This document shows positions 1-64,000 of a DNA stretch of 64,000 bases, in pieces (the first letter of the stretch is position 1; every line of letters starts with the position of its first letter). This stretch comes from Rossellomorea marisflavi. Lineage in GTDB: Bacteria; Bacillota; Bacilli; Bacillales; Bacillaceae_B. The stretch spans positions 848,001 to 912,000 of the forward strand of contig NZ_CP047095.1 of assembly GCF_009806575.1 (NCBI RefSeq), read 5' to 3'. A program made the translations under genes and the position numbers. The notes beneath the pieces were generated by a model that worked only from the letters and a program-made list of their open reading frames with translations, did no database searches and was not told where the DNA came from.

Positions 1-2
1 TT

Positions 3-1343
3 GTCGTCTACGGACATATGGAAGCGGGTATGCCCATCGCCTTCCTGGGGAGCGTCAAGGCAGGCTTCCCGTACATCCCCATCGACACCTCCATCCCGGA
101 TGAGCGGGTCCGGTCCATCATCGAGAACTCGGGCGCCGGACTGATCATCAACGTGTCGGGGCAACCCATCCCGTTTGCCTCCGTTCCCGTTCTGGCATTG
201 GACGCGTTCGATTGGAACGAACCGATGAGCGTGACGCCCGGGACGTGGGTCAAAGACGATGAAGTGTATTACATCATCTACACGTCAGGGAGCACAGGGA
301 ATCCAAAAGGGGTCCAGATCACGGGCGGCAACCTGCAGAGCTTCGTGGACTGGATGAAAGAGGACTTCCCGATCGGGGAGCACAAAGTCTTCCTCAATCA
401 GGCACCGTTCTCCTTCGACCTATCCGTCATGGACCTGTATCCGGCGCTCGTGACCGGGGGAACCCTATTTGCCCTCCCAAAATCTTGCGTCGACAAGCCG
501 AAAGTAATGTTTGAAACCCTAGAAGCATCCGGCGTCCAGGTGTGGACATCGACCCCTTCGTTCATGCAGATGTGCCTCATGGACCCAGGATTTAATGAAG
601 CGAAGATGCCAAACGTCGAGCTGTTCCAGTTCTGCGGGGAAACACTGCCGGTCTCGGTGGCGAAGGAGCTCCGCAAACGATTCCCGAAAGCCGTCATCTT
701 CAATACATATGGGCCGACGGAAGCAACGGTCGCCGTCACCTCGGTCGAGATCACGGACCGTATCCTGGCCGATCACGGATCGCTGCCGGTCGGGTACAGT
801 AAATCCGATACCCGGGTCCTCATCCTGAATGAACAAGGAGAGCCTGCAGCGGACGGGGAAGCAGGGGAGATCATCATCGCCGGTCCGAGCGTGAGTAAAG
901 GCTACCTCGGTGCGCCCCATCTGACGGAGAAGTCGTTCTTTTCGTATAAAGGAACGTGGGCTTACCGCACAGGGGATGCCGGTTATGCCCGTGAAGGCTG
1001 CATCTTCTACCAGGGACGTCTCGATTTCCAGATCAAGCTTCACGGGTACCGCATGGAGCTTGAGGAAATCGAATTCCAAATCAATCAGTGCCCGTACGTA
1101 CAATCGACGGTCGTCCTCCCTCACCAGAATGGAGAAAAGATCGATTATCTTGTGGCCACGATCATCCCAGGGGACCATCCATTCGAGAAGGAGCATCATC
1201 TCACGTCGTTCATCCGGAAAGAGCTGCAGAAGACGCTGCCTTCTTATATGGTCCCGCGCAAGTTCATCTACAAAGGAAGCCTGCCGATCACGACGAATGG
1301 GAAACTCGACCGCAAGCGCATCAAGGCTGAGGTTCTTGCATGA
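3..1343 (+). CDS. dltA: D-alanine--D-alanyl carrier protein ligase DltA (5' end missing)
   Basis: Activates D-alanine with ATP and loads it onto the phosphopantetheine arm of the carrier protein DltC, the first step of lipoteichoic and wall teichoic acid D-alanylation in the cytoplasm. The reading frame is open to the window edge and begins inside the protein ([16 protein letters not shown]), so roughly the first 55-60 residues are missing. Adenylate-forming enzyme motifs are in order: [11 protein letters not shown] (about nt 280), [10 protein letters not shown] (about nt 705), YRTGD (about nt 964), [20 protein letters not shown] (about nt 1013) and the C-terminal catalytic-lysine motif NGKLDRK. 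The stop overlaps the dltB start (ATGA), as in classical dlt operons. Identification is secure from motifs plus the following dltBCD genes. Confidence 0.97.
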
Positions 1344-2497
1344 CGGTATATGGCTCGTTTCTATTCTTTATCATCATCGGAATCCTGCTGTTGCCGACGA
1401 TCATCCTCGGCCTCATGGGGAAGAGCTTCCGTGTCTATAACCTGATCATCTCGGTGGTCATCCTGTCCCTGATCTTCTCGGGGGAGGCGAGAGGGTTCGC
1501 GACTTTGATCGCCTTCACCGTGTTCCAGGTGCTGCTGATTAAATGGTATATGGCGTACCGCTCGAAGCGGAATGCAGGAGTCGTCTTCTATCTCATGGTG
1601 GCGCTATCCCTCCTGCCCCTGATTCTATCCAAGGTGCTTCCGTTTCTAGCCTTCGATAACTGGGCCACATTCCTCGGGATCTCCTATCTGACGTTCAAAG
1701 CCGTCCAGATGGTCATCGAAATACGGGACGGCCTGATCAAGGAGCAGCCGCCGGTCTACCGGATCGCCTATTTCATCCTGTTCTACCCATCGCTCTCCTC
1801 GGGACCGATCGACCGGTACCGGAGATTCGAGAAAGATGAGGGGACCGTATGGGATGCGAGGGACTACCAATCCCTCCTGTACTCGGGATTACATAAGATT
1901 TTCATCGGGTTCCTCTATAAGTTCATCATCGGATATGCGGTCAATACCTATTTCATCATGAATCTGCCGTATATGACGTCGAACAAGATCCTGTATAACC
2001 TGCTCTATATGTACGGCTACAGCATGTACCTGTTCTTCGATTTCGCCGGGTATACGGCGTTTGCCGTCGGGATCAGCTACATGATGGGCATCCGGACCCC
2101 GGAGAACTTCAACAAGCCGTTCCTGAGCCGTAACATCAAGGATTTCTGGAACCGGTGGCATATGACCCTGTCCTTCTGGTTCAGGGATTATGTGTTCATG
2201 CGCTTCATGTTCCTCATGAAGAAGAAGCGCTGGATCAAGAACAAGATGCTGCTGTCGAATCTCGGCTACATCCTGCTGTTCACCCTCATGGGGGTGTGGC
2301 ATGGCCTTGCGATCCAGTACATCGTCTACGGACTCTATCATGCGGCCGTCATGGTCAGCTATAACTTTTTCGAGAAATGGAACAAGAAGCATAAGAAGTG
2401 GCCGGCGAACCGGTTCACGACCGTCGTATCCATTGTGATCACCTTCCATGTGATCTGCTTCGGATTCTATCTATTCTCAGGACAACCATTCCACTAG
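1340..2497 (+). CDS. dltB: MBOAT-family D-alanyl transfer protein DltB
   Basis: Integral membrane acyltransferase that passes D-alanine from DltC across the membrane towards teichoic acid. 385 residues, the usual length, almost entirely hydrophobic segments. The MBOAT signatures are visible: the [18 protein letters not shown] block (about residues 270-290) and the second conserved histidine in [18 protein letters not shown] (about residues 315-330). Starts at the ATG of an ATGA overlap with dltA, so it is translationally coupled. It is followed after 14 nt by dltC. No alternative assignment is plausible. Confidence 0.97.
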
Positions 2498-2511
2498 GAG
2501 GAAACACGAAT

Positions 2512-2748
2512 ATGAATTTTGAACAAGAAGTGTTAGACATACTTGCAGAGGTTTGCCAGGAGGAGTCGGTGAAAGAAACCCCGGATATGGACCTGTTTGA
2601 AGAGGGTCTCCTCGATTCATTCGGCACTGTGGAAATGCTCGTCGAATTCGAGGACAGGCTCGGGATCCTCGTCCCGATCACGGAGTTTGACCGTGACGTA
2701 TGGAACACGCCAAATGCGATCATCAAGCAGCTGAAGAATCTGAAATGA
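2512..2748 (+). CDS. dltC: D-alanyl carrier protein DltC
   Basis: 78-residue acyl-carrier-like protein that holds D-alanine as a thioester on 4'-phosphopantetheine. The attachment serine lies in LLDSFGTVEM, the DltC version of the carrier-protein DSxxx motif; the surrounding acidic helix is typical. The start was set at ATG 2512 because AGGAGG lies 9 nt upstream (2496-2501); the open frame continues further upstream, but that part overlaps dltB. Its stop overlaps the dltD start in a second ATGA. Confidence 0.96.
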   Translation: MNFEQEVLDILAEVCQEESVKETPDMDLFEEGLLDSFGTVEMLVEFEDRLGILVPITEFDRDVWNTPNAIIKQLKNLK

Positions 2749-3932
2749 AGAAAAAGCGACACGTATTCGGCCCGATGATCCTCGCATTCGTGCTGTTCAT
2801 CGGCATGATATCGGTACCGAACAAGTGGCTCGTGAAATTGATGCCCGACGGCCGGCTCGATGAGGCAGCTAGTTCCCTGAACTCGAACATGTTTGCCGGG
2901 ACCTTCATGCAGGATGAGATGCTTGAGGACAATACGTATCTACCGATCTATGGATCTTCCGAATTCTCGCGATGGGACCGGTACCACCCCTCGAACTATT
3001 TCAAGGTGAATGATGCCGGCTTCAAGCCGTTCCTCGTCGGAAAAGGGGGCACCACCTCCATCATCCACGCCATCAACCTGGCGAGTCACGCCGATCAGCT
3101 CCAACAGAAGCAGATGGTGATCATCGTCTCGCCTCAATGGTTCGTGAAGAATGGGACCGATGAAAATCACTTCGCCCCGAACTATTCAGCCCTGCAGGCC
3201 ATGGACCTCCCGTCCAATTCCATCATCGATGAAGACACGAAAACGAAGCTGATGAAGCGGATGATGTCCTATAATACGGTGAAAAACGATACGCTCGTGT
3301 ATGAACTGTACGATGCGTATCTTCATGATAAAACCGCTACCTATCAAGGGCTGTCAGCCGTGTCGAACCTGTACGGCAAGGTGCTGGAGAAAAAGGATCT
3401 GTACTATTCATTGTTCACGATCTCATCGGCCCAGCGCAATGCCTCGAACAAGGTCGAAGGTCAATCCTGGGACGCCCTCATGAAGATGGCCGACCGCACG
3501 GGGGAGCGCCACACGCAGCACAGCCGGTTCAACATCGACGACAAGGTATACAAGAATCAGGCCCGCGAGATCGCGGCCAAAAAAGGCAAGAACACGGATC
3601 ACTCCTACGGGGTATCCAAAGAGTATGACGACTTCCAATTGCTCATGGACGTATTGAAGCAATCAAAAGCCGAGCCGCTCTTCGTCATCCTGCCCGTGAA
3701 CGGCGAGTACTACGATTACACCGGCTTCCCGAAGAAGGGGAGAGACGACTACTACAAGCGGATCACCGCGCAGATCGCGGATAATGGCTTCGCGTATACA
3801 GACTACTCCGATCACGAATATGATCCGTATTTCCTGAAGGATACGATCCACATTGCGTGGAAGGGATGGGTGTACCTGGACCGGGATATCGATTCATTTG
3901 TGAAGACGGGGAAGAAGTTTAGGGAAGAGTAA
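2745..3932 (+). CDS. dltD: D-alanyl-lipoteichoic acid biosynthesis protein DltD
   Basis: Membrane-anchored extracellular esterase-like protein (SGNH-like fold) needed for the final transfer of D-alanine to teichoic acid. 395 residues. One N-terminal membrane segment (about residues 7-25, FGPMILAFVLFIGMIS) precedes a soluble domain. The catalytic serine region is YGSSEFSRWDRYHPSNYF (about residues 67-84), and a C-terminal DTIHIAWKGW block carries the likely catalytic Asp/His. Starts in the ATGA overlap with dltC. Last gene of the operon, followed by a terminator. Confidence 0.96.
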   Translation: MKKKRHVFGPMILAFVLFIGMISVPNKWLVKLMPDGRLDEAASSLNSNMFAGTFMQDEMLEDNTYLPIYGSSEFSRWDRYHPSNYFKVNDAGFKPFLVGKGGTTSIIHAINLASHADQLQQKQMVIIVSPQWFVKNGTDENHFAPNYSALQAMDLPSNSIIDEDTKTKLMKRMMSYNTVKNDTLVYELYDAYLHDKTATYQGLSAVSNLYGKVLEKKDLYYSLFTISSAQRNASNKVEGQSWDALMKMADRTGERHTQHSRFNIDDKVYKNQAREIAAKKGKNTDHSYGVSKEYDDFQLLMDVLKQSKAEPLFVILPVNGEYYDYTGFPKKGRDDYYKRITAQIADNGFAYTDYSDHEYDPYFLKDTIHIAWKGWVYLDRDIDSFVKTGKKFREE

Positions 3933-3942
3933 GGAATGAGGG

Positions 3943-3973
3943 AAAGGCAGCCGGTTGATTGGCTGCCTTTTTC
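3943..3973 (+). terminator. Intrinsic terminator of the dlt operon
   Basis: Perfect 10-bp stem AAAGGCAGCC / GGCTGCCTTT with an 8-nt loop followed by TT, 11 nt after the dltD stop. Confidence 0.85.
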
Positions 3974-4086
3974 GTTGGATTCGTGGTACTTCTTTTTCTT
4001 TTTTCTCCAGTCCCTGCATGCAACGAAACATGCTAAACTGGTAGAATATGCAATCCATTATCGTTCCATTCCAAGGAGAGACATAC

Positions 4087-4938
4087 ATGAAGCATAAAAT
4101 TGCCCTGCTGGCTGATGTCCATGGAAATGCAACAGCGTTAAAAGCAGTGATAGACGACTCGATTGTAGAAGGTGTCACGGATTATTGGTTTCTCGGGGAC
4201 CTGATCATGCCGGGACCGGGAACGAATGACCTGTTTGTGATGTTGGAGGGCGCAGGTGCCTCTGTCTATGTGAGGGGGAACTGGGAAGATAGTTTCCTTG
4301 ATGTCATGAAGAAGGAAGTGGACCTTCATCATCCTACCGATCTCTATGTTTCAAAGCTTGCGCACTATCAGTGTGAGAACCTAAAACCAGTGTATATAGA
4401 ACGGATCAGGAACCTGCCGCTGCACCTGACGAAGCAAGTGAATCACTTGTCGATCAGCATCAGCCATCACCTTCCCACGAAAAGTCACGGAGGCGATCTG
4501 TGGCCGACGAATGATCAGAAGAACTTTGATGAATTGGTCAAAGGAGGGGGTGATGTTGCGGTGTATGCCCACACTCATCACCAGCTCCTCCGCTATAGCA
4601 GCGAAGATCAGCTGATTATCAACCCAGGAAGCATCGGTCAGCCATTCTATAAGTGGGAAGCGTTCGGGAAGGATCGGCGCGCTCAATATGCCATTCTTGA
4701 AATCGACGACACAGGTGTTGCCGATGTAAGGTTCAGAAAAGTGAGCTATGACGCAAGACAGGAACTGGAGAACGCCCGGCAGTCGAACCTGCCTTTCGTG
4801 GAACTATACGAAGAAATGCTCGAGACCGGCAAAACGTCTACCCACGACAGGGAACGATTGCAAGCATTAATCACAAAATACGGCTATGATGAGGACGTCT
4901 CGGCCTTCTTTGAAAGGTTGGGAACCCGTGGGGAATGA
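4087..4938 (+). CDS. Metallophosphoesterase family protein
   Basis: Calcineurin-like phosphoesterase of the YfcE/YmdB-like type, 283 residues, predicted cytosolic. Di-metal motifs are all present: LADVHGN (D-x-H, near residue 8), WFLGDLIMPGPG (GD, near residue 39), VRGNWE (GN-x-E, near residue 63) and the late histidines VYAHTHHQLL and NPGSIGQP. ATG 4087 was chosen because AAGGAGAG sits 7 nt upstream; the longer frame starting at 4048 has no ribosome site. The substrate (nucleotide, phosphodiester or protein phosphate) cannot be told from sequence. Stands alone between terminators. Confidence 0.85.
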   Translation: MKHKIALLADVHGNATALKAVIDDSIVEGVTDYWFLGDLIMPGPGTNDLFVMLEGAGASVYVRGNWEDSFLDVMKKEVDLHHPTDLYVSKLAHYQCENLKPVYIERIRNLPLHLTKQVNHLSISISHHLPTKSHGGDLWPTNDQKNFDELVKGGGDVAVYAHTHHQLLRYSSEDQLIINPGSIGQPFYKWEAFGKDRRAQYAILEIDDTGVADVRFRKVSYDARQELENARQSNLPFVELYEEMLETGKTSTHDRERLQALITKYGYDEDVSAFFERLGTRGE

Positions 4939-5028
4939 CCCCACTTGGGCATCCCCTGCATCTTTGACGCCTGTTTTCATTTGTGATACCATCAGACAGT
5001 TATCACAATGTTAAAAAGGAAGAAGCCT

Positions 5029-5271
5029 ATGAAAATCCATTCCAAATATAGAAGGGTCATTACGGCATTCGTAACGGCTCTGTGCATGTCGATCTTTATT
5101 TCATTCATGTTGGTGTCCATCAACTTCGGATATGACAGCCATTTTCTTCTGACGTGGCTGAGAATGTGGTCTGAAGCATTTGCGTGCGCGTTCTTCGGGG
5201 CGTATTTCTTTCCGAAATTCATTCAGTTCCTGATCAGTAAGATCCACTTTTTTGAGAATACCATCGATTGA
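5029..5271 (+). CDS. DUF2798 small membrane protein
   Basis: 80-residue protein with two predicted membrane helices (about residues 10-30 and 45-68). The pattern of charged N-terminus, a first helix ending in SINFG, then FLLTWLRMWSEAFACAFFGAYFF matches DUF2798 proteins as I remember them. ATG 5029 is preferred over ATG 5008 because AAGGAAG lies 6-7 nt upstream of it. Function unknown. Confidence 0.7.
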   Translation: MKIHSKYRRVITAFVTALCMSIFISFMLVSINFGYDSHFLLTWLRMWSEAFACAFFGAYFFPKFIQFLISKIHFFENTID

Positions 5272-5274
5272 TAG

Positions 5275-5306
5275 CCGGTCCCGGTTTCTTTTTGGGATCG
5301 GTTTTT
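5275..5306 (+). terminator. Intrinsic terminator after the DUF2798 gene
   Basis: 8-bp stem CCGGTCCC / GGGATCGG (one G-T pair) followed by TTTTT, starting just after the stop codon. Confidence 0.75.
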
Positions 5307-5340
5307 AAAAATTATCTACCTTTAGGGAAAGGAGGCTCCT

Positions 5341-5892
5341 ATGCCTTCCTTGATTTGGAGCAAAACAAAGAAGCGCCTCATGAATCTGATCTGTGAACAG
5401 CTGCAATCCAGGATCGACTTCCACGTGATTTCATACCGGAAAGCGCATGACCAGATGGGGCGTGCGGTCATGACGGTGGATAAAGAGGAAGTGTTCAGCA
5501 TGTGTTCGATTACGTCTATGCGAGAAGAGTACTACCGGGAAGAAGAAATCCGAGGGAAGTGGAACGAGGATAAAAGGGATGTGGGGACCAACCTGGAAAT
5601 CCAGGCACTTGCCCATGAGCAGTTGCTTCATGAAGGGATCTACGCCCGATATGACTTTTTCTCGGTGGTGGATGACTATATCCAATCCCCGATCAGCGAG
5701 CTTTTGAAGTCGGATGATGTATTGGTTAAAGCACTTACTATGCTGGACCGCCGGGTGGGGAAAAGGACGCTCTGCAGATGGAAGGACTTCATCCAAGAAG
5801 AGCACCCACTGGTTCAACGGATATATATGTTACGCTGTGAAGTGGAAAACATCCAGATCAAACATTCCGGTGAGACAGAACTTCCTTACTAA
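5341..5892 (+). CDS. Conserved hypothetical protein (SF0329-like)
   Basis: 183 residues. The N-terminal layout (WSKTKKRLMNLICEQLQSRIDFHVISYRKAHDQMGRAVMTVDKEEVF) resembles proteins named SF0329 family in public annotation; this is recall and not a search result. No transmembrane segment, signal peptide or catalytic motif is evident; the rest is charged and probably mostly helical. ATG 5341 follows AAAGGAGG at about 5329-5336. Monocistronic, with its terminator overlapping the stop codon. Function unknown. Confidence 0.6.
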   Translation: MPSLIWSKTKKRLMNLICEQLQSRIDFHVISYRKAHDQMGRAVMTVDKEEVFSMCSITSMREEYYREEEIRGKWNEDKRDVGTNLEIQALAHEQLLHEGIYARYDFFSVVDDYIQSPISELLKSDDVLVKALTMLDRRVGKRTLCRWKDFIQEEHPLVQRIYMLRCEVENIQIKHSGETELPY

Positions 5893-5908
5893 AGGATGTT
5901 CTTTTTTT
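5878..5908 (+). terminator. Intrinsic terminator overlapping the stop codon
   Basis: Stem GAACTTCCTT / AAGGATGTTC (one mismatch, 4-nt loop) followed by seven T. The left arm lies inside the last codons of the preceding gene. Confidence 0.8.
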
Positions 5909-5936
5909 ATGGGGAAAAAAGGTCGTAAGATTATCC

Positions 5937-5965
5937 TTGTGCCCCCATTCAAACCATCGTATAAT
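5937..5965 (+). promoter_or_regulatory. Sigma-A-type promoter of the corC-like pair
   Basis: TTGTGC (5937-5942), 17-nt spacer, perfect TATAAT (5960-5965). Transcription would begin near 5972, giving a leader of about 220 nt. Confidence 0.65.
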
Positions 5966-5971
5966 AATTCT

Positions 5972-6195
5972 AACTATAACCGTCACGTGACAGTTTGGAG
6001 GGAGTTCCCTTGGGGTCGAGAAGCTGAAGTATACGTTGTGGGCCGTTGTTGCTCATGGATTAACTAGGATAGGCGTTCATCATGATCGGCTCCGGGGAAA
6101 AGCGGTACGTCCTGCTTCACACTCCATGGACCGGACATGATGATGCGCTAACAGACATCATTTTGTGGAGGTGAATCCCTCATCAGGGGGATGAA
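5972..6195 (+). promoter_or_regulatory. Long structured 5' leader, candidate cis-regulatory RNA
   Basis: About 220 nt without a convincing long gene. Two structures compete. (a) A hairpin pairs 6073-6089 (core GCG..TCATCATG) with 6131-6148 (core CATGATGA..CGC). (b) TTCACACTCCA (6116-6126) is complementary, with one bulged A, to TGGAGGTGAA (6166-6175), which contains the GGAGG ribosome site. A small hairpin (ATCCC 6175-6179 / GGGAT 6188-6192) then sits between that site and the TTG start at 6196. I do not recognise a named riboswitch: the M-box and yybP-ykoY core motifs are absent by eye. A mini-frame GTG-AAT-CCC-TCA-TCA-GGG-GGA ending TGA at 6194 also fits. Confidence 0.5.
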
Positions 6196-7569
6196 TTGGA
6201 CATATATATCATATCAAATATCGTGTTGTTACTTGTATTGCTTGGATTGACGGCGTTCTTCGTGGGAGCGGAGTTCGCGGTGGTGAAGATCCGTTCGTCG
6301 AGGATCGACCAGCTGATCGCCGAGGGGAATAAGAAGGCGGTCATCGCGAAGAAGGTCGTGCAGGATCTCGATTATTATCTCTCAGCGTGTCAGCTCGGGA
6401 TCACGGTGACGGCACTCGGCCTCGGGGCATTCTCGAAGCCGTTCGTCAAAGAACTGATGGGGCCGGTATTCAACTGGCTCAGCGTATCGGACGGAGTCGC
6501 ATCCGTCATCTCATACGGGATTTCCCTCGCCGTCGTCACGTATCTGCACGTGGTGATCGGGGAGATGGCACCGAAGACCCTTGCCATCGAGTTCTCGGAG
6601 AAGGCGACCATGCTTCTCGCTTCGCCGCTCTACTGGTTCGGAAAGGTGATGTATCCGTTCATCCAGGTGCTGAACGGCACGTCCCGGTTGTTCCTGAAGA
6701 TGTTCGGGGTGCCGGCAGCGAATCATGAGCAGGTGTACTCGGAGGAAGAGCTGAAGATCATCATGGCCCAGAGCTTCCAGGGCGGTGAGATCGACCAGAC
6801 CGAATTGAAGTATATGGAGAACGTGTTCTCCTTCGATGAACGGGTGGCCAAGGATATCATGGTGCCGAGGACCGATCTCATCACGATCGACCAGAACATG
6901 GAGCCGGCGGACATCATCGCCCTCATGGATGAGCATAACTACACGCGTTATCCCGTCGTGGAAAACGGCGATAAAGATAAGATCCTCGGAATCGTGAATG
7001 CGAAAAAACTGCTCAACCACATCGTGGCCGGGCGGGAGATCGTCCTTGAAGACTTCATCCGCGACGTGCCCCATGTGGTGGAAGTCACACGTATCCAGGA
7101 AATCTTCAAGCGGATGCAGAAGGATCGCATCCATATGACCGTCGTCATGGACGAATACGGCGGAACCGCCGGGATCCTCACGATGGAAGACGTCCTGGAA
7201 GAGCTTGTCGGGGAAATCCGCGATGAGTTCGATGCAGACGAGGTGGCGGACATCCGCAAGAGCGGGGAAGACGATTACCTCATCAACGGTCGCGTGCTCC
7301 TTGATGATCTCGAAGACCGCTTTGGACTCGAGTTCGAAGGCAGGGAGGACATCGACACCATCGCCGGCTGGATCCAGTCCCAGAGCTTTGACGGACTGGA
7401 GGAAGGGCAGCGCATCACCCAGGGCACTCACGCCTGGACGGTGGCAGAGCTCGATAATTACCAAATCAAGCAAATCCTGTTTCAACCGGATAAAGGGGAA
7501 AGAGAACATGATGATTCCCATCCCCTCATGAATTCACTGGAGGTGAACCCCTCAGGAAGGGGGAGCTAA
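6196..7569 (+). CDS. CorC/HlyC-type hemolysin-family cation transporter (CNNM + CBS + CorC_HlyC)
   Basis: 457 residues, full family length. Residues about 1-190 form the CNNM (DUF21) membrane domain (LTAFFVGAEFAVVKIRSSRIDQLIAEG, GLGAFSKPF, VIGEMAPKT). A CBS pair follows (about 215-335, with IMVPRTDLITID, EHNYTRYPVVE, VVMDEYGGTAGILTMEDVLEELVGEI), then the CorC_HlyC domain (about 345-430). B. subtilis relatives (YhdP/MpfA, YqhB, YugS) are linked to Mg2+ efflux or metal tolerance, so divalent-cation export at the cell membrane is likely. Start TTG 6196, with AGGGGG 5 nt upstream and GGAGG further up, separated by a small hairpin. The last codons (EVNPSGRGS) overlap the initiation region of the next gene. 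Confidence 0.9.
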   Translation: MDIYIISNIVLLLVLLGLTAFFVGAEFAVVKIRSSRIDQLIAEGNKKAVIAKKVVQDLDYYLSACQLGITVTALGLGAFSKPFVKELMGPVFNWLSVSDGVASVISYGISLAVVTYLHVVIGEMAPKTLAIEFSEKATMLLASPLYWFGKVMYPFIQVLNGTSRLFLKMFGVPAANHEQVYSEEELKIIMAQSFQGGEIDQTELKYMENVFSFDERVAKDIMVPRTDLITIDQNMEPADIIALMDEHNYTRYPVVENGDKDKILGIVNAKKLLNHIVAGREIVLEDFIRDVPHVVEVTRIQEIFKRMQKDRIHMTVVMDEYGGTAGILTMEDVLEELVGEIRDEFDADEVADIRKSGEDDYLINGRVLLDDLEDRFGLEFEGREDIDTIAGWIQSQSFDGLEEGQRITQGTHAWTVAELDNYQIKQILFQPDKGEREHDDSHPLMNSLEVNPSGRGS

Positions 7570-7572
7570 TTG
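7539..7572 (+). promoter_or_regulatory. Hairpin-containing translation start of the second corC-like gene
   Basis: GGAGGTGAA (7539-7547) is followed by a CCCCT/AGGGG hairpin (7548-7552 with 7558-7562) and then the TTG start at 7570, whose upstream TAA ends the first gene (TAATTG). The arrangement GGAGGTGAAYCCC..GGGGGA..AATTGGAC repeats the start region of the first gene at 6167-6200. Confidence 0.55.
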
Positions 7573-8631
7573 GACGGTATGATCACACTTAACTTAATTT
7601 TGATCGTTGTATTCATCGGATTGACGGCCTTCTTCGTCGGCGCGGAATTCGCCATCCTGAAAGTGAGGATGTCGAGGATCGACCAGCTCATCGCCGAAGG
7701 CAACAAGAAAGCGAAGATCGCGAAGAAAGTCGTGGAAGGGCTGGATTATTATCTGTCCGCCTGTCAGCTCGGGATCACCATCACGGCCCTCGTACTCGGG
7801 GCCCTCGGTGAGCCGACGGTCCAGAAGATCCTCGAGCCGGTGTTCGTCGAACTGAACGTCCCGGCCGCCATGATCACCGTGCTCTCGTACGCCATCGCAC
7901 TATCGGTCGTTTCGCTACTTCACGTCGTGATCGGCGAGCTCGCACCGAAGACCCTCGCCATCCAGTACGCGGAGAAGATGACACTTCTCCTGGCACCGCC
8001 CCTGTATTGGTTCGGCAAGGTCACGAGCCCGTTCATCAAGGTGTTGAACGGCTCGGCACGCGTTCTCCTGAGAACATTCGGCGTCCGGCCGTCGGGGCAT
8101 GACACGGCCCACTCCGAGGAAGAGCTCAAGCTCATCGTCGCCCAGAGCTTTGAAGGCGGCGCGATCAACCGGACGGAGCTCGACTACCTGAAGAACATCT
8201 TCGCTTTTGACGAGCGCGAGCTGAAGGACATCATGATCCCGGCGAGCCGCATGATCACCCTCGAGAGGCATCAATCCCTCGACAGCATGATCACCGTCAT
8301 CGACCGTCACGAATACACGCGCTACCCGGTCCACGACCGCACCAAAGGCGACGCCGGCCAGTTCATCGGCTTCATCAACACGAAGGAAATGATGACTGCC
8401 ATCGCCGCCGGACGAAAAGGGGATATCAAGGACTACATCCACGACATCCCGCGCTTCAAACAGACCGCATCGATCAAGGAAGTATTCCTCAAGATGCAGC
8501 AATCCCGCACCCACATGGCCGTCGTCACTGACAGCACCGGCAAGCCGGTCGGCCTTGTGACCATGGAGGATATCCTGACAGAGATTGTTGGGGAGATCCG
8601 TGATGAAGTGGATGGGGTTGTGGGGACGTAA
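7570..8631 (+). CDS. CorC/HlyC-type cation transporter, C-terminally shortened paralogue
   Basis: 353 residues, closely similar to the preceding protein from the first residues (LTAFFVGAEFAILKVRMSRIDQLIAEG). The CNNM membrane domain and CBS pair are complete (IMIPASRMITLE, RHEYTRYPVHD, TGKPVGLVTMEDILTEIVGEIRDEV), but it ends right after the second CBS domain and lacks the roughly 100-residue CorC_HlyC domain of its neighbour. No remnant of that domain follows the stop; a terminator does. Start is TTG 7570, coupled to the upstream stop. Either a stable short form that may work together with the longer protein, or a 3' deletion. Likely a membrane divalent-cation transporter subunit. Confidence 0.85.
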   Translation: MDGMITLNLILIVVFIGLTAFFVGAEFAILKVRMSRIDQLIAEGNKKAKIAKKVVEGLDYYLSACQLGITITALVLGALGEPTVQKILEPVFVELNVPAAMITVLSYAIALSVVSLLHVVIGELAPKTLAIQYAEKMTLLLAPPLYWFGKVTSPFIKVLNGSARVLLRTFGVRPSGHDTAHSEEELKLIVAQSFEGGAINRTELDYLKNIFAFDERELKDIMIPASRMITLERHQSLDSMITVIDRHEYTRYPVHDRTKGDAGQFIGFINTKEMMTAIAAGRKGDIKDYIHDIPRFKQTASIKEVFLKMQQSRTHMAVVTDSTGKPVGLVTMEDILTEIVGEIRDEVDGVVGT

Positions 8632-8654
8632 TATGAATGTTTTAGAATAGAGGA

Positions 8655-8685
8655 AACCCCCATCTTCGCTTAGAGGATGGGGGTT
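8655..8685. terminator. Bidirectional terminator between convergent genes
   Basis: Perfect 10-bp stem AACCCCCATC / GATGGGGGTT between the end of the plus-strand corC-like pair and the end of the minus-strand lipoprotein gene. T-tracts are weak on both sides. Confidence 0.65.
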
Positions 8686-8689
8686 CATG

Positions 8690-9058
8690 CTATTTGATGC
8701 CCAGATTTTCTATATAATCATCTTTTTCAAAGACCTTTTCATCTCGGTCGAAGATGTCATATCGCTCTTCTTCGGGAATATAGTCATAGCTCCCTTGTTC
8801 ATTCCGTTGATATAACGCTTCTGCACTCACGTCCGGCTCCGGTTCAAAAAAGAGACTGATGTACTGCCCCTTCCCATATACAACGATTCCCGTGTCCTCC
8901 CTTTTCAAACGGAATTCTCCGGCAATCCGGTCCTTTTCGAGGGCCAGTACTTGCTTGATGGCTGGATCATACTGCGCTTTTTTCCTTTCTGCTGAACGTT
9001 GGCATCCAGATAGGAGGAGCACCATGATCACAATGAGAAACATCCATCTCCTTTTCAT
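8690..9058 (-). CDS. Cystatin-like fold lipoprotein (DUF4467)
   Basis: 122-residue lipoprotein: MKRR, hydrophobic stretch, then lipobox LLLSGC with the lipidated cysteine at residue 19. The mature part (YDPAIKQVLALEKDR, GIVVYGKGQYISLFF) follows the DUF4467 pattern of a helix and a beta-sheet with a YDxxIxxVxxLEK opening. It would sit on the outer face of the cell membrane. Function of the family is unknown. Separate from its neighbours. Confidence 0.7.
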   Translation of the reverse strand: MKRRWMFLIVIMVLLLSGCQRSAERKKAQYDPAIKQVLALEKDRIAGEFRLKREDTGIVVYGKGQYISLFFEPEPDVSAEALYQRNEQGSYDYIPEEERYDIFDRDEKVFEKDDYIENLGIK

Positions 9059-9154
9059 TCCCTCATCCCCTTTTACCCATTTTATAAGGTTCTTCCAATA
9101 AACACCATCACTATGTTACCCTGATGATACGTGTTGCTGGATAGGAGGGTATGG

Positions 9155-9304
9155 ATGAAGAAGAATCAGATTGGTAAACTGGTCGCTTTCAGCGTTCTTT
9201 TCGGTTATTTTATCAGCGGAATCATCGGGTCGTATGCATGGCTCATCTCGATTGCGCCCCTGATGTTCTTTGTGTCTTATGGAGCCAATCGAGCGATGGA
9301 CTGA
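9155..9304 (+). CDS. Small membrane protein, 49 residues
   Basis: ATG 9155 lies 6 nt after AGGAGGG (9143-9149). The product has two short hydrophobic stretches (KLVAFSVLFGYFISGIIGSY and WLISIAPLMFFVSYG), so it is probably a membrane protein. The next small frame (9342-9494) is also hydrophobic, and the two may be pieces of one gene split by a frameshift. I recognise no family. Confidence 0.4.
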   Translation: MKKNQIGKLVAFSVLFGYFISGIIGSYAWLISIAPLMFFVSYGANRAMD

Positions 9305-9341
9305 CGGAATGTTTCCCATACTGCCAGGGTCGTTTCGGTAA

Positions 9342-9494
9342 ATGCCATCCTCCATCCTGATCATGGCAACCGTGGGATGTGTCGTGTGGGTGGATGATGT
9401 ATTCGCAGGTATCGGGATGGCCCTTGGGACGGCTGTGGTATTGACAGCCAGTGTCATCGGCCTTGTTACGAGGGAAGCGGGGAACGTATCTTGA
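9342..9494 (+). CDS. Small hydrophobic ORF, 50 residues, possibly the second half of a broken gene
   Basis: Begins at ATG 9342 immediately after an in-frame TAA and has no good ribosome site. The product is largely hydrophobic (ILIMATVGCVVWV, GIGMALGTAVVLTASVIGLV) and ends just before a terminator. It could be the C-terminal part of the membrane protein begun at 9155, with about 40 nt lying out of frame between them. Confidence 0.25.
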   Translation: MPSSILIMATVGCVVWVDDVFAGIGMALGTAVVLTASVIGLVTREAGNVS

Positions 9495-9504
9495 ATTTCG
9501 TAAT

Positions 9505-9539
9505 AAACGCATGTAGGGAGTGCCGCTACATGCGTTTTT
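9505..9539 (+). terminator. Intrinsic terminator between convergent genes
   Basis: 12-bp stem AAACGCATGTAG / CTACATGCGTTT with a 9-nt loop and TTTTT on the plus strand, located just after the small ORFs and just before the end of the minus-strand gene at 9543. Confidence 0.8.
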
Positions 9540-9542
9540 GAC

Positions 9543-10349
9543 TTATTCTTCTTTATACTGGCGGACCAATTCTTCAAACTTGTCGGCATATTTCTGAATC
9601 TTTGCTGCATCTTTCCCGGATGACAAGAAGGGCTTCCGTTTCCCGCAGATCAGCACGTCTTTCTCATCGCGGTTCTCTAATTGAATGTAGGGCTTCAACG
9701 CGTAGCCTTCGACGTGTGGGAGCTTGGCCACCAGCCACGCAAGCTGCTCCGTTGTGTAGTGGTTGGTCGGTGAGTTCATGACTTCCAGATTTGGCATCGT
9801 GGTAAACACTGATATGTCCTCATCTTTGATCTTCTTGCCTGAGAAGGTGAATTCCTTCAAGCGTGAGCCCTCCAGCGGCTTCAGGTCATCCAGCACACTC
9901 GCTGGCCAGACGGCATCACCGAAGTGGAGCCGTTCCAGGGCAGGGGCTTTCTGGATCCCATCAAGTGAATGAAGTCTGGTGAAGTCGCTGATGGAAAGAC
10001 CTTTTAATGCGTGATTCCCCGTCATATCCCACATCTTCGTGATCCGCTGATTATGGAAATACCCGATGAATTCCACATCCTTCAGGGTGGAAAGACTGGA
10101 CCAGTCCTCCACGAGCTTATTTTTCCAGAATAGAATGGCCTTGAATTTGTGGGCATGGTGTTGGACGAAGTAGTCGAATGTATCCTGCTTCAGGCCAGAG
10201 ATCATCACCCGCTCCACTCCTTCCCATTCTTCTATGAGATTGATCTCGTCACGTGTGATGTAGCCTCCGGTGATGTCGCTATTTTTCTGCTCCACCCTTT
10301 TGTAGAGATCAGTGGAATGACAAAGCATATAAAACTCTTCCGTATTCAT
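9543..10349 (-). CDS. Leucine-rich-repeat-like hypothetical protein
   Basis: 268 residues with irregular repeats about 22-25 residues apart of LxxLxxLxF type (LSTLKDVEFIGYFHNQRI, LKGLSISDFTRLHSLDGI, LERLHFGDAVWP, LKEFTFSGKKI, MPNLEVMNSP), suggesting a bacterial leucine-rich-repeat solenoid. No signal peptide or catalytic motif. ATG 10349 follows TAAGGAGGG. Probably a cytosolic binding protein of unknown partner. It is followed in the same direction by the repeat-free region ending at the terminator 9505-9539. Confidence 0.6.
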   Translation of the reverse strand: MNTEEFYMLCHSTDLYKRVEQKNSDITGGYITRDEINLIEEWEGVERVMISGLKQDTFDYFVQHHAHKFKAILFWKNKLVEDWSSLSTLKDVEFIGYFHNQRITKMWDMTGNHALKGLSISDFTRLHSLDGIQKAPALERLHFGDAVWPASVLDDLKPLEGSRLKEFTFSGKKIKDEDISVFTTMPNLEVMNSPTNHYTTEQLAWLVAKLPHVEGYALKPYIQLENRDEKDVLICGKRKPFLSSGKDAAKIQKYADKFEELVRQYKEE

Positions 10350-10361
10350 CTGTATCCCTCC

Positions 10362-10781
10362 TTAGCTAGTAAGCTGTTCACACCGTTCGGACAAGACCTG
10401 GATGAACCCATCCCGATCCTTGGGTGAAATCAGCACCATATCGTAGGTATTGTACGAAATCTCAAGCCTTTTGAGGGAAAGGGCAGGACTTGATAAAGGA
10501 TTGCTCGTTTTCTTGACGGAGGTGATCCTGTCTAATGGAATTCTCTTTTTGAAAGGACCATATCGGATGATCAAATGGTTATCGCTGAACAGATAATACG
10601 TGGTAAGGCACCCCCATAATATAAACAGGGGAAGCAGCACGCAGGAGAGTAGTAGAAAAATCACTTCCCAAAAGGAAGAAGATTCATAGAACATAGCATA
10701 AAGGCCGATTCCGATGGTGCCGAGCATGCTTCCCCAGATGAGGATGGCGAGCCACAGGTCTACTTTTGATGGGTATTTCAA
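10362..10781 (-). CDS. Bacterial PH domain membrane protein (bPH_4/DUF1200-like)
   Basis: 139 residues from a TTG start at 10781. That start is supported by AAGGAGGA 8 nt upstream; the longer frame from 10823 has none. Two N-terminal membrane helices (about residues 8-28 and 33-60) are followed by a bacterial pleckstrin-like domain: TYYLFSDNHLIIRYGPFKKRIPLDRITSVKKT, then VLISPKDRDGFIQVL, the usual signature of this family. Role unknown; related proteins are membrane-anchored small-domain proteins. Lies 12 nt upstream of the leucine-rich gene, in the same direction. Confidence 0.7.
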   Translation of the reverse strand: MKYPSKVDLWLAILIWGSMLGTIGIGLYAMFYESSSFWEVIFLLLSCVLLPLFILWGCLTTYYLFSDNHLIIRYGPFKKRIPLDRITSVKKTSNPLSSPALSLKRLEISYNTYDMVLISPKDRDGFIQVLSERCEQLTS

Positions 10782-10850
10782 TGGCAGTTCCTCCTTGTGA
10801 TGGTCAGGGTAAGTAACGTTCAATTTGTGGTGAAGGGGGAGGTAGTCAAT

Positions 10851-11231
10851 CTACTTTTTGAGTGGCAGTCTCGGCTCTTCGTCTTGGTAGATGGAATAAC
10901 TTGTTCCTATCAATTCCATTTTTGTACATTTATCATCACTGCATGAGAATAGATGGGTTTCCTTATCTGTGCGCACACTAGTCATCATATTGTAGGGGAA
11001 TCTGCCTCCTTTATTTTTGTCAATCCCCCTCTCGATAGCGATGACCTTTTCTGCTTTAGCTATATCCTTGTACTCTTCACTTTCGACTGTCTTTTGAACC
11101 ATCTCCCCAAGAATGATTGCTTCTTCGGAGGTCGGCTCGTATGGGCGATCAAACAAAAGCCATTTTCCCCCTATGTACAGGTTTACTCCTACACTTACAA
11201 TCAGTAAGGTTAGAACAATCTTAGTTTTCAT
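10851..11231 (-). CDS. Membrane-anchored hypothetical protein
   Basis: 126 residues from ATG 11231, preceded by GGAGGATACAG; the longer frame from 11324 has no ribosome site. One N-terminal membrane segment (KIVLTLLIVSVGVNLYIGG) is followed by a soluble, mainly extracytoplasmic region with CSDDKC, possibly a disulfide or metal pair. No family recognised. The stretch 11232-11313 upstream shows no other gene. Confidence 0.5.
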   Translation of the reverse strand: MKTKIVLTLLIVSVGVNLYIGGKWLLFDRPYEPTSEEAIILGEMVQKTVESEEYKDIAKAEKVIAIERGIDKNKGGRFPYNMMTSVRTDKETHLFSCSDDKCTKMELIGTSYSIYQDEEPRLPLKK

Positions 11232-11313
11232 CTGTATCCTCCAATTGACTTCTGTTTTTATGTCTCTATAAGTATTAAATGGATTACTTCGGAATGCAAT
11301 ATTTGCTAGTAAA

Positions 11314-11631
11314 CTAGGAGCCACTACTTTTTTTATTCAATGACTGTGAACAAAACGTTAACACAACGACCCCCATTGTGAGCCTTATGCCGAATAGGGC
11401 TCCTGCATAAGAGCCGATGAATTCCAATGCAAAAGGGAGGATGACAGTCAGGATCCCGCTTGCCAAGCAGAAGATGCCGTAGGCCCTGGCGAGTCGGTCC
11501 TTGTCTCCCTTGAACTTCTTTTCATCGTATCCGGCGATGAAGGTGAGGTCTTTTTTGTACCAGATCAGATAGGCGGATCCGAATAGGAATAAGCTTGCAA
11601 ACAAACAGCCAACAAGTGTGCCCCACAACAT
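11314..11631 (-). CDS. DUF3784 membrane protein
   Basis: 105 residues with three predicted membrane helices. The block YLIWYKKDLTFIAGYDEKKFKGDKDRLARAYGIF, with AGY followed by a charged loop between helices 1 and 2, is the DUF3784 hallmark. AGGAGGCGATGAT precedes the start. Function unknown; such proteins often sit next to sensing or transport genes. Confidence 0.65.
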   Translation of the reverse strand: MLWGTLVGCLFASLFLFGSAYLIWYKKDLTFIAGYDEKKFKGDKDRLARAYGIFCLASGILTVILPFALEFIGSYAGALFGIRLTMGVVVLTFCSQSLNKKSSGS

Positions 11632-11743
11632 ATCATCGCCTCCTTGCTTTATTTACGTCGGGAATGAATGAGAAGTTTCATTTATGGGTGATAAAGAGGG
11701 AGAAGATTCCAATCTGGGTCAGAGGTATTCAGCAAGAACGACA

Positions 11744-11779
11744 GAAAGCCGGGTTCCGTTGAAATTGGAATCCGGCTTT
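11744..11779 (-). terminator. Terminator of the ECF sigma / anti-sigma operon
   Basis: Read on the minus strand, AAAGCCGGATTCC pairs with GGAACCCGGCTTT (one mismatch), followed by a T-rich tract, 10 nt after the DUF4179 gene ends. Confidence 0.75.
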
Positions 11780-11788
11780 GTTCTTTTA

Positions 11789-12811
11789 TTAGTTTTGGGG
11801 CTTAAGATTCTTTAAAGGAATAAGCAGTTCAAGTTCATCCAACTCCTTACCATACACACCCTGATTTTGTTCACTAGGCTTCAGTGTAAGAGACCTTGGC
11901 ACTTCATCCATCGGAGGCAGCGTCAGCACCATATGATGGCCTTTCGTCCCTTCGGCCATGCCGGTTTGCAGCTTCATGCCATCGTAGACGCGGCCTTGGT
12001 CGTCGACGACGGTGTATTCGAACCATGGCCAGCGGTCGTTTTCGTCCAGTTCCTTCGGATAGTCGACGGAGAGGTCGATCCGGGTTGAGAGTGGAGAGAA
12101 GGTCACGTTGTCGGCAGTGATTGCATACATTCCGTTGTCGGTTTTCGCAGTGGCATCAGGGGAGAAGGCAGTGACGTCACGCTTTATTTTCTCAAGGGGG
12201 AAAGCCACATTCCACTGGCCCTCATAGCCAAATAGGTTGTCTCCTTGGACTTCGATATCAATCGCATCACCATACTCATCCAAGTTGGAGAGGGTATACT
12301 GGTGGTGCTCGATGATGGTGTTCGGCTTTATATCATCTTGCCCTGTTGAGCCGATTGCCGGTTTGATGGGCTGGCCGTTGATGGTGATTTCCTGTCGCCC
12401 GGCTTTTTCTTCTTTCAGCGTCACGCCTTTTGCGCCGGTGTACACGACCGTGACGATGAGGCGGTTGCCGTCATAAGCGGCTTCTTTTACTGTCATGGTG
12501 AGCCCGTTGTGGCTGTCCTGTTTGTCGATGGGGGTGGCAAGGTGATCCTGTTCGATTTTATCCGATGCAATGTCCCTGAAATCCTTATAGATCGGACTGA
12601 GGAGAGGGATGCTCGACAATGCTTCCGCCATGCCCGTCGATACAAACCCCGAGCCGAGTAGAGAGAGGCATACGCCGCACGCCACCATGAGGGAGCGCAT
12701 CGTCGTCTTTTTCACGTTCCTTTTTCGCTTCGCTTGCAGCATTGCTTCCTTTTCCCTTGCCACAAGCTTCTCAACGGGTACAGATATGTTTTCGAATAGA
12801 TCCTTATTCAT
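11789..12811 (-). CDS. DUF4179 membrane protein, probable anti-sigma factor
   Basis: 340 residues. A cytoplasmic N-terminus (about residues 1-35, with the VPVEKLVAREKEAMLQAKRKRN helix seen in this family) is followed by one membrane helix (about 38-62, MRSLMVACGVCLSLLGSGFVS). A large extracytoplasmic DUF4179/DUF5643-like beta-rich domain makes up the rest. It overlaps the ECF sigma gene by 8 nt. In this arrangement DUF4179 proteins are taken to hold the sigma factor at the membrane until an envelope signal releases it; that role is inferred from family and context. Terminator follows. Confidence 0.85.
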   Translation of the reverse strand: MNKDLFENISVPVEKLVAREKEAMLQAKRKRNVKKTTMRSLMVACGVCLSLLGSGFVSTGMAEALSSIPLLSPIYKDFRDIASDKIEQDHLATPIDKQDSHNGLTMTVKEAAYDGNRLIVTVVYTGAKGVTLKEEKAGRQEITINGQPIKPAIGSTGQDDIKPNTIIEHHQYTLSNLDEYGDAIDIEVQGDNLFGYEGQWNVAFPLEKIKRDVTAFSPDATAKTDNGMYAITADNVTFSPLSTRIDLSVDYPKELDENDRWPWFEYTVVDDQGRVYDGMKLQTGMAEGTKGHHMVLTLPPMDEVPRSLTLKPSEQNQGVYGKELDELELLIPLKNLKPQN

Positions 12812-13337
12812 ACAGATAGCCCTCCTTTAATATCGGTCTCAGCTGTTTTTTCGCACGATTCAAATGTGACTTTACCGTTCCTTCCGGGGACTTCATGAGC
12901 GCCGCAATCTCCTTCGTGGTCAGGTCATGGTAGTACCTCAGTAGAACAATCGTTTTTGCCGTCGGATTCAGCGAGGTAAAGGCCTCCGTGAGATCCATGG
13001 AATGCAGGCTCGAATCGGCATTCTCGGATGAGAGGAGCCCGGCAAAGACATTTTCATCATCGGTCGTGAAATGGCGTGACTCCTTCCGGATGAAATCGAT
13101 CGCCTTGAAAACGAGGATCTTCGTAATCCAGCTCGAAAACTGTTCGGGCTTCTTCAACGTGTGGATGGAGGTGAAAGCGGTATAGATCGCCTCCTGATAG
13201 ATGTCCAGGGCGTCCTGTTCATTCCGGACGTATACATATGCCGTCCGGTACAGCTTTTCCCTGACAGAACCAATGAGCAGTTCAAACGATTCATCATCGC
13301 CTTTTTTGGCCTTTTTCACTAATGATGCGATATCCAT
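12804..13337 (-). CDS. ECF RNA polymerase sigma factor
   Basis: 177 residues, typical ECF length. Region 2 (about residues 22-88: YRTAYVYVRNEQDALDIYQEAIYTAF, then FSSWITKILVFKAIDFIRKE) binds core polymerase and the -10 element. Region 4 (about 115-170: LNPTAKTIVLLRYYHDLTTKEIAALMKSPEGTVKSHLNRAKKQL) binds the -35. AAAGGAGAACGCAC precedes ATG 13337. Co-transcribed with the overlapping DUF4179 gene, its probable anti-sigma factor. A match to ECF promoters lies upstream, so autoregulation is likely. Confidence 0.93.
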   Translation of the reverse strand: MDIASLVKKAKKGDDESFELLIGSVREKLYRTAYVYVRNEQDALDIYQEAIYTAFTSIHTLKKPEQFSSWITKILVFKAIDFIRKESRHFTTDDENVFAGLLSSENADSSLHSMDLTEAFTSLNPTAKTIVLLRYYHDLTTKEIAALMKSPEGTVKSHLNRAKKQLRPILKEGYLYE

Positions 13338-13366
13338 GTGCGTTCTCCTTTCTGTTACGTTATATA

Positions 13367-13394
13367 GTCGTGTGTGGTGGTCTATTTGGTTGCA
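13367..13394 (-). promoter_or_regulatory. Probable ECF autoregulatory promoter
   Basis: Read on the minus strand: TGCAACC (13394-13388), 17-nt spacer, CGAC (13370-13367) followed by TATATAACG. The AAC -35 core plus a CGAC/CGTC-type -10 at this spacing is the usual Bacillus ECF promoter form, about 30 nt upstream of the sigma gene start. Confidence 0.6.
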
Positions 13395-13584
13395 AGGGTG
13401 TGTGAGGTGCGATCATTTTTTACTAGATTCGGATGGTTCCTTCATTGTTTTATCGGAGCGTTTCCTGTGTTTTATAACTAACTAGCTATAAGGGGCTTGA
13501 GTTTATGAAATCAAACGCGTCCGTGCCCTCGTCACATTTTTGACGATCCCTATGTATGGTAAAGACAGAAGGGAGAGGTGTGAC

Positions 13585-13953
13585 ATGACGAATTGTATCG
13601 TATGTAAAAATGAGATCGGGCTGTACCTCCGCGTGAACAATGAGGGGATATCGTTTTGTTCGGATGAGTGCTCTGAGGGTGCTGCTAATTCTCCGGATGA
13701 TAGGGATCACCCGTACATTGATGACTATGATGCGATAAGGTGGGAGTACATTGCCTGTACGAATCTATACGATTCCGAAGCCGGGGAGGAAGAAATCGAA
13801 GCACTGCAGGAGCGGATCGAATCGGCGCTGGATGAGTTCTGGGAATATACGGCTCTTGAAGGGGGAGACGGGATGTTTGCACGGGAGATATATCGTTATT
13901 GGCAAGAGCTTGAGGAACTGGGGGAGAAGATTCGGTTGGGTAGAGATTGCTAA
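13585..13953 (+). CDS. Small zinc-ribbon-like hypothetical protein
   Basis: 122 residues from ATG 13585, preceded by GGGAGAGG; the frame from 13540 lacks a ribosome site. The N-terminus carries CIVCKN and, 20 residues later, FCSDEC: a four-cysteine knuckle that could bind zinc. The rest is acidic and helical (EEEIEALQERIESALDEFWEY). No family recognised. Confidence 0.55.
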   Translation: MTNCIVCKNEIGLYLRVNNEGISFCSDECSEGAANSPDDRDHPYIDDYDAIRWEYIACTNLYDSEAGEEEIEALQERIESALDEFWEYTALEGGDGMFAREIYRYWQELEELGEKIRLGRDC

Positions 13954-14068
13954 AGCATCCTCCATTTTCTACTCTTTGGTAAAAATAGGAGCACAATCGA
14001 TTGTGAATGTGTTACCATATAATTACATAATATGGAATGCACAGAGACTACTAGAATGGAGAAGGCGA

Positions 14069-14305
14069 ATGGAATTTACGGAGTATCTCAGGAACAAGCA
14101 CCAACTCAAAAAGGGATAACGCAAACTGCGGGAAATATCAGTCGGTCAGTATGAAAGCCGGCTGATCAATATGGAGAGGGAGGGCATCTACAGGGGAGAG
14201 CAAGTGATCGATGACGAACTGGAAACCCGGCTTTCAAAGCGATACAAGGACTGGAAGACGTATCGGCGTACGATCCGGTTCTTTATTGATTCCAAGGGGT
14301 ATTGA
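14069..14305 (+). pseudogene. Small gene interrupted by an in-frame TAA
   Basis: ATG 14069 follows GGAGAAGG. The frame reads MEFTEYLRNKHQLKKG, stops at TAA 14117-14119, and continues in the same frame for 62 more codons (RKLREISVGQYESRLINMER ... IDSKGY) to TGA 14303-14305. The downstream part reads like real protein, helical and highly charged. The simplest reading is a nonsense mutation in a roughly 78-residue gene. A stop read through or a separate downstream start is possible but no good start is visible. No family recognised. Confidence 0.45.
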
Positions 14306-14319
14306 CGTTGGTTTGGGTA

Positions 14320-14366
14320 GATCACCACACAAAAAGTCTTGGAGGTACCAAGCTTCTTCGTGTGGT
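14320..14366. terminator. Interrupted hairpin between convergent genes
   Basis: ACCACAC ... CTTGG-AGGTA-CCAAG ... GTGTGGT. On the minus strand the inner stem CTTGG/CCAAG is followed by ACTTTTTG, fitting a terminator for the gene ending at 14382. Confidence 0.5.
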
Positions 14367-14381
14367 AAGGTTCTGCCCCCG

Positions 14382-14828
14382 TTACCCTTTCCGGACCCTG
14401 ACCTCCACATACCCCGGCTCCGTCGTCACCGTCATATACTCATTCTGATACTCGTCTTCCTCACTCCACGGAACGATTACGGATGAAATCTCATTCTCGT
14501 TTTCGTCTATGTAATAGATGTGAGTGAGATCAGGATAAAGCAGAAGGCGGCCGAGTATGTTCGGGCGGTCTGCCACATGATTGCTGTCAGGATTTTGCGT
14601 GTAGCCGCCAAGGGGATGATCGGATTTGGCCGGAGAGTAGGACAGTTCCGATGCGTCCTCATAGGAGATGTGCATCAGCACTTCATCCGTAAAGAACTGA
14701 TCGTATTGGGTATGGCGGTCATCGTTTTTTACCAGAGGACCGAACTCCAGCTTTAAAAATCGGTCAGGTTTCAGGATGATGGATTCGACGTTTTCGAATA
14801 CGAGTTCTATGTATGCGGGGGTTGTCAT
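14382..14828 (-). CDS. Hypothetical protein
   Basis: 148 residues, start ATG 14828 preceded by AAGGAGGTCTCTAC. Acidic and beta-rich in character (VTTEPGYVEVRVRKG at the C-terminus), with no membrane segment, signal peptide or recognisable motif. Monocistronic. No family recognised. Confidence 0.55.
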   Translation of the reverse strand: MTTPAYIELVFENVESIILKPDRFLKLEFGPLVKNDDRHTQYDQFFTDEVLMHISYEDASELSYSPAKSDHPLGGYTQNPDSNHVADRPNILGRLLLYPDLTHIYYIDENENEISSVIVPWSEEDEYQNEYMTVTTEPGYVEVRVRKG

Positions 14829-14940
14829 GTAGAGACCTCCTTGAGTCGTTCATCTTTGTCGAGACAGAAAATATAAAAAGGAATTTTTTTCTTTTATTAG
14901 AATGATTGTATCATAACGCTGAAGAGAATGAGGGGAAGAA

Positions 14941-15216
14941 TTGATAATCGAGATCTTTGCCAATCTCTGCATGTCGATGGTCAGCTTCATGAAGGGCGAC
15001 CCGACGGAAGAGAAAATTGAGAGGAATATCATAGAGCTTCAGGCAAGGGAATGGTTCAGGGAACTGTACACACAAAACGAACGCTTTATCCAAACCGATG
15101 AAAACATCCGCCATATCATCGGGACTGTGAAAGTGGAGAAGGTCTTCCAAAGCGAGTGGAAAGAAGAGAGATTGAAAGGTGACATCATCGAAGCATTGGC
15201 TGGTCAGCCGGTTTAG
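14941..15216 (+). CDS. Small hypothetical protein
   Basis: 91 residues, TTG start at 14941 with GAGGGGAAG a few nt upstream. A short hydrophobic N-terminus (IEIFANLCMSMVSF) leads into a charged helical region (EEKIERNIIELQAREWFRELYTQNERFIQ). It is followed directly by repeat copy A, which acts as its terminator. No family recognised. Confidence 0.45.
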   Translation: MIIEIFANLCMSMVSFMKGDPTEEKIERNIIELQAREWFRELYTQNERFIQTDENIRHIIGTVKVEKVFQSEWKEERLKGDIIEALAGQPV

Positions 15217-15217
15217 T

Positions 15218-15277
15218 GGTGCATGGGGACGATTCCCATGCACCATTTTTTTGACGCAACGAAACCGTCCCTATGTG
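15218..15277 (+). repeat. Three-arm palindromic repeat, copy A (terminator-like)
   Basis: Arms 1 and 2, GGTGCATGGG / CCCATGCACC, form a hairpin with a T7 tract. Arm 3 (TTGACGCAACGAAACCGTCCCTATGTG) partly repeats arm 2 and can pair with arm 1 instead. Relatives are at 22573, 24470 and 25083. Confidence 0.7.
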
Positions 15278-15372
15278 TTCATTTTTCCGGATATTCTGGG
15301 TTGGATTTCGGATTGTGGGTGGGTAGGGATAGGTTTAAAGTAGAGATAAGATCAGTTAAGGGAGTGAAGGAA

Positions 15373-16398
15373 TTGAAAAAACGCACTAGTTTATTTTTAT
15401 GCCTTATTATGTTAACGCTTACACTTGCCGCATGTTCGTCAGGGGACAAGAAGACCGGAGGCGACTCCAAGGAATTGACGGTGTATTCACCTCATCCGCT
15501 CGAATTCACAGAGCCTCTTGTTAAAGACTTTGAAAATGAAACCGGTATCAAAGTAGAGTTGATCTCGGCTGGATCTGGTGAACTATTGAAGCGTGTTGAG
15601 TCAGAAAGTAAGAACCCATTATCGGATGTCCTCTGGGGAGGTTCAATCTCTACGTTGAGCTCCAAGAAAGACTTGTTTGAGAAATATGAGTCTTCTAATG
15701 AAGAGGATGTCATTGATTCCTATAAGAATACGGATGGATATATTACACGTTTCTCTGTTGTTCCAAGTGTCATCATGGTGAATACGAACCTGATCGGTGA
15801 TGTGAAGGTGGAAGGCTATCAAGACCTCTTGAACAAAGAACTAAAAGGGACGATTGCGAATGCGGATCCTTCCAAATCTTCATCTTCATTCGAGCACCTG
15901 ATCAACCAGCTATATGCAATGGGTGAAGGTGTACCGGATGACGGCTGGGACTATGTGTCTGACTTTGTGAAAAATCTCGATGGGAAGCTATTAAGTGGTT
16001 CGTCCGCAGTGTACAAAGGGGTAGCAGATGGTGAGTATACGGTTGGACTGACGTTTGAAGAAGCAGCACTGAACTATGTGAAAAATGGGGCACCTGTGGA
16101 AGTCGTCTATCCTGAAGAAGGAACGATTGCGAAAGCTGATGGAATGGCCATCATCAAGGATGCCAACAACTTGGAGAATGCCAAGAAATTTGTGGACTAT
16201 GTAACGGGAAAAGAAGTGCAACAGAAAATCACGTCTGAATTGAACCGTCGTTCGGTCTTGAAGGGGATCGAAATCGATCCCAACTCAGGAATGAAAGACT
16301 TAAACGATGTGAAAGTCATCAAGGACGATGAAGAATGGTCCAATGATAATAAAGAGGAATTGCTGAGCAAATACAAGGACATCTTTACAAGCAATTAA
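15373..16398 (+). CDS. ABC transporter substrate-binding lipoprotein (iron/phosphonate-type, family 1)
   Basis: 341 residues from a TTG start at 15373, chosen because the signal peptide begins there (MKKRTSLFLCLIMLTLTLAAC) and a purine-rich GGAGTGAAGG lies upstream; the longer frame from 15223 overlaps a repeat. The lipobox LAAC places the mature protein on the outer membrane face. The domain (LTVYSPHPLEFTEPLVKDFENETGIKVELI, GDVKVEGYQDLL, ADPSKSSSSFEHL) is that of periplasmic-type proteins for Fe3+ or 2-aminoethylphosphonate. Which ligand is taken up cannot be decided here. A terminator between it and the ATPase gene suggests it is made in excess over the membrane parts. Confidence 0.85.
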   Translation: MKKRTSLFLCLIMLTLTLAACSSGDKKTGGDSKELTVYSPHPLEFTEPLVKDFENETGIKVELISAGSGELLKRVESESKNPLSDVLWGGSISTLSSKKDLFEKYESSNEEDVIDSYKNTDGYITRFSVVPSVIMVNTNLIGDVKVEGYQDLLNKELKGTIANADPSKSSSSFEHLINQLYAMGEGVPDDGWDYVSDFVKNLDGKLLSGSSAVYKGVADGEYTVGLTFEEAALNYVKNGAPVEVVYPEEGTIAKADGMAIIKDANNLENAKKFVDYVTGKEVQQKITSELNRRSVLKGIEIDPNSGMKDLNDVKVIKDDEEWSNDNKEELLSKYKDIFTSN

Positions 16399-16406
16399 GA
16401 TGCATA

Positions 16407-16442
16407 GGCCGCCTCCCTCACGAAGAGGAGGCGGTCCTTTTT
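16407..16442 (+). terminator. Intercistronic terminator inside the ABC operon
   Basis: 10-bp stem GGCCGCCTCC / GGAGGCGGTCC followed by TTTTT, placed between the binding-protein gene and the ATPase gene. Partial read-through would lower expression of the downstream genes. Confidence 0.75.
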
Positions 16443-16461
16443 AAACCAGGGGGAATGAGAC

Positions 16462-17568
16462 ATGCCGACTCAAATCACGTTTAATGATGTAACCAAGAAG
16501 TACGGAGATACAACGGTCATTGATGGGCTTTCATTGGATATCAAGGAAGGAGAACTGTTTACACTGCTGGGTCCTTCAGGTTGTGGGAAAACCACGCTAC
16601 TCAGGATGATTGCAGGGTTCCACAGTGTAGATGGGGGAGAGATCTCGTTTAACGAACAGGTGATCAATGAGATCCCGGTCAATAAGCGGGACATTGGAAT
16701 GGTGTTCCAAAGCTACGCCATCTTCCCGCATATGACGGTGAAGGATAATATAAAGTATGGGCTGAACGCACGGAAGCTTCCGAAAGATGAAAAATCCAGA
16801 CGGCTGGAGGAAATCCTGGAGACGGTTCAGATCACCCAATATCAGGACCGGCTTCCGGCACGACTTTCCGGAGGGCAGCAGCAAAGGGTGGCACTCGCCC
16901 GTGCAATCGTCATTCATCCGAAGGTTCTGCTCATGGATGAGCCCCTGTCCAACTTGGATGCCAAATTGAGAATTGATATGCGCCGTGCTATCAACGAGAT
17001 TCAGAAGAAGATTGGCATCACGACGGTATACGTTACCCATGACCAAGAGGAGGCACTCGCCATTTCCGATCGGATTGCCGTCATGAATCACGGTGAGATC
17101 CAGCAGGTCGGTTCTCCCACAGATATCTATCTTCGTCCGGCCAATCAGTTCGTGGCTACGTTCATCGGACACTCGAACTTATTCAGCGGGAAGGTGTCAC
17201 ACCAAGGTGGGAAAACCCTAATTACCTTGGCTGATGGATTCACGTTCGAGATGACGAATCTCAAGAGTGAGGCGAAGGACGGAGCGGCGGTGACGGTTGC
17301 CGTCCGTCCTGAGGAATTCATCATTTCAGAATCAGAGGAAGGGATTGATGGGATGGTTACATTCCGGAACTTCCTCGGAAAATATATTCACTATGAGATT
17401 CAGCTTCCAGATGGAAGCAAGGTGGAACTCAGTCAGGATACCAACACATCTAAGCACTTCTTTGAAGTGAACCAGACGGTCAAGCTCCAGCTGTTGGTGA
17501 ACAAGATCAATGTCTTCACAGAGGACGGGGAGCACAGTCTGATTGAAGGGGTTGTGAAATATGAATAA
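16462..17568 (+). CDS. ABC transporter ATP-binding protein (PotA/FbpC-like)
   Basis: 368 residues. Walker A GPSGCGKTT (about residues 36-44), Q-loop FQSYAIFPHMTV, signature LSGGQQQRVALARA (about 136), Walker B VLLMDEPLSNLD (about 156), H-switch VYVTHDQEEAL, and a C-terminal TOBE region (about 240-365). This is the layout of ATPases for spermidine, iron and phosphonate importers. AGGGGGAATG precedes ATG 16462. Overlaps the permease gene by 8 nt, so the two are coupled; it powers import through that permease. Confidence 0.92.
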   Translation: MPTQITFNDVTKKYGDTTVIDGLSLDIKEGELFTLLGPSGCGKTTLLRMIAGFHSVDGGEISFNEQVINEIPVNKRDIGMVFQSYAIFPHMTVKDNIKYGLNARKLPKDEKSRRLEEILETVQITQYQDRLPARLSGGQQQRVALARAIVIHPKVLLMDEPLSNLDAKLRIDMRRAINEIQKKIGITTVYVTHDQEEALAISDRIAVMNHGEIQQVGSPTDIYLRPANQFVATFIGHSNLFSGKVSHQGGKTLITLADGFTFEMTNLKSEAKDGAAVTVAVRPEEFIISESEEGIDGMVTFRNFLGKYIHYEIQLPDGSKVELSQDTNTSKHFFEVNQTVKLQLLVNKINVFTEDGEHSLIEGVVKYE

Positions 17569-19222
17569 GCGATTCCCTAGATTCAAACTCGACTTCTGGA
17601 ACATTATGATCATTCTCTGTTTGGCGATCTTCGTCCTGTTCCTCGTCTATCCATTATCATCTTTGATCATCAATAGTTTCAAAAGTCCGGGCTCAGACAG
17701 CTTCACGTGGGCCAACTATCAAACATTCTTTGAAAAGAAGTACTACTATGAATCGCTCTTCAACAGTTTCTCCATTACCATTCTGGTCACGATCTTCGCC
17801 GTCCTGCTTGGAGTACCCCTTGCCTATCTGATGACGACGATGAAAATCAAGGGGAAAGGGATTCTTGAAATCCTCATCATCATCTCCGTCCTGTCCCCAC
17901 CGTTTATCGGGGCGTATTCATGGATCCTCCTGTTGGGGAGAAGCGGGGTCGTGTCGACGTTCTTCAAGGAACATTTTAATATTCAAACCCCGAGTATTTA
18001 TGGGTTTGCGGGCATTCTGATCGTCTTCACCTTCAAGCTGTTTCCATTCATCTATCTGTATGTATCAGGGGCATTGAAGAAAATGGATTCGTCCCTGATC
18101 GAGGCAGCTGAAAGTCTAGGGACGACCGGGATGAAAAAAGTCTATACGCTCATCCTACCGCTGATTTTGCCAACGATTCTTGCAGGGTCTCTCCTTGTAT
18201 TCATGAATGCACTCGCTGATTTCGGTACACCGATGCTGATCGGCGAAGGCTTCTCCACGATGCCGGTCCTGATCTACTCTGAGTTTATCAGCGAAGTCGG
18301 AGGCAATGCGTCATTTGCCGCGGCGCTCAGTACCATCATGATCATCATTACCGCCATCATCTTCATCGGTCAAAAATACATTGTGAACAAGAAGTCGTTT
18401 GAAATGAGCTCGTTGCGCCCTATCAAACCTGTGAAAGTAAAAGGGTTCAGGAATGTAGTGGCACATCTCTTCATCTATGTAACGATTGCCATCGCCATCA
18501 TTCCTCAAATCACGGTCATCTACACGTCATTCTTGAAGACGCAGGGATCGATCTTTGTCCCTGGATTTTCACTGGACAGCTATATCACCGTGATGGATCG
18601 TATGGGAGATTCCATCATGAATACGTTCGTGTACGGACTGATTGCCATCATCATCATCATTATCCTTGGGATGTTGATTGCCTATGTTTCCGTGCGACGG
18701 AAGAATTTCTTCACATCCCTTCTCGATACAATTGCGATGTTCCCATACATCATTCCGGGGTCGGTTCTTGGGATCACCTTATTGGTTGCGTTCAATGACG
18801 AACCATTGTTGCTGAGTGGTGGAGCAGCCATCATGATCATCTCGTATGTAATCAGGCGGTTGCCGTATACGATGCGTTCGAGTGCGGCCATCATCTATCA
18901 GCTGAGTCCAAGTCTCGAGGAAGCATCAATCAGTCTCGGCTATTCGCAACTTCGTACCTTCCTGAATGTAACGGCGAAATTGATGATGCCGGGGGTGCTT
19001 GCCGGTGCACTTCTCAGTTGGATCACCGTCATCAACGAACTGAGTTCCTCGATTATCCTCTTCACGGGAAGTACAAGGACGATGTCTGTGGCCATCTACT
19101 CCGAGGTCATCCGGGCAAGTTACGGGACGGCCGCCGCATTATCCACGATCTTGACGGTCACGACGATCATCACGTTGATCATCTTCTTTACATTCAATAA
19201 GACCAAGGAAATCAGTATTTAG
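17561..19222 (+). CDS. ABC transporter permease, two fused membrane domains (FbpB-like)
   Basis: 553 residues made of two BPD_transp_1 domains in one chain (about residues 60-270 and 350-545), around twelve membrane helices. Each half carries an EAA loop: LIEAAESLGTTGMKKVYTLILPLILP (about 185) and LEEASISLGYSQLRTFLNVTAKLMMP (about 455). The fused form is typical of FbpB/ThiP-type importers for iron, thiamine or phosphonate. Overlaps the ATPase gene by 8 nt and is followed after 14 nt by the PP2C-like gene. Confidence 0.92.
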   Translation: MNKRFPRFKLDFWNIMIILCLAIFVLFLVYPLSSLIINSFKSPGSDSFTWANYQTFFEKKYYYESLFNSFSITILVTIFAVLLGVPLAYLMTTMKIKGKGILEILIIISVLSPPFIGAYSWILLLGRSGVVSTFFKEHFNIQTPSIYGFAGILIVFTFKLFPFIYLYVSGALKKMDSSLIEAAESLGTTGMKKVYTLILPLILPTILAGSLLVFMNALADFGTPMLIGEGFSTMPVLIYSEFISEVGGNASFAAALSTIMIIITAIIFIGQKYIVNKKSFEMSSLRPIKPVKVKGFRNVVAHLFIYVTIAIAIIPQITVIYTSFLKTQGSIFVPGFSLDSYITVMDRMGDSIMNTFVYGLIAIIIIIILGMLIAYVSVRRKNFFTSLLDTIAMFPYIIPGSVLGITLLVAFNDEPLLLSGGAAIMIISYVIRRLPYTMRSSAAIIYQLSPSLEEASISLGYSQLRTFLNVTAKLMMPGVLAGALLSWITVINELSSSIILFTGSTRTMSVAIYSEVIRASYGTAAALSTILTVTTIITLIIFFTFNKTKEISI

Positions 19223-19236
19223 AGAGGCGGAAGAGA

Positions 19237-20064
19237 ATGACATACACTGTAGTGGAATCCTACACCCACGCCAAGACAGGGCGGGAAGAAGATAACGAAG
19301 ACCGTATTGTGACTGTGCCCGGTTTTGCGGCGGTGATCGATGGCATGACACCCCAGGATAAGAGTCTTTATTCCGGAGTATCCCCTGCCCTGATCTGTAC
19401 TGAGCGGCTATCCGAGTGCATCGGGCGCTTCGATCGGGATATATCTTGCCATGATGCCGTTACGGCTCTGACGGACTGTATCGCGGATTACTACCGGGAA
19501 CATCACATTCTCGAAGATGTCAGCAGCCATCCCCATAAGCGCATGGGGGCCAATATCATCCTGTACAGCGACCATCGCAAGGAAGTGTGGTTCGTCGGGG
19601 ACTGTCAGTGTTCCATCGACGGGGTGGTGACCACGAATGAAAAGCTCGTAGATCAATTGATGACAGATATGAGGATCACCATTCTCAGGAGCTATCTGGA
19701 AACGAGAAACGTCGGGGACTTGTATGAAAAAGATCTCAGCACCCTGCACATCCAGCCGTTTCTACGACAGCAGTACCATCACCAGAACAACCAAACGGAT
19801 TCACCACTGGCCTACACCGTCATCGATGGCTTCCCGGTCATTCGGGATCAGGTGAAAGTGATCAATGTGAAAGAGGCAAAAGACGTGATCTTGGCAAGTG
19901 ACGGGTATCCCGTCCTGAAGGAAGACCTTGCCCAAACCGAAGCGGCCCTCTCTCACTTACTCAAGAACGATCCCCTATGCTATTTTCTGAAGCCAAACAC
20001 AAAAGGGCTAGAGAAAGGGAAAGATTCGTTTGACGATCGGGCTTTTTTAAGAATGAAAGTGTAG
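19237..20064 (+). CDS. PP2C-like phosphatase-fold protein in the ABC operon
   Basis: 275 residues, RBS GAGGCGGAAGAGA. Reduced PP2C signatures are visible in order: EDNEDRIVTVPGFAAVIDGMT (metal-binding Asp pair), VWFVGDCQC (for VGDSR), DVILASDGYP (for LASDG) and DSFDDRAFLRM (for DNxTxxxV/DD). Metal-ligand aspartates seem kept, but the helices between motifs are short. It may be a serine/threonine phosphatase or a degenerate sensor of that fold. Its place between an importer and a two-component system suggests a regulatory or processing role for the same substrate; that is inference. Confidence 0.55.
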   Translation: MTYTVVESYTHAKTGREEDNEDRIVTVPGFAAVIDGMTPQDKSLYSGVSPALICTERLSECIGRFDRDISCHDAVTALTDCIADYYREHHILEDVSSHPHKRMGANIILYSDHRKEVWFVGDCQCSIDGVVTTNEKLVDQLMTDMRITILRSYLETRNVGDLYEKDLSTLHIQPFLRQQYHHQNNQTDSPLAYTVIDGFPVIRDQVKVINVKEAKDVILASDGYPVLKEDLAQTEAALSHLLKNDPLCYFLKPNTKGLEKGKDSFDDRAFLRMKV

Positions 20065-20080
20065 TCAGGTTGTAGAGGGA

Positions 20081-20095
20081 CTCTTATAATAAGAG
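20081..20095. promoter_or_regulatory. Palindrome with TATAAT upstream of the two-component genes
   Basis: CTCTTATAATAAGAG is a perfect inverted repeat containing TATAAT (20085-20090), about 25 nt upstream of the kinase start; the -35 is poor (TAGTCA). It may be a promoter -10 with an overlapping operator. Confidence 0.35.
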
Positions 20096-20119
20096 ATACA
20101 ATGCTTCCAATAAGTTGGT

Positions 20120-21799
20120 GTGATCATCATGATAGGAAACACAACGATTAACAAACTGTATCGTGAGAAACTAAGCCGGTCCCTGCTCCTGTTTGCGATT
20201 ATCCCTACGATTCTCGTAACGGGAGTTTTCTTTCAACTATTCTTCATGATTATCAATGAAATCAGCGATCGGGAACTTACCAGTCAAAACAAGGAATTAT
20301 CTTCGTTTTTGTCGAGTGAAATCACGTCGTACAAAAAAGAGATTCAAGCCCTTCAAGAAGATCCCAGGCTGTCCCGGGTGTTCCAGACGAATGACGTGCA
20401 TAACGACATTTACAAGGAACTCTATCAAGTGGTCACCGATCACCAACTGAAGAGTAACTTTTATATTGTCGATGTAGAAGGGAATATTCTTTTAACGAAT
20501 GCCTATAAGGATAACACGGCACAGATTTATTATGATAAGTATCTGACAAAGGTCAATAAGAATCAGAATAGAGACATTACCTTTTATAATGAAAAGGATA
20601 ATCATGCGGCAGATTTCACCTTCTTAAAGATGACGGCACCAATCTACGATGGCAATAAGGTAAGCGGATTCATCATCTTTGATCTGCAGTCCAATCAGTT
20701 GAGGCGATTCTATGAGAATATGAATTATACAGATATCGTCATTACCGATCCCTTCGGCAACCAGCTATTCTCATCGAAACGATCCCTGATCCTGGATAAT
20801 GGCAAGATCGGTGTGCTATCCAAGAAGGGGTATCATACCGTTTCCTCATCCATTGTGAAGGATGAATTCATTGTTCACTCTATCCGCTATGAAGGACTGT
20901 TACAAAAGGGGTTCTTTTTCGGATTCCTTGGCCTATTCGTCATTTGTGGTCTGATGGTGATCATCACGAGGCTCTTTGCCATTAGCATCGCCCGGAAGAA
21001 AACGAAGTCCATCGATACTCTCCTTTCGACGATTCAGGACGTCAATGAAGGAAGGTATAAAGGCTATCACCAACTGGAGGAAGAAGATGAATTTGAAACG
21101 ATCAATTATTATCTTCATGACATGATCCTTTCCAAGAACCTTCTTCTTTCAGAGAATAAAGAAATCCACATTCGGAAGACGGAGGCCGAGATCAAGCAGC
21201 TTCAGATGCAATTCAATCCGCATTTCCTCTTCAACACGCTGGAAAACATCAAATTTATGATCCGCATGAATCCTTCATCTGCCGAGGAGCTTCTATTAAA
21301 GTTATCCTCGATCCTTCGCTACTCAATCGATAATACGGATCAGGACAGCCCGTTGAAGGATGATATCAAGTATATTTACGATTACCTCAATATCCAGAAG
21401 GCAAGATTTGAAGAACGATTGAATTTCTCCGTGGAGATACCGGAAGAACTGGGAACCACTCCGATACCGAAGTTGATTATGCAGCCCTTGGTGGAGAATG
21501 CAGTGAAATATGGCATTGATCATGTCGATCATCTGCTGATCAAGATCAAGGCATCCAGAATAGGGGATAAGCTCGTGATCATGATATCAGATACAGGAAG
21601 TGGATTCTCGCAGTCCCGGTTACAGGAAATCAGAGACTTGTTACACACTACTCAAAATCCCTCCAACCATATCGGGATCTACAATGTGCACAGACGAATC
21701 CAATTGAAATATGGACGATCGTATGGAGTGAGAGTATTTAGTGAAGAGAACAAAGGAAGCCTTCTATTGATCACCATTCCTTTTAGAGAGGAAGAGTAA
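20120..21799 (+). CDS. Sensor histidine kinase, YesM-like (LytS/His_kinase family)
   Basis: About 559 residues. Membrane helix about 18-42, an extracellular Cache-like sensor (about 43-275), a second helix (about 278-305) and a HAMP-like linker. Then the His_kinase domain with the phosphorylated histidine in MQFNPHFLFNTLENI (about residue 366) and a HATPase domain (IMQPLVENAVKYGID, ISDTGSGF, IGIYNVHRRIQLKYG). The start is uncertain: GTG 20120 or ATG 20129, neither with a strong ribosome site. Only 2 nt separate it from the response-regulator gene. Most likely senses an extracellular ligand connected with the upstream ABC importer. Confidence 0.9.
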   Translation: MIIMIGNTTINKLYREKLSRSLLLFAIIPTILVTGVFFQLFFMIINEISDRELTSQNKELSSFLSSEITSYKKEIQALQEDPRLSRVFQTNDVHNDIYKELYQVVTDHQLKSNFYIVDVEGNILLTNAYKDNTAQIYYDKYLTKVNKNQNRDITFYNEKDNHAADFTFLKMTAPIYDGNKVSGFIIFDLQSNQLRRFYENMNYTDIVITDPFGNQLFSSKRSLILDNGKIGVLSKKGYHTVSSSIVKDEFIVHSIRYEGLLQKGFFFGFLGLFVICGLMVIITRLFAISIARKKTKSIDTLLSTIQDVNEGRYKGYHQLEEEDEFETINYYLHDMILSKNLLLSENKEIHIRKTEAEIKQLQMQFNPHFLFNTLENIKFMIRMNPSSAEELLLKLSSILRYSIDNTDQDSPLKDDIKYIYDYLNIQKARFEERLNFSVEIPEELGTTPIPKLIMQPLVENAVKYGIDHVDHLLIKIKASRIGDKLVIMISDTGSGFSQSRLQEIRDLLHTTQNPSNHIGIYNVHRRIQLKYGRSYGVRVFSEENKGSLLLITIPFREEE

Positions 21800-21801
21800 C
21801 G

Positions 21802-22575
21802 ATGCTGACATTAGTCATTGTGGAAGATGAACGTATTATACGGCAGGGTTTGATCTACACCATTGACTGGACCAGTCTCGGTATCACCATCGTAGGGGAG
21901 GCGAGTAATGGGGCAGAAGGGCTAAAGAAAATCAAGGAAGTCAAGCCGGACATCGTGTTGACCGATATCAAGATGCCAGTCATGGATGGTATCCAGATGC
22001 TTGAAGAAGCGGCAGGTTTCCATGAATGTGAGAAATTGATCCTCACGAGCTACAGTGACTTCTCATACGCACAGAAGGGGATCCGTCTGGGGGTCTATGA
22101 CTATATCTTGAAGCCTGTAGATGATCGAATCCTGCATGAGACTTTTCAAAAATTAACAAAGAAAATGATAGACCAGCAGAAGGATAAACAGAAAACCCAA
22201 ACGATCTCCTATTACCAAGAATTGCTCGATAAGGATCTGAGCCATCATTCGAACCAATATGTAACCCAGTGTGTGTCATTCATCAAGGAACATTACCAAG
22301 AGAAACTGTCCAACGAAGATATCTCGGAATCATTGAGTGTCAGCACGAGTTACCTCAGCCGAGTCTTTAAGAAGGAAACGAACCTGACCATCATGGATTA
22401 CCTAAACCGCTACCGGATCATGAAGGCCATCTCTCTCCTGCAAACCGAGAACTACCGCATCTATGAGATCGCAAATGATGTAGGATTCTCAGACTACAAA
22501 CACTTCAGTACCGTATTCAAAAAGTATTTCTCCACCTCTCCAGGCGATTTCATGGCGAGAGGGAAAACCAGATGA
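21802..22575 (+). CDS. AraC-type response regulator, YesN-like
   Basis: 257 residues. N-terminal receiver domain (about 1-120) with the acidic pocket EDE, the phospho-acceptor aspartate in DIVLTDIKMPVMDG (about residue 55) and the conserved lysine in YILKPVD. A C-terminal AraC helix-turn-helix pair (about 160-255: LSNEDISESLSVSTSYLSRVFKKETN and IYEIANDVGFSDYKHFSTVFKKYF) binds DNA. AGAGGAAGAG precedes ATG. Partner of the adjacent kinase; its likely targets are the upstream ABC operon and possibly its own. Confidence 0.93.
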   Translation: MLTLVIVEDERIIRQGLIYTIDWTSLGITIVGEASNGAEGLKKIKEVKPDIVLTDIKMPVMDGIQMLEEAAGFHECEKLILTSYSDFSYAQKGIRLGVYDYILKPVDDRILHETFQKLTKKMIDQQKDKQKTQTISYYQELLDKDLSHHSNQYVTQCVSFIKEHYQEKLSNEDISESLSVSTSYLSRVFKKETNLTIMDYLNRYRIMKAISLLQTENYRIYEIANDVGFSDYKHFSTVFKKYFSTSPGDFMARGKTR

Positions 22576-22640
22576 CGCATGGGGACGGTTCCCATGCGTC
22601 ACTTTTTTGGTGAGCAGGAACCGCCCCTATCCGCCATGCG
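22573..22640 (+). repeat. Three-arm palindromic repeat, copy B (terminator-like)
   Basis: TGACGCATGGG / CCCATGCGTCA hairpin followed by T6, then GGTGAGCAGGAACCGCCCCTAT as arm 3, which can pair with arm 1. It overlaps the stop codon of the response-regulator gene. Confidence 0.7.
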
Positions 22641-22708
22641 TTACGCTTTCATTTTAATCCACCCAGTGAGATAATTTACCCAACGACAATCTCAAGGAGG
22701 CGTTGGAT

Positions 22709-24463
22709 GTGAAGAAGGTGTTGAATAAGCCTGAGGACTTGGTGGTGGAGATGTGCAAGGGGATGGCGCTTGCTCATCCGGAGCTTGAGTTCATGAAGAA
22801 GTACAAGGTGATGAAGAAGAAGGAACTGAATGAAGAGAAGGTCACGTTGATCAGCGGCGGTGGTAGCGGACATGAGCCGGCCCATGCGGGTCTTGTGGGG
22901 AAAGGGATGTTGGATGCGGCCGTGTGCGGTGACGTGTTTGCCTCGCCTTCGCAGATCCAGGTGTATCAGGCGATCAAGGCGACGGCCGGGAAGAAGGGTG
23001 CCCTGCTCATCATCAAGAACTACAGCGGGGATATCATGAACTTCAAGAACGCTGCCCACCTGGCCTCAGAGGACGGCATCGAGGTGGAATACGTCAAGGT
23101 CGACGATGATATCGCGGTGGAAGACAGCCTGTATACGGTGGGACGCCGGGGTGTTGCCGGAACCGTGTTCGTACATAAAATCGCCGGTGCGGCGGCTGAG
23201 GAAGGCAGGAGTCTCCAGGAAGTGAAGGCCGTGTCGGAGAAGGCGGCGAAGAGCGTCCGCAGCATCGGATTCGCCCTGACCTCCTGCACGGTGCCGGCGA
23301 GCGGATCGCCTACGTTCAAGCTCGCCGATGATGAAATCGAGTACGGCGTCGGCATCCATGGTGAACCCGGTACGCGTCGTGAAAAGGTCGCATCCGCCGA
23401 TGAGCTGGCAGAGCGCATGGTGGATGATCTACTGAAAGACATGAAGCTTGATGGCGACTCAACCGAGCTTGCCGTCATGGTGAATGGCTTTGGAGCCACT
23501 CCCCTGCAGGAACTCTATCTATTCAATAACTCTGTCACCCGCATCCTTTCGGAGAAAAAGATCGCAATCAACCGTGCCTTCGTCGGCAACTATATGACGA
23601 GCATCGATATGGCGGGCGTGTCCCTGACCTTCATGAAACTCGATGATGAACTGCGCACGCTGCTGTCGAGTGAAAGCTTGGCTCCAGCGTTCAGGGTGGA
23701 CGGACCGGTGCCAGGGGTCGAGTACATCGATTTCGGGGAAGAGGAAGAATCGACTCCTATATCCTTCGAGGTGGAAACAGCGGTTGAGCATGCGGAGATC
23801 AAGGATAAAAAGGTATCCCTCCAGAACATGATCTACCTCGTGGACAAGATGAGCGACGTCATCATTCGGAATGAAGTACCATTCTGTGAGCTCGATTCCC
23901 ACGCTGGGGACGGGGATTTCGGCATGAGCGTCTCGAAGGGCTTCAAGCAGCTGAAACGGGAGTGGAAATCGATCTTGGACCAAGACCCACTCACCATCGG
24001 AAGCTTCCTCGACGCAAGCTCCATGGTCATCATGGAATACTGCGGCGGGGCGTCCGGTCCAATCTGGGGATCCGCCTTCCGCGCAGCAGGGAAATCAGCC
24101 GGTGACCGAACCGAACTGACCGTGTCAGAATTCGCCGATATGCTGCAGGCGGCGGTGAAGGGCATCCAGGATACAGGCGAGCGATCCTTCGGAAGGGGAG
24201 CGGATGTGGGCGACAAAACCCTCATCGACGCCCTCGTCCCCTGTGCGGACGCCTGGTCGGACAGCGCATCAAACGGAGACGACGTCAAAGCGGCGTTTGA
24301 AAAAGGAGCAGCGGCCGCAGTAGAGGGAGCCGAGAAAACCAAGGACATCGTCGCCCGGATGGGACGCGCCGGAACCGTCGGCGAACGCAGCCTGGGTCAC
24401 CCTGATGCCGGTGCCTATGCCCTCGGAGTCATCTTCACGGAACTATCTGAGAGTCTGACGTAA
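22709..24463 (+). CDS. Dihydroxyacetone kinase, fused DhaK-DhaL
   Basis: 584 residues. The DhaK half (about 1-330) has LISGGGSGHEPAHAGLVG (about residue 50) and the covalent-substrate histidine in GVGIHGEPG (about 215). The DhaL half (about 375-584) has the Mg-ATP aspartates in DSHAGDGDFG, then GGASGPIWGSAF, GDKTLIDAL and GRAGTVGERSLGHPDAGAYA. Both in one chain indicates an ATP-dependent dihydroxyacetone (or glyceraldehyde) kinase, not the PTS-dependent split form. GTG 22709 was chosen because AAGGAGG (22694-22700) is 8 nt upstream; TTG 22703 would be only 2 nt away. Stands alone between repeat copies B and C. Confidence 0.92.
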   Translation: MKKVLNKPEDLVVEMCKGMALAHPELEFMKKYKVMKKKELNEEKVTLISGGGSGHEPAHAGLVGKGMLDAAVCGDVFASPSQIQVYQAIKATAGKKGALLIIKNYSGDIMNFKNAAHLASEDGIEVEYVKVDDDIAVEDSLYTVGRRGVAGTVFVHKIAGAAAEEGRSLQEVKAVSEKAAKSVRSIGFALTSCTVPASGSPTFKLADDEIEYGVGIHGEPGTRREKVASADELAERMVDDLLKDMKLDGDSTELAVMVNGFGATPLQELYLFNNSVTRILSEKKIAINRAFVGNYMTSIDMAGVSLTFMKLDDELRTLLSSESLAPAFRVDGPVPGVEYIDFGEEEESTPISFEVETAVEHAEIKDKKVSLQNMIYLVDKMSDVIIRNEVPFCELDSHAGDGDFGMSVSKGFKQLKREWKSILDQDPLTIGSFLDASSMVIMEYCGGASGPIWGSAFRAAGKSAGDRTELTVSEFADMLQAAVKGIQDTGERSFGRGADVGDKTLIDALVPCADAWSDSASNGDDVKAAFEKGAAAAVEGAEKTKDIVARMGRAGTVGERSLGHPDAGAYALGVIFTELSESLT

Positions 24464-24469
24464 TAAGTA

Positions 24470-24533
24470 GTGGCGTATGGGGGCGGTCCCCATGCGCCAC
24501 TCTTTTGACGCACCGGAACTGTCCCCATGCCAC
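24470..24533 (+). repeat. Three-arm palindromic repeat, copy C (terminator-like)
   Basis: GTGGCGTATGGGG / CCCCATGCGCCAC hairpin, a short T tract, then TTGACGCACCGGAACTGTCC and CCATGCCAC as arm 3. Arm 3 is almost fully complementary to arm 1, so two hairpins exclude each other. Confidence 0.7.
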
Positions 24534-24597
24534 AAATGAAACCAACCTGGGCAATCATTCGTATAAACTAGTAGCACATAGGATGGAGGAAGATAGC

Positions 24598-25083
24598 ATG
24601 AGTCAGCTGTATATGAAGCAGAAGGTTTTTAGTATAGGCGAGAAGTTCACGGTGAAGGACCAAGACGAGCGGGATCGGTATTATGTGGAGGGCAGCTTCA
24701 TGCGGTTTCCGAAGACGTTCTCCATTATGGATGTTGGTAGGGAAGAAGTAGCCTTGATTACGAAGAAGATGCTGAGCTTTCTGCCAACGTTTTTTGTCGA
24801 GGTAGATGGTAAAGAGGTCTTAACGATCAAGAAAGAGCTTTCCTTCTTTAAACATCGCTACACAATTGATGCTGCAGGGATCGAAGTGAGGGGAAACTGG
24901 TGGGATATGAATTTCCAGGTCCTCGAACACGGCGAAGTCGTAGGAGATGTAGCCAAGGAGTGGTTTTCCTGGGGAGACAGCTACAGGGTGAACGTACACA
25001 AGGAAAACATGGAGAAAGTCATGATTGCCCTGGTGGTAGCGATTGATTGCGTGAAGGCTGATGAAAAATCATCAAATAACTAG
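24598..25083 (+). CDS. LURP-one-related protein
   Basis: 161 residues from ATG 24598, preceded by GGATGGAGGAAG. The tubby-like LURP-one pattern is visible: YMKQKVFSIGEKFTVKDQDERDRYYVEGSF, then FPKTFSIMD, KKMLSFLPTFFVEVDGKEVLTIKKELSFFKHRYTID, and VRGNWWDMNFQVLEHGEVVGDVAKEW. Members are small cytosolic beta-barrel proteins of unclear role (YxjI type). Followed directly by repeat copy D. Confidence 0.85.
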   Translation: MSQLYMKQKVFSIGEKFTVKDQDERDRYYVEGSFMRFPKTFSIMDVGREEVALITKKMLSFLPTFFVEVDGKEVLTIKKELSFFKHRYTIDAAGIEVRGNWWDMNFQVLEHGEVVGDVAKEWFSWGDSYRVNVHKENMEKVMIALVVAIDCVKADEKSSNN

Positions 25084-25118
25084 AAGCGTGGAGACGGTCT
25101 CCATGCTTCTTTTTTTTT
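25083..25118 (+). repeat. Palindromic repeat, copy D (terminator)
   Basis: GAAGCGTGGAGA / TCTCCATGCTTC hairpin followed by nine T. It shares the GTGGAGACGGTCTCCATG core with copies A to C but lacks arm 3. Confidence 0.7.
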
Positions 25119-25308
25119 GCCTTCTGTGCCAGATTCCTAAGTAAATACCAAACACAAGACCAATGAACCGTAATAAAATACCCATTTTTGTTAAAAGTCT
25201 GGTTATTAGTGGTATATAACTGGTATTGATGGTACGATATTGAACAAATTGGAATTTAATTGGATGAATAGAGTGGGTAACTAGATTCAGATAGAAAGGA
25301 CCGATCAC

Positions 25309-25590
25309 ATGGGTACGGAGATTAAGATTCACTATGAAGAGGCGGAAGCAGCACTGTCAAAGTTACGTCAGTCAGTCGATTCCTGGGACACATCATTTCC
25401 GAAAGAGATTGGCGGAGAGAATAAGCTTGAAGTCATCAACAAGCTGAACGAGCTCAATGCGCAATGCCAGAAAATGCTCGAGACCTACCAAGAACTCCTA
25501 CTGGACAACCAGCAAACATCGAAACAATCAGTTGAAGACATGGAAGATACCGATCAAAGCCTCCATTCCATGATCTCCATGGGCCGATAA
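25309..25590 (+). CDS. DUF5344 family protein, LXG toxin partner (YwqI-like)
   Basis: 93 residues, all helical (YEEAEAALSKLRQSVDSWDTSFP, ending DQSLHSMISMGR). Its size, composition and place 11 nt upstream of an LXG toxin gene match the YwqI/DUF5344 partners that bind the LXG helical domain for type VII (ESX/Yuk) secretion. The usual second partner (YwqH-like, DUF5082) is not found upstream. AAGGACC precedes ATG 25309. Confidence 0.8.
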   Translation: MGTEIKIHYEEAEAALSKLRQSVDSWDTSFPKEIGGENKLEVINKLNELNAQCQKMLETYQELLLDNQQTSKQSVEDMEDTDQSLHSMISMGR

Positions 25591-25601
25591 GGGGGGACTC
25601 T

Positions 25602-27539
25602 ATGAAAATACTAGACGTAGACGGCTTTCAAAAGGGAATAACAGAAATAGAGGAAACCTTATCTTCTCAGAAAAAACAGGTGAAGCAGATCGAGAAGACC
25701 ATACAGGGCGTGACAGATCTAGAGGAGGCAATCAAGGGAAAAGGTGGAAACGCCATCCGGGATTTTTACCGCAGTAAGCACCTTCCCCTAATTGAACAGT
25801 ATCAGACATTTCTATCCGACTACCAATCCGTCATTAAGCAAATGAATGACGCACTTCAGAACCTGGAGCCAGCACCTGATGGGTTTATGAATGAAGGATT
25901 CTTGGAAAATGAATTGGAAGCAGGTCTTCGCCTCGCGAAGCAAACAACCGAACAACTCACAAGTGATGCCAACAATACGATACGAAGTGTATCCGACATC
26001 GTCACGCTTCCAAAGATTGAGGACGAAAACTGCGTGCAATATGTGGTCAAAGCTGAGAAGGAAATCGACCAAAGCATTGAAAAGCTGTATGAGTTCGACC
26101 ATGCTCAAACCGCTTCACTCTCATCACTTCAAGGGCAGGTCGATGCCTTGGAGAAACATATCATGCAGCTAAGTCCGGTTTTCAAAAAAATGGATTTCAA
26201 CCCAGTTTTATTACCTACAAAGGAGTTTAAGAGTAAAAAAGTAGAAGATATTGCATCAGAGCTCAGTGAATTTAAGATCAACCCTCATAATCCAGCGGAT
26301 AGTGCTGCCATTCTGGAGGGTGGTCTATTGGCACTCACTGATATCGTTATTGACCTCGTTGATACTCTTTATTACATGGTCTCTGATCCGTTTGGGTTTG
26401 CCCAGGGTATGTTTAACGCAGTCATCCATCTGGACGAGACAATTAAATATCTGTGGAATGATGTGAAGCAATCCTTTGAGGAAGAATTCATCCATGGAGA
26501 CCAGAGAAGCAGAGTGAGGTTTATTTCCTATTCTGGAGTCTATATTGCTGCCTCTATTTATGGAGTGAAAGGTACAGAGAAAGTCGGTACAGTAAGCAAG
26601 GCAGGAAGGATCAGTAATGCTAGTAAAAAAGGGACCAAGCAAAACATTCCCTACAATGTCATGAACACGACTGCAATAAAGGCTGCTGCCCACGACGGAA
26701 TTAAAAACTTCTTTGATTTATCGAAGGACGCCAATCGTCAACTGCATTCTTCGGAAATCGGTAAAAAGGCAAAGGAAGTAAACACGTACTCAGGAAAAAT
26801 TAATGATACGATTGGAAAGTCAAAAAATGTCTTGAATTCGGAAAAGTTTAGCACCAAAATGGAGAAAACGTATCAAAAAGTGGTATCAGGACCAGTTTCA
26901 AAAGCTGTTAATTTAGAGGCTTATTCTACGTTTGAGAAGCTAGTGATGAATGAGAATGGGAGCGTAAGGTTTACTGGGATTTCTGGGGATAGTAAGATAG
27001 GCACTAAGGGTACAGTTAAAGATAGTATTATAAAAGAAATTAAAGAAATTGATTTCGGAAAACATATAATAAAAGGTAAAAACGGAAAAAAACAGTTACT
27101 TCCAAATGCAAAGTATGTAACAAAAGATGATTATAAATATACTACCGATGAACTTGGGCGTATAGTCAATGTTGAGGCTCCTGAACTTATATTAAAAAAG
27201 GCTGATAGAAATAAATATGCACAAGCGAATGTAGGAGATAAAGATAGATTATCAGATGATGATGGTGGTCATTTAATAGGAGCTCAATTTAATGGCCCTG
27301 CTGATATAGATAATCTAGTACCACAAAATAGTCAGATTAATAGGAGAGGTGGAGTTTGGTATAATATGGAGACAGAATGGGCAAATGCATTAAAAGAGGT
27401 GCCTCCTAAGAAAGTCTCCGTTAATATTAAACCAATTTATTCAAGTAACTCAATGCGACCAGATTCATTTACTATAAAATATCAAATTGAAGGACAACGA
27501 AAAGTAAGGTTAGTGATACAAAATAAATCAGGAGGTTGA
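25602..27539 (+). CDS. LXG-domain toxin with C-terminal DNA/RNA non-specific endonuclease
   Basis: 645 residues. An N-terminal LXG domain (about 1-210, long helices, KILDVDGFQKGITEIEETLS) directs type VII secretion. A middle linker (about 210-500) follows, then a nuclease domain (about 530-645) with the Endonuclea_NS_2-like signature DDDGGHLIGAQFNGP and NLVPQNSQINR, where the DGGH histidine is the likely catalytic residue. Base use becomes clearly more AT-rich from about nt 26940, as expected for an exchangeable toxin tip. The same domain layout is that of B. subtilis YeeF. A YezG-type immunity gene follows 4 nt later, which supports the assignment. Predicted to kill competing cells by degrading nucleic acid. 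Confidence 0.9.
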   Translation: MKILDVDGFQKGITEIEETLSSQKKQVKQIEKTIQGVTDLEEAIKGKGGNAIRDFYRSKHLPLIEQYQTFLSDYQSVIKQMNDALQNLEPAPDGFMNEGFLENELEAGLRLAKQTTEQLTSDANNTIRSVSDIVTLPKIEDENCVQYVVKAEKEIDQSIEKLYEFDHAQTASLSSLQGQVDALEKHIMQLSPVFKKMDFNPVLLPTKEFKSKKVEDIASELSEFKINPHNPADSAAILEGGLLALTDIVIDLVDTLYYMVSDPFGFAQGMFNAVIHLDETIKYLWNDVKQSFEEEFIHGDQRSRVRFISYSGVYIAASIYGVKGTEKVGTVSKAGRISNASKKGTKQNIPYNVMNTTAIKAAAHDGIKNFFDLSKDANRQLHSSEIGKKAKEVNTYSGKINDTIGKSKNVLNSEKFSTKMEKTYQKVVSGPVSKAVNLEAYSTFEKLVMNENGSVRFTGISGDSKIGTKGTVKDSIIKEIKEIDFGKHIIKGKNGKKQLLPNAKYVTKDDYKYTTDELGRIVNVEAPELILKKADRNKYAQANVGDKDRLSDDDGGHLIGAQFNGPADIDNLVPQNSQINRRGGVWYNMETEWANALKEVPPKKVSVNIKPIYSSNSMRPDSFTIKYQIEGQRKVRLVIQNKSGG

Positions 27540-27543
27540 GAAT

Positions 27544-28023
27544 ATGAGTTTTGAAAATGAACTAAATGAATTATATAAACAGATAGCTCAGCAAGTTAAC
27601 GATTTAATTCCAATTGAATGGAGCGACTTTTATTTCAATGGAGAAGTGAAGGATAAAGAAGGGGGGGTATTCTTCTTTTTTACCCCTATTGACAGTAATG
27701 AACCAGTTTATTCTCATGATATCCCAGATATATATCCTATAGATGAGAGTGTCCATGATGAAGAGATGCATAAATTGTTTGAACTAACAGTTAAACTGCA
27801 ACAGGTTTTTATTGATAATGACCAAGAACCTTGGTTTTCAGTGACATTATTACTTAATGCATTGGGAAAACTAAATGTACATTTTGATTATACAAATTGG
27901 CATGAAAGTGAATTTGGTCCGGCAGCTAGAATTGAATATTTTGAATATAAATATGTAAGTCAAAATAAAGAACAGCTAAATTTAAAGTTAATAGAGAGAA
28001 TGAAAAAATTTGAAGAAAAGTAA
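27544..28023 (+). CDS. YezG/DUF600-family immunity protein
   Basis: 159 residues, start ATG 27544 after GGAGGTTGAGAAT, 4 nt downstream of the toxin. The block LYKQIAQQVNDLIPIEWSDFYFNGEVKDKEGGVFFFFTP is the opening of the YezG (DUF600) immunity family, and LLNALGKLNVHFDYTNW is also typical. It should bind and neutralise the nuclease tip of the LXG toxin in the producing cell. AT-rich like the toxin tip, so the two were probably acquired together. Confidence 0.88.
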   Translation: MSFENELNELYKQIAQQVNDLIPIEWSDFYFNGEVKDKEGGVFFFFTPIDSNEPVYSHDIPDIYPIDESVHDEEMHKLFELTVKLQQVFIDNDQEPWFSVTLLLNALGKLNVHFDYTNWHESEFGPAARIEYFEYKYVSQNKEQLNLKLIERMKKFEEK

Positions 28024-28029
28024 ACAATT

Positions 28030-28070
28030 AAGCACTTGGTTACCTTTTAGGCAACAGGTGCTTTTGTTTT
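28030..28070 (+). terminator. Terminator of the LXG operon
   Basis: AAGCACTTGGTT pairs imperfectly with AACAGGTGCTT, followed by TTGTTTTT, just after the immunity gene stop. Confidence 0.6.
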
Positions 28071-28170
28071 TGGTGAAGTAGGAACAACATGAATGAGACC
28101 AGTTTGAAATTTAGAAATCATGAAGGTAGTACCATCATGGAGTATTGATTTAATATTTGGATTAACTAAA

Positions 28171-28295
28171 ATGGGAAAACAGAGTTATTCAGTAATAATT
28201 GACGCTGGAAAAACTATAGGAACATGGGGAGAAAACTTATTAAAGTTTTATTATCTGAAGATGAAGTTATGTTATCAGCTTATCCAATAAAATAG
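28171..28295 (+). pseudogene. Remnant of a toxin C-terminus, frameshifted
   Basis: Reading from ATG 28171 gives GKQSYSVIIDAGKTIGTWGE in one frame. The sense then continues in another frame as KVLLSEDEVMLSAYPIK, ending at TAG 28293-28295, 15 nt before an intact small gene. The pattern (charged Gly-rich stretch followed by a V-L-SEDE-xxxSAYPxK end) looks like the tip of a polymorphic toxin of the kind kept as an orphan cassette. No LXG or other N-terminal domain remains. A further scrap (28089-28148) precedes it. Family not identified. Confidence 0.45.
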
Positions 28296-28310
28296 AAAGG
28301 TGAGATTATT

Positions 28311-28598
28311 ATGGATGTTTTAGAAGGATTTTTGCAGGCAGAAATCAATACACAGGAGTTATATGAAGATATAATGTCGTTTATAACTTCATATCATATC
28401 AGATGTGGAGAATTTGAAGGAAATGAATATATTATAAAAAAAATGGATCAAACAAATTTTATTTTATTTCCGGAATATATAGATGCAGATGGTGAAAGAG
28501 AAATAAACGGAGCAATATCAGTTTATAGAAACAACTTAATCAAAGAGATTAATAACTGTGCTCAGGTTAAAGGAATACAAGTAATTGATGTAAATTAG
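28311..28598 (+). CDS. Orphan immunity-like protein
   Basis: 95 residues, ATG 28311 after AAAGGTGAG. Acidic, with no membrane segment. Its position directly behind a broken toxin tip, in the AT-rich zone following the LXG operon, suggests an immunity protein kept as protection against relatives. I do not recognise the family, and the sequence alone does not prove the role. Confidence 0.5.
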   Translation: MDVLEGFLQAEINTQELYEDIMSFITSYHIRCGEFEGNEYIIKKMDQTNFILFPEYIDADGEREINGAISVYRNNLIKEINNCAQVKGIQVIDVN

Positions 28599-28831
28599 TA
28601 GTATCTGAAAAATCCTACTTAACTAATTAAAAGTAAGAAAGTGGTTAAATAATTTAGTGGAGAATATGAAAGAAGGCGTGAAAACAAAGTAGAAGTAAAA
28701 AAGTTTAAAGATGACCTTGATTGAACTGAACCCTGAATGGTGGACACTTGATAAAAGACCCCATTTGGGGTTTTTTGTGTTTAGAGATAACGCTATACTA
28801 TATCTATTCAATTCAGACGGGAGAACTATTT

Positions 28832-29257
28832 ATGAACAGACGTACTTTCAATCCAGATCAAATCAGACAGCTGGAAACAAATCCTCACGTAACCTCGGTA
28901 TCGGATTGTACCATCCAATACAACGGAGAGTTCAAGGTTCATGCGGTACGCGAGAACTTAGCCGGAAAACGACCAATTGAAATCTTTGAGGAGAGTGGCT
29001 TTGACTTATTGGTGATTGGTAAGCAAACGGCGAACGAAGCGTTGAAACGATGGCGCAGGACATATCGAATGTACGGGGAGGAAGGACTCCTGAATGATAG
29101 ACGTGGAAAATCAAATCTTGGTGGTCGACCAAAACAAGACGAATCCGTTGAACGACGTCTTGCGAAAGCAGAAGCACGGATCAAGTATCTCACGGCGGAG
29201 AACGAACTACTAAAAAAGCTCGAAGCTCTCGAAAGAGAGGCGAAACACCGTCACTGA
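28832..29257 (+). CDS. IS3-family transposase OrfA (element 1)
   Basis: 141 residues from ATG 28832. Helix-turn-helix protein (TANEALKRWRRTYRMYGEEGL) with a basic stretch and a C-terminal leucine-zipper-like helix (RRLAKAEARIKYLTAENELLKKLEALE), as usual for OrfA. It binds the IS ends and becomes the N-terminal part of the OrfAB transposase after a -1 frameshift at 29212-29218. An upstream in-frame extension to 28748 lies in the IS end and lacks a ribosome site. Confidence 0.85.
   Translation: MNRRTFNPDQIRQLETNPHVTSVSDCTIQYNGEFKVHAVRENLAGKRPIEIFEESGFDLLVIGKQTANEALKRWRRTYRMYGEEGLLNDRRGKSNLGGRPKQDESVERRLAKAEARIKYLTAENELLKKLEALEREAKHRH
29212..29218 (+). other. Programmed -1 frameshift site, element 1
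   Basis: Slippery heptamer A-AAA-AAG in the orfA phase (codons CTA AAA AAG). Slipping back one base opens the orfB phase, which is free of stops from here (ARSSRKRGETPSLTATERY) into the integrase domain. Confidence 0.7.
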
Positions 29258-29286
29258 CAGCAACTGAGCGATATCAGGCCATCAAT

Positions 29287-30159
29287 ATGGTCGTACAGAA
29301 ATTATCATCCGGTCGGTTCGTCACAGAACTTTGTACGCTTGCCGAGGTGAGTCGCAGCGGCTATTACGCCTGGCTTGCGCGTAGAGACATTGATTCCCTT
29401 CGGGAAGAACGTGACTATGCGGATTATCTACTTCTAAAACGTGTTCACGATCGTCACAACGGGAGGCTCGGCTATCGCGGTCTTTACATGGAGATACTTG
29501 ATCTTAGTGGTGTACCGATGAACCATAAACGTATCCTTCGCCTTATGCGGAAGTTCGGGATCGTGACGAAAATCCGTAGGCAGAACGCCTACCGTAAACT
29601 CGCCAAGGCGACGTATGAACATAGGACTGTGCCTAATCACCTGAACCGTCGGTTCAACCAAGAAGAGCCGGGCAAGGTTCTCGTCACAGACATCACCTAT
29701 CTTCGAATCGGGTCTGGTCAAAATGTCTATCTCTCTTGTGTGAAAGACGTCGCTACACGTGAAATTCTGGCACATCATGTATCGACTAGCCTCCGTATGG
29801 AGCTCGTTCTTCATACGACGAAAAAGCTTGAAGAACGACTTCAAGGAAATATCCACCCAGAAGCCATGATACATTCCGACCAAGGATTCCATTATATACA
29901 TCCTGCTTATCAGGCACGCATCCGTGAGATGGGAATGGTTCAATCTATGTCCCGTCGTGGAAACTGCCTCGACAATGCGCCGATGGAATCATTCTTTGGG
30001 CACTTGAAAGATTACGTTGATTATTCATTAGCATCTGACCTCGATGAGGTCTGCGCCATGGTCGACGCATATATTGATTATTACAATTGCGAACGCAGAC
30101 AATGGAAACTCCAAAAAATGACTCCGGCACAATACCGGAGTCATCTCATAGCAGCTTAA
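29287..30159 (+). CDS. IS3-family transposase OrfB, DDE integrase domain (element 1)
   Basis: 290 residues from ATG 29287; the natural product is probably an OrfAB fusion made by frameshifting. An HTH_21-like region (LGYRGLYMEILDLSGVPMNHKRILRLMRKFG) precedes the rve integrase core. Catalytic residues: D in LVTDITYLRIG, D in MIHSDQGFHYIHP, E in NAPMESFFGHLKDY. The core is intact, so the element may still be active. Confidence 0.9.
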   Translation: MVVQKLSSGRFVTELCTLAEVSRSGYYAWLARRDIDSLREERDYADYLLLKRVHDRHNGRLGYRGLYMEILDLSGVPMNHKRILRLMRKFGIVTKIRRQNAYRKLAKATYEHRTVPNHLNRRFNQEEPGKVLVTDITYLRIGSGQNVYLSCVKDVATREILAHHVSTSLRMELVLHTTKKLEERLQGNIHPEAMIHSDQGFHYIHPAYQARIREMGMVQSMSRRGNCLDNAPMESFFGHLKDYVDYSLASDLDEVCAMVDAYIDYYNCERRQWKLQKMTPAQYRSHLIAA

Positions 30160-30304
30160 ACAATAAAGGTGCTTTTATTAAATTGTCCAAACTATAGGGC
30201 TCAGTTCAGATTGGCTAATGCCTTTCAAGGTTTCTTTTTTGTTGGGGGGGCTACCTAGTGCCGAATGAACCGCTAATTATTTATAAAATACAGATAAGCA
30301 TTGT

Positions 30305-30529
30305 ATGCTTAGAAGGGAGTACTTGAATACTCCAGTTTCAAGAGTTTTATACTCAGATATAAAGTTAGCAGATGGGACAATCGAGAAGCAGGCTAGATAT
30401 GTAAGGGAAGTTACATTAGACTCAAACATAGGTATTGATAAGTTTAGTGGTTCTCCTACAAATTTTATGACGGTACTAACCGATAAGTATGGGAATCTAG
30501 TTACCACTATACCAGGGGTGATAAAATGA
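30305..30529 (+). CDS. Toxin C-terminal fragment without delivery domain
   Basis: 74 residues, frame 30305-30529, with no clear ribosome site of its own (GAAGGGAG lies inside the frame) and a stop 21 nt upstream. The sequence (SRVLYSDIKLADGTIEKQARYVREVTLDSN) resembles the small beta-rich tip of polymorphic toxins, but I cannot name the family. It overlaps the next gene by 4 nt (ATGA), the usual coupling of a toxin tip and its immunity gene. Probably a displaced toxin cassette cut from its N-terminal part. Confidence 0.4.
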   Translation: MLRREYLNTPVSRVLYSDIKLADGTIEKQARYVREVTLDSNIGIDKFSGSPTNFMTVLTDKYGNLVTTIPGVIK

Positions 30530-30885
30530 AACTAATCGGAAGCAAACAGGAACAGGATTTCAGAAAGGTGTTAGAAGGTTCGAACATTGTTTCGGCTCAA
30601 GATGGTAAAGCAGAAGCAATAATGAATGTGTTAAGAACTACTTTTGGAGAAGTAAAAAGTGCATATATTTTAAATTGGACACCTGACCAAAGCGAAGACA
30701 TATTCACTATTTTAGTTAACCTTGATAGAATTGCTAAAATTGAAATTAGTAGAGTCAATCATTCGGAAGTTCCTATAATTGAAACTTTTAATCTGAAGGA
30801 TTTTCAAAGAGGGTTAAGTAAAATTTTTCAAATTAAATTAGCCGTAGCGATTGATTTAGCGAAAAAGGAACATCAAAACGGTTAA
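30526..30885 (+). CDS. Putative immunity protein
   Basis: 119 residues, starting in the ATGA overlap with the preceding toxin fragment and preceded by AGGGGTGAT. Mixed alpha/beta and soluble (SIVSAQDGKAEAIMNV-type opening, VNLDRIAKIEISRVN). The role is inferred only from position: it is followed by an intact terminator, making 30305-30932 a self-contained toxin-tip/immunity unit. No family recognised. Confidence 0.5.
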   Translation: MKLIGSKQEQDFRKVLEGSNIVSAQDGKAEAIMNVLRTTFGEVKSAYILNWTPDQSEDIFTILVNLDRIAKIEISRVNHSEVPIIETFNLKDFQRGLSKIFQIKLAVAIDLAKKEHQNG

Positions 30886-30902
30886 ATCAGTATTGTGAAA
30901 CC

Positions 30903-30938
30903 TTGATTGGCTATATGCCTTTCAAGGTTTTTTACTTT
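30903..30938 (+). terminator. Intrinsic terminator
   Basis: CCTTGA-TTGGCTATATGCCTT-TCAAGG followed by TTTTTTAC. It is a near-copy of the terminator split by insertion sequence 1, and the start of another copy (ACCTTGACTGGCTTTG) is seen at 33112-33127. Confidence 0.75.
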
Positions 30939-30984
30939 AAGATCTTTATAGTTAAAAGTAAAATGACTTTTGAATCAAAAACTC

Positions 30985-31062
30985 ATGATGGTTAGCAAAC
31001 ATACTAGTTTGGCACCTGAGCAACTAAAGAATACTTATTTAAATGTGAAATTAACTCAATAA
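30985..31062 (+). pseudogene. Last codons of another toxin tip
   Basis: A short frame reads VSKHTSLAPEQLKNTYLNV, then KLTQ and a TAA, followed 3 nt later by the AAAGGAGG ribosome site of an immunity-like gene. Only the C-terminal end remains; the text is protein-like but too short to assign. Confidence 0.3.
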
Positions 31063-31302
31063 TCAAAGGAGGTATTTTAATTGGAAACTATATTTAGCGA
31101 TTTTATTAAACTTGAAACAGTTGATGAAGAGGTTATTTTAAAATATAAGGATAAATGGACTTCTGTCAATAAAATAGACAGTGAAAAATGCAAATAACTT
31201 TATCTAAAAGCCCTACCGCACTACGTTTGGTGGGGCATGAAAAACCATCAATCCAACTGGAGGATTGATTCTTTTTCACGCCAAACGAGTATAAGTTGGA
31301 AT

Positions 31303-32184
31303 TTAAAGCAGAAGTTCATGGTTATGGTTTCGCTCAAATTGGTTAGGGGATTGGTAGCCTAATGCAGAATGTTTTCGTCTCTCATTGTACTGGTTTGAAA
31401 TATAGTATTGAACTGATTTTTCCGCCTCCGTGAGGGTCTTGAACTTGGTACGGTAGATCCATTCCTTTTTAAGTGTCGCATGAAAAGATTCAATACAGGC
31501 ATTGTCATACGGATCTCCTTTTCGGCTCATACTGAGCTGAAAACCATGTTGCTTCAGTACCTGCACATAGTCATTTGAACAATATTGAGTGCCACGATCT
31601 GAGTGGTGAATAAGATTTCCATCCGGATTTCTGGTTGTGATTGCCATTTCGAGTGCACGTAAAATAAGGATTGTCTTCATGGACGTCCCGAAACTCCAGC
31701 CGACAATCTTTCGTGAAAATAGGTCCATAATGGAGGCAAGATAAAGCCACCCTTCGATCGTCCGAATATAGGTGATATCCGCCACCCATATCGTATCTGG
31801 TGTAGGGGCCGTGAAATTCCTCTTAAGTAAGTTAGGATAGACCTTCAGGTCATGGTCCGAATCAGTGGTCACGACATACTTTCTTAATGGGATGGCTCGA
31901 AGATCTATATCTTGCATATATCGGGCCACAGTCTTTTGTGAAATAGAGTATCCCCACTCAATCAAATCCTGATGAACCCTGGGACTCCCGTATGTCCCAA
32001 AACTTTCATGGAAGGATTGCGCTATCTTTTGTTTCACTTCGTTTTTTAGGCGTTGCCTTTCGGTGTTCGTTTCGTTTTGACGGTTTAGCCACTTATAATA
32101 ACCACTGGTTGAGACATTGAGAACCTGGCACATCTTCACCACCTTGTGTTCATCCGAATGAGATTGAATGAACTGATATTTCAC
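31303..32184 (-). CDS. IS3-family transposase OrfB (element 2)
   Basis: 293 residues. HTH_21 region (YGSPRVHQDLIEWGYSISQKTVARYMQ) then the rve integrase core with D in IWVADITYIRT, D in IHHSDRGTQYCS and E in NACIESFHATLKKEWIY: a complete DDE triad. The nominal GTG start overlaps the orfA stop; the working enzyme is expected to be an OrfAB fusion by -1 frameshifting at 32214-32220. Intact. Confidence 0.9.
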   Translation of the reverse strand: MKYQFIQSHSDEHKVVKMCQVLNVSTSGYYKWLNRQNETNTERQRLKNEVKQKIAQSFHESFGTYGSPRVHQDLIEWGYSISQKTVARYMQDIDLRAIPLRKYVVTTDSDHDLKVYPNLLKRNFTAPTPDTIWVADITYIRTIEGWLYLASIMDLFSRKIVGWSFGTSMKTILILRALEMAITTRNPDGNLIHHSDRGTQYCSNDYVQVLKQHGFQLSMSRKGDPYDNACIESFHATLKKEWIYRTKFKTLTEAEKSVQYYISNQYNERRKHSALGYQSPNQFERNHNHELLL

Positions 32185-32474
32185 ATGTGCCTTTTGGAGA
32201 AGATGTGCATGGCCTTTTTTAGGATTTCGTTCTCCTCTTGAAGCTCCTTCATTTGTTTTTCGTGCTGTTTTTTTAGAGCTTCCAATTCAGAGGACGTAAT
32301 GTACTCCTTAGGTGCGTTGGCAGCATCGATTTTTTGCCTATATTGGTTAACCCATCGGTTAACAGAGGAATAATGAAGATCAAGTTCAAAAGCAAGATCT
32401 GTAGCTTTTCGGCCATCCTCCACAACCATCTTCGCTACATATTCTTTGTACTCACTTGAATAATGTTTAACCAT
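32181..32474 (-). CDS. IS3-family transposase OrfA (element 2)
   Basis: 97 residues. Helix-turn-helix (KATDLAFELDLHYSSVNRWVNQY) and a C-terminal coiled helix (SELEALKKQHEKQMKELQEENEILKK). CTA-AAA-AAG at its end provides an A-AAA-AAG slippery site (minus strand, 32220-32214) leading into the orfB phase (GHAHLLQKAHVKYQF). Preceded by AAAGGACGTGTTCAC. Confidence 0.85.
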   Translation of the reverse strand: MVKHYSSEYKEYVAKMVVEDGRKATDLAFELDLHYSSVNRWVNQYRQKIDAANAPKEYITSSELEALKKQHEKQMKELQEENEILKKAMHIFSKRHM

Positions 32475-32718
32475 GTGAACACGTCCTTTTTAGAAGGTAA
32501 GTAAATTGTATGGATTTTCAATTCCTTGTGTCCACTTTTAAGACTAACTTTATAAACTTCCTGAAGAGTTAATAGAAATATGGAAAAAATATGGTTTTGG
32601 TACTCTCGTAAATGACTTTTTAAAAGTTATTAACCCAGACGATTATTTATGACCCAATCGAAGATACTATGACTTACGGTAACACTATTATAAGAGTTCC
32701 AATTCAGAGGTGATGTCC

Positions 32719-33105
32719 ATGAAAATCAAAATAATAAAAAATGTAGAGAAATATAATGACCAGATTGTAGTAAGCTTTACTTCTGAGTTTGGTGGTGGAA
32801 AAGCTAGGTGGAATGGAGAAAATCCAATAGAAGGTCGAGAATATTTTGTCGAGCTAGAAATACCAGATACAGTAGAGTGGAGAAAAGATGTTACTAAGTC
32901 GGTCAAAGAGCAATACTGTATTAAAAGTGATGGAAACTCCACAATTATAGTTTGTAAAGTTGAAACATTATTTGAGTATGGGTGTTGTGATTTTAGAATT
33001 GGATCAAGTATAGTTACTCTTGATATCGAGGGAGAACCTTATCCGAAAGGAACATTTGTTGAGATAAGTTCTCAGAATCTCATTTTGTATGATATAGACT
33101 TGTAA
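32719..33105 (+). CDS. Putative immunity protein (family not recognised)
   Basis: 128 residues from ATG 32719, with GAGGTGAT (32707-32714) as ribosome site; ATG 32713 and GTG 32710 in the same frame are less well spaced. Beta-rich (YNDQIVVSFTSEFGGGKARW, EYFVELEIPD, SIVTLDIEGEPYPKGTFVEI), reminiscent of small OB-like folds. AT-rich and placed at the end of the toxin-remnant zone, just before a partial terminator copy. Immunity role is inferred from place only. Confidence 0.45.
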   Translation: MKIKIIKNVEKYNDQIVVSFTSEFGGGKARWNGENPIEGREYFVELEIPDTVEWRKDVTKSVKEQYCIKSDGNSTIIVCKVETLFEYGCCDFRIGSSIVTLDIEGEPYPKGTFVEISSQNLILYDIDL

Positions 33106-33161
33106 TTTTTTAACCTTGACTGGCTTTGTCTATTTACATCTGGATTTGCAGATAACGTTTA

Positions 33162-33226
33162 TTGACAACCTCAAAACAATTCACTACAATATGTTTAAAT
33201 GTTTAAACGTTTAAGTTATTAAACAT
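33162..33226 (+). promoter_or_regulatory. Sigma-A promoter with ArsR-type operator
   Basis: TTGACA (33162-33167), 17-nt spacer, TACAAT (33185-33190), directly followed by ATGTTTAAATGTTTAAACGT with TTAAG and TTATTAAACAT (33190-33226): stacked inverted repeats of TTTAAA/TTAAAC. A matching site lies upstream of the second dehydrogenase (34459-34486), and an ArsR gene lies between them. Confidence 0.75.
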
Positions 33227-33262
33227 AAAAAACTAATCATAAGAAAAGGAAGGGATCCAACC

Positions 33263-34045
33263 ATGACCAACCAAACCGCACTCATAACAGGCGCTTCATC
33301 GGGCATAGGACTGGAGCTCGCCAAGCTCTTTGCGAAGGACGGCTATGATCTTGTGCTTGTGGCAAGAAGTGAAGGGAAGCTCAATCAGCTGAAGGGGGAG
33401 CTGGAGGCGCAGTACGGGATCCGGGGTACTGTGATCGCCATGGATCTAGGGAAGCCGGAGGAAGCGTACCGCCTGAAGGAAGAACTGAAGGGTAAGCATA
33501 TCGAGATCGATGTGCTGGTGAATAATGCCGGCTTCGGCTTGTATGGGGCTTTTGATGAGACCGATCTTGAGGATGAGCTGTCCATGATCGATATCAATAT
33601 CAAGGCACTGACCGCGTTGACCAAGCTGTTCCTGCCGGGGATGAAGGAGAGAGGGCGCGGGAGGATCATGAACGTCGCGTCTTCTGCTGCCTTTCAGCCG
33701 GGACCGCTCATGGCGGTGTATTATGCGACGAAATCGTATGTGCTTTCACTGACGGAGGCGCTTGAGAACGAACTGAAGGGGAGCGGCGTCACGGTGACGG
33801 CTTTATGTCCGGGGCCGACGGAGACCGGGTTCAAGTCCCGTGCGAATCTGGGTGAGTCGAAGCTGTTCAAGAGCGGCGTGATGGATGTCCAGACGGTTGC
33901 GCGCATCGGGTATGATGGGTTGATGAGAGGGAAGACCATCGTCATCCCGGGATTCAAGAATAAGCTGCTTGCCAACAGCATCCGCTTCATCCCGAGGAAA
34001 TGGGTGACGGCGACGGTGCGAAATGTCCAGGAGAGGGCCCGTTAG
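33263..34045 (+). CDS. Short-chain dehydrogenase/reductase (SDR), copy 1
   Basis: 260 residues, classical SDR. TGASSGIG cofactor loop (about residues 9-16), acidic-to-basic position VARS favouring NADP, NNAG (about 90), catalytic Ser in NVASSAAFQ, and YYATK for the Tyr-Lys pair (about 155-159). DltE/YqjQ-like proteins are the nearest in my memory; the substrate is unknown. AAGGAAGGG precedes ATG 33263. Located behind a strong promoter with ArsR-type operators. Confidence 0.88.
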   Translation: MTNQTALITGASSGIGLELAKLFAKDGYDLVLVARSEGKLNQLKGELEAQYGIRGTVIAMDLGKPEEAYRLKEELKGKHIEIDVLVNNAGFGLYGAFDETDLEDELSMIDINIKALTALTKLFLPGMKERGRGRIMNVASSAAFQPGPLMAVYYATKSYVLSLTEALENELKGSGVTVTALCPGPTETGFKSRANLGESKLFKSGVMDVQTVARIGYDGLMRGKTIVIPGFKNKLLANSIRFIPRKWVTATVRNVQERAR

Positions 34046-34120
34046 TCTTGAAGTTTGGCGCTCGTTTGACTATCATTGAGTTGATTAGCTTAAACAAATA
34101 GACATTAGAGGGGGATGGAT

Positions 34121-34426
34121 ATGGGGCAACAGGCCATCGACGTGTTTCGTTCCTGTATTCCGCTCTTGCAGGCATTGAGTGATCCGGCACGGCAGGACAT
34201 CATTTTGCTGCTGGCAGAGCATGACCATTTGACCGTAAACGAAATCACCGAGCATTCCACGCTATCACGACCAGCCATTTCGCATCATCTGAAGATCCTC
34301 AGGGACAATCAGCTGGTCACCATCGAACAAAAAGGCACACAGCGTCTCTACTCATTGGCCCTCGAGCCATCGGTCGGACTGCTGAAGCAACTGATCCATA
34401 CAGTGGAAAGTACATGCGATCTTTAG
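34121..34426 (+). CDS. ArsR-family winged-helix repressor
   Basis: 101 residues from ATG 34121; AGAGGGGG lies 7 nt upstream, whereas ATG 34115 would touch it. Typical ArsR fold: LLQALSDPARQDIILLLAEHDHLTVNEITEHSTLSRPAISHHLKILRDNQLVTIEQKGTQRLYSL, with the recognition helix at SRPAISHHLKIL. No cysteine metal site (no ELCVCDL motif), so it is probably not a metal sensor. It lies between two paralogous SDR genes whose upstream regions share AT-rich palindromes, the likely targets. Confidence 0.88.
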   Translation: MGQQAIDVFRSCIPLLQALSDPARQDIILLLAEHDHLTVNEITEHSTLSRPAISHHLKILRDNQLVTIEQKGTQRLYSLALEPSVGLLKQLIHTVESTCDL

Positions 34427-34458
34427 TCATCCGGCTTCAGATCCTTTCTTTCAACCTG

Positions 34459-34487
34459 AATGTTCAAATGATTAAACATATAAACTC
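34459..34487 (+). promoter_or_regulatory. Second ArsR-type operator
   Basis: ATGTTCAAATGATTAAACAT followed by ATAAAC, matching the operator at 33190-33226 in core (ATGTTYAAATGWTTAAAC). Located about 20 nt upstream of the second SDR gene. Confidence 0.6.
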
Positions 34488-34506
34488 AGAAAGGGAGTAG
34501 AAACAA

Positions 34507-35268
34507 ATGAACCAAACCGCATTGATCACAGGAGCCTCATCCGGCATCGGGAAAGAGTTTGCCACGCAGCTCGCAGCGAAAGGAATGGACGTCATCCTCG
34601 TCGCCCGCTCGACGGGGAAATTGCAGGAGCTCGCAACGGAACTGCAAACACAATGGAACGTGAACGCTACGGTCATCACGGCCGACCTCAGCAAGGAGTA
34701 CGGGGCGAAGGACGTCTATAAGCAAACGCAGGAGCTCGGGCTCACCGTCGATTACCTGGTGAACAATGCCGGCTTCGCCACAAGCGGTGAATTCCTCTCC
34801 AACCCCCATGAGACCGATCACAACCAGGTCATGGTGAACGTGGCTGCGGTGGTGGATATGACGCATCTGTACCTGAAGGACATGGTGGCAAAAGGCTCGG
34901 GCACCATCATTAACCTCGCCTCCGTCGTCTCATTCCAGCCCGTCCCCTACATGGCCGTGTACGGCGCAACCAAAGCCTTCGTCCTCTCCTTTACTGAATC
35001 CCTCTGGGAAGAATACCGGAAGAAGGGCATCAAGGTACTTGCTCTCTGCCCGGGGGCAACAGCAACCTCATTCTTTGAAACGGCCGGAGATGTCTCCTTC
35101 GGGAAAATGCGGACTGCAGAACAAGTCGTCCAATCCGCCTTCCACGCCCTGGCGAAAGGAAACAGCTTCGTCGTTGATGGGAAGTCGAACTATGCGACCA
35201 CACAAATGGGGCGATTCTTGCCGCGGAAAGTGTTGACGCGTTTGGTGGCGGGGATTATGAAGAAATAG
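34507..35268 (+). CDS. Short-chain dehydrogenase/reductase (SDR), copy 2
   Basis: 253 residues, clear paralogue of the SDR at 33263: both open NQTALITGASSGIG and share LVARS.GKL. TGASSGIG, NNAGFATSGEF, NLASVVSFQPVPYMAVYGATK (catalytic Ser, Tyr, Lys) are intact. AAAGGGAGTAG precedes ATG 34507. Probably arose by tandem duplication around the ArsR gene and is controlled with copy 1. Substrate unknown. Confidence 0.88.
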   Translation: MNQTALITGASSGIGKEFATQLAAKGMDVILVARSTGKLQELATELQTQWNVNATVITADLSKEYGAKDVYKQTQELGLTVDYLVNNAGFATSGEFLSNPHETDHNQVMVNVAAVVDMTHLYLKDMVAKGSGTIINLASVVSFQPVPYMAVYGATKAFVLSFTESLWEEYRKKGIKVLALCPGATATSFFETAGDVSFGKMRTAEQVVQSAFHALAKGNSFVVDGKSNYATTQMGRFLPRKVLTRLVAGIMKK

Positions 35269-35406
35269 AGAGTTTTCCATTCAAGTGCCTTACTTTACTC
35301 GGGAGCATCATTCGAGTATGACCTCATAACTAAGTAAATTGAAACATGCACTAGAAGAAACTTATCACATATATAGGTGATATCCGTGTTGCTTAAGGAG
35401 GATATC

Positions 35407-36507
35407 ATGAAGCCTTTCTTACCTAGTGAAAAATATTTCGGTGAATTAGAATTAGTTCATTCATTTTATGGAGCTATGCCCACAGGAGTTACTGTTTCTG
35501 AAACGGGTCGTATTTTCGTTTGTTTTCCGAAGTGGGGAGACGATGTCAAGTTTACTGTGGGGGAAATTGTTGAGAATACCTTACAGCCTTATCCTGATGT
35601 ACAAACGAATGTGGAGAACTACGAGGATATCACCATGACGTTCATCAGTGTCCAAAGTGTAGTTGCCGATGGAAGGGGAACGCTATGGGTATTGGATACA
35701 GCGGCACCCAATTTTTCCGAACCGATTAAAGGTGGAGCGAAATTAGTCGCTGTTGATTTAGAAACCAATACAATCAGAAAGGTTTATACCTTTTCGAAAG
35801 ATGTTGTCCTGGCCACAACGTATCTGAATGATGTGCGATTTGATTTCCGTGTAGGGAAAGCGGGTTATGCATATATCACGGATTCATCATCGAAAGGACC
35901 AGGAGCTATTATCGTTGTGGATTTATCAACTGGACACGCATTCAGGCGGTTAAATGGGGCAAACTCAACATCACCCGATCCCTATTTTTTACCGAAGGTT
36001 GAAGGTCGGATTTTAATGAATCGAAACAAAGATGGATCCACTTCCCAATTTACATTAGCTTCTGATAGTCTCGCGATTTCTCACGATGGGAAGACAGTAT
36101 ATTTTGCTCCACTAACCAGCCGTCACTTGTTCTCGATCTCAACAGAGGCCCTTAGAGACAAAACGATCCCGGACACGGATCTACCTTATCATGTGGAGTA
36201 TTGGGGAGAAAAAGGTGCATCGGATGGCATGATTACAGATGCAAAAGGGGCGGTTTATGCTGGAGATTATGAAAACAATAGTATACGAAAGATATGGCCG
36301 AATGGCACAATGGAAACCATTGCACATGATCCGAGAATCTTATGGCCGGATACTTTTTCGATTGGTCCGGATCGATACCTATATGTCATTGTAAATCAAT
36401 TACATCGGCAGGCAAGGTTTCATTATGGAAATGACCTGCGAGAGAAACCGTATAGTTTACTTCGTATGAAAATTGATGAGCTTCCTGCTTCCACATACAC
36501 GCTATAA
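35407..36507 (+). CDS. Major royal jelly protein / yellow-family protein
   Basis: 366 residues from ATG 35407, which follows AAGGAGG (35395-35401). The frame can be extended to 35377 without a ribosome site. Six-bladed propeller signatures of the MRJP/yellow family: LELVHSFYGAMPTGVTVSETGRIFVCFPKWGDDV, LWVLDTAAPNF, LNDVRFD, AYITDSSSKGPGAIIVVDL, SHDGKTVYFAPLTSRHLFSI, GASDGMITDAKGAVYAGDYENNSI and LWPDTFSIGPDRYLYV. No signal peptide. Bacterial members are uncharacterised; a lactonase- or tautomerase-like role has been suggested for the fold. Base use is a little more AT-rich than the SDR genes. Confidence 0.85.
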   Translation: MKPFLPSEKYFGELELVHSFYGAMPTGVTVSETGRIFVCFPKWGDDVKFTVGEIVENTLQPYPDVQTNVENYEDITMTFISVQSVVADGRGTLWVLDTAAPNFSEPIKGGAKLVAVDLETNTIRKVYTFSKDVVLATTYLNDVRFDFRVGKAGYAYITDSSSKGPGAIIVVDLSTGHAFRRLNGANSTSPDPYFLPKVEGRILMNRNKDGSTSQFTLASDSLAISHDGKTVYFAPLTSRHLFSISTEALRDKTIPDTDLPYHVEYWGEKGASDGMITDAKGAVYAGDYENNSIRKIWPNGTMETIAHDPRILWPDTFSIGPDRYLYVIVNQLHRQARFHYGNDLREKPYSLLRMKIDELPASTYTL

Positions 36508-37002
36508 GGTGGGATGATTCGGTCTTTTTTGATTATCAAATAAACGTCTTATAACATACATTGAAAACCTGACTACTAAAAAGGAAAAAGAAAGTGAATA
36601 AAAAGTAGTGCTCCCATTCCATCCTTTTTTATATTTTACAAGCTGAGTGTTTTTTTCTAGCCATAGCTCAATAAGGGTCAAGGGTACACTTAAATACAGG
36701 ACCTTTATCAGGCACTTAAGGATAGGAGAATCCTTAGTGATTTGATTATAAAAGACACATGTAATCGGAAAAAGGATGTAATCGAACAATACGCTCGTTT
36801 TAACACGTTTCGGAAACCGTGTGGGATATTCGACATACCCTTTATATACAACCAACTTATCGACCAACGATGCATAATAACTCTTTATAAAGAAAACAAG
36901 GAGCCAGTCCTTTGCAAGAGGTTTATTAACTAACAAAATAAAGGAACCAATACCAAAGAAATAAAGCCATTTAATCAGGTTTATTTCGAATTTCTTTCTC
37001 AC
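36502..37002 (-). CDS. CBO0543-family membrane protein
   Basis: 166 residues with about four to five membrane helices. The features YVEYPTRFPKRVKTSVLFDYILFPITCVFYNQ, LIELWLEKNTQLVKYKKGWNGSTTFYS correspond to proteins annotated as CBO0543 family. AT-rich. Its end overlaps the convergent MRJP gene by 6 nt. AGGTGCTATAAGTGAG precedes the start. Function unknown. Confidence 0.7.
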   Translation of the reverse strand: MRKKFEINLIKWLYFFGIGSFILLVNKPLAKDWLLVFFIKSYYASLVDKLVVYKGYVEYPTRFPKRVKTSVLFDYILFPITCVFYNQITKDSPILKCLIKVLYLSVPLTLIELWLEKNTQLVKYKKGWNGSTTFYSLSFSFLVVRFSMYVIRRLFDNQKRPNHPTL

Positions 37003-37138
37003 TTATAGCACCTCCACCGAATAGGTTATCCCTGATTCAAATGGTTATACTAGTGAGCGTTAGATAGTACCCTTTTAAACATCAGCGTGCAACGTATGTA
37101 GTACTCCACCACATTACGCAAAGAAAGAAAGCTGCAGC

Positions 37139-37312
37139 TTAACGCATGCAGCTTCCTTTCTTCGCATCCCGCATGACTCTCTTCAATCCGGTTCCCCGGA
37201 AGATGGAGGTCTTCGAATCGTCATTGGTGACATAAATCTCTCCATACGCCTGTTCGTCTTTGAAGCCGATGAATTCATAGGTGAGGGTCTTCTTGTTCTG
37301 GATTACCATCAT
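37139..37312 (-). CDS. Small conserved-looking protein, start codon unclear
   Basis: From ATG 37312 a 57-residue product (MMVIQNKKTLTYEFIGFKDE ... KRVMRDAKKGSCMR) is read, but this ATG has no ribosome site. A very strong GGAGGTGA (37353-37346) lies upstream. In the same frame, 9 nt after it, stands ATC (37339), then GTCAGAAAATCACAATGGACC, after an in-frame TGA at 37348. The gene may therefore start with an unusual ATC codon and give about 66 residues. A minus-strand terminator hairpin overlaps its stop. Family not recognised. Confidence 0.5.
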   Translation of the reverse strand: MMVIQNKKTLTYEFIGFKDEQAYGEIYVTNDDSKTSIFRGTGLKRVMRDAKKGSCMR

Positions 37313-37375
37313 CTTGGTCCATTGTGATTTTCTGACGATGATCGATCACCTCCGTGGAAAATGGATTGCTTGAGA

Positions 37376-37633
37376 TTATGTAGGTTCATTGGTCTCTTCA
37401 TGAATGGATCGGGCAATGTCTTGATTCAACTGGTCAATGCTGATTCCCATTGCGCTGGTTATCAAATAGAGGGTGTAGGAACTGGGGAGTCGTTCGTTGT
37501 TCTCGATTTTGCTGATCATGGTTTCGCTCAAACCTGCTTTTTCCTCAAGTTCATCCTGAGTCAAGTCGAGCTCTATCCTCTTATTCCTAAGGTGAACACC
37601 TAGATATTTCTTATATACATCACGTTCTAGCAA
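37376..37633 (-). CDS. XRE-type helix-turn-helix regulator
   Basis: 85 residues, one HTH_3 domain (about residues 10-65): LGVHLRNKRIELDLTQDELEEKAGLSETMISKIENNERLPSSYTLYLITSAMGISIDQL, all of the canonical form. A small Cro/C1-like DNA-binding protein. Located at the left edge of the dnd island but oriented away from the restriction genes; whether it controls them is unknown. Confidence 0.85.
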   Translation of the reverse strand: MLERDVYKKYLGVHLRNKRIELDLTQDELEEKAGLSETMISKIENNERLPSSYTLYLITSAMGISIDQLNQDIARSIHEETNEPT

Positions 37634-37867
37634 AGGTTACGCCCCTTTTTACAACCATTATCAAGTTGCACAAAGAAGGTCGGAACAGACAGAACGTCAA
37701 GTTTTTACAATTATAGGTAATTGATTGAAGTTTTTTAATTATTGGAAGGGATTCTAGGGTCTGAAGGAATAAAACGCTATGAAAAACTGCTGGGCAATTG
37801 AATACGATTAAAATGAAGATTGAAGGAGAAAATAGGAGTTTAAGCTAAACATGAGCAATACGTATAT
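37634..37867. other. Intergenic stretch with a gene remnant at the island edge
   Basis: AT-rich, no intact gene. On the plus strand 37739-37801 reads LLEGILGSEGIKRYEKLLGN then a stop, which looks like the tail of a decayed gene. I see no clear attachment-site repeat shared with the right island edge (55858-56040). Confidence 0.3.
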
Positions 37868-37917
37868 AAAAAAAGAAGTAATAGCCTAAATATATTTTGG
37901 CTATTACTTCTTTTTTA
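37868..37917. terminator. Bidirectional terminator at the end of the dnd operon
   Basis: Perfect 15-bp stem AAAGAAGTAATAGCC / GGCTATTACTTCTTT flanked by A-run and T-run, overlapping the dndA stop codon. It would end minus-strand dnd transcripts. Confidence 0.8.
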
Positions 37918-39033
37918 TAGAGACTTGATTATGTCTAAATCCTTAACACTAATTAAGTGTGACAAAGAAAACCTAATTGTATTTCTCACCTCATCTAAAG
38001 ACAACCCAATTGCCGCTAATACATGACTTGGTTTACTAGAGCTACATGCAGATCCAGTTGATACCGCCATAACTGGTGATAATTTCTTCACTAGAATCTC
38101 ATTGTTTAATCCTTTAAATTGAACACTCAAAATTCCAGGGATTTTATTATGGTCATCATTATTAAAAGTTATAACGGAACCAAACTTACTAAGTAATAAA
38201 TCCTTTAACACGCTTTCGAGGTGTTCTAATTTAGCTATATGATCATTAAGCGAGGAAGAAGCAATTTCTGCAGCTTTTCCCATTCCGACAATGTTGTGTA
38301 CAGCTAGAGTACCACTTCTCAGATCCTGTTCTTGTCCACCTCCATGAAAAAGAGGTGTTAAAGGAGTGGAGATGCCATACTCATCTTTACGAATGAATGC
38401 AACACCTGTCCCTTTTGGCCCGTGAAATTTGTGTGCAGAGCATGATAGGAATGTGATACCGGGATAATCATCCAAAGAAAATGATATTTTTCCAATTACT
38501 TGGGTAGCGTCTGTATGAAAGAAGATGCCTTTTTCAAGGCAGAGAGTTGATATTTCTTTAATTGGATTAAGTGAACCCAGCTCATTATTTCCCCACATAA
38601 TGGTTACGAGAATTGTATCATCGCGCAGGGCGTTCTGTACGTCATCGTATGATACTCTTCCATATGAATCTACATCTAAATAAGTGATCTCAAAACCTTT
38701 TTCCTCTAAGTACTTACAAACATCTAGAATGGCGGGATGTTCGGTTTTAGAGGTGACAATATGTTTACCCTTCGACTGGTGCCGGTCGGCTACACCCTTA
38801 AGTACCATATTGTTTGTTTCAGTTGATCCACTTGTGAAGATGATCTCTTCGGGCTTGCTGCCTAACAACTCTGCCACGTTTTCTCGAGCTATTTCTACTG
38901 CTTGTTTTGCATTGATAGCGTAGGAGTAGTACTTACTCGAAGGGTTTCCGAATTCTTCGAGTAAGTATGGAAGCATTGCTTCTTTTACTTCAGGCAGGAG
39001 GGGAGTAGTTGCACTGTTATCCAGGTATAACAT
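37915..39033 (-). CDS. dndA: Cysteine desulfurase DndA (DNA phosphorothioation)
   Basis: 372 residues, PLP enzyme of the NifS/IscS class that draws sulfur from L-cysteine as a persulfide. MLYLDNSATTPLLPEV start, TEHPAILDVCKYLEE, HTDATQVIGKISF, the PLP lysine in SCSAHKFHGPKGTG (about residue 200) and the persulfide cysteine in VSTGSACSSSKPSH (about residue 328) are all present. Its place as last gene of dndB-C-D-E, 14 nt after dndE, identifies it as the sulfur donor of the phosphorothioate system and not a housekeeping iron-sulfur enzyme. AT-rich like the rest of the island. In other species dndA is often first or is replaced by a genomic iscS. Confidence 0.92.
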   Translation of the reverse strand: MLYLDNSATTPLLPEVKEAMLPYLLEEFGNPSSKYYSYAINAKQAVEIARENVAELLGSKPEEIIFTSGSTETNNMVLKGVADRHQSKGKHIVTSKTEHPAILDVCKYLEEKGFEITYLDVDSYGRVSYDDVQNALRDDTILVTIMWGNNELGSLNPIKEISTLCLEKGIFFHTDATQVIGKISFSLDDYPGITFLSCSAHKFHGPKGTGVAFIRKDEYGISTPLTPLFHGGGQEQDLRSGTLAVHNIVGMGKAAEIASSSLNDHIAKLEHLESVLKDLLLSKFGSVITFNNDDHNKIPGILSVQFKGLNNEILVKKLSPVMAVSTGSACSSSKPSHVLAAIGLSLDEVRNTIRFSLSHLISVKDLDIIKSL

Positions 39034-39047
39034 AAGTATTGGCCCCT

Positions 39048-39419
39048 TTATGCATCGATTTTAAGTAAATTATTTAACAACTTATCGTAATTACCAGCAT
39101 GACGGTATTCATTTTCAAGTAGCTTTATTCCTCGTTCTAAATGAGCGTTAAAGTAATCAGGGAAATATTCCTCATCTGATAAATTACGTTTAGCATGCTG
39201 CCGAATTAGTGCTTTGAACACATAATCGTGTTCACCAGTCATGGCATTACGATGAATGTCTACTCCGCTTTTATCTTGAATCAAATCAGGTAGGTCAGGA
39301 ATTCGGAGGGATAAACCAACTGCTATTCTTGATAATATGTTCCAGGTTAGACCAGTTGAAGACTGGAGAGCCTTCAGGGACTCACCTGTGCTTTTTGATG
39401 TTTTGATCCTAAAGTTCAA
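39048..39419 (-). CDS. dndE: DNA sulfur modification protein DndE
   Basis: 123 residues. DndE-type opening FRIKTSKSTGESLKALQSSTGLTWNILSRIAVGLSLRIP and the HRNAMTGEHDYVFKALIRQ block are typical. Known DndE proteins bind DNA, with preference for nicked DNA, and support sulfur insertion by DndC/DndD. Starts in a 4-nt ATGA overlap with dndD, so it is translated together with it. A divergent relative lies at 53252. Confidence 0.9.
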   Translation of the reverse strand: MNFRIKTSKSTGESLKALQSSTGLTWNILSRIAVGLSLRIPDLPDLIQDKSGVDIHRNAMTGEHDYVFKALIRQHAKRNLSDEEYFPDYFNAHLERGIKLLENEYRHAGNYDKLLNNLLKIDA

Positions 39420-41404
39420 TGGTTAACCTCCTGTCCCTTAAAAGAAAAGTAATTATCTAAGATGCTTGTTTCTTTCTTATTAACATCGAAACTAAGGGTG
39501 TATTCCTTAGCGGTGTACTCATGTAGAAGACTATAGGTACCTTCGTCAATCTCAGAATCTGTCGAAAGCACAATCGCTTGGCGACCACAGTTAGGAATAT
39601 AGTGCGTTAAGATACTCTGTTTGTGGGTACGATCTAAACGTCCAAGTAGCGTATCAAATATAAATGGAACATTTCGTCCAGAGCATTTGAAGATCGCCCA
39701 GATAATTGAAAGTAGAAGGATTTCCTTTTCACCTGCAGATAGCGTGGATTTTTCCATTGCTTCGTTTTGTTGATCAAATAAATAGACCTCAAATGAAGAT
39801 GGATCAATTTTAATAGAGGCAATATAGTTTCTTTTCCTCATAAGCTTATTAAGCATTCTTAGTGCTTCCATTTGGACTTCTTGTAATTTCTTTTGAAGTT
39901 GGATTCTACGAAATTTTTGACTCAATGAAATGATTTTCTGAGATTCTACAAACGAATTTCTGCTCTTTTCTTGATCTTTAAACTTATGTTCGATCGACTC
40001 AATTTGATTGTTAATTTTACTTAATTGAACTTGTTCTTCATGAAGTTTTACTTCGATAGCGTCTATTTGCTGAGATAACTGATTTAATTGACGATTATAT
40101 TTTTCCATATCAGAGACCATTATGCTAAATTCAGAAGAGGAATCGTTCAACTTCAGCTTGCTTTTAAGATTTTGAATTTCTTTTAACTTTGTTTTATTTT
40201 CCTCAATGGTGGTAATGTGCAAATCTAGTCTTTGCGTACTAACTTCCTGATAAATATTTTCTACCTGATTTCCTTCGGAAAAGGATGCTCCGTGAATAAG
40301 TCCAGTTTCATCAGAAGGTTTAACGGTAGAAAGAATTTCATTTTTAAGGATTTCTTCCGCATCTTGATTATTTGATGAGATTGATAACTGTTGCAAAATG
40401 TTTCTAATCTTGTCTTGAGTTAATTTTTCATCCAAAGAAGAGTAGAGTTGAAACTTTTCTTCGTTAATCAGTTGCTCTCTGGTATCCGTTACAAGATCCC
40501 TTACTAGGAAGAAAGGAAGCATACTAGAGACAAAATGTTTAATGCGTTCTTGATTTTGTTTACGCTCATTTTCTAGCTCATTAATAGAAGAATGAATTTC
40601 TTCACGCTCGTCTCTGATTAGTCCACCGTGTATTTCAAAGTCATTTTTAATTCGAGAATATTCTTCCTCCACCTCATTTTTAGATTGTGACAGTCTTTCT
40701 ATCTGTTCATTTAAGGATGAGATGGTTGAGACGTGATTGTTTTTCACTTCTCTTAATGATATAAGTTCTTTTTCTTGTGTGTTTAATGAGGATATATTTT
40801 CTTTTTGTTGGCTATAGATATCTAGATCTTTTTCCATTACTTCAAATAGATCGAGATTAAAAAGAACATTGGTTAGTTTCTCAATATAACTCGAAAGAAG
40901 GTTATTGTTGATAATTCTTGAAATCTCTTCTCCATCAAATAAGCATAGGTCTAATAGATGAGGAGGCATTATTTCTTTTAATTTTGATTGGAATACTTCT
41001 TTTTCGTAATCATTTAAGTATTTACCATCTTGTAGGACATCGAGTGTTTCTTTAACGGATTTATTTTGGTATTTCCATGCTCGATAAAGAGAGTATTCTT
41101 TCTTCGTCAAATCATCAATAAGATCAAAATCAAGGCGTAGGCGGAAGTTATTTTCTCCATTTACTTTTGCAGAGTAGTTAAGTATAGAATCAACCTTTTT
41201 AAGGTATTCTTTGTTTTCAGTTTTGTAACCAAAACCAAAGGAGCCAAAAAGCCCCATCTTTATGGAGTTGAGAAGTGTAGTCTTCCCAACTCCATTTTCT
41301 CCACCAATTAAAACCGTATTTTTTTCTGGAGATGTAGAGAGGTCAATAGTATGCATTCCGCGGTAGGGACCTATGTTTGTTAGGTGAATCTTCTTGAGGT
41401 ACAT
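39416..41404 (-). CDS. dndD: DNA sulfur modification protein DndD (SMC/Rad50-like ATPase)
   Basis: 662 residues. Walker A GGENGVGKTTLLNSIK (about residue 34), two long coiled-coil arms (about 180-280 and 390-520), ABC signature STLSAGEKEILLLS (about 550) and Walker B PFIFDTLLGRLDRTHKQSIL (about 578): the SMC/RecN plan of DndD, thought to use ATP to open or remodel DNA so that DndC can replace a phosphate oxygen with sulfur. Lies 17 nt downstream of dndC and overlaps dndE. Confidence 0.93.
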   Translation of the reverse strand: MYLKKIHLTNIGPYRGMHTIDLSTSPEKNTVLIGGENGVGKTTLLNSIKMGLFGSFGFGYKTENKEYLKKVDSILNYSAKVNGENNFRLRLDFDLIDDLTKKEYSLYRAWKYQNKSVKETLDVLQDGKYLNDYEKEVFQSKLKEIMPPHLLDLCLFDGEEISRIINNNLLSSYIEKLTNVLFNLDLFEVMEKDLDIYSQQKENISSLNTQEKELISLREVKNNHVSTISSLNEQIERLSQSKNEVEEEYSRIKNDFEIHGGLIRDEREEIHSSINELENERKQNQERIKHFVSSMLPFFLVRDLVTDTREQLINEEKFQLYSSLDEKLTQDKIRNILQQLSISSNNQDAEEILKNEILSTVKPSDETGLIHGASFSEGNQVENIYQEVSTQRLDLHITTIEENKTKLKEIQNLKSKLKLNDSSSEFSIMVSDMEKYNRQLNQLSQQIDAIEVKLHEEQVQLSKINNQIESIEHKFKDQEKSRNSFVESQKIISLSQKFRRIQLQKKLQEVQMEALRMLNKLMRKRNYIASIKIDPSSFEVYLFDQQNEAMEKSTLSAGEKEILLLSIIWAIFKCSGRNVPFIFDTLLGRLDRTHKQSILTHYIPNCGRQAIVLSTDSEIDEGTYSLLHEYTAKEYTLSFDVNKKETSILDNYFSFKGQEVNH

Positions 41405-41421
41405 AATTCGTCTCCTAAATC

Positions 41422-43011
41422 TTATAAGTGTAAATAATCTTGTTTAAGTACTTTGGACATTTCTTCCATAAGTCCTCTTCGTACTTTTAAACCTGAAAAG
41501 TCTTTTTCAACAAAAAGAAGTTTTTTGATGACTTTAATGTCCACTTTGTATTCTTCGCATAGCAATTCAAGATCAGAAATTTGGTCATTATTGAAAAGTG
41601 GGCGATCATCTAGCTCCCATTCCAGGTCGTGTCCAATCGCTTCCTTAAAGATGGAAGGAACGTGATCTTCCCATTCCCCAGCTTTATACCAAATTTTCCT
41701 AATTGCTTTTAGTTCTTCTTCTTTAATTAATTCATAGTTTGGATCATCTGGATGTTGAAGTTGTTTCTGGGTTTTAAGAAGTCGTTCGAGAATTTCTCTG
41801 CGAGCTTTCATTGTGAAAGGCCCTAGTCCAAGCTGCGCGTATTTTTCTTTATTTGTTTCTTCATCTACGTAAGTAACCAAAATATTGTGGCCTTGTTCAG
41901 TACTAAGGTCAATATTGTGTTCATCAAGATATGATCTTAGGTGTGCTTTAGGGACGATGAAGTAGTTTTCATCATTAATTTCAACTAATTCCTTTGGACG
42001 GCTACCTTTCTTAGGAATATGGTGGTATTCCTTCTCGTCGATCATTTCAACGAGAATATCTCTAAAGTAGATTTGACCGTGCTTACGATATTTCATTCTC
42101 ATTGTTCGGTCATCCCTAATAGCAGAGAGCCAGTTTCTAAAGTTTAACAATGGCTTCATCCAATCGTGTCCAGTTTGAATGAATCCTGAAAGTGCCTTGT
42201 CTTCATTTACAACGGTACAAACCCAGCAACCAAATCGACTATTTCCACATGAACCTGCTGTATCTTTTACCGTTTTATCTACGACTAACGGACATTCCCC
42301 GCTGCTTGAATCTTGGTAAAGTCTATGTAGTTCGTAGTTGTCGTCTCCCCAAGGAGATGGATTGTTTAGTAAGTAATCCCATACGTCATCTAGATCAAAT
42401 GATTTGATAGGGGCATATACATAGGCATTAGATAGCGTTGAGTGCCGCATTAAAACTTTACCTTCTACTGTATGAGATTTTATAACATTTGCTCTAGTGG
42501 CACTCTCATCTTCACGTACGCCCAATACCATAATGACTTCACCAAAAGAACTCACTTTATCAGTAATAAATTGATTAGCAGGATCAATTTTTAAACGATC
42601 AGTACACCAACGGAACTGTTGGTTAGGGGAGGGGTACCCTTTTCCAATAATGTTGTACCAAAAAGACTGCTCTACAACTGGTTTGACTTTGTGTGTTTCT
42701 ATTGGCAACCCTAATTCTAATGCTTTCTCCTGAACCTTACGAAGTGTCTGGTTAATGGATTGAATAATGAGTGGAGTTTCCACGAGTGTATCAGATGAGA
42801 TTACATATATTTTTTTATGCAATTTTTCAGGTGGTAGCTGTTTTAGTGCTTCGAATACAAGTTGTACAACGACGGTAGAGTCTTTACCCCCGCTATAACC
42901 TACAACCCATGGACGGTCATCTGAAAGATAGACATCTATAATTTGTTCTTTTGCTTTATCAAGAACTGATTTTTCATCAGTAAAGAGGCTAGATATAATT
43001 CCTTCGTTCAT
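41422..43011 (-). CDS. dndC: DNA phosphorothioation ATP-pyrophosphatase DndC
   Basis: 529 residues. PAPS-reductase-like P-loop VGYSGGKDSTVVVQLVF (about residue 38) for ATP pyrophosphatase activity, and cysteines in CGNSRFGCWVC (about 255-264) plus upstream GECPLV that can hold a 4Fe-4S cluster. DndC transfers sulfur to the DNA backbone after activating the phosphate. Stop and start of dndC and dndB are 1 nt apart. The region after the cluster (about 300-529) is DndC-specific. Confidence 0.95.
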   Translation of the reverse strand: MNEGIISSLFTDEKSVLDKAKEQIIDVYLSDDRPWVVGYSGGKDSTVVVQLVFEALKQLPPEKLHKKIYVISSDTLVETPLIIQSINQTLRKVQEKALELGLPIETHKVKPVVEQSFWYNIIGKGYPSPNQQFRWCTDRLKIDPANQFITDKVSSFGEVIMVLGVREDESATRANVIKSHTVEGKVLMRHSTLSNAYVYAPIKSFDLDDVWDYLLNNPSPWGDDNYELHRLYQDSSSGECPLVVDKTVKDTAGSCGNSRFGCWVCTVVNEDKALSGFIQTGHDWMKPLLNFRNWLSAIRDDRTMRMKYRKHGQIYFRDILVEMIDEKEYHHIPKKGSRPKELVEINDENYFIVPKAHLRSYLDEHNIDLSTEQGHNILVTYVDEETNKEKYAQLGLGPFTMKARREILERLLKTQKQLQHPDDPNYELIKEEELKAIRKIWYKAGEWEDHVPSIFKEAIGHDLEWELDDRPLFNNDQISDLELLCEEYKVDIKVIKKLLFVEKDFSGLKVRRGLMEEMSKVLKQDYLHL

Positions 43012-43012
43012 G

Positions 43013-44110
43013 TTAATTATCCCCTTGCTTAAATTTATTCTCTAATTGAACCTCATGTTCTAGAAGCGGAAGTTGTAGAAGAGATTTAATTTTATTTGTT
43101 GTTAACTGGATTGTTTGATTGTTTTTTTGGATCCTTCCATTCTGGTTAAATGCTCTTCCTAGCCAGTGGTCGGTGTTTGAACGGTTCCAATCGACTGTTG
43201 ATAGGGCTTCAATATAAGTCTTCCAGTCTTCAGAGTGATATTCTCGTAGATATCTTCCCAGTAATCCTATTGCCTCGATAAAAACCCCATGTCCTACAAT
43301 AAAGTTAGCTCTTAAATCTCTGGGAGATAATTTTTTGTTCAAGATATCCTGCCACTCTACGATACTATTGGTAAGAACTTTCCAAAATTCTAGCAAGAAC
43401 TCTTTGTCTTCATCGGAAATTTGATCCCCCTTGGCCTTCCCAAGAAGTCTCAGATTTGTATTAAATACATGATTTAGCGCTAAAATCTTGGGTGAGTTCT
43501 TAGATAGTGAGACTCGTTCACGGTCTGTATATCGTTTCAGTAAAGGGATCTCACTGACTAACTCTTTCGTAACGAGAGCTAATTTATCACGATGATCGTA
43601 AAGAATACCAATGGAAGAGGTTGTATTTACTGCATGGCGATTGAGGTCGGAGAAAATCTGCTGAGATTTGGTCAATCCCTCATCATGATAAAAGACTACC
43701 GAAATGGTTTCGGAACCAATCTCCGGTGCAGTTTTAAGAGCTTCTTCGATGGCTGCCCGACGATGTTGACCATCATTTATGAGAAATCTAGCATCCAATG
43801 AAATTCGCAACTGTCCTAAGTCTTTGGAGGAGGGTTCTTGTCCAAACGGAATGAACTCCAAATCTCCGTCAATGGAAGCTGTTAAAGATGAAAAGACATA
43901 ATCTCGATGATTTTCTACAATATAATTCGTTATTTCAGGTATGCGGCTCTTATTGAGAATACGTTGAGCACGGTGCTCAGGTGGTATCTCATCTTCATCA
44001 AATAGAAAAATCTTTGGAATGATTCTTAAAGGGCACATTGCCACATAGTACTCTTTGTCTGCTTGAATTCCTTTTATGGCAGGGAAAGTATAACTAAATG
44101 CTGCATCCAT
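43013..44110 (-). CDS. dndB: DNA sulfur modification protein DndB (DGQHR domain)
   Basis: 365 residues from ATG 44110, preceded by GGAGG 8 nt upstream; a longer frame to 44143 lacks a ribosome site. The family motif DGQHRRAAIEEAL is at about residue 110, with ILYDHRDKLAL and FSDLNRHAVNTTSSIG also typical. In other systems DndB is a transcriptional regulator of the dnd genes and affects which sites are modified. First gene of the minus-strand operon, with a good promoter at 44151-44179. Confidence 0.92.
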   Translation of the reverse strand: MDAAFSYTFPAIKGIQADKEYYVAMCPLRIIPKIFLFDEDEIPPEHRAQRILNKSRIPEITNYIVENHRDYVFSSLTASIDGDLEFIPFGQEPSSKDLGQLRISLDARFLINDGQHRRAAIEEALKTAPEIGSETISVVFYHDEGLTKSQQIFSDLNRHAVNTTSSIGILYDHRDKLALVTKELVSEIPLLKRYTDRERVSLSKNSPKILALNHVFNTNLRLLGKAKGDQISDEDKEFLLEFWKVLTNSIVEWQDILNKKLSPRDLRANFIVGHGVFIEAIGLLGRYLREYHSEDWKTYIEALSTVDWNRSNTDHWLGRAFNQNGRIQKNNQTIQLTTNKIKSLLQLPLLEHEVQLENKFKQGDN

Positions 44111-44127
44111 ATATATAACCTCCACTT

Positions 44128-44179
44128 TACGTACGTATTCCAATGAGAATATTATATACTCTATTAGCTAGATCTTCAA
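44128..44179 (-). promoter_or_regulatory. Promoter of the dndBCDEA operon with nearby palindrome
   Basis: Read on the minus strand: TTGAAG (44179-44174), 17-nt spacer, TATAAT (44156-44151). Between it and the dndB start lies the palindrome TACGTACGTA (44128-44137), a possible binding site for DndB or another regulator. I found no equally good promoter for dptF in 44180-44302, although AT-rich TTAAAATTATTAC precedes it. Confidence 0.65.
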
Positions 44180-44302
44180 TAATAGACGAACCTTTATTCG
44201 CCTTTTCTAAAAAAACGATAGATATTTAGAGGGTTATCCAAATTTTTGGGTGACATATATGTTAAAATTATTACAAAAGAAATAGGCCGGAGATGATTAA
44301 TT

Positions 44303-46588
44303 TTGACTACAAATGACCAGTATTTTCTGAGTTTCATAGAACCAGTTAATCAGGTAGCTGCACAAAACGCGAAGAAAATGGAAGAACTAATATATGAGGA
44401 CGCAGGGAGTTCTATTGTTAAAGCGAGATTATTCCTAGAGGCCATATTAGATGAGGTTTATAAAATTGAAAAGCTTGAATCTTCATATGGACAATCTCTA
44501 TACGATAGAATTTCGTATCTTACACGCAATGAGTACATAGACCGTAAGATTCAACAGTCTTTTGACACAATTCGTTTATCAGGGAATAAAGCCGCACATG
44601 ACGGAAACTTCAATGACATAACGGCTGCTTTTAAACTGCATAAAGAAATGTACCATATTGCTGTTTGGTTTGTTGAGGTTTATACCATAGACCAAGTAAA
44701 GATTCCGATTTACGAAGTGCCAAAACCTCCTAAGCCCGATGTGGATATTGAAGATCTTGTTCACCAAAAAATCCTACAACTTTTTGGGACGAATTCTATT
44801 GGCAAGGAGAATAAAGATGTAGGACCAGCTCCTATGGAAGTCCCATCAGATAATTCCAATGAGATATTCGAAAATAACTTGCCAGACGGAGAGAGTTTTC
44901 TCATAAGGGAATTAAGGCGTCTACAAGATTCTTCTCAAGAAGCGATTGAAAATGCGAATCAATTTAGTCGATTCAAAAACTATATGCACGTCGACCGTCA
45001 AATTCAATTAGATTTTGAGAAGATTTTAAGAGGTCGAGCAAATACAAATAAAGGCAATTTAATTTTGCTGTGTGGTAGCGTTGGGGATGGGAAATCACAT
45101 CTTCTTGCGTATTTGAAGGAAAACAAGAGCGAGTTACTAGAAGAGTACACAATTTATAATGATGCTACTGAAAGTTTTTCTCCAGGAAAAAATGCGATGG
45201 AAACTCTCGAGGAAGTGTTAAAAGGTTTTTCAGATGAACAAATCGACCAAAATCAGGATAAGATCATTCTTGCCATTAACATGGGGGTTCTTCACAATTT
45301 CATTAACGAAAAACATCAGACATATTCTTATACGAGGCTGAAGCAGTTTGTGGAAACTAGTGGTTTATTTTCTCCTGAAATTACAACGCACTTTTCAGAA
45401 GGGAATACAGATTTACTTAGTTTTGGTGACTATCATTCCTATGAATTGACTGAAAGTGGTCCAACCTCAAGTTTTTATCTTACTCTTTTTCAAAGGATTT
45501 TTTCTAAACATGAACTCAACCCATTTACCCTGGCTTTAGCTGAAGATGAGAAGAGAGACAGCAATACAATGGCTCACGAAAACTTTAGGATGCTTCAATC
45601 TGAGTTTGTCCAAAAGCAAATTGTGAATCTTCTAGTTGAAGCAATAGTCAAACATAAACTCGTTATATCAGCGCGGGCCTTTTTAAACTTTATTGCGGAT
45701 ATTATTCTTCCCGACGATGACGATCAAAGGCCAATTGAATTCATGTCTGAATTTGAAATCCTAAAAAACTCAGTGCCTACCTTGTTGTTTAATCGAAAGG
45801 AACGTTCGGGAATCTTACATGCCATGAGTAAATTAGACCCGATTCATAAGCGTTCTGTTCATATTGATCACATTGTCATTGAACTGAACACGCTTAACGA
45901 CTGGGATGGTCTTATCTCGGAACATATACACTCAGCAGCGGGAAAAGCTTGGCTAAAACCATTGGCCAATGATGCACAACTGATTGGTGAATCATTTAAC
46001 TTATTCTTTAGGACGTTTATCCGCCTGGCGTATTTGTCAAATCAATCATTCGCTACCAATTTGATAGACTCGAATTTTGCTTCATACCTTAGGTATCTCT
46101 ATAATTTCAATGTGAAAAATAAGGATTCAATCATTACTTTCTATGGGGAAATCAAATCCGCCATTTTTAATTGGAAAGGAACGCCTAAGAAAGATTACAT
46201 CTACGTTAACAAGGCAGATGAGAAATTCAGGCTTGCTCAACAATTGAATTTAAAGCCATATGCAAGTCATTTAAAGCATAGTTCAGAAGAGATCCTATCT
46301 TCATTCAAGTCAACGATTCTGATTGGCTATCATGATGGAGATTCATCAAATAGAGAATTTTTAGATATAGATTTTCCTCTATATGAATTACTGATGAAAG
46401 TACAAGAAGGCTATAGGCCAAACAAAAAAGATAAAGAGGATGCAATAAAGTTCGTTGAATATATTGAAAAGCTTATGACTTTTGGTGAACAAAGAAACGA
46501 AATGCTCATTCACTATCCAGATGATAAGAAATATTACAAGATCAAAAAAGACGACTTTGATCGCTTTGTATTTGAAAGGGAGAACTAA
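44303..46588 (+). CDS. dptF: Phosphorothioation-dependent restriction protein DptF, with N-terminal DUF4145
   Basis: 761 residues from TTG 44303 (GGAG 10 nt upstream). Residues about 40-120 form a DUF4145 domain (ARLFLEAILDEVYKIEKL, DRISYLTRNEYIDRKIQQSF, IRLSGNKAAHDGNF), found in many defence proteins. After a linker comes the DptF ATPase with Walker A LCGSVGDGKSHLLAYL (about residue 257). With DptG and DptH it forms the restriction arm that attacks DNA lacking phosphorothioates. Transcribed away from dndB; 2 nt separate it from dptG. Confidence 0.88.
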   Translation: MTTNDQYFLSFIEPVNQVAAQNAKKMEELIYEDAGSSIVKARLFLEAILDEVYKIEKLESSYGQSLYDRISYLTRNEYIDRKIQQSFDTIRLSGNKAAHDGNFNDITAAFKLHKEMYHIAVWFVEVYTIDQVKIPIYEVPKPPKPDVDIEDLVHQKILQLFGTNSIGKENKDVGPAPMEVPSDNSNEIFENNLPDGESFLIRELRRLQDSSQEAIENANQFSRFKNYMHVDRQIQLDFEKILRGRANTNKGNLILLCGSVGDGKSHLLAYLKENKSELLEEYTIYNDATESFSPGKNAMETLEEVLKGFSDEQIDQNQDKIILAINMGVLHNFINEKHQTYSYTRLKQFVETSGLFSPEITTHFSEGNTDLLSFGDYHSYELTESGPTSSFYLTLFQRIFSKHELNPFTLALAEDEKRDSNTMAHENFRMLQSEFVQKQIVNLLVEAIVKHKLVISARAFLNFIADIILPDDDDQRPIEFMSEFEILKNSVPTLLFNRKERSGILHAMSKLDPIHKRSVHIDHIVIELNTLNDWDGLISEHIHSAAGKAWLKPLANDAQLIGESFNLFFRTFIRLAYLSNQSFATNLIDSNFASYLRYLYNFNVKNKDSIITFYGEIKSAIFNWKGTPKKDYIYVNKADEKFRLAQQLNLKPYASHLKHSSEEILSSFKSTILIGYHDGDSSNREFLDIDFPLYELLMKVQEGYRPNKKDKEDAIKFVEYIEKLMTFGEQRNEMLIHYPDDKKYYKIKKDDFDRFVFEREN

Positions 46589-46590
46589 AC

Positions 46591-47997
46591 ATGGGGCATC
46601 TAAATGTGGATGATCTGAAAGATCATCTATTTACAAAAAATAAGCATGATGTGGGGAATGTATTTGACATTGTCCCTTTCCTAACTAAGAGAACAGCCGC
46701 AATAAAAGGGAACTTTAACAAAGTATTAGGTGAATTTGTTAGATATAATTCATCAGTTGAGTTAGATCCAAGTGCTTATTCAGAGATCGATACTTTTACC
46801 ACTGAGCATAAGAATAAATATAGTGAACATATTGCAAGTCAAGTAGAGTTTCAAGGTGATGGGGATGCTGAATATGATTTCATTAGGTTTTTAGATCGTT
46901 ATTTGGCCAGTGATGACAAGATTAAACCGATCCATCCGCATCTGTTCAACTACATTCCAGTTGAGAAGAAGTATGAAAACGAGTTTGGGAAATATGCACA
47001 ATTCCTATCTGAAACCCTTGCATCAAATAATGAGTCCATTAAAGACATATTTAAGAGCAAGAAGTCTGATAATATTTTGACCGATTTAATCTTAAATCAG
47101 TTAAATGGATTGCGACCTACAAAAGAAAAAAAGCAACAGTATCAATCTCTTCTTCCACCGTTGGTGCAGCGTTATCAGGAAGATGTTCTATTCTTAAGCA
47201 AACACACAGATTATTTTCTAGCCTCATTTCCGCTTCTCACACATTTCTACACGCTTATGTATGCAATGCAGCTAGTGTTTAAGTTTGAACAGTTCACAAA
47301 TGCGGATTTCAATCAAGTGACCCCACTCTATTTTGCATTGGATTGGGAGCCGATTAATAAAAGAAGACGCGCAGCGGATGAGGTGGATGGATACAAGTTC
47401 ATTAAGGGGAACGCAAGAAAACTATTTCCCCATATTCATACTATCTCTCACTTAAGTCATAACGATATGCGAGTTGCTGAAGAGGGACCATATGCTTTTA
47501 CGCCATATAGCTCGTTGTATCAGTCTATCCAAGAAAAAGGGGACGAATATGAACAAGAATTTTTAGCTGACGTGAAACTGTGGATCAAAGAATATAAAAA
47601 TCTACCATTTACACAGGTGAATATTGAAGATCAGTCCACTACTCTTCCTGAAGCATTTAACATTCTATTCAAATGCTTAGAGGCCGGTACAAGTAGCAGC
47701 GTTGCTGACAAATTTGGTAAGAACATTGATGATTTGGCATCTGATCATTTTATTAAGAGCAGGGGAAGCATTGGGAATGTACTGAATATCAAACATGACC
47801 TCCTACATTTGATGACGGCAGTAGCAGTAAAGGACAAGCGTATCCCTCTTAACGATCTTTTCGACGAATTTGAGAAGCGCGGAATTGGTCTTGACCTGCA
47901 TTCTAAAAAAGAAGTCATGAACGTTTTAGACAATCTAAATATTATAGACAAAAAAAGTGATAGTGGTGATGCTCAATATGTCAAACCAATTTTATAA
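46591..47997 (+). CDS. dptG: Phosphorothioation-dependent restriction protein DptG
   Basis: 468 residues with no signal peptide, membrane segment or recognised catalytic motif, which is usual for DptG. Opening MGHLNVDDLKDHLFTKNKHDVGNVFDIVPFLTKRT and a C-terminal winged-helix-like part (about 400-468: KRIPLNDLFDEFEKRGIGLDLHSKKEVMNVLDNLNIIDKKSDS) are visible. Assigned mainly by position between dptF and dptH and by length. AAGGGAGAACTAAAC precedes ATG 46591. Confidence 0.85.
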   Translation: MGHLNVDDLKDHLFTKNKHDVGNVFDIVPFLTKRTAAIKGNFNKVLGEFVRYNSSVELDPSAYSEIDTFTTEHKNKYSEHIASQVEFQGDGDAEYDFIRFLDRYLASDDKIKPIHPHLFNYIPVEKKYENEFGKYAQFLSETLASNNESIKDIFKSKKSDNILTDLILNQLNGLRPTKEKKQQYQSLLPPLVQRYQEDVLFLSKHTDYFLASFPLLTHFYTLMYAMQLVFKFEQFTNADFNQVTPLYFALDWEPINKRRRAADEVDGYKFIKGNARKLFPHIHTISHLSHNDMRVAEEGPYAFTPYSSLYQSIQEKGDEYEQEFLADVKLWIKEYKNLPFTQVNIEDQSTTLPEAFNILFKCLEAGTSSSVADKFGKNIDDLASDHFIKSRGSIGNVLNIKHDLLHLMTAVAVKDKRIPLNDLFDEFEKRGIGLDLHSKKEVMNVLDNLNIIDKKSDSGDAQYVKPIL

Positions 47998-50900
47998 TTA
48001 CATTGTATCTACTGTACTAGACTATTTTAAGAACACAAAAATAAAAGCAGGAAACAGATACTACCTCCAATTAGATAGTCAAGTTGAACTAGAACTGTTA
48101 ATTGATGCCCTAAAAGAAATAAAAAACATTCAATCCTTTCACTATAAACATGAAGAAGGTGAAGAATATCAAACCTTCTCCATTCCATTTAACAATGTCA
48201 ATCTGGTAGTAGCATATACTTCAAGCCATGTGACTCCAGATTTCCTAGTGACGCTAAGGAACTTAGTAGGTGAACAAAAAGATGCTTGGAAGAATACAGC
48301 GTTGTTAAGTATAGTTTCTGAGCAATTGGATTCAATCCAAGGAGGAAGCAGTGATCTCCAAAAAGAAGGGATGCCCCTCCACCTAAACTCCATCTTTTCA
48401 AATCTGAAGATCAAGATTGAGAATAGCGTTTTAGATAAGGTAGATCAAATTATCCTGCAAGATAATCTGGAAAATTTATTAAAAGAGCAAGCCTATCAAC
48501 AGATTACACTGTTTGACTTTGAAGATCTCTTTAACACTTTGGAAAAAGGATCGATCGAAAATCAAGAGTATCATAAATTTGGACTGTTTAAAGATCCTGA
48601 TTTGGGATCATTCAAAGGAAAAGATCAACAAAGCCGCTTGGATGATAACCGAGAACTTTTCGATTTTGTAAAAAGAGTTCACGATCTAGGATTGGGCGAT
48701 GACGAATTAGAAAAGAAGTTCTTGCCTAATGGTGTAAAAGAGCTTAAATCTGAAGACTGGATGGAAGTGTCTTTCCCTGAAGTGCACAAGTTGCACAAAG
48801 AATTCACTGAGACTACAGGTAACAAGAAAGTGGATCTCCAAGACATGAAAGCTATACATAAGCTTCCATTGTGGAATAAACCTCATAAAGAAACCAAGGC
48901 AGGTCATCGAAAAAGGCATATTATTGTCTTTAATCCTGAGCAGTTAGATGAAGTAAATCTTCATGCTCACTTTGAGATGCAAGGTGTAAAGAGTCTTTCG
49001 AAAAACTTCCTTACAGTTCAAAACCAATTCAAATCGGTATGCGAAGTGGATGTGAAAAAATCAAATATAGAAATTTCAATCAAAGCTAAGAAAAACCAAG
49101 TAACCTTTGCTAGATTCACATACAAGCATGATAAGAAGGTCAGTCTTGGTGTTGATTGTTTGATAGCAGTCGTACCATTGGAACCAATCGACTTAGAGAA
49201 CTTTAAGTCCAGCTATTCTGTGGATCCTGTTAAGCAAGTAGTCGGCCTGCAGTATGAAGGTGACCAGATTATCATGGGAAGAGGCTTGAAGAAAGAGGTT
49301 CAAGAAGTAGAAGCGAATGGACAAAATGTCCAGGTCTCTACTGAAAGTGTTGTGACAGTGAAGCCACTAGCAGAGGCATTTGATGATGATGATGAGCTTA
49401 AAATCAACTTAGTCTTTGATGAAGTGACCATACCGGTATTGCTGAGGAATGAGATCAAAGACTCCTTCCCAATCACAGGTCAGAGACTTTGGAAACTTAT
49501 CCGAGAAAAAGGACAGGATGTCCAGTGGTTGAAAGAAACCAATCGATTAGTACTAGAAAACAGTGAATTTTACCTTAATCCAGACTATAAACAATATTTT
49601 CAATGGGAAGATCAATGGGTAGAAGATGGTATAAAGCATGCCAAATTCGAGTCTGATCAATTAATGGCTGAAGATCTTAAGCTTAGCGACGATTTGAGAG
49701 AAGCCTACAGTCGTTTTATTACTCACTTTAAAGTGAATAATACGATTCCAAGTTTGACTTATGTATCTGAGACTTACGCTCAACGAGCAAAAGAATATAT
49801 TTCCGCCTATTTAAACGATATAGGATCGTTTAAAGATGGTAGTCCAGCTGGAAGAAAAGGAATGGACTTATTTAAGTTAGGAACCATTCAATCCAATGAA
49901 ATGATGTATTTAACCCCATTTCACCCACTCATGATTGCGTTTAAACTCAAGATTTATGAGTTATTAGGGAATGAAGAGGTGGACAATAGTGTGCTCAATC
50001 GATTACATCCGGATGCTCTTCTTCCGTTTGTTTATGATGAGAGGCAACAATTATTCAAATCTGAACATCAGCAATCAGCGTTAGAATGGCTGACTTTTAA
50101 GGAAGTACAGCAAGTGTCAGTATCAGATGCGAATCAGTTCCTCGCAAAAGTAGTAAGTGACAAGCTAGTCCAATTTAAAGAACACTTTTCGTACCTATTT
50201 ATTGATGAATCTTTGGCCCCCATACAAGTGAATATTATTCATATCATTAACGATCATGAAGCACTAAAAGGGATTCTTCAATGGATGCTTACTGTTATTA
50301 AAAACGATGGGATTGAAAAGCTAAAGCCAGTAGAAGTCACGCTATACCGCGATAGCGACACAGAGTCGGCATTTGATTTATTCGCTCGAACTGAATCGAT
50401 AGCAATATTAAAAGAACACTTTGATCTTAAGTTAAAATTTAATGAGTACGATGAAGAAGATGTCATGAAGAAGATAAGGGAAAAGCTATTTTTCTACAAG
50501 AAGAGTGAGAGTGAAGAGTATAAGTATGCTCACATATCCTTCTATAAGATGAAGGCTCAAGAGAGTTTTGCTGTTCAACCTATGAGTGAAATGGAAAGCG
50601 GTATCTCCATTGAGGGCCTTTATTCTAGTGTGCCATCTATGAAAGATGAAGAGAACTATAAAAGTGGTTTTGGCGTCAAATCATACACTGTAGAAGAAGA
50701 CAACGACGTATCCACAGTGTCTTTTTATGTGAACGAGCTAGCTGCCAATCTCCGAAACAGTGGGAATGACAGTTATCGTAAGGGGGAAGCAATCTTCTCT
50801 AGGACAACGACTACAGATGAAGAAGATTTAAAGAAAATCTTCTCTGCTTCTCATTGGGTTACCTTTGTAGATCCAACCATTGACCTTGAATACTTCAATA

Positions 50901-53212
50901 AGTACGATGATAACTTGGTTGTCATTCATTATAGTGATCAGTATTCTTCATCAAGCCGATATGATGCAATTACAGTAACAGATAAATCTGATCAATATTA
51001 TTCAGTCATTAAAGAGTTTCTCAATAATAAGGAAGTAGAGGGTACAAATCAGAATGTATTAAGTACTATTAAAGCATTCAATACCTTCAACGGAGAGTGG
51101 CTGTTGCGAATCATCGGTAGTAAAGGGCATTTTGATCGAGAAAAGTTAAGTATCATTTCGGCGATCAAATACTCTGTTTCTTACTTGGATCACCCGAATA
51201 TCCTGTGGGTACCCATCTCGCTTGAGGAAGTACTTAGAGTAGCCGGAGCAGTAAGTCTAAATAGATCAGATGGTGTCTTTACGGCTAAGAATTTAGGGGT
51301 GAAAGGTAGCCATAGCGATGACTTACTACTAATTGGTCTTGAGCAACTGGGTGAGAAACTCAGCTTGCATTTCTATCCTGTTGAAGTGAAGATTGGAATC
51401 AACAGTAGTGCAGTCATTGACAAGGCGAAAACACAAGTCAAAAAAACGAGAAAACTGTTATTTGAAACGCTCACAGGTGAAGTAGGGAATACATTCACTG
51501 GGAAGTTTTATCGTAACTTCTTCGCTCAATTACTAATTTCGAATGCGTTAAAGCTCGAGCAAAGTGAATTTTGGTCAGGTAAAGGATATTCATTACTTGG
51601 TGAGGTGAGGGAGAAGCTAGTTAAGGACCAATACAGTATATCTAGCAGCTTAGAACCATTTATTGGAGAAGGAGCTATACTTTCATTCAAAAAAGACCTT
51701 CATTACCGAAGCGCAGTGAATGATTCCAACATCCTTCAACTTAACTTTACTGAAAAAGACGGATATAGTGGACTTGTTCAACCAATTGTAGAAATGCGTA
51801 ATTGGGTACAAGAAAAAGAGACAGACTTTGTCAAAGAAGACTTACTCTCAGTAACATATGTTCCCTCAAAAAGTTCGGATCATAATGAACACCTGACATC
51901 TATAGTGGACCCTCCAGAACCGTATGGAGTATATCCTTCTCCAAACGGTGAAGATAATTCAGGAATGAAAGACCCGAGTGATGATGATCAAGAACAACCA
52001 GAGATAGTAAAACCCACAGTGCATCCAGATCCAAACCCAGAACCAAAACCAGAACCAAACCCAGAACCAGAATTAGCTGGCGGTCATGACTTAGAGCAGT
52101 CGAGAATCTTAATTGGGAAACCAGAGAAAACAAACCATAAGATCTACTGGGAATATGGAAATAAAGGATTGGCCAACCGCCATTTACTAATCTCCGGTAA
52201 GTCTGGGCAAGGGAAAACGTATTTTATGCAATGCTTACTTCTAGAAAAGTCAAAGTTAGGTATTCCAAGCATCGTTATCGACTATACGGAAGGATTCCTT
52301 CCAAACCAATTAGAAGAGGAGTTCGTCACCTTCATGGGTGATAAACTCAAGCATAAGATTGTCTATAGCGAGAAGCTACCAATCAATCCGTTTGAGAAGA
52401 ACATTCGAGACATCGGTGGGATTCAGCTACCCGAATCCAATACAGATGTAGCTGAACGGGTAAAAAGCGTATTCTCATCTGTCTATAAAAGTTTGGGGAT
52501 TCAGCAACAGAATGCAATCTATGAAGCCATTCTCAATGGTCTTGACCGATATGACGAAGAGATGAGTTTAGTGAAATTGAAGGAGATGTTGGAGGAAGAC
52601 GGAAGTAGCTATGCTAAAACGGCACTTTCTCAAATTCGTCCTCTGATCGACCGCAATCCTTTTAACAATGATCAGTCCCTCAAATGGAGCGATATTGTGA
52701 GAAGTGATGGGGAAGTTCACATCATCCAACTGACTGGATTCCCACGTGATGTTCAGTTAATGATAACTGAATTTATCCTATGGGATTTGTGGAATTACTC
52801 GGTAAGATACGGTAATAAAAATCAGCCAATGCCTGTCATTATGGATGAAGCGCAAAATTTGGATCACACCGAAAAGTCTCCTTCTGCTAGGATTCTGACA
52901 GAAGGTCGAAAGTTTGGATGGTCTGCATGGTATGCGACCCAATTCCTGAAGTCACAACTTGATGCGGGTGAGTTAGCTAGATTGCAAAATGCATCGCAAA
53001 AAGTATATTTCTCTCCGCCAGAACAAGAAGTATCAAACATTGCTGGCAGTCTGTCTAAAGACCCTGGTGAGAAGAAACAGTGGGAAGCCATTCTTTCAAC
53101 GTTGAAGAAAGGTCAGTGTATTGTTCATGGACCTATTCAAAACGATAAAGGAGAGCTATCCAATCCAGCGCCACATATTGTAAACATATTACCTCTAAGT
53201 GACCGGATTTAA
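47978..53212 (+). CDS. dptH: Phosphorothioation-dependent restriction protein DptH, HerA-like ATPase
   Basis: 1744 residues from ATG 47978, which overlaps dptG by 20 nt with GGTGATG upstream; an in-frame GTG at 47957 is possible. A very long N-terminal region (about 1-1340) of unknown fold is followed by a Pro/Glu-rich linker (about 1345-1375, repeated PNPEP/PKPEP). Then a HerA/FtsK-type ATPase: Walker A ISGKSGQGKTYFMQ (about 1406), Walker B PVIMDEAQNLD (about 1617), sensor-like WYATQF. It is the largest part of the DptFGH restriction complex and probably its motor or nuclease-activating component. A bidirectional terminator follows. Confidence 0.92.
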   Translation: MSNQFYNYIVSTVLDYFKNTKIKAGNRYYLQLDSQVELELLIDALKEIKNIQSFHYKHEEGEEYQTFSIPFNNVNLVVAYTSSHVTPDFLVTLRNLVGEQKDAWKNTALLSIVSEQLDSIQGGSSDLQKEGMPLHLNSIFSNLKIKIENSVLDKVDQIILQDNLENLLKEQAYQQITLFDFEDLFNTLEKGSIENQEYHKFGLFKDPDLGSFKGKDQQSRLDDNRELFDFVKRVHDLGLGDDELEKKFLPNGVKELKSEDWMEVSFPEVHKLHKEFTETTGNKKVDLQDMKAIHKLPLWNKPHKETKAGHRKRHIIVFNPEQLDEVNLHAHFEMQGVKSLSKNFLTVQNQFKSVCEVDVKKSNIEISIKAKKNQVTFARFTYKHDKKVSLGVDCLIAVVPLEPIDLENFKSSYSVDPVKQVVGLQYEGDQIIMGRGLKKEVQEVEANGQNVQVSTESVVTVKPLAEAFDDDDELKINLVFDEVTIPVLLRNEIKDSFPITGQRLWKLIREKGQDVQWLKETNRLVLENSEFYLNPDYKQYFQWEDQWVEDGIKHAKFESDQLMAEDLKLSDDLREAYSRFITHFKVNNTIPSLTYVSETYAQRAKEYISAYLNDIGSFKDGSPAGRKGMDLFKLGTIQSNEMMYLTPFHPLMIAFKLKIYELLGNEEVDNSVLNRLHPDALLPFVYDERQQLFKSEHQQSALEWLTFKEVQQVSVSDANQFLAKVVSDKLVQFKEHFSYLFIDESLAPIQVNIIHIINDHEALKGILQWMLTVIKNDGIEKLKPVEVTLYRDSDTESAFDLFARTESIAILKEHFDLKLKFNEYDEEDVMKKIREKLFFYKKSESEEYKYAHISFYKMKAQESFAVQPMSEMESGISIEGLYSSVPSMKDEENYKSGFGVKSYTVEEDNDVSTVSFYVNELAANLRNSGNDSYRKGEAIFSRTTTTDEEDLKKIFSASHWVTFVDPTIDLEYFNKYDDNLVVIHYSDQYSSSSRYDAITVTDKSDQYYSVIKEFLNNKEVEGTNQNVLSTIKAFNTFNGEWLLRIIGSKGHFDREKLSIISAIKYSVSYLDHPNILWVPISLEEVLRVAGAVSLNRSDGVFTAKNLGVKGSHSDDLLLIGLEQLGEKLSLHFYPVEVKIGINSSAVIDKAKTQVKKTRKLLFETLTGEVGNTFTGKFYRNFFAQLLISNALKLEQSEFWSGKGYSLLGEVREKLVKDQYSISSSLEPFIGEGAILSFKKDLHYRSAVNDSNILQLNFTEKDGYSGLVQPIVEMRNWVQEKETDFVKEDLLSVTYVPSKSSDHNEHLTSIVDPPEPYGVYPSPNGEDNSGMKDPSDDDQEQPEIVKPTVHPDPNPEPKPEPNPEPELAGGHDLEQSRILIGKPEKTNHKIYWEYGNKGLANRHLLISGKSGQGKTYFMQCLLLEKSKLGIPSIVIDYTEGFLPNQLEEEFVTFMGDKLKHKIVYSEKLPINPFEKNIRDIGGIQLPESNTDVAERVKSVFSSVYKSLGIQQQNAIYEAILNGLDRYDEEMSLVKLKEMLEEDGSSYAKTALSQIRPLIDRNPFNNDQSLKWSDIVRSDGEVHIIQLTGFPRDVQLMITEFILWDLWNYSVRYGNKNQPMPVIMDEAQNLDHTEKSPSARILTEGRKFGWSAWYATQFLKSQLDAGELARLQNASQKVYFSPPEQEVSNIAGSLSKDPGEKKQWEAILSTLKKGQCIVHGPIQNDKGELSNPAPHIVNILPLSDRI

Positions 53213-53214
53213 GA

Positions 53215-53255
53215 ATAAACGACCCCCCAGTGAGTCCACTGGGGGGGTCGTTTAT
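53215..53255. terminator. Bidirectional terminator between dptH and the second dndE-like gene
   Basis: Stem ATAAACGACCCCCCAGTG / CACTGGGGGGGTCGTTTAT with a short loop, A/T runs on both sides, exactly between the convergent operons and overlapping the stop of the minus-strand gene. Confidence 0.85.
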
Positions 53256-53620
53256 ATAATCATCAATCGGATATCTTCCATGGAAGTCTTACTTTCATTG
53301 ATTCTTTTGATCTCACGTAATCCTTGCTCTATATAGGCCAACATGTATTGGTGAAGTTCATCGTCATTCAACGAACGTTGAGCTTCATTGATGATCAGAT
53401 GTTTAAACAAGGTGAACTCTTGATGCTTAATAACATTATCGGGAATTGTCCATTTATTCCCTCCATTAATAGGATCTAGATTGGGCTCAGATTGACTGAT
53501 GGAAATACCTTTGGCTAGAGCTATTTTTACTGATTGAGGACGATCTATTTCGAGAAGTTCGGCGACTTCATCTAACATTTGTTTTCCTTCTTGAGATAAA
53601 TTCATTCTTTTATTAGACAA
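53252..53620 (-). CDS. Second DndE-like protein
   Basis: 122 residues, same length as DndE at 39048 and aligning with it over the whole chain: both have an N-terminal helix pair, a PxL/P-rich middle, and the end block EFTLFKHLIINEAQRSLNDDELHQYMLAYIEQGLREI against DYVFKALIRQHAKRNLSDEEYFPDYFNAHLERGIKLL. Identity outside this block is low. Lies 5 nt after a second dndD-like gene. Probably partners that ATPase on DNA; whether it serves modification or restriction is unknown. Confidence 0.75.
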   Translation of the reverse strand: MSNKRMNLSQEGKQMLDEVAELLEIDRPQSVKIALAKGISISQSEPNLDPINGGNKWTIPDNVIKHQEFTLFKHLIINEAQRSLNDDELHQYMLAYIEQGLREIKRINESKTSMEDIRLMII

Positions 53621-53625
53621 TCGAG

Positions 53626-55641
53626 TTACCTCCTTACAAAATCGAAGTAGCCATCTCGAATGACGGTATACTTCTTCTTCTCATCATAATCCAGCATGTA
53701 TTGCTTATACGATGATTTTTCCATAAGGCGAATGTACTCACCTGTAATTTCTGTATCTGTCGATAGAATGATGACCTGCTCACTCAAATGTTTGTAATAA
53801 TGGTTAATGAGGTGACTTCTGTGGTAGCTGTCAAGACGACCAAGAGGTGTATCAATCACCATTGGTAGGGAGAGGTCAGATACTTTGGTCAGTGCCCAGA
53901 TAAGAGCAGATGAGATCATTTGCATTTCACCGGCTGAACGTTCCTGAATACTGATCTCTTGCTTTTGATCACTATACAATCGTACTGAGTAAGTATTGAT
54001 ATCAAATTCGATCTTCCCAAACTCATCCTGTTTTCTAAAGAGGGTTTTGAGCATGCTTGAAAACTCTTCTTTAATAATCTCTGCTTTCAGCTTGGTAACC
54101 TCAGTTACATATTCACTCATAGCCCCTATTGTACTTGTCACATTGTTTAGTTGCTCAATCAAGTCTTCAGAATTGGTATCTTGGATGTTTAATCTTGTAA
54201 ACTTATTTTTGAGAGTCGTTCGCTCGTCTAGCAGTATTCTAAGCTTTTTTTTGACGGCTTTATTTTTGGAATCAATTTCCCCTAAACTTTTGGTGAGTAT
54301 GTCGATCTTGTCGTTTTCAGAATCAAGATTGACGGATTCTGGGGCATTTCTTATTTCGATTTCCAAGTCATTATATTCTTGAGACAGTCGTTCGATGGTG
54401 TTAATAAAACTGGTGATCGCATCCCGGCTTTTCACCTGTAATGAGGTGAGATACGAATAATCCTTGTTTGAAATGTCATGGATTTCATCGACTTCATTGG
54501 AAGGGTCAGTTTTAATATTATTCTCTTGCATCCATATCTCTTTTCCTAATGCTTTTATCTGATTTAGCTGTTCAGATGAAAGAGGTGGATTTATAGGCTG
54601 ATTAAGTAGTTGGTCCATAAAGCTTCTGTAAGGAGTGAGAGAAGCATTCTGTAGGATTTTCTTTTGGTTTTGCTCTTTTTCTATTTTCAGCGTTCTTTTA
54701 AGATTTGTGATTTTTTCATTTAAGATAATGTGAATAAGGTTCTCTGAGAAGAATTTCTTTAATTCAACTCTAGCCATATCTAACTGGGTTGCCACCTTAG
54801 TTTGATTCTTCACAATTACCTCTCTAGATTTAGAGTTTTTGGATAACTTTTCATTTCTATCTCTTTTAGCTGCATCAATTAATGATTGTTGATTTCTCAT
54901 TTTAGATAGGATCTTATCCTGTTTTGCTTCATATGCTGAAATGGATTGATCAAGTGCTGCTAAATCTTGCTCTGCATTCTTTAAAGAGGAGTGACTAGCT
55001 GAACGCGCTAGCTGTTTCTCAATCGAATGCTTAAGAGTGGTGAGATCTGTAATTAGCTGTTTATAGGATTCCATACCAGTAATCTTGTGAATAGCTTCCT
55101 TCATTTCTTGACTGTTCTGACGGAGGATAATATCTTTTACTTCTTCACCATCGAAGATAAAGAATGGTGCTGCGTAATAGGGAATGATTTTATCAATAAA
55201 TTTATTATAGGTATCAATGTTTTCAATTTGCGCAGAGCGTTTAAATTTCGAGCCAGCACTTCGAATGTCTAAGGAACGTTGTTCATGAGAAAGAGTTTTG
55301 TCCCGATTAAAAAACCATTTAACTTTTAACGTCCACTCTTCGCCTTTGTCAGTTTCTAAAGATAGTGAAACTTGACACTCTCGGCCACCCTCTGCAAAAA
55401 AGGTATTATTAATTACGTTAGAAAATAAGCGCTTATATTCTGGCGCTGACATACCACGTTTACCAAACAGTATGTAGAGAATTGCTTTAAGGATAGTGGT
55501 TTTTCCAGCTCCATTTAAACCGCCTAGTAGAATAATGTTTTTACCATTAGTTTGTCTTTCTTCTTCTGGAATATACAAGTCTACTTCTTGATGCCCGTAA
55601 TATGTCTTATAGTTAACGAATTCCAGCTTTTTTAGTAACAT
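53626..55641 (-). CDS. Second DndD-like SMC ATPase
   Basis: 671 residues with the DndD plan: Walker A LGGLNGAGKTTILKAI (about residue 38), coiled-coil arms (about 190-300 and 410-530), signature ERSAGEMQMISSAL (about 570) and Walker B PMVIDTPLGRLDSYHRSHLI (about 595). The PLGRLD ending matches TLLGRLD of the DndD at 39416, but overall the two differ strongly (for example FVNYKTYYGHQEVDLYIPEEE at the start), so this is an old paralogue. Followed by a DndE-like gene as in the main operon, with no DndC partner. Confidence 0.85.
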   Translation of the reverse strand: MLLKKLEFVNYKTYYGHQEVDLYIPEEERQTNGKNIILLGGLNGAGKTTILKAILYILFGKRGMSAPEYKRLFSNVINNTFFAEGGRECQVSLSLETDKGEEWTLKVKWFFNRDKTLSHEQRSLDIRSAGSKFKRSAQIENIDTYNKFIDKIIPYYAAPFFIFDGEEVKDIILRQNSQEMKEAIHKITGMESYKQLITDLTTLKHSIEKQLARSASHSSLKNAEQDLAALDQSISAYEAKQDKILSKMRNQQSLIDAAKRDRNEKLSKNSKSREVIVKNQTKVATQLDMARVELKKFFSENLIHIILNEKITNLKRTLKIEKEQNQKKILQNASLTPYRSFMDQLLNQPINPPLSSEQLNQIKALGKEIWMQENNIKTDPSNEVDEIHDISNKDYSYLTSLQVKSRDAITSFINTIERLSQEYNDLEIEIRNAPESVNLDSENDKIDILTKSLGEIDSKNKAVKKKLRILLDERTTLKNKFTRLNIQDTNSEDLIEQLNNVTSTIGAMSEYVTEVTKLKAEIIKEEFSSMLKTLFRKQDEFGKIEFDINTYSVRLYSDQKQEISIQERSAGEMQMISSALIWALTKVSDLSLPMVIDTPLGRLDSYHRSHLINHYYKHLSEQVIILSTDTEITGEYIRLMEKSSYKQYMLDYDEKKKYTVIRDGYFDFVRR

Positions 55642-55668
55642 CTTTTATCTCACCTTCAGTAATCATAA

Positions 55669-55857
55669 TTATTCATTGTTTTTAAAATGTAAATTTATAA
55701 GTGATTGATATTCTTTGATTCTAAATGTTTGGCTATTGTTTTCATAAGCTTCCTTCTCAGCCAATTTTACAAGCATCCTTCCTAATTTAGGAGGTACGCC
55801 ATTACGCGCACATACTCTAGACATCAACTCAATTTCTCTTCTTTTCAAATCTTTCAT
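55669..55857 (-). CDS. Small protein of the DndD/DndE-like operon
   Basis: 62 residues: MKDLKRREIELMSRVCARNG then VPPKLGRMLVKLAEKEAYEN. Basic, helical, with a possible DNA-binding helix pair and no membrane segment. Located 27 nt upstream of the second dndD-like gene, in the same direction. Public annotation has a family called DNA modification system-associated small protein next to dnd genes, and this may be one; that is recall. Function unknown. Confidence 0.65.
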   Translation of the reverse strand: MKDLKRREIELMSRVCARNGVPPKLGRMLVKLAEKEAYENNSQTFRIKEYQSLINLHFKNNE

Positions 55858-55987
55858 TAATAACCACCCAATACTATAATAGGATTAAATAGGAATTATT
55901 CTATACTCTTAAGTTTACTACAACTTTCTTCCTAGATATATAGTAGCTAAATTACAATTTGTACCTTTATACTACAGTTTGACCTTT

Positions 55988-56015
55988 TTGAATTTTAATA
56001 AGGGTGCCATAAAAT
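55988..56015 (+). promoter_or_regulatory. Probable promoter of the DUF819 gene
   Basis: TTGAAT (55988-55993), 16-nt spacer, TAAAAT (56010-56015), about 50 nt upstream of the start, in an AT-rich stretch marking the right edge of the dnd island. Confidence 0.45.
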
Positions 56016-56064
56016 TTATTTAGTATATATCTTTGAAGAAAATATTTCAAAAGGAGGCAACCCC

Positions 56065-57291
56065 ATGAACCAAGCTCTCATTCAACCGGACGATTACATA
56101 ACCCTGTGGGGGATCATCGTCGTATGGGCTTCCGTCAGCATCTTCCTCGAACAGCGCTATAGCTGGGCAGCGAAGATATCGGGAGCGATCATTGCCCTGG
56201 TGGGTGCTATTATTCTATCGAATACGGGGGTGATCCCGACGGAGTCACCGGTATATGATGCCGTGTGGACGTTCATCATTCCCCTTGCGATTCCCCTGCT
56301 CCTCTTCCATGTCAACTTTAAGAAGGTGTGGAAGGAGAGCGGGCGGCTGCTCATTCTGTTCTTGATCAGTTCCGTCGGGACAGTGGCGGGGACGATCATC
56401 AGTTTCTTCTTATTAAGGGATCACATTCTCTACCTTGATAAGCTCGGCGCGATGCTCAGTGCTTCGTATGTCGGGGGAGGGGTGAACTTTGCCGCCATGG
56501 CCGCGAAGTTCGCACCGCCGGGAGAAATGGTGTCGTCTGCGGTGGTGGCGGATAATCTGATGATGGCCATCTACTTCATCGTGCTGATGACGATCCCGAC
56601 GATGGGCTTCTTCAGGAAACGATTCCGTGCGCCCCATGCGGAAAAGGTGGAAAACGGGAGCATGAAGGAAGACGGCAAGACGCTTGCCGAAGGATTCTGG
56701 TCGCGGAAGGAAATGTCTCTCAAGGATATAGCCCTGTCGGTCGGGACCGCCTTCCTGCTTGTGGTGGTGTCATTCAAGATCGCCGAACTATTTGCCGGAA
56801 TCATCCCGTCTGGTGACGATGCGTCCTTCTTCCTGAATCTCATGAACGGGCTGTTCGGGGATAAGTACCTCATGCTCACGACGCTGACCTTCCTGGCACT
56901 GGCCCTGTTTCCGAAGTACTTCGACTCGATCAACGGCAGCCAGGAAATCGGGACATTCCTCATTTACCTATTCTTTGTCGTGATCGGCATACCGGCATCC
57001 ATTCCGTTGATCATTCAGAATGCACCGCTGCTGCTAGTGTTTGTCCTGATCATCGTCATCCTCAACCTGGGCATTTCGCTCGGTGCAGGGAAGCTATTGA
57101 AATATGACCTTGAAGAAATCCTCCTCGCCAGCAACGCCAACGTCGGAGGCCCGACAACGGCTGCCGCCATGGCCATTGCGAAGGGATGGAAGGATTTGAT
57201 TGGGCCGATCCTCGTAGTAGGTACGCTCGGGTATATCATCGGGAATTATGTTGGGACGACGCTTGGGTTGTGGTTTGCTGGGTTGATGTGA
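56065..57291 (+). CDS. DUF819 family membrane protein (YjcL-like)
   Basis: 408 residues with about ten membrane helices. Family signatures: YDAVWTFIIPLAIPLLLFHVNFKKVWKESGRLL, ASYVGGGVNFAAMAAKFAPP, and the late LLASNANVGGPTTAAAMAIAKGW repeat with the glycine-rich re-entrant pattern of a transporter. AAAGGAGGCAACCCC precedes ATG 56065. Probably a secondary transporter or permease of unknown substrate. Base use is back to the GC-richer chromosomal type. Confidence 0.85.
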   Translation: MNQALIQPDDYITLWGIIVVWASVSIFLEQRYSWAAKISGAIIALVGAIILSNTGVIPTESPVYDAVWTFIIPLAIPLLLFHVNFKKVWKESGRLLILFLISSVGTVAGTIISFFLLRDHILYLDKLGAMLSASYVGGGVNFAAMAAKFAPPGEMVSSAVVADNLMMAIYFIVLMTIPTMGFFRKRFRAPHAEKVENGSMKEDGKTLAEGFWSRKEMSLKDIALSVGTAFLLVVVSFKIAELFAGIIPSGDDASFFLNLMNGLFGDKYLMLTTLTFLALALFPKYFDSINGSQEIGTFLIYLFFVVIGIPASIPLIIQNAPLLLVFVLIIVILNLGISLGAGKLLKYDLEEILLASNANVGGPTTAAAMAIAKGWKDLIGPILVVGTLGYIIGNYVGTTLGLWFAGLM

Positions 57292-57334
57292 TGAATGTTG
57301 CTTGATCTGCGGACGATCGACTTTAATAGAAAAA

Positions 57335-57371
57335 TAAGAAGCAAGCTGCCCTGTAGGTAGCTTGCTTCTTA
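57335..57371. terminator. Bidirectional terminator
   Basis: Stem TAAGAAGCAAGCT / AGCTTGCTTCTTA; T-rich on the minus side (ATTTTTCTATT), overlapping the stop of the minus-strand gene that ends at 57369. Confidence 0.75.
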
Positions 57372-57554
57372 GTGTGCATAGGAATCCGCTTCTTTGGTTC
57401 TGAAGTTATCAGCGGTGCCATCAATAGAAAAGTGGATGGGAACGGTCAGGTCGTCGAAGGTTGAAGAGATGATCAGGACGGCGCCCAGCTGAAAGAGAAG
57501 GGTCATGATGAAGAGGACATGCAGGACGATTGAGGCTGTTTTGATTCGGATCAC
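57369..57554 (-). CDS. Short DUF1648-like membrane protein
   Basis: 61 residues: one membrane helix (IVLHVLFIMTLLFQLGAVLII) then DLTVPIHFSIDGTADNFRTKE, which follows the DUF1648 pattern (IPxHFxxxGxxDxxxxK). Complete DUF1648 proteins are usually longer, so this may be a short relative or the front end of a truncated gene. Preceded by AGGAAGGTGATCCGA. Confidence 0.55.
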   Translation of the reverse strand: MIRIKTASIVLHVLFIMTLLFQLGAVLIISSTFDDLTVPIHFSIDGTADNFRTKEADSYAH

Positions 57555-57586
57555 CTTCCTAATTAGAGAATGTAAGGCGTTGTTAC

Positions 57587-57772
57587 CTAACTGCTACTCT
57601 TTCGATTTTTCCTACCCACTAGATACATAAGGAAGAATCCCAATGTAATACCGCCGCTCCACAGGAGTATGTATGTCATGTCATGCTTACCGATGATGGA
57701 TAGGACCAGGAATACTAGGTGTTTGATGAATCTATACCCGACTGGTGGGGGAGTATTCCTGATTATAAGCAA
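57587..57772 (-). CDS. Possible small membrane protein
   Basis: A frame from TTG 57772 gives about 61 residues with two hydrophobic stretches (FIKHLVFLVLSIIG, ILLWSGGITLGFFLMYLVG) and a basic end RKNRKSSS. There is no good ribosome site and the start lies in the terminator of the upstream gene; a shorter version from MTYILLW is also possible. Weakly supported. Confidence 0.25.
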   Translation of the reverse strand: MLIIRNTPPPVGYRFIKHLVFLVLSIIGKHDMTYILLWSGGITLGFFLMYLVGRKNRKSSS

Positions 57773-57806
57773 AACAAGCCCAGAGGCGATACATCTGGGC
57801 TTGTTT
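57771..57806 (-). terminator. Terminator of the small membrane gene
   Basis: Minus strand AAGCCCAGA / TCTGGGCTT followed by GTTTTG, directly after the stop at 57811. Confidence 0.7.
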
Positions 57807-57810
57807 TGGG

Positions 57811-58008
57811 TTACACGGTGCGCTGTTCCTTCTTGAATTGATTCCGGGTCAGCATGAGTCCGGTCAGCCCTGCAACCAGTGATGGCGCGATGCTCCAGGC
57901 GAGAAACATCCATTGCCCTGTGATCAGTGAGAGGACGAGAAAGAGTGCCGGAAAGCCGATCAATGCGATGAGGGAAGCAGCGAGTGCGAGTGATGTGTTG
58001 TTTTTCAT
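57811..58008 (-). CDS. Small membrane protein
   Basis: 65 residues with two membrane helices (LALAASLIALIGFPALFLVLSLI and WSIAPSLVAGLTGLMLT) and a basic tail KKEQRTV. CTGGAGGTCCT precedes ATG 58008 and a terminator follows. A long overlapping frame in another phase (to 58219) is rejected. No family recognised. Confidence 0.6.
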   Translation of the reverse strand: MKNNTSLALAASLIALIGFPALFLVLSLITGQWMFLAWSIAPSLVAGLTGLMLTRNQFKKEQRTV

Positions 58009-58097
58009 AGGACCTCCAGTAAATGAATGAATACGTCCTTTTAATCATAACAAATATTCCCTTATTATGGTAGGTGCTTCTATGTGCCATACCCATA

Positions 58098-58640
58098 TCA
58101 CGTAGACAATACATAATGACCATGCGTCTCGCCATCAATTTCCACGATTCCGCAAAACTGAAAACCACTTTTCTCAATGACCCTTCTCGAAGCATGATTC
58201 CGGGGCAGGACCACTGCATTCAACTGCTTCACATCGGTCTGTTCAACCAGGAAGGCGATGAGTCCTTTTACGGCCGTGGTCGTGTAGCCTTTATTCCGGT
58301 AGTGCTTGGAGATGGCAAAGGCAATTTCCCTGTTGGGTTCGGGGAGTTCCTCCTTGATCCCTGTATTGCAGAAGCCGATGAAGGCACCCGTCTCTTTTTC
58401 AATGATTCCAAGCTTGAGCCACCCGTTACCGATGGTGGGGAGGGAGGAGAGGAATGCCTCGTTATCGGGGACTTCGTAATTCGTCAGCCAGTCCAGGCGC
58501 TGCTCTCTTGTGGAACGCCAGTCGGGCAGGAATTCATAGACCTCCGGCTGGGACGTCAAGTGGTAGATGGATTCTGCGTCCGATGGTTGAAATTCTCTTA
58601 ACAGGATATCGCCGCAGTCCAGGGTGAAGGGTCTGTTCAT
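58098..58640 (-). CDS. GNAT family N-acetyltransferase (RimJ/RimL type)
   Basis: 180 residues. Acetyltransf_3 features: ILLREFQPSDAESIYHLTSQPEVYEFLP at the start, the acetyl-CoA loop region ISKHYRNKGYTTTAVKGLIAFL, and VVLPRNHASRRVIEKSGFQFCGIV, the usual N-x-x-S/A-x-x-V/L-x-E-K-x-GF motif. Cytosolic. AGGAGGTACTCAT precedes the start. Acceptor (ribosomal protein, peptide or small molecule) unknown. Confidence 0.88.
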   Translation of the reverse strand: MNRPFTLDCGDILLREFQPSDAESIYHLTSQPEVYEFLPDWRSTREQRLDWLTNYEVPDNEAFLSSLPTIGNGWLKLGIIEKETGAFIGFCNTGIKEELPEPNREIAFAISKHYRNKGYTTTAVKGLIAFLVEQTDVKQLNAVVLPRNHASRRVIEKSGFQFCGIVEIDGETHGHYVLST

Positions 58641-58661
58641 ATGAGTACCTCCTAGTGTGAA

Positions 58662-59219
58662 TCACTCTTCAGTGAATGCTCTACTGGAGAGCTCCTTCAT
58701 ATACTTCTTCACATCAACGGTCCAGTCCTCTATATGCTGGTGAAACGCAGACTGATTTCCTGCATAGAGCTCGCGCAGCGCTTCTTCGTAATGAGGGAAG
58801 TTCCCGGCCATGGAGGTCATGAAATGGTAGGTGGCTTCCTGGGATGCTTTGGCCTGCTGGGCTCCTCCGCGTCGGGCGTCTTCGACGAGCTTCCGAAGGG
58901 TGACGGATGCGCCGCCGGGCTGACTCTTGAGCCATTCCCAGTGACGGGGGAGGAGGGTTACTTCGCCGGAAACGACGCCGAGCTTAGGACGGCCGACCCG
59001 TCGTGGTTGCGCTGCTTCCGCTTGTTCTCCTGTATCTGCCTTTGAATGGATCGGACCGTGATAATCAACATCGATTTGTCTGCCAGTGGCATCGTCAAAG
59101 ATGAGGACCTGGGGCCAATCGTTGCTGTCCAGTTGGTCTTTGATTGTGGAGACGACTCGATCCAGTGGTCCACTAGCAACGTTTTTGACGCCTGAAAATG
59201 CGGTGTAGGTTTTTGTCAT
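58662..59219 (-). CDS. DUF2239 family protein
   Basis: 185 residues from ATG 59219, with AAAGGAG 9 nt upstream; ATG 59228 would touch the ribosome site. The block RVGRPKLGVVSGEVTLLPRHWEWLKSQPGGASVTLRKLVEDARR is the DUF2239 signature, and YHFMTSMAGNFPHYEEALRELYAGN is also typical. The domain looks like a DNA- or RNA-binding helical fold, but the role is unknown. Controlled by a strong promoter covered by two ACCCGGGT palindromes. Confidence 0.85.
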   Translation of the reverse strand: MTKTYTAFSGVKNVASGPLDRVVSTIKDQLDSNDWPQVLIFDDATGRQIDVDYHGPIHSKADTGEQAEAAQPRRVGRPKLGVVSGEVTLLPRHWEWLKSQPGGASVTLRKLVEDARRGGAQQAKASQEATYHFMTSMAGNFPHYEEALRELYAGNQSAFHQHIEDWTVDVKKYMKELSSRAFTEE

Positions 59220-59245
59220 GATTTCCAACTCCTTTACTACAGTGT

Positions 59246-59286
59246 ATTATACCCGGGTAAAATAGTGTCGTCAATATTACCCGGGT
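59246..59286 (-). promoter_or_regulatory. DUF2239 promoter with two ACCCGGGT operators
   Basis: Minus strand: TTGACG (59274-59269), 17-nt spacer, TATAAT (59251-59246). ACCCGGGT occurs at 59251-59258 and 59279-59286, 28 bp centre to centre, one touching the -10 and one just upstream of the -35, both in the setting TTTTA(A)CCCGGGTA. This is a repressor-type layout, TetR- or MarR-like; no such regulator gene is next to it. Confidence 0.7.
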
Positions 59287-59340
59287 TAAAATAAAAAACC
59301 ACCCCACTTGTGATACTAAAAGTGGAGTGGGGGATGATGA

Positions 59341-59784
59341 TCAAACCAGCTGGTTTAAAAACGCACTTGCGTCACTGTTGAATTTCCATATCACGCCGAA
59401 GCGGTCTTTCACCATGCCGAAGCTTGATGACCACGGAACGGACGAGAGGGGCATGATGATGGTCCCTCCTTGAGAAAGATGGTCAAAATATATTTGGTTC
59501 AGATCGGGATCGCCGTCGATCAGGCTGATGATCACATTGGTTCCGGGAGAGATGGACCCCGTGACTGCTTGCATGGACGGAAGAACGTCGGAGATCATGA
59601 GGGTGTTTCCAGAGAAGTCGAGTCGCGACTCCATGATCATGGTTTGTTCTTCAGCCGGTAACGGGGGATCTTGAGGGATTGCGCCAAAGGTCACTTGTTC
59701 CACCGTTCCTTGTAGGGCCTTTTCGTAAAATGTGAGTGCTTCCTGTGCCTGGCCGTTGAATTGAAGATAAACGATTGATTTCAT
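59341..59784 (-). CDS. VOC family protein (PhnB/YjdN-like)
   Basis: 147 residues, glyoxalase/bleomycin-resistance fold of the PhnB-like subgroup: YLQFNGQAQEALTFYEKALQGT, then FSGNTLMISDVLPS, IISLIDGDPDLNQIYFDHLSQGGTIIMPLSSVPWSSSFGMVKDRFGVIWKFN. Metal-ligand positions are those of the catalytically doubtful YjdN group. AAAGGAGGCAACACACA precedes the start. Divergent from a WYL regulator that probably controls it. Confidence 0.88.
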   Translation of the reverse strand: MKSIVYLQFNGQAQEALTFYEKALQGTVEQVTFGAIPQDPPLPAEEQTMIMESRLDFSGNTLMISDVLPSMQAVTGSISPGTNVIISLIDGDPDLNQIYFDHLSQGGTIIMPLSSVPWSSSFGMVKDRFGVIWKFNSDASAFLNQLV

Positions 59785-59816
59785 TGTGTGTTGCCTCCTT
59801 TATGGGTCTATCGGTA

Positions 59817-59851
59817 GTATAATGAGGGAAAGGTGACAACTGTATGTCGCC
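59817..59851. promoter_or_regulatory. Operator-like palindrome between the VOC gene and the WYL regulator
   Basis: GGTGACA-ACTGTA-TGTCGCC (59832-59851) is an inverted repeat with 7-nt arms (one G-T type mismatch), next to TATAAT (59817-59822, plus strand). This type of TGACA..TGTCA site is typical for YafY-like regulators acting on divergent genes. Confidence 0.6.
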
Positions 59852-59865
59852 ATTGGGAGGGCGTT

Positions 59866-60771
59866 ATGCAAAAAATTGAGCGATTGATTTCGATTGTGAT
59901 GTTGCTTCTGCAGAGGGAGCGGGTATCTGCCACTGAGCTGAGTCGGCTTTTCGGGGTCACGAAGCGAACGATCCAGCGCGATATGGACACCCTGACCTAT
60001 GCGAATATACCGGTCTATGCCACGCACGGTCGGGAGGGCGGATACGGATTGATGGGGGAATATAAATTTGATAAGCGGTTGTTGACCCACAGGGACATTG
60101 AGCATATCGTCGTAGCCCTGGATGGATTCGGTCAGCTGTCATCGAATGAAGGGGTTCAACAAACGATCGGGAAGATCAAAGGGATGAGTCATCTCGATCT
60201 TACTCCCACCCTCTTCATGACCTTTTCTGATAGGGTGGGTCAGAGCGGATTGAACGAGGAATTATCCACTCTGATGGACGCCATTAAAAACCACTGGCTG
60301 ATTGAATTTGATTACGTGGATCAGAAAGGGGCCATCAGCCGCCGAACCGTGGAGCCTTATCATCTGAAGCTCCATGAGATGAAATGGTATGTGGCCGGGT
60401 ACAGTATGGAGCGTGAGGATCACCGGACGTTCAAGGTGACAAGGATGACGGATCTCAAGATAAAGGGCTCGTTTACACCACGGCCCCAATCTTCTGCAGG
60501 AAATGGCATGGAACAGCCACCGATGATGTCTATGATGGTGAAAGCCGAAATCGATATTAGTGTCAGAGATCAATTCATTGAGCGGTTTGGAAAACAGTCC
60601 GTCGTACACGCTGGTGGAAGAACGTACGAAGCCACGATGGAACTGCCTGAGAATCACTTTGCTTATCAGTTTTTGGCGGGGTTTGGGAATAAGGTGAGGA
60701 TCGTGGAACCCCAAAGGTATGTAGAACAGTTTAAAGAATTCTTAGAAGAAGCGTTGAGGATGTATCAATGA
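59866..60771 (+). CDS. YafY-type transcriptional regulator, HTH_11 + WYL
   Basis: 301 residues from ATG 59866 after GGGAGG. The N-terminal DeoR/HTH_11 domain (about 1-60: RLISIVMLLLQRERVSATELSRLFGVTKRTIQRDMDTL) binds DNA. The middle WYL domain (about 140-210: LIEFDYVDQKGAISRRTVEPYHLKLHEMKWYVAGYS) senses a ligand, and a WCX extension (about 225-300) follows. Probably regulates itself and the divergent VOC gene through the palindrome at 59832. Confidence 0.9.
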   Translation: MQKIERLISIVMLLLQRERVSATELSRLFGVTKRTIQRDMDTLTYANIPVYATHGREGGYGLMGEYKFDKRLLTHRDIEHIVVALDGFGQLSSNEGVQQTIGKIKGMSHLDLTPTLFMTFSDRVGQSGLNEELSTLMDAIKNHWLIEFDYVDQKGAISRRTVEPYHLKLHEMKWYVAGYSMEREDHRTFKVTRMTDLKIKGSFTPRPQSSAGNGMEQPPMMSMMVKAEIDISVRDQFIERFGKQSVVHAGGRTYEATMELPENHFAYQFLAGFGNKVRIVEPQRYVEQFKEFLEEALRMYQ

Positions 60772-60915
60772 GCATTTTCCCGGTGGAGAGCAATCTCTTA
60801 GTAGTTGGGATGAGGGTCATTTCGTTGATGCGACATTCTCATTCATTGAGAGAACGGAAGTGCAGAAGAGAAGCGTGATAGGTTCTAACGTGCTCGGGAG
60901 GTTTGGGAGGTACCA

Positions 60916-61350
60916 ATGAATATGATCGATCGATTAATAGAAAAAAACATTAAGGTACGGGACATCCCGGGATGGGGAGCATACTTGAAGAAAGAATGGG
61001 AAACCCATTTTGCCGGTCACCTCAGCGAAAAGGAGAAACAGTCTATCTATTTGTCTGACCTAGATGGATTTGGTGGATATCTCTGGCATCTGTTCAGTTA
61101 CAAGAAGAAAAAATGTCTTGAAGGAGAAAAGGCGGAAGGTGCTTTCAGGGATCAACAGAAACATTCGTGTTTCATCTTCTTCCAGGACACGGAGGATGCC
61201 CTGCTCCTTGAGAATGCATCGGGTTTTGATGTGAGGGACTTATCAAGTGAAGTGGGCCGCGACGTCTATGTCGTAGACAAACAGTTCCGTTGGACCTTCG
61301 CCCTCACGCATGAGACCGGTTGGCTTGGGCCTTATTTCAGTAGGAGATAG
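60916..61350 (+). CDS. DUF4275 family protein
   Basis: 144 residues. DUF4275 pattern: IPGWGAYLKKEWETHFAGHLS, GGYLWHLFSYKKKKCLEGEKAEGAF, CFIFFQDTEDALLLENASGFDVRDL, DVYVVDKQFRWTFALTHETGWLGPYF. Soluble, function unknown. GGGAGGTACCA precedes ATG 60916 and a terminator follows. Confidence 0.82.
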   Translation: MNMIDRLIEKNIKVRDIPGWGAYLKKEWETHFAGHLSEKEKQSIYLSDLDGFGGYLWHLFSYKKKKCLEGEKAEGAFRDQQKHSCFIFFQDTEDALLLENASGFDVRDLSSEVGRDVYVVDKQFRWTFALTHETGWLGPYFSRR

Positions 61351-61354
61351 AAAA

Positions 61355-61388
61355 GCCAAAGACGCTTGGGATTCCAAGCGTCTTTGGC
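61355..61388. terminator. Bidirectional terminator
   Basis: Perfect 15-bp stem GCCAAAGACGCTTGG / CCAAGCGTCTTTGGC between convergent genes; TTTTC follows on the minus side. Confidence 0.8.
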
Positions 61389-61411
61389 ATTGATTATATT
61401 TTAGTAGAAAC

Positions 61412-61654
61412 TCAGCTTCTTTCCAGGACTTTCACCAGCATCCCATGAACCACCTCATGATCCCGGGCATCAAACAGTCGATACTCCTCACCGGGCAGGG
61501 TGTACCACTCCTCGGCACCCACATAGGTGATCTTAAGGGAGAGGATGCCATCTTCATCGCAGGTGGTGACGAGCTCAAGCTCCCCGCTGATGACGCCGAC
61601 TTCTTCGGTCATGACGCCGTGGCTTGCGTTGAACGTGGTTGATTTGATTTCCAT
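61412..61654 (-). CDS. Small hypothetical protein
   Basis: 80 residues, CAGGAGGCCAAACC before ATG 61654. Beta-rich (GVISGELELVTTCDEDGILSLKITYVG), soluble, no motif. No family recognised. Confidence 0.5.
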   Translation of the reverse strand: MEIKSTTFNASHGVMTEEVGVISGELELVTTCDEDGILSLKITYVGAEEWYTLPGEEYRLFDARDHEVVHGMLVKVLERS

Positions 61655-61672
61655 GGTTTGGCCTCCTGTTTG

Positions 61673-61709
61673 AAACGGACGATCCCGATGAGGATCGTCC
61701 GTTTTTCTT
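61673..61709. terminator. Terminator after the HNH nuclease gene
   Basis: Perfect 13-bp stem AAACGGACGATCC / GGATCGTCCGTTT with a 6-nt loop, just beyond the stop at 61718. Confidence 0.75.
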
Positions 61710-61717
61710 TTATTCTA

Positions 61718-62341
61718 TCAGTATACGCAGCTGTTCAGCATCCCTTGAAGGGCGGTCTTCTCGGACGATTGCAGGCTCAGGTTCCATTTGGACTTGGTGC
61801 TGATCCACCATTTGGCGTACCCGCATTTCGCACCGGCACGGGGCGGCTGCCAGGTGGATGGGTCCTGGTCACCCTTGGAGCGGTTGCTGCTCGCGGAGAC
61901 GGCGATGAGCTGGGAGCCACTCAGGTCATTGGCGAATGCCTCGCGTTGGGCGGTGGTCCAGCTGCTGGCCCCGGAGCGCCATGCTTCGGCTAGTGGGACG
62001 ATGTGGTCGATATCGAGGTCGGAAGGATCGGTGAACGTGACGCCGTCATAATAGCTGTACCAGCTTCCCGACGTCACCGGGCAGTTGCCGCTGTACGAAT
62101 CGGCATCGCGCTTCAGGACGACCTGGCGGGTATCACATCCGCCGCCCTGGCTGATCCAGTGGGGGAACATGTCCCGAGAGTAGCCGGTCATCGCCCCCTC
62201 GGTCTTCACCGTGAGTCCGTTCAACTGGGACTGGGACGTCGCTTTCGACGGCGTGACAGGCGGAGTGGCAAACGCGGACGGCAGGAACAGCGAGAAGGAA
62301 AGGACAAGGGCAACGACAAACAACATGGTTTTCTTGAACAT
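61718..62341 (-). CDS. Secreted HNH endonuclease (DUF1524/GmrSD C-terminal-like)
   Basis: 207 residues with a Sec signal peptide (MFKKTMLFVVALVLSFSLFLPSAFA, cleavage after AFA). The domain shows CDTRQVVLKRD, GVTFTDPSDLDIDHIVPLAEAWRSGAS (D-H of the HNH motif), NDLSGSQLIAVSASSNRSKGDQDPSTW (the N of the motif) and late cysteines AKCGY/NSCVY that may form a disulfide. An extracellular nuclease, probably for scavenging DNA or competition. No immunity gene is evident, as expected for a secreted enzyme. AGGAGGCTCTCC precedes the start. Confidence 0.88.
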   Translation of the reverse strand: MFKKTMLFVVALVLSFSLFLPSAFATPPVTPSKATSQSQLNGLTVKTEGAMTGYSRDMFPHWISQGGGCDTRQVVLKRDADSYSGNCPVTSGSWYSYYDGVTFTDPSDLDIDHIVPLAEAWRSGASSWTTAQREAFANDLSGSQLIAVSASSNRSKGDQDPSTWQPPRAGAKCGYAKWWISTKSKWNLSLQSSEKTALQGMLNSCVY

Positions 62342-62514
62342 GGAGAGCCTCCTGTATGTAGTTTTTTATATGAACATCTGATGGATGCGCATACTGGGGT
62401 AAGGTGCCACTACTGCCATGATAGGGGAGGGAGTGATAGGTTTACAAGAGGTTTTTTGTAAAGATTCAGACTTCTTTAGGATTTTTAAAATTGGTAGTGA
62501 AAGAATGTCTTGAA

Positions 62515-62556
62515 TGAAAAAGAACCAACCGCCTTATTATTAAGGGATTGGTTCAT
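62515..62556 (-). terminator. Terminator of the gene at 62570
   Basis: Minus strand GAACCAATCCCTTA / TAAGGCGGTTGGTTC followed by TTTTTCATT. Confidence 0.75.
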
Positions 62557-62569
62557 GCAGAATACACGA

Positions 62570-62920
62570 CTACTCTTTACTGACGCCTATGGAAAGATAG
62601 CCTGTTTGCGCGATCACATCAATTTTATGTTCACCTTTTTCATACGTCGTCAGAGTCCCTTCTGTAAACGTTTTTTTCCATCCTCCCGCTTTGATTTGCG
62701 AACGGTAAAGGAAGGGAAGTCCATCCTCCTTCGCTTCAGAAGTACCAGCCCATGTGTACGATTCAAAGTCATCCCGACTCACTGTTTTTTTCGCCAATTG
62801 AGGGACTGGAAATCCACCGAATTTATCAGATTCTTTGTAAGAAAAAACAGCCCATAACGTTAGTAGAACGGTCCCTAGAGAGAGAACCGACACAATCCGA
62901 ACCACCTTTTTCTTATTCAT
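62570..62920 (-). CDS. Membrane-anchored hypothetical protein
   Basis: 116 residues from ATG 62920, preceded by CAGGGGGGATGT. One N-terminal membrane helix (VVRIVSVLSLGTVLLTLWAVF) and an extracellular part with FGGFPVPQLAKKTVSRDDFESYTWAGTSEAKEDGLPFLYR. Not recognised. A longer frame upstream to 63091 has no ribosome site and is rejected. Confidence 0.55.
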   Translation of the reverse strand: MNKKKVVRIVSVLSLGTVLLTLWAVFSYKESDKFGGFPVPQLAKKTVSRDDFESYTWAGTSEAKEDGLPFLYRSQIKAGGWKKTFTEGTLTTYEKGEHKIDVIAQTGYLSIGVSKE

Positions 62921-63059
62921 ACATCCCCCCTGTTGATCTGCCTTACCGCAAATGGATCTTGTTTCCATTATACTACAATTGATTTGATAATATTGGAAAA
63001 ATATATGGTATAGTGAAGGAAAGATACGCACATGACAGAAATAATGGAGGAGTCGGATC

Positions 63060-63833
63060 GTGAAACACATACAGTACCAGTGGCGTGTCACGAAGTACGA
63101 TCCAAGGTTCAGGGATGAGCATGGCCACTACACCTTGATAGAGGAGTGGACTTCACCTTCTGATATAGGGGAGACCTTTGATGGGAACGAATTGACGCTC
63201 GATGACTATCTACGGGTAGAGGAGGCTTATATTGATTCTGCCATTGCATTTATGGAGGAGAACGGCATCCAATCCGTGCGTGTTCTGGGGTTGGAAGGGA
63301 GCATAACGGAAGAGGATCGGGCATCTTTCTTATATGAGAGTGAATTTGAAAGAGTTGTGCTGAAGGAAGATTCCTTGGTCGACCTGGGTGCCCTGCGCTT
63401 GATCATGAAGATGGTGTTACGGGATTTCATCTGGTGCCAGCTGTATGACGGGGATCGTTTCTTCATCCATTTGGGGACGGATTACTATATGTATATTGGC
63501 TCCCATGTGAACTGTCCATCGGCCATCGAATGGTCTGCCACCCATGGCCTGTTTGTGGAATCGGAGCCATCTCCGTATGGGATTTCCGAAGAAGACGCCA
63601 TCTGGGAGATTGGATGGAATGATCTTGACAGTGAGTCCAAGATCCTCGTGGGGAAAGAGGACGTGACCGGAATCCCCCTGGATGAGTGTCGAAGGATCTT
63701 CCGTCTGTCAGCAGGGCATCCGGTGACGGGGGCCTTTGACATTCCAGTTGCAGAGAAGGATTTTTTTCAACGTTTTCTGGAGCATAAAATGGACTTTGAT
63801 CTTTATGAGTATCGTTTTTGGGGTGGGCATTAA
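63060..63833 (+). CDS. Hypothetical protein, 257 residues
   Basis: GTG start at 63060 with TGGAGGAG 8 nt upstream. An N-terminal part (WRVTKYDPRFRDEHGHYTLIEEWTSPSDIGETFDGNELTLDDYLRVEEAYIDSAIAFM) is followed by a conserved-looking WCQLYDGDRFFIHLGTDYYMYIGSHVNCPSAI and GLFVESEPSPYGISE. The layout is that of soluble proteins found alone in many Bacillus genomes; I cannot name the family with confidence. Confidence 0.6.
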   Translation: MKHIQYQWRVTKYDPRFRDEHGHYTLIEEWTSPSDIGETFDGNELTLDDYLRVEEAYIDSAIAFMEENGIQSVRVLGLEGSITEEDRASFLYESEFERVVLKEDSLVDLGALRLIMKMVLRDFIWCQLYDGDRFFIHLGTDYYMYIGSHVNCPSAIEWSATHGLFVESEPSPYGISEEDAIWEIGWNDLDSESKILVGKEDVTGIPLDECRRIFRLSAGHPVTGAFDIPVAEKDFFQRFLEHKMDFDLYEYRFWGGH

Positions 63834-63862
63834 TATATATGCAATAAAAGGGAGTGGTGTTA

Positions 63863-64000
63863 ATGGCAATAACTGATTTATGTGAAGCTTGTAAAAGAAA
63901 CGAGATTAATGTTGTAGAAGCATCTGATGACCCTAATCAACCTTATAAATTATGCAATCCATGTCACGAAAGGTTAGTGAAATATTCATTACGACCTATT
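63863..64000 (+). CDS. Zinc-ribbon-like protein, 3' end outside window
   Basis: ATG 63863 follows GGGAGTGG. The visible 46 residues contain CEAC and, 23 residues on, CNPC: two CxxC knuckles of a probable zinc ribbon, open to the window edge. Clearly more AT-rich than its neighbour. Confidence 0.55.
   Translation, partial: MAITDLCEACKRNEINVVEASDDPNQPYKLCNPCHERLVKYSLRPI

Follow-up and report, generated by a model that had tools for sequence, protein, structure and literature searches.

The window (the whole 64,000-nt stretch of DNA analysed here, whose numbering gives all coordinates) contains a three-gene operon encoding a small protein (SP), a coiled-coil ABC ATPase (DndD2) and a DndE-fold protein (DndE2), located beside the genes that write the phosphorothioate (PT) mark and the restriction genes. 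The reading that we favour, as the probable one, is that SP-DndD2-DndE2 is a restriction-side DNA-scanning complex linking the sulfur mark to an exchangeable effector. In such a complex, (i) DndE2 would bind DNA, (ii) DndD2 would act as an ATP-driven coiled-coil clamp, and (iii) SP would join DndD2 as a small helical subunit. The complex would patrol DNA, register whether sites bear the mark made by DndABCDE, and license or load whichever effector is encoded nearby, which is DptFGH in the window and, in relatives, an AddAB-like pair or PbeABCD. The sequences supply the parts of the trio, intact ATPase motifs, the constancy of SP and DndC, the broad match between DndD2 lineage and effector context, and the loss of signature residues of writer DndE. 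We infer from them the reading of the mark by the trio, its contact with the effector and the order of events. To our knowledge, how the PT mark is read when possible sites are only partly marked is an open question in the field; should the trio prove to be the reader, deletion of three small genes in a Bacillus host would put that question to the test.

An acquired block carries a third operon

The genes concerned lie in one acquired block. The features are as follows.

37736..56040 (ends approximate): acquired block with dndBCDEA, dptFGH and the trio (comparison with genome G011, and G+C content)
37915..39033, minus strand: dndA, cysteine desulfurase (PADLOC DndA, 460 bits; SspA nearly as high)
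39048..39419, minus strand: dndE1, writer DndE (TIGR03184, 76 bits; cut-off 72)
39416..41404, minus strand: dndD1, writer DndD (TIGR03185, 534 bits)
41422..43011, minus strand: dndC (PADLOC DndC, 635 bits)
43013..44143, minus strand: dndB (PADLOC DndB, 525 bits)
44303..46588, plus strand: dptF (TIGR03238, 470 bits)
46591..47997, plus strand: dptG (TIGR03236, 284 bits)
47957..53212, plus strand: dptH, convergent neighbour (TIGR03237, 1233 bits)
53223..53246, no strand assigned: stem-loop between dptH and dndE2 (terminator consensus scan)
53252..53620, minus strand: DndE2, 122-aa DndE-fold protein, TTG start (hhalign to writer DndE)
53626..55641, minus strand: DndD2, 671-aa coiled-coil ABC ATPase (TIGR03185)
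55669..55857, minus strand: SP, small protein of 62 aa, encoded at the start of the trio (Pfam Sp-DndD, PF20306)

G011 aligns to the window up to position 37736 and resumes at 56040, with different DNA in between; the G+C content of the block is 0.37, and that of its flanks 0.47 and 0.50. PADLOC and NCBIfam models agree on the complete dndBCDEA and dptFGH sets of the original prediction. Its third operon was likewise found, with open reading frames of 62, 671 and 122 aa on the minus strand, running leftward and converging on dptH (which ends at 53212). This operon consists of SP, DndD2 and DndE2 only, with no dndC inside it, and a TIGR03183 search of the window genome returned a single DndC match, the dndC of the island. 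The stem at 53223–53246 (10 pairs, 8 of them G-C, with T-rich tails) scored on either strand in a consensus scan that gave four terminator-like sites in the stretch where 1.5 were expected, and by its sequence is likely to be a bidirectional terminator.

DndD2 belongs to an old lineage of its own

DndD2 scores 298.4 bits against TIGR03185, above the cut-off of 245.85, and its Walker B motif ends as had been claimed (VIDTPLGRLD). When the window genome was searched with DndD2, two DndD-type genes were obtained: DndD2 and DndD1, which are 25% identical. For comparison we used 38 related loci (L056–L093), taken from the best 80 of at least 558 relatives and delimited as a clade by the score gap beneath them. 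A DndD tree was built with 32 of the 38 loci represented, 14 near-duplicates omitted and about one third of the ordinary-DndD loci (L094–L135) used. In this tree, DndD2 proteins form a clade of 37 rows (SH-aLRT 100) apart from writer DndD; recent duplication of the writer pair is thereby ruled out, and the predicted old paralogue is upheld. Both this separate clade and the absence of dndC from the operon set DndD2 apart from a writer DndD.

The best PADLOC model for DndD2 is named PbeC (992 bits). Despite this name, identity with the CxC-bearing PbeC is ruled out by motif and tree: the CxC zinc hook occurs in 0 of 46 DndD2 versus 17 of 18 PbeC (seven loci duplicating others were skipped in the PbeC count), and in the same DndD tree, a quick one, a branch with SH-aLRT 82 parts 16 PbeC rows from DndD2. 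On the evidence of these alignments and this tree, DndD2 is an old lineage that neither stems from recent copying of writer DndD nor represents a CxC PbeC. Walker A and signature patterns are present in all 46 DndD2 and the Walker B pattern in 43. Among PDB sequences, the DndD2 profile matches Rad50 and SMC, and writer DndD1 an SMC stretch only; the sole match of DndD2 in PHROGs is weak and SbcC-like.

SP and DndE2 accompany DndD2

SP exceeds the cut-off of the Pfam Sp-DndD model PF20306 (35.5 versus 27.2 bits). It is basic, as had been proposed, since it has 13 K/R and 8 D/E residues. All 38 related loci have it, as a separate small open reading frame upstream of the ATPase gene in 36 and fused to DndD2 in two; a small protein upstream of the ATPase is also the arrangement of PbeABCD. 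In Exiguobacterium, the SP profile detected the fusion with E-values of 7e-10 and 5e-7 for the set searched, and the fused protein had no match to the Pfam SP model at E 0.01. The SP of L087, L090 and L092 received no score from the first SP profile and was placed by position and alignment. Similarity between SP and PbeB is weak (hhalign 8–50%), which, like the missing Pfam match of the fused protein, tells against the scanning-complex reading. The SP model is a predicted three-helix bundle (pLDDT 86.5), with no matching fold in the PDB; this prediction speaks against the disorder ascribed to the small protein in PMC10853773.

DndE2 scores 23.6 bits against Pfam DndE (PF08870), under the cut-off of 25—two of its relatives score 27.6 and 20.5—and has no match among PADLOC or NCBIfam models. 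Profile comparison (hhalign) nevertheless joins it to writer DndE (97.5%, E 7e-12) and only weakly to PbeD (97% versus 20%), and the structures nearest to its AF2 model (pLDDT 80) are the DndE crystals 4LRV, 7X4E and 5WTU, so the claim that the 122-residue protein is related to DndE stands. The top 17 PDB matches of the model are all DndE crystal chains (probability 0.97–1.00), with TM by query length of 0.54–0.67 and no E-value below 0.001. The model points to a DndE-fold protein with two ribbon-helix-helix-like units. Fifty writer DndE (divergent ones below 60 bits excluded) share 12 invariant positions, one of which is retained across all 41 DndE2; a 26-row writer alignment that includes four such divergent rows has seven invariant positions.

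DndC is the constant partner of the trio

DndC is above cut-off in all 38 genomes of the related loci and DptH is present in 31 (the 38 coming, as above, from the best 80 of at least 558 relatives); in the remaining seven, the effector is PbeABCD or a helicase pair that resembles AddAB. The second pair had been expected only where dptFGH occurs, and these counts contradict that: its constant partner is DndC. In a class sample, where three candidates were scored per genome and misses are possible, DndC was found in 10 of 10 genomes having a DndD2-clade protein (matches of at least 306 bits; next lower, 187). When the class and order samples are taken together, 17 of the 22 genomes that have both DptH and DndC also have DndD2; where DptH occurs and DndC is not over cut-off, the count is 0 of 16. 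DndD2 is absent from 21 of the 38 DptH genomes. DptFGH can work without the trio, because the two samples include five DndC- and DptH-bearing genomes without DndD2, and six gamma-proteobacterial dndBCDE-dpt loci show no second pair in the stretch examined.

These loci without the trio count against the scanning-complex reading. So does the finding that DndC is the sole partner present in all 38 genomes, as it fits a writer role too. DndD2-DndE2 could be a second writer that relies on the one DndC for sulfur insertion at a second motif or on a second strand; we regard this as unlikely, though not negligibly so. Beyond the constancy of DndC, it draws on the proposal, in PMC10853773, that DndE diversity sets target motifs. 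Set against it are the loss from DndE2 of most residues invariant in writer DndE, and the analogous PbeC and PbeD, which are dispensable for the mark according to PMC6459918.

The same counts bear on a trio that fights invaders by itself, blocking foreign DNA by a loop or clamp like other SMC-type defence complexes, with the mark only sparing the host. The intact ATPase motifs would suit such a device, as would the low-level resistance that remained with PbeBCD in the absence of PbeA (PMC6459918). Yet the trio was seen only with DndC, in the class sample as in the scanned loci, and was near one of the effectors wherever contig extent permitted a view, and we judge this explanation improbable.

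DndD2 lineages broadly follow the effector

In a DndD2 tree with effector labels assigned by DptH first and AddAB-like partner second, one clade (100/100) holds the 34 rows from DptH genomes, a second (81/35) the 7 rows beside the AddAB-like pair, and a third (100/99) three rows in line with PbeABCD; DptFGH is also present in two of the three genomes in the last. DndD2 lineage therefore matches effector context broadly, with two exceptions: G607 and G671, which by their DptH sit inside the DptH clade, have a Pbe-type DndD2. They were given their own label after their gene order had been inspected, and labelling them DptFGH would require further changes. With them included, DndD2 and DptH correlate at 0.67 instead of 0.87 (partial correlation 0.37 instead of 0.74), a point against the scanning-complex reading. 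In the DptH tree, one weak branch (80/40) splits the 34 DptH with DndD2 from the 20 without, and 32 of the 34 group at 98/97; most DndD2-bearing rows were drawn from the DndD2 scan, and their number is no sample. The near-copies G434, G438 and G441 were omitted from both trees; the DptH trees exclude DptH shorter than 1200 aa, namely G447, G584 (broken) and G327 (split at the edge of the fetched region), and G245 is also absent.

A swap was observed between two genomes that share 7.9 kb at 92% DNA identity, a segment that starts upstream of dndB and stops close to the end of dndA. Their DndC are 97.5% identical, while the effectors beyond the writer operon differ and each genome has its own DndD2 (31% identical) and DndE2 (26% identical). 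A near-identical writer alongside a DndD2-DndE2 that changes with the effector argues against the second-writer reading; in its favour, DndD2 distances keep a partial correlation of 0.55 with DndC once DptFGH is accounted for. Since DndD2 frequently adjoins effector genes, co-travel of the two is possible by linkage alone. In these comparisons with relatives, the pair tends to go with the restriction side, which suggests that the trio serves attack and not tagging. The original link to restriction is thus retained in part: DndD2 lineages largely track effectors, and in one pair of genomes swap with them, but are not limited to dptFGH. We put forward, tentatively and as less probable than not, that PT defence has, in addition to the writer (DndABCDE) and the effector (DptFGH, AddAB-like pair or PbeA), a third exchangeable arm, a reader cassette that would turn the mark into permission to attack and travel with the effector that it serves. 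The swapped loci—one writer, two effectors, a different trio each—constitute a ready natural experiment.

Linkage to an effector, seen in most loci, would also be expected of a restraint or regulator, by which the trio keeps DptFGH from acting on the host or adjusts how strongly it is expressed, in the manner of an immunity factor; a negative regulator is what PMC10853773 proposes for the small protein. An ATPase clamp with a DNA-binding partner exceeds the needs of a regulator, however, and the trio of PbeABCD is needed for attack rather than restraint (PMC6459918); we hold this role to be very improbable.

Comparison with known systems

By analogy, PbeBCD is an experimental precedent for the favoured reading of a restriction-side trio. 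In Xiong 2019 (PMC6459918), PbeB, PbeC and PbeD are each needed against virus SNJ1, while dndCDEA alone suffices for the mark and PbeBCD is not needed for it. PbeBCD and the present trio agree in gene order, with a small protein followed by an ABC ATPase and then a DndE-like protein, and both adjoin dnd writer genes (PMC6459918; Rakesh 2024, PMC10853773). The two differ in that PbeC has the CxC hook, while DndD2 lacks it and falls in another clade, and in that DndE2 resembles writer DndE far more than it does PbeD. No PbeA helicase, whether or not it has an HKD nuclease, was found in the window genome at E 1e-60; it was found in 12 of 39 genomes searched. With the writer DndCDE, the trio shares the DndD and DndE folds and gene order; it differs in having no DndC in its operon and in lacking most invariant DndE residues.

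Rakesh 2024 (PMC10853773) reports opposed DndDE pairs in 140 taxa, and 39 more with a CxC pair between, attributing the opposed pairs to DndBDE duplication and loss of DndB. There, as here, a second DndDE pair lies near dnd genes in the same genome, and the present loci may be among those opposed-pair taxa; the pairs are read there as duplication, whereas the second pair described here belongs to an old lineage and comes with an SP of its own. Both the small-protein family and tandem DndDE pairs have already been described; what the present analysis adds is the linkage of DndD2 lineages to effectors, and the swap. Among the open-access titles and abstract openings listed, a second DndD is treated in PMC10853773 alone. 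An open-access library yielded no mention of Sp-DndD or PF20306, no experiment on the SP-DndD2-DndE2 trio, and no paper that combines three of AddAB, UvrD, phosphorothioation and dndC.

In seven relatives, the trio lies next to genes for an AddA-like helicase and for a partner protein with a C-terminal CxxCx5C motif (7 of 7), which we take to resemble that of AddB and Cas4. Unlike AddA, the helicase is mostly ~690–740 aa, and the two tested score 273 and 255 bits against an AddA cut-off of 708. Neither of two partner proteins tested matched NCBIfam, one compared with Pfam and with PDB sequences matched nothing in them, and PADLOC gave weak GajB or Cas4 matches at most. This AddAB-like block, adjacent to the writer, may represent another type of PT effector. 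The one stray from the constant pairing with DndC is a lone DndD2 fragment in G232, which was not counted as a trio. A plasmid search returned one record, a Priestia megaterium plasmid on which SP-DndD2-DndE2 faces dptHGF.

The second DndD/DndE pair lies in an acquired island

The window carries a single acquired block of ~18 kb (37.7–56.0 kb), with a G+C content of 0.37 against 0.47 and 0.50 outside. Another genome of the genus, G011, aligns with the window up to position 37736 and resumes at 56040; the intervening DNA differs. Since the site is filled by other DNA in both G011 (~26 kb) and a further genome, G012 (~11 kb), it looks like a variable hotspot. The block consists of (i) dndBCDEA, encoding the phosphorothioate (PT) writer, on the minus strand, (ii) dptFGH, encoding the effector, on the plus strand, and (iii) a leftward operon facing dptH, whose three genes are called the trio below:

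55669–55857, minus strand: SP, small protein, first gene of the operon
53626–55641, minus strand: DndD2, middle gene
53252–53620, minus strand: DndE2, last gene, nearest dptH

A stem-loop between dptH and dndE2 is terminator-like by scan on both strands. In the window's genome, a DndD2 query matches DndD2 itself and the writer protein DndD1 (25% identical), DndC has one match, and a search for PbeA (the helicase of the effector PbeABCD) at E 1e-60 found none.

DndD2 and DndE2 are distinct from their writer counterparts

DndD2 passes the DndD equivalog cut-off, and its best PADLOC model is, by name, PbeC (992 bits). However, the CxC hook that defines PbeC occurs in 0/46 DndD2 versus 17/18 PbeC from the loci examined. 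A quick tree of 111 proteins places DndD2 in its own clade (37 rows, SH-aLRT 100), separate from both writer DndD and PbeC. Four distant proteins called DndD2 by the DndD2 profile were wrongly labelled; they group with ordinary DndD in this tree. Judged by sequence patterns, the DndD2 ATPase motifs are intact (Walker A 46/46, signature 46/46, Walker B 43/46).

DndE2 narrowly misses the Pfam DndE cut-off, but profile comparison identifies it as a DndE (97.5%, E 7e-12), as does the fold of its predicted model (pLDDT 80): all 17 best PDB matches are chains of DndE, though no E-value is under 0.001. Twelve positions are invariant in 50 writer DndE scoring 60 bits or more: N27, R31, S37, R57, T61, G62, D65, F86, P87, H93, R96 and G97 (window DndE1 numbering). 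G97 alone is kept across 41/41 DndE2; others are kept by a minority (e.g., R31 in 8, G62 in 11). DndE2 also has near-constant residues of its own, for example at two other sites (R in 40/41, K in 39/41). In these residues, DndE2 has departed from the writer pattern. SP is assigned to Pfam PF20306, an already known small-protein family, and is predicted to be a three-helix protein.

The trio occurs with DndC and, usually, DptH

With a DndD2 alignment as query, a scan of species genomes yielded 38 loci of the clade (L056–L093), among the 80 best of at least 558 relatives. By locus titles, 37 of these belong to Bacillota genera; the other is a Thermosipho MAG. SP is a small ORF directly upstream of DndD2 in 36/38 loci; in the other two, both Exiguobacterium, it forms the N-terminal part of a fusion with DndD2 (the fused protein did not match Pfam's SP model at E 0.01). 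DndE2 and dptH directly face each other in 22/38. Whole-genome searches found DndC over cut-off in 38/38 genomes and DptH in 31 (30 over cut-off). Six of the seven loci without DptH (L085–L090) carry an AddAB-like pair, L088 with PbeABCD genes in addition; the seventh, L092, carries PbeABCD genes.

Two samples were not selected through DndD2. The class sample (398 genomes; DndD2 called at ≥306 bits) has a DndD2-clade protein in 10 genomes, DndC over cut-off in 20 and DptH in 21 (19 over cut-off); the DndD2 genomes have DndC in 10/10 cases and DptH in 8/10. Eight genomes have DndC without DptH, two of them with DndD2 (G209, G353). In the order sample (299 genomes), DptH occurs in 18 genomes; DndC accompanies it in 11 (10/17 plus the window's genome) and DndD2 in 10 (9/17 plus the window's genome). 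Among the 38 distinct DptH genomes of the pooled samples, DndD2 is present in 17/22 with DndC and 0/16 without DndC over cut-off. Five genomes have DndC and DptH without DndD2 (G134, G251, G349, G393, G493). G232 is a stray: it has a lone DndD2 fragment of 151 aa, and the 19 kb examined there (C8:189001–208000) hold no further dnd, dpt or pbe gene. The fragment is probably a relic of a lost island.

Several side observations concern these loci. Of the 39 genomes searched for PbeA, the window's included, 12 have a match. In eight (G439, G440, G449, G451, G452, G458, G459, G461), all of which also have DptH and DndD2, the match starts only at model position ~220–247; the missing N-terminal part is presumably the HKD nuclease region. 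G452 has a second, longer match, and four other genomes have full-length PbeA. DptH is fragmented in G245, G584 and G447 (one copy has an in-frame stop); these are decaying or mis-assembled copies. The Priestia megaterium plasmid pBMG4 (NZ_CP048887.1), typed as mobilizable, has SP-DndD2-DndE2 facing dptHGF, adjoining DUF3883 and HNH endonuclease genes; the Priestia plasmid annotation reads dndD, DNA modification system-associated small protein, and hypothetical protein.

The trio is probably exchanged together with the effector

The constant company of DndC also fits the main rival explanation: a second writer, in which DndD2-DndE2 would use the common DndC. A natural swap speaks against it. 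The genomes of Gottfriedia luciferensis CH01 and Bacillus sp. FJAT-25509 have 7.9 kb of common DNA (92% identity), which starts upstream of dndB and extends almost to the dndA end (DndB 97.6%, DndC 97.5%, DndD1 94.3%, DndE1 97.7%, DndA 81.7%). Past it, SP-DndD2-DndE2 in Gottfriedia diverges from the genes of an AddA-like helicase and of an AddB-like protein, while in FJAT-25509 SP-DndD2-DndE2 faces dptHGF; DndD2 is 31% and DndE2 26% identical. In this one genome pair, shared writer DNA beside a divergent trio and effector argues that the trio was exchanged with the effector, not with the writer.

Across 27 genomes, DndD2 distances correlate best with those of DptF (0.89), DptG (0.87) and DptH (0.86), and less with DndA (0.59), DndB (0.79) and DndC (0.78); writer DndD1 shows the opposite trend (0.90 with DndC, 0.70 with DptH). 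Partial correlations were 0.74 for DndD2-DptH given DndA, B and C, and 0.55 for DndD2-DndC given DptFGH, each reached in 0/2000 permutations. In a second run, DndD2-DptH given DndB and DndC fell from 0.74 (29 genomes) to 0.37 once G607 and G671 were included. Some of this co-variation may simply come from genes lying next to each other, and we therefore rank it below the swap.

In a tree of 44 DndD2 and five outgroup proteins, the DndD2 of DptH genomes group in one clade (34 rows, 100/100), those adjoining the AddAB-like pair in another (7 rows; weak, 81/35), and three that lie in line with the PbeABCD genes in a third (100/99). Four changes, the minimum, are enough for five effector labels including the outgroup, a count that depends on a separate label for G607 and G671, which carry DptFGH too. 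DndD2 thus mostly follows the effector it accompanies. A DptH tree with 54 rows has one branch that splits 34 with DndD2 from 20 without; it is weak (80/40), and the group reaches 98/97 when the two Exiguobacterium rows are left out. No DndD2-less DptH among those placed fell inside the DndD2-associated clade. G607 and G671 lie inside it, yet their DndD2 is of the PbeABCD type (order on one strand: dptFGH, SP, DndD2, DndE2, PbeA, PbeC, PbeD), so within that DptH clade the trio is replaceable by a distant one. G671 has an extra 428-aa frame between DndD2 and DndE2, and one in-frame stop in DndD2.

A candidate scanner between mark and effector

DndD or CxC ATPase plus DndE is described in the main text of Rakesh and colleagues (PMC10853773) as a DNA-scanning core; tandem DndDE pairs are already known from the same text. 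For the analogous PbeBCD, Xiong and colleagues (PMC6459918) showed that pbeB, pbeC and pbeD are each required for SNJ1 protection, that protection depends on host PT, and that virus from dndCDEA-only growth is PT-marked and escapes. By analogy, the trio is most likely a scanner: it would scan DNA, coupling the PT mark to the effector. It may read PT, and may contact or load DptFGH, in keeping with the restriction-side role of the original prediction.

Searches of an open-access library and sections of the main text of PMC10853773 gave no prior report of effector-linked DndD2 lineages, the swap, the SP-DndD2 fusion or an AddAB-like pair adjoining a PT writer. That main text mentions none of UvrD, RecB, AddA and Cas4; its figure or supplement data may overlap with these loci.

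Other ATPase and effector neighbourhoods

An AddA-like helicase, mostly ~700 aa, adjoins SP-DndD2-DndE2 in dndC genomes (L054:1829–6746, L053:8689–14362, L085–L090). Its partner (930–980 aa) has a C-terminal CxxCx5C motif in 7/7 cases, and the pair is possibly an additional PT effector. Elsewhere, in several phyla, DndD-like ATPases are followed by a protein weakly matching DptH (HerA-like), often preceded by frames of ~910 and ~456 aa (L096, L097, L099–L101, L103–L106, L108–L110, L117, L122, L127, L129, L133, L135). Seven proteins of this arrangement form a distinct long-branch group in the 111-protein DndD tree.
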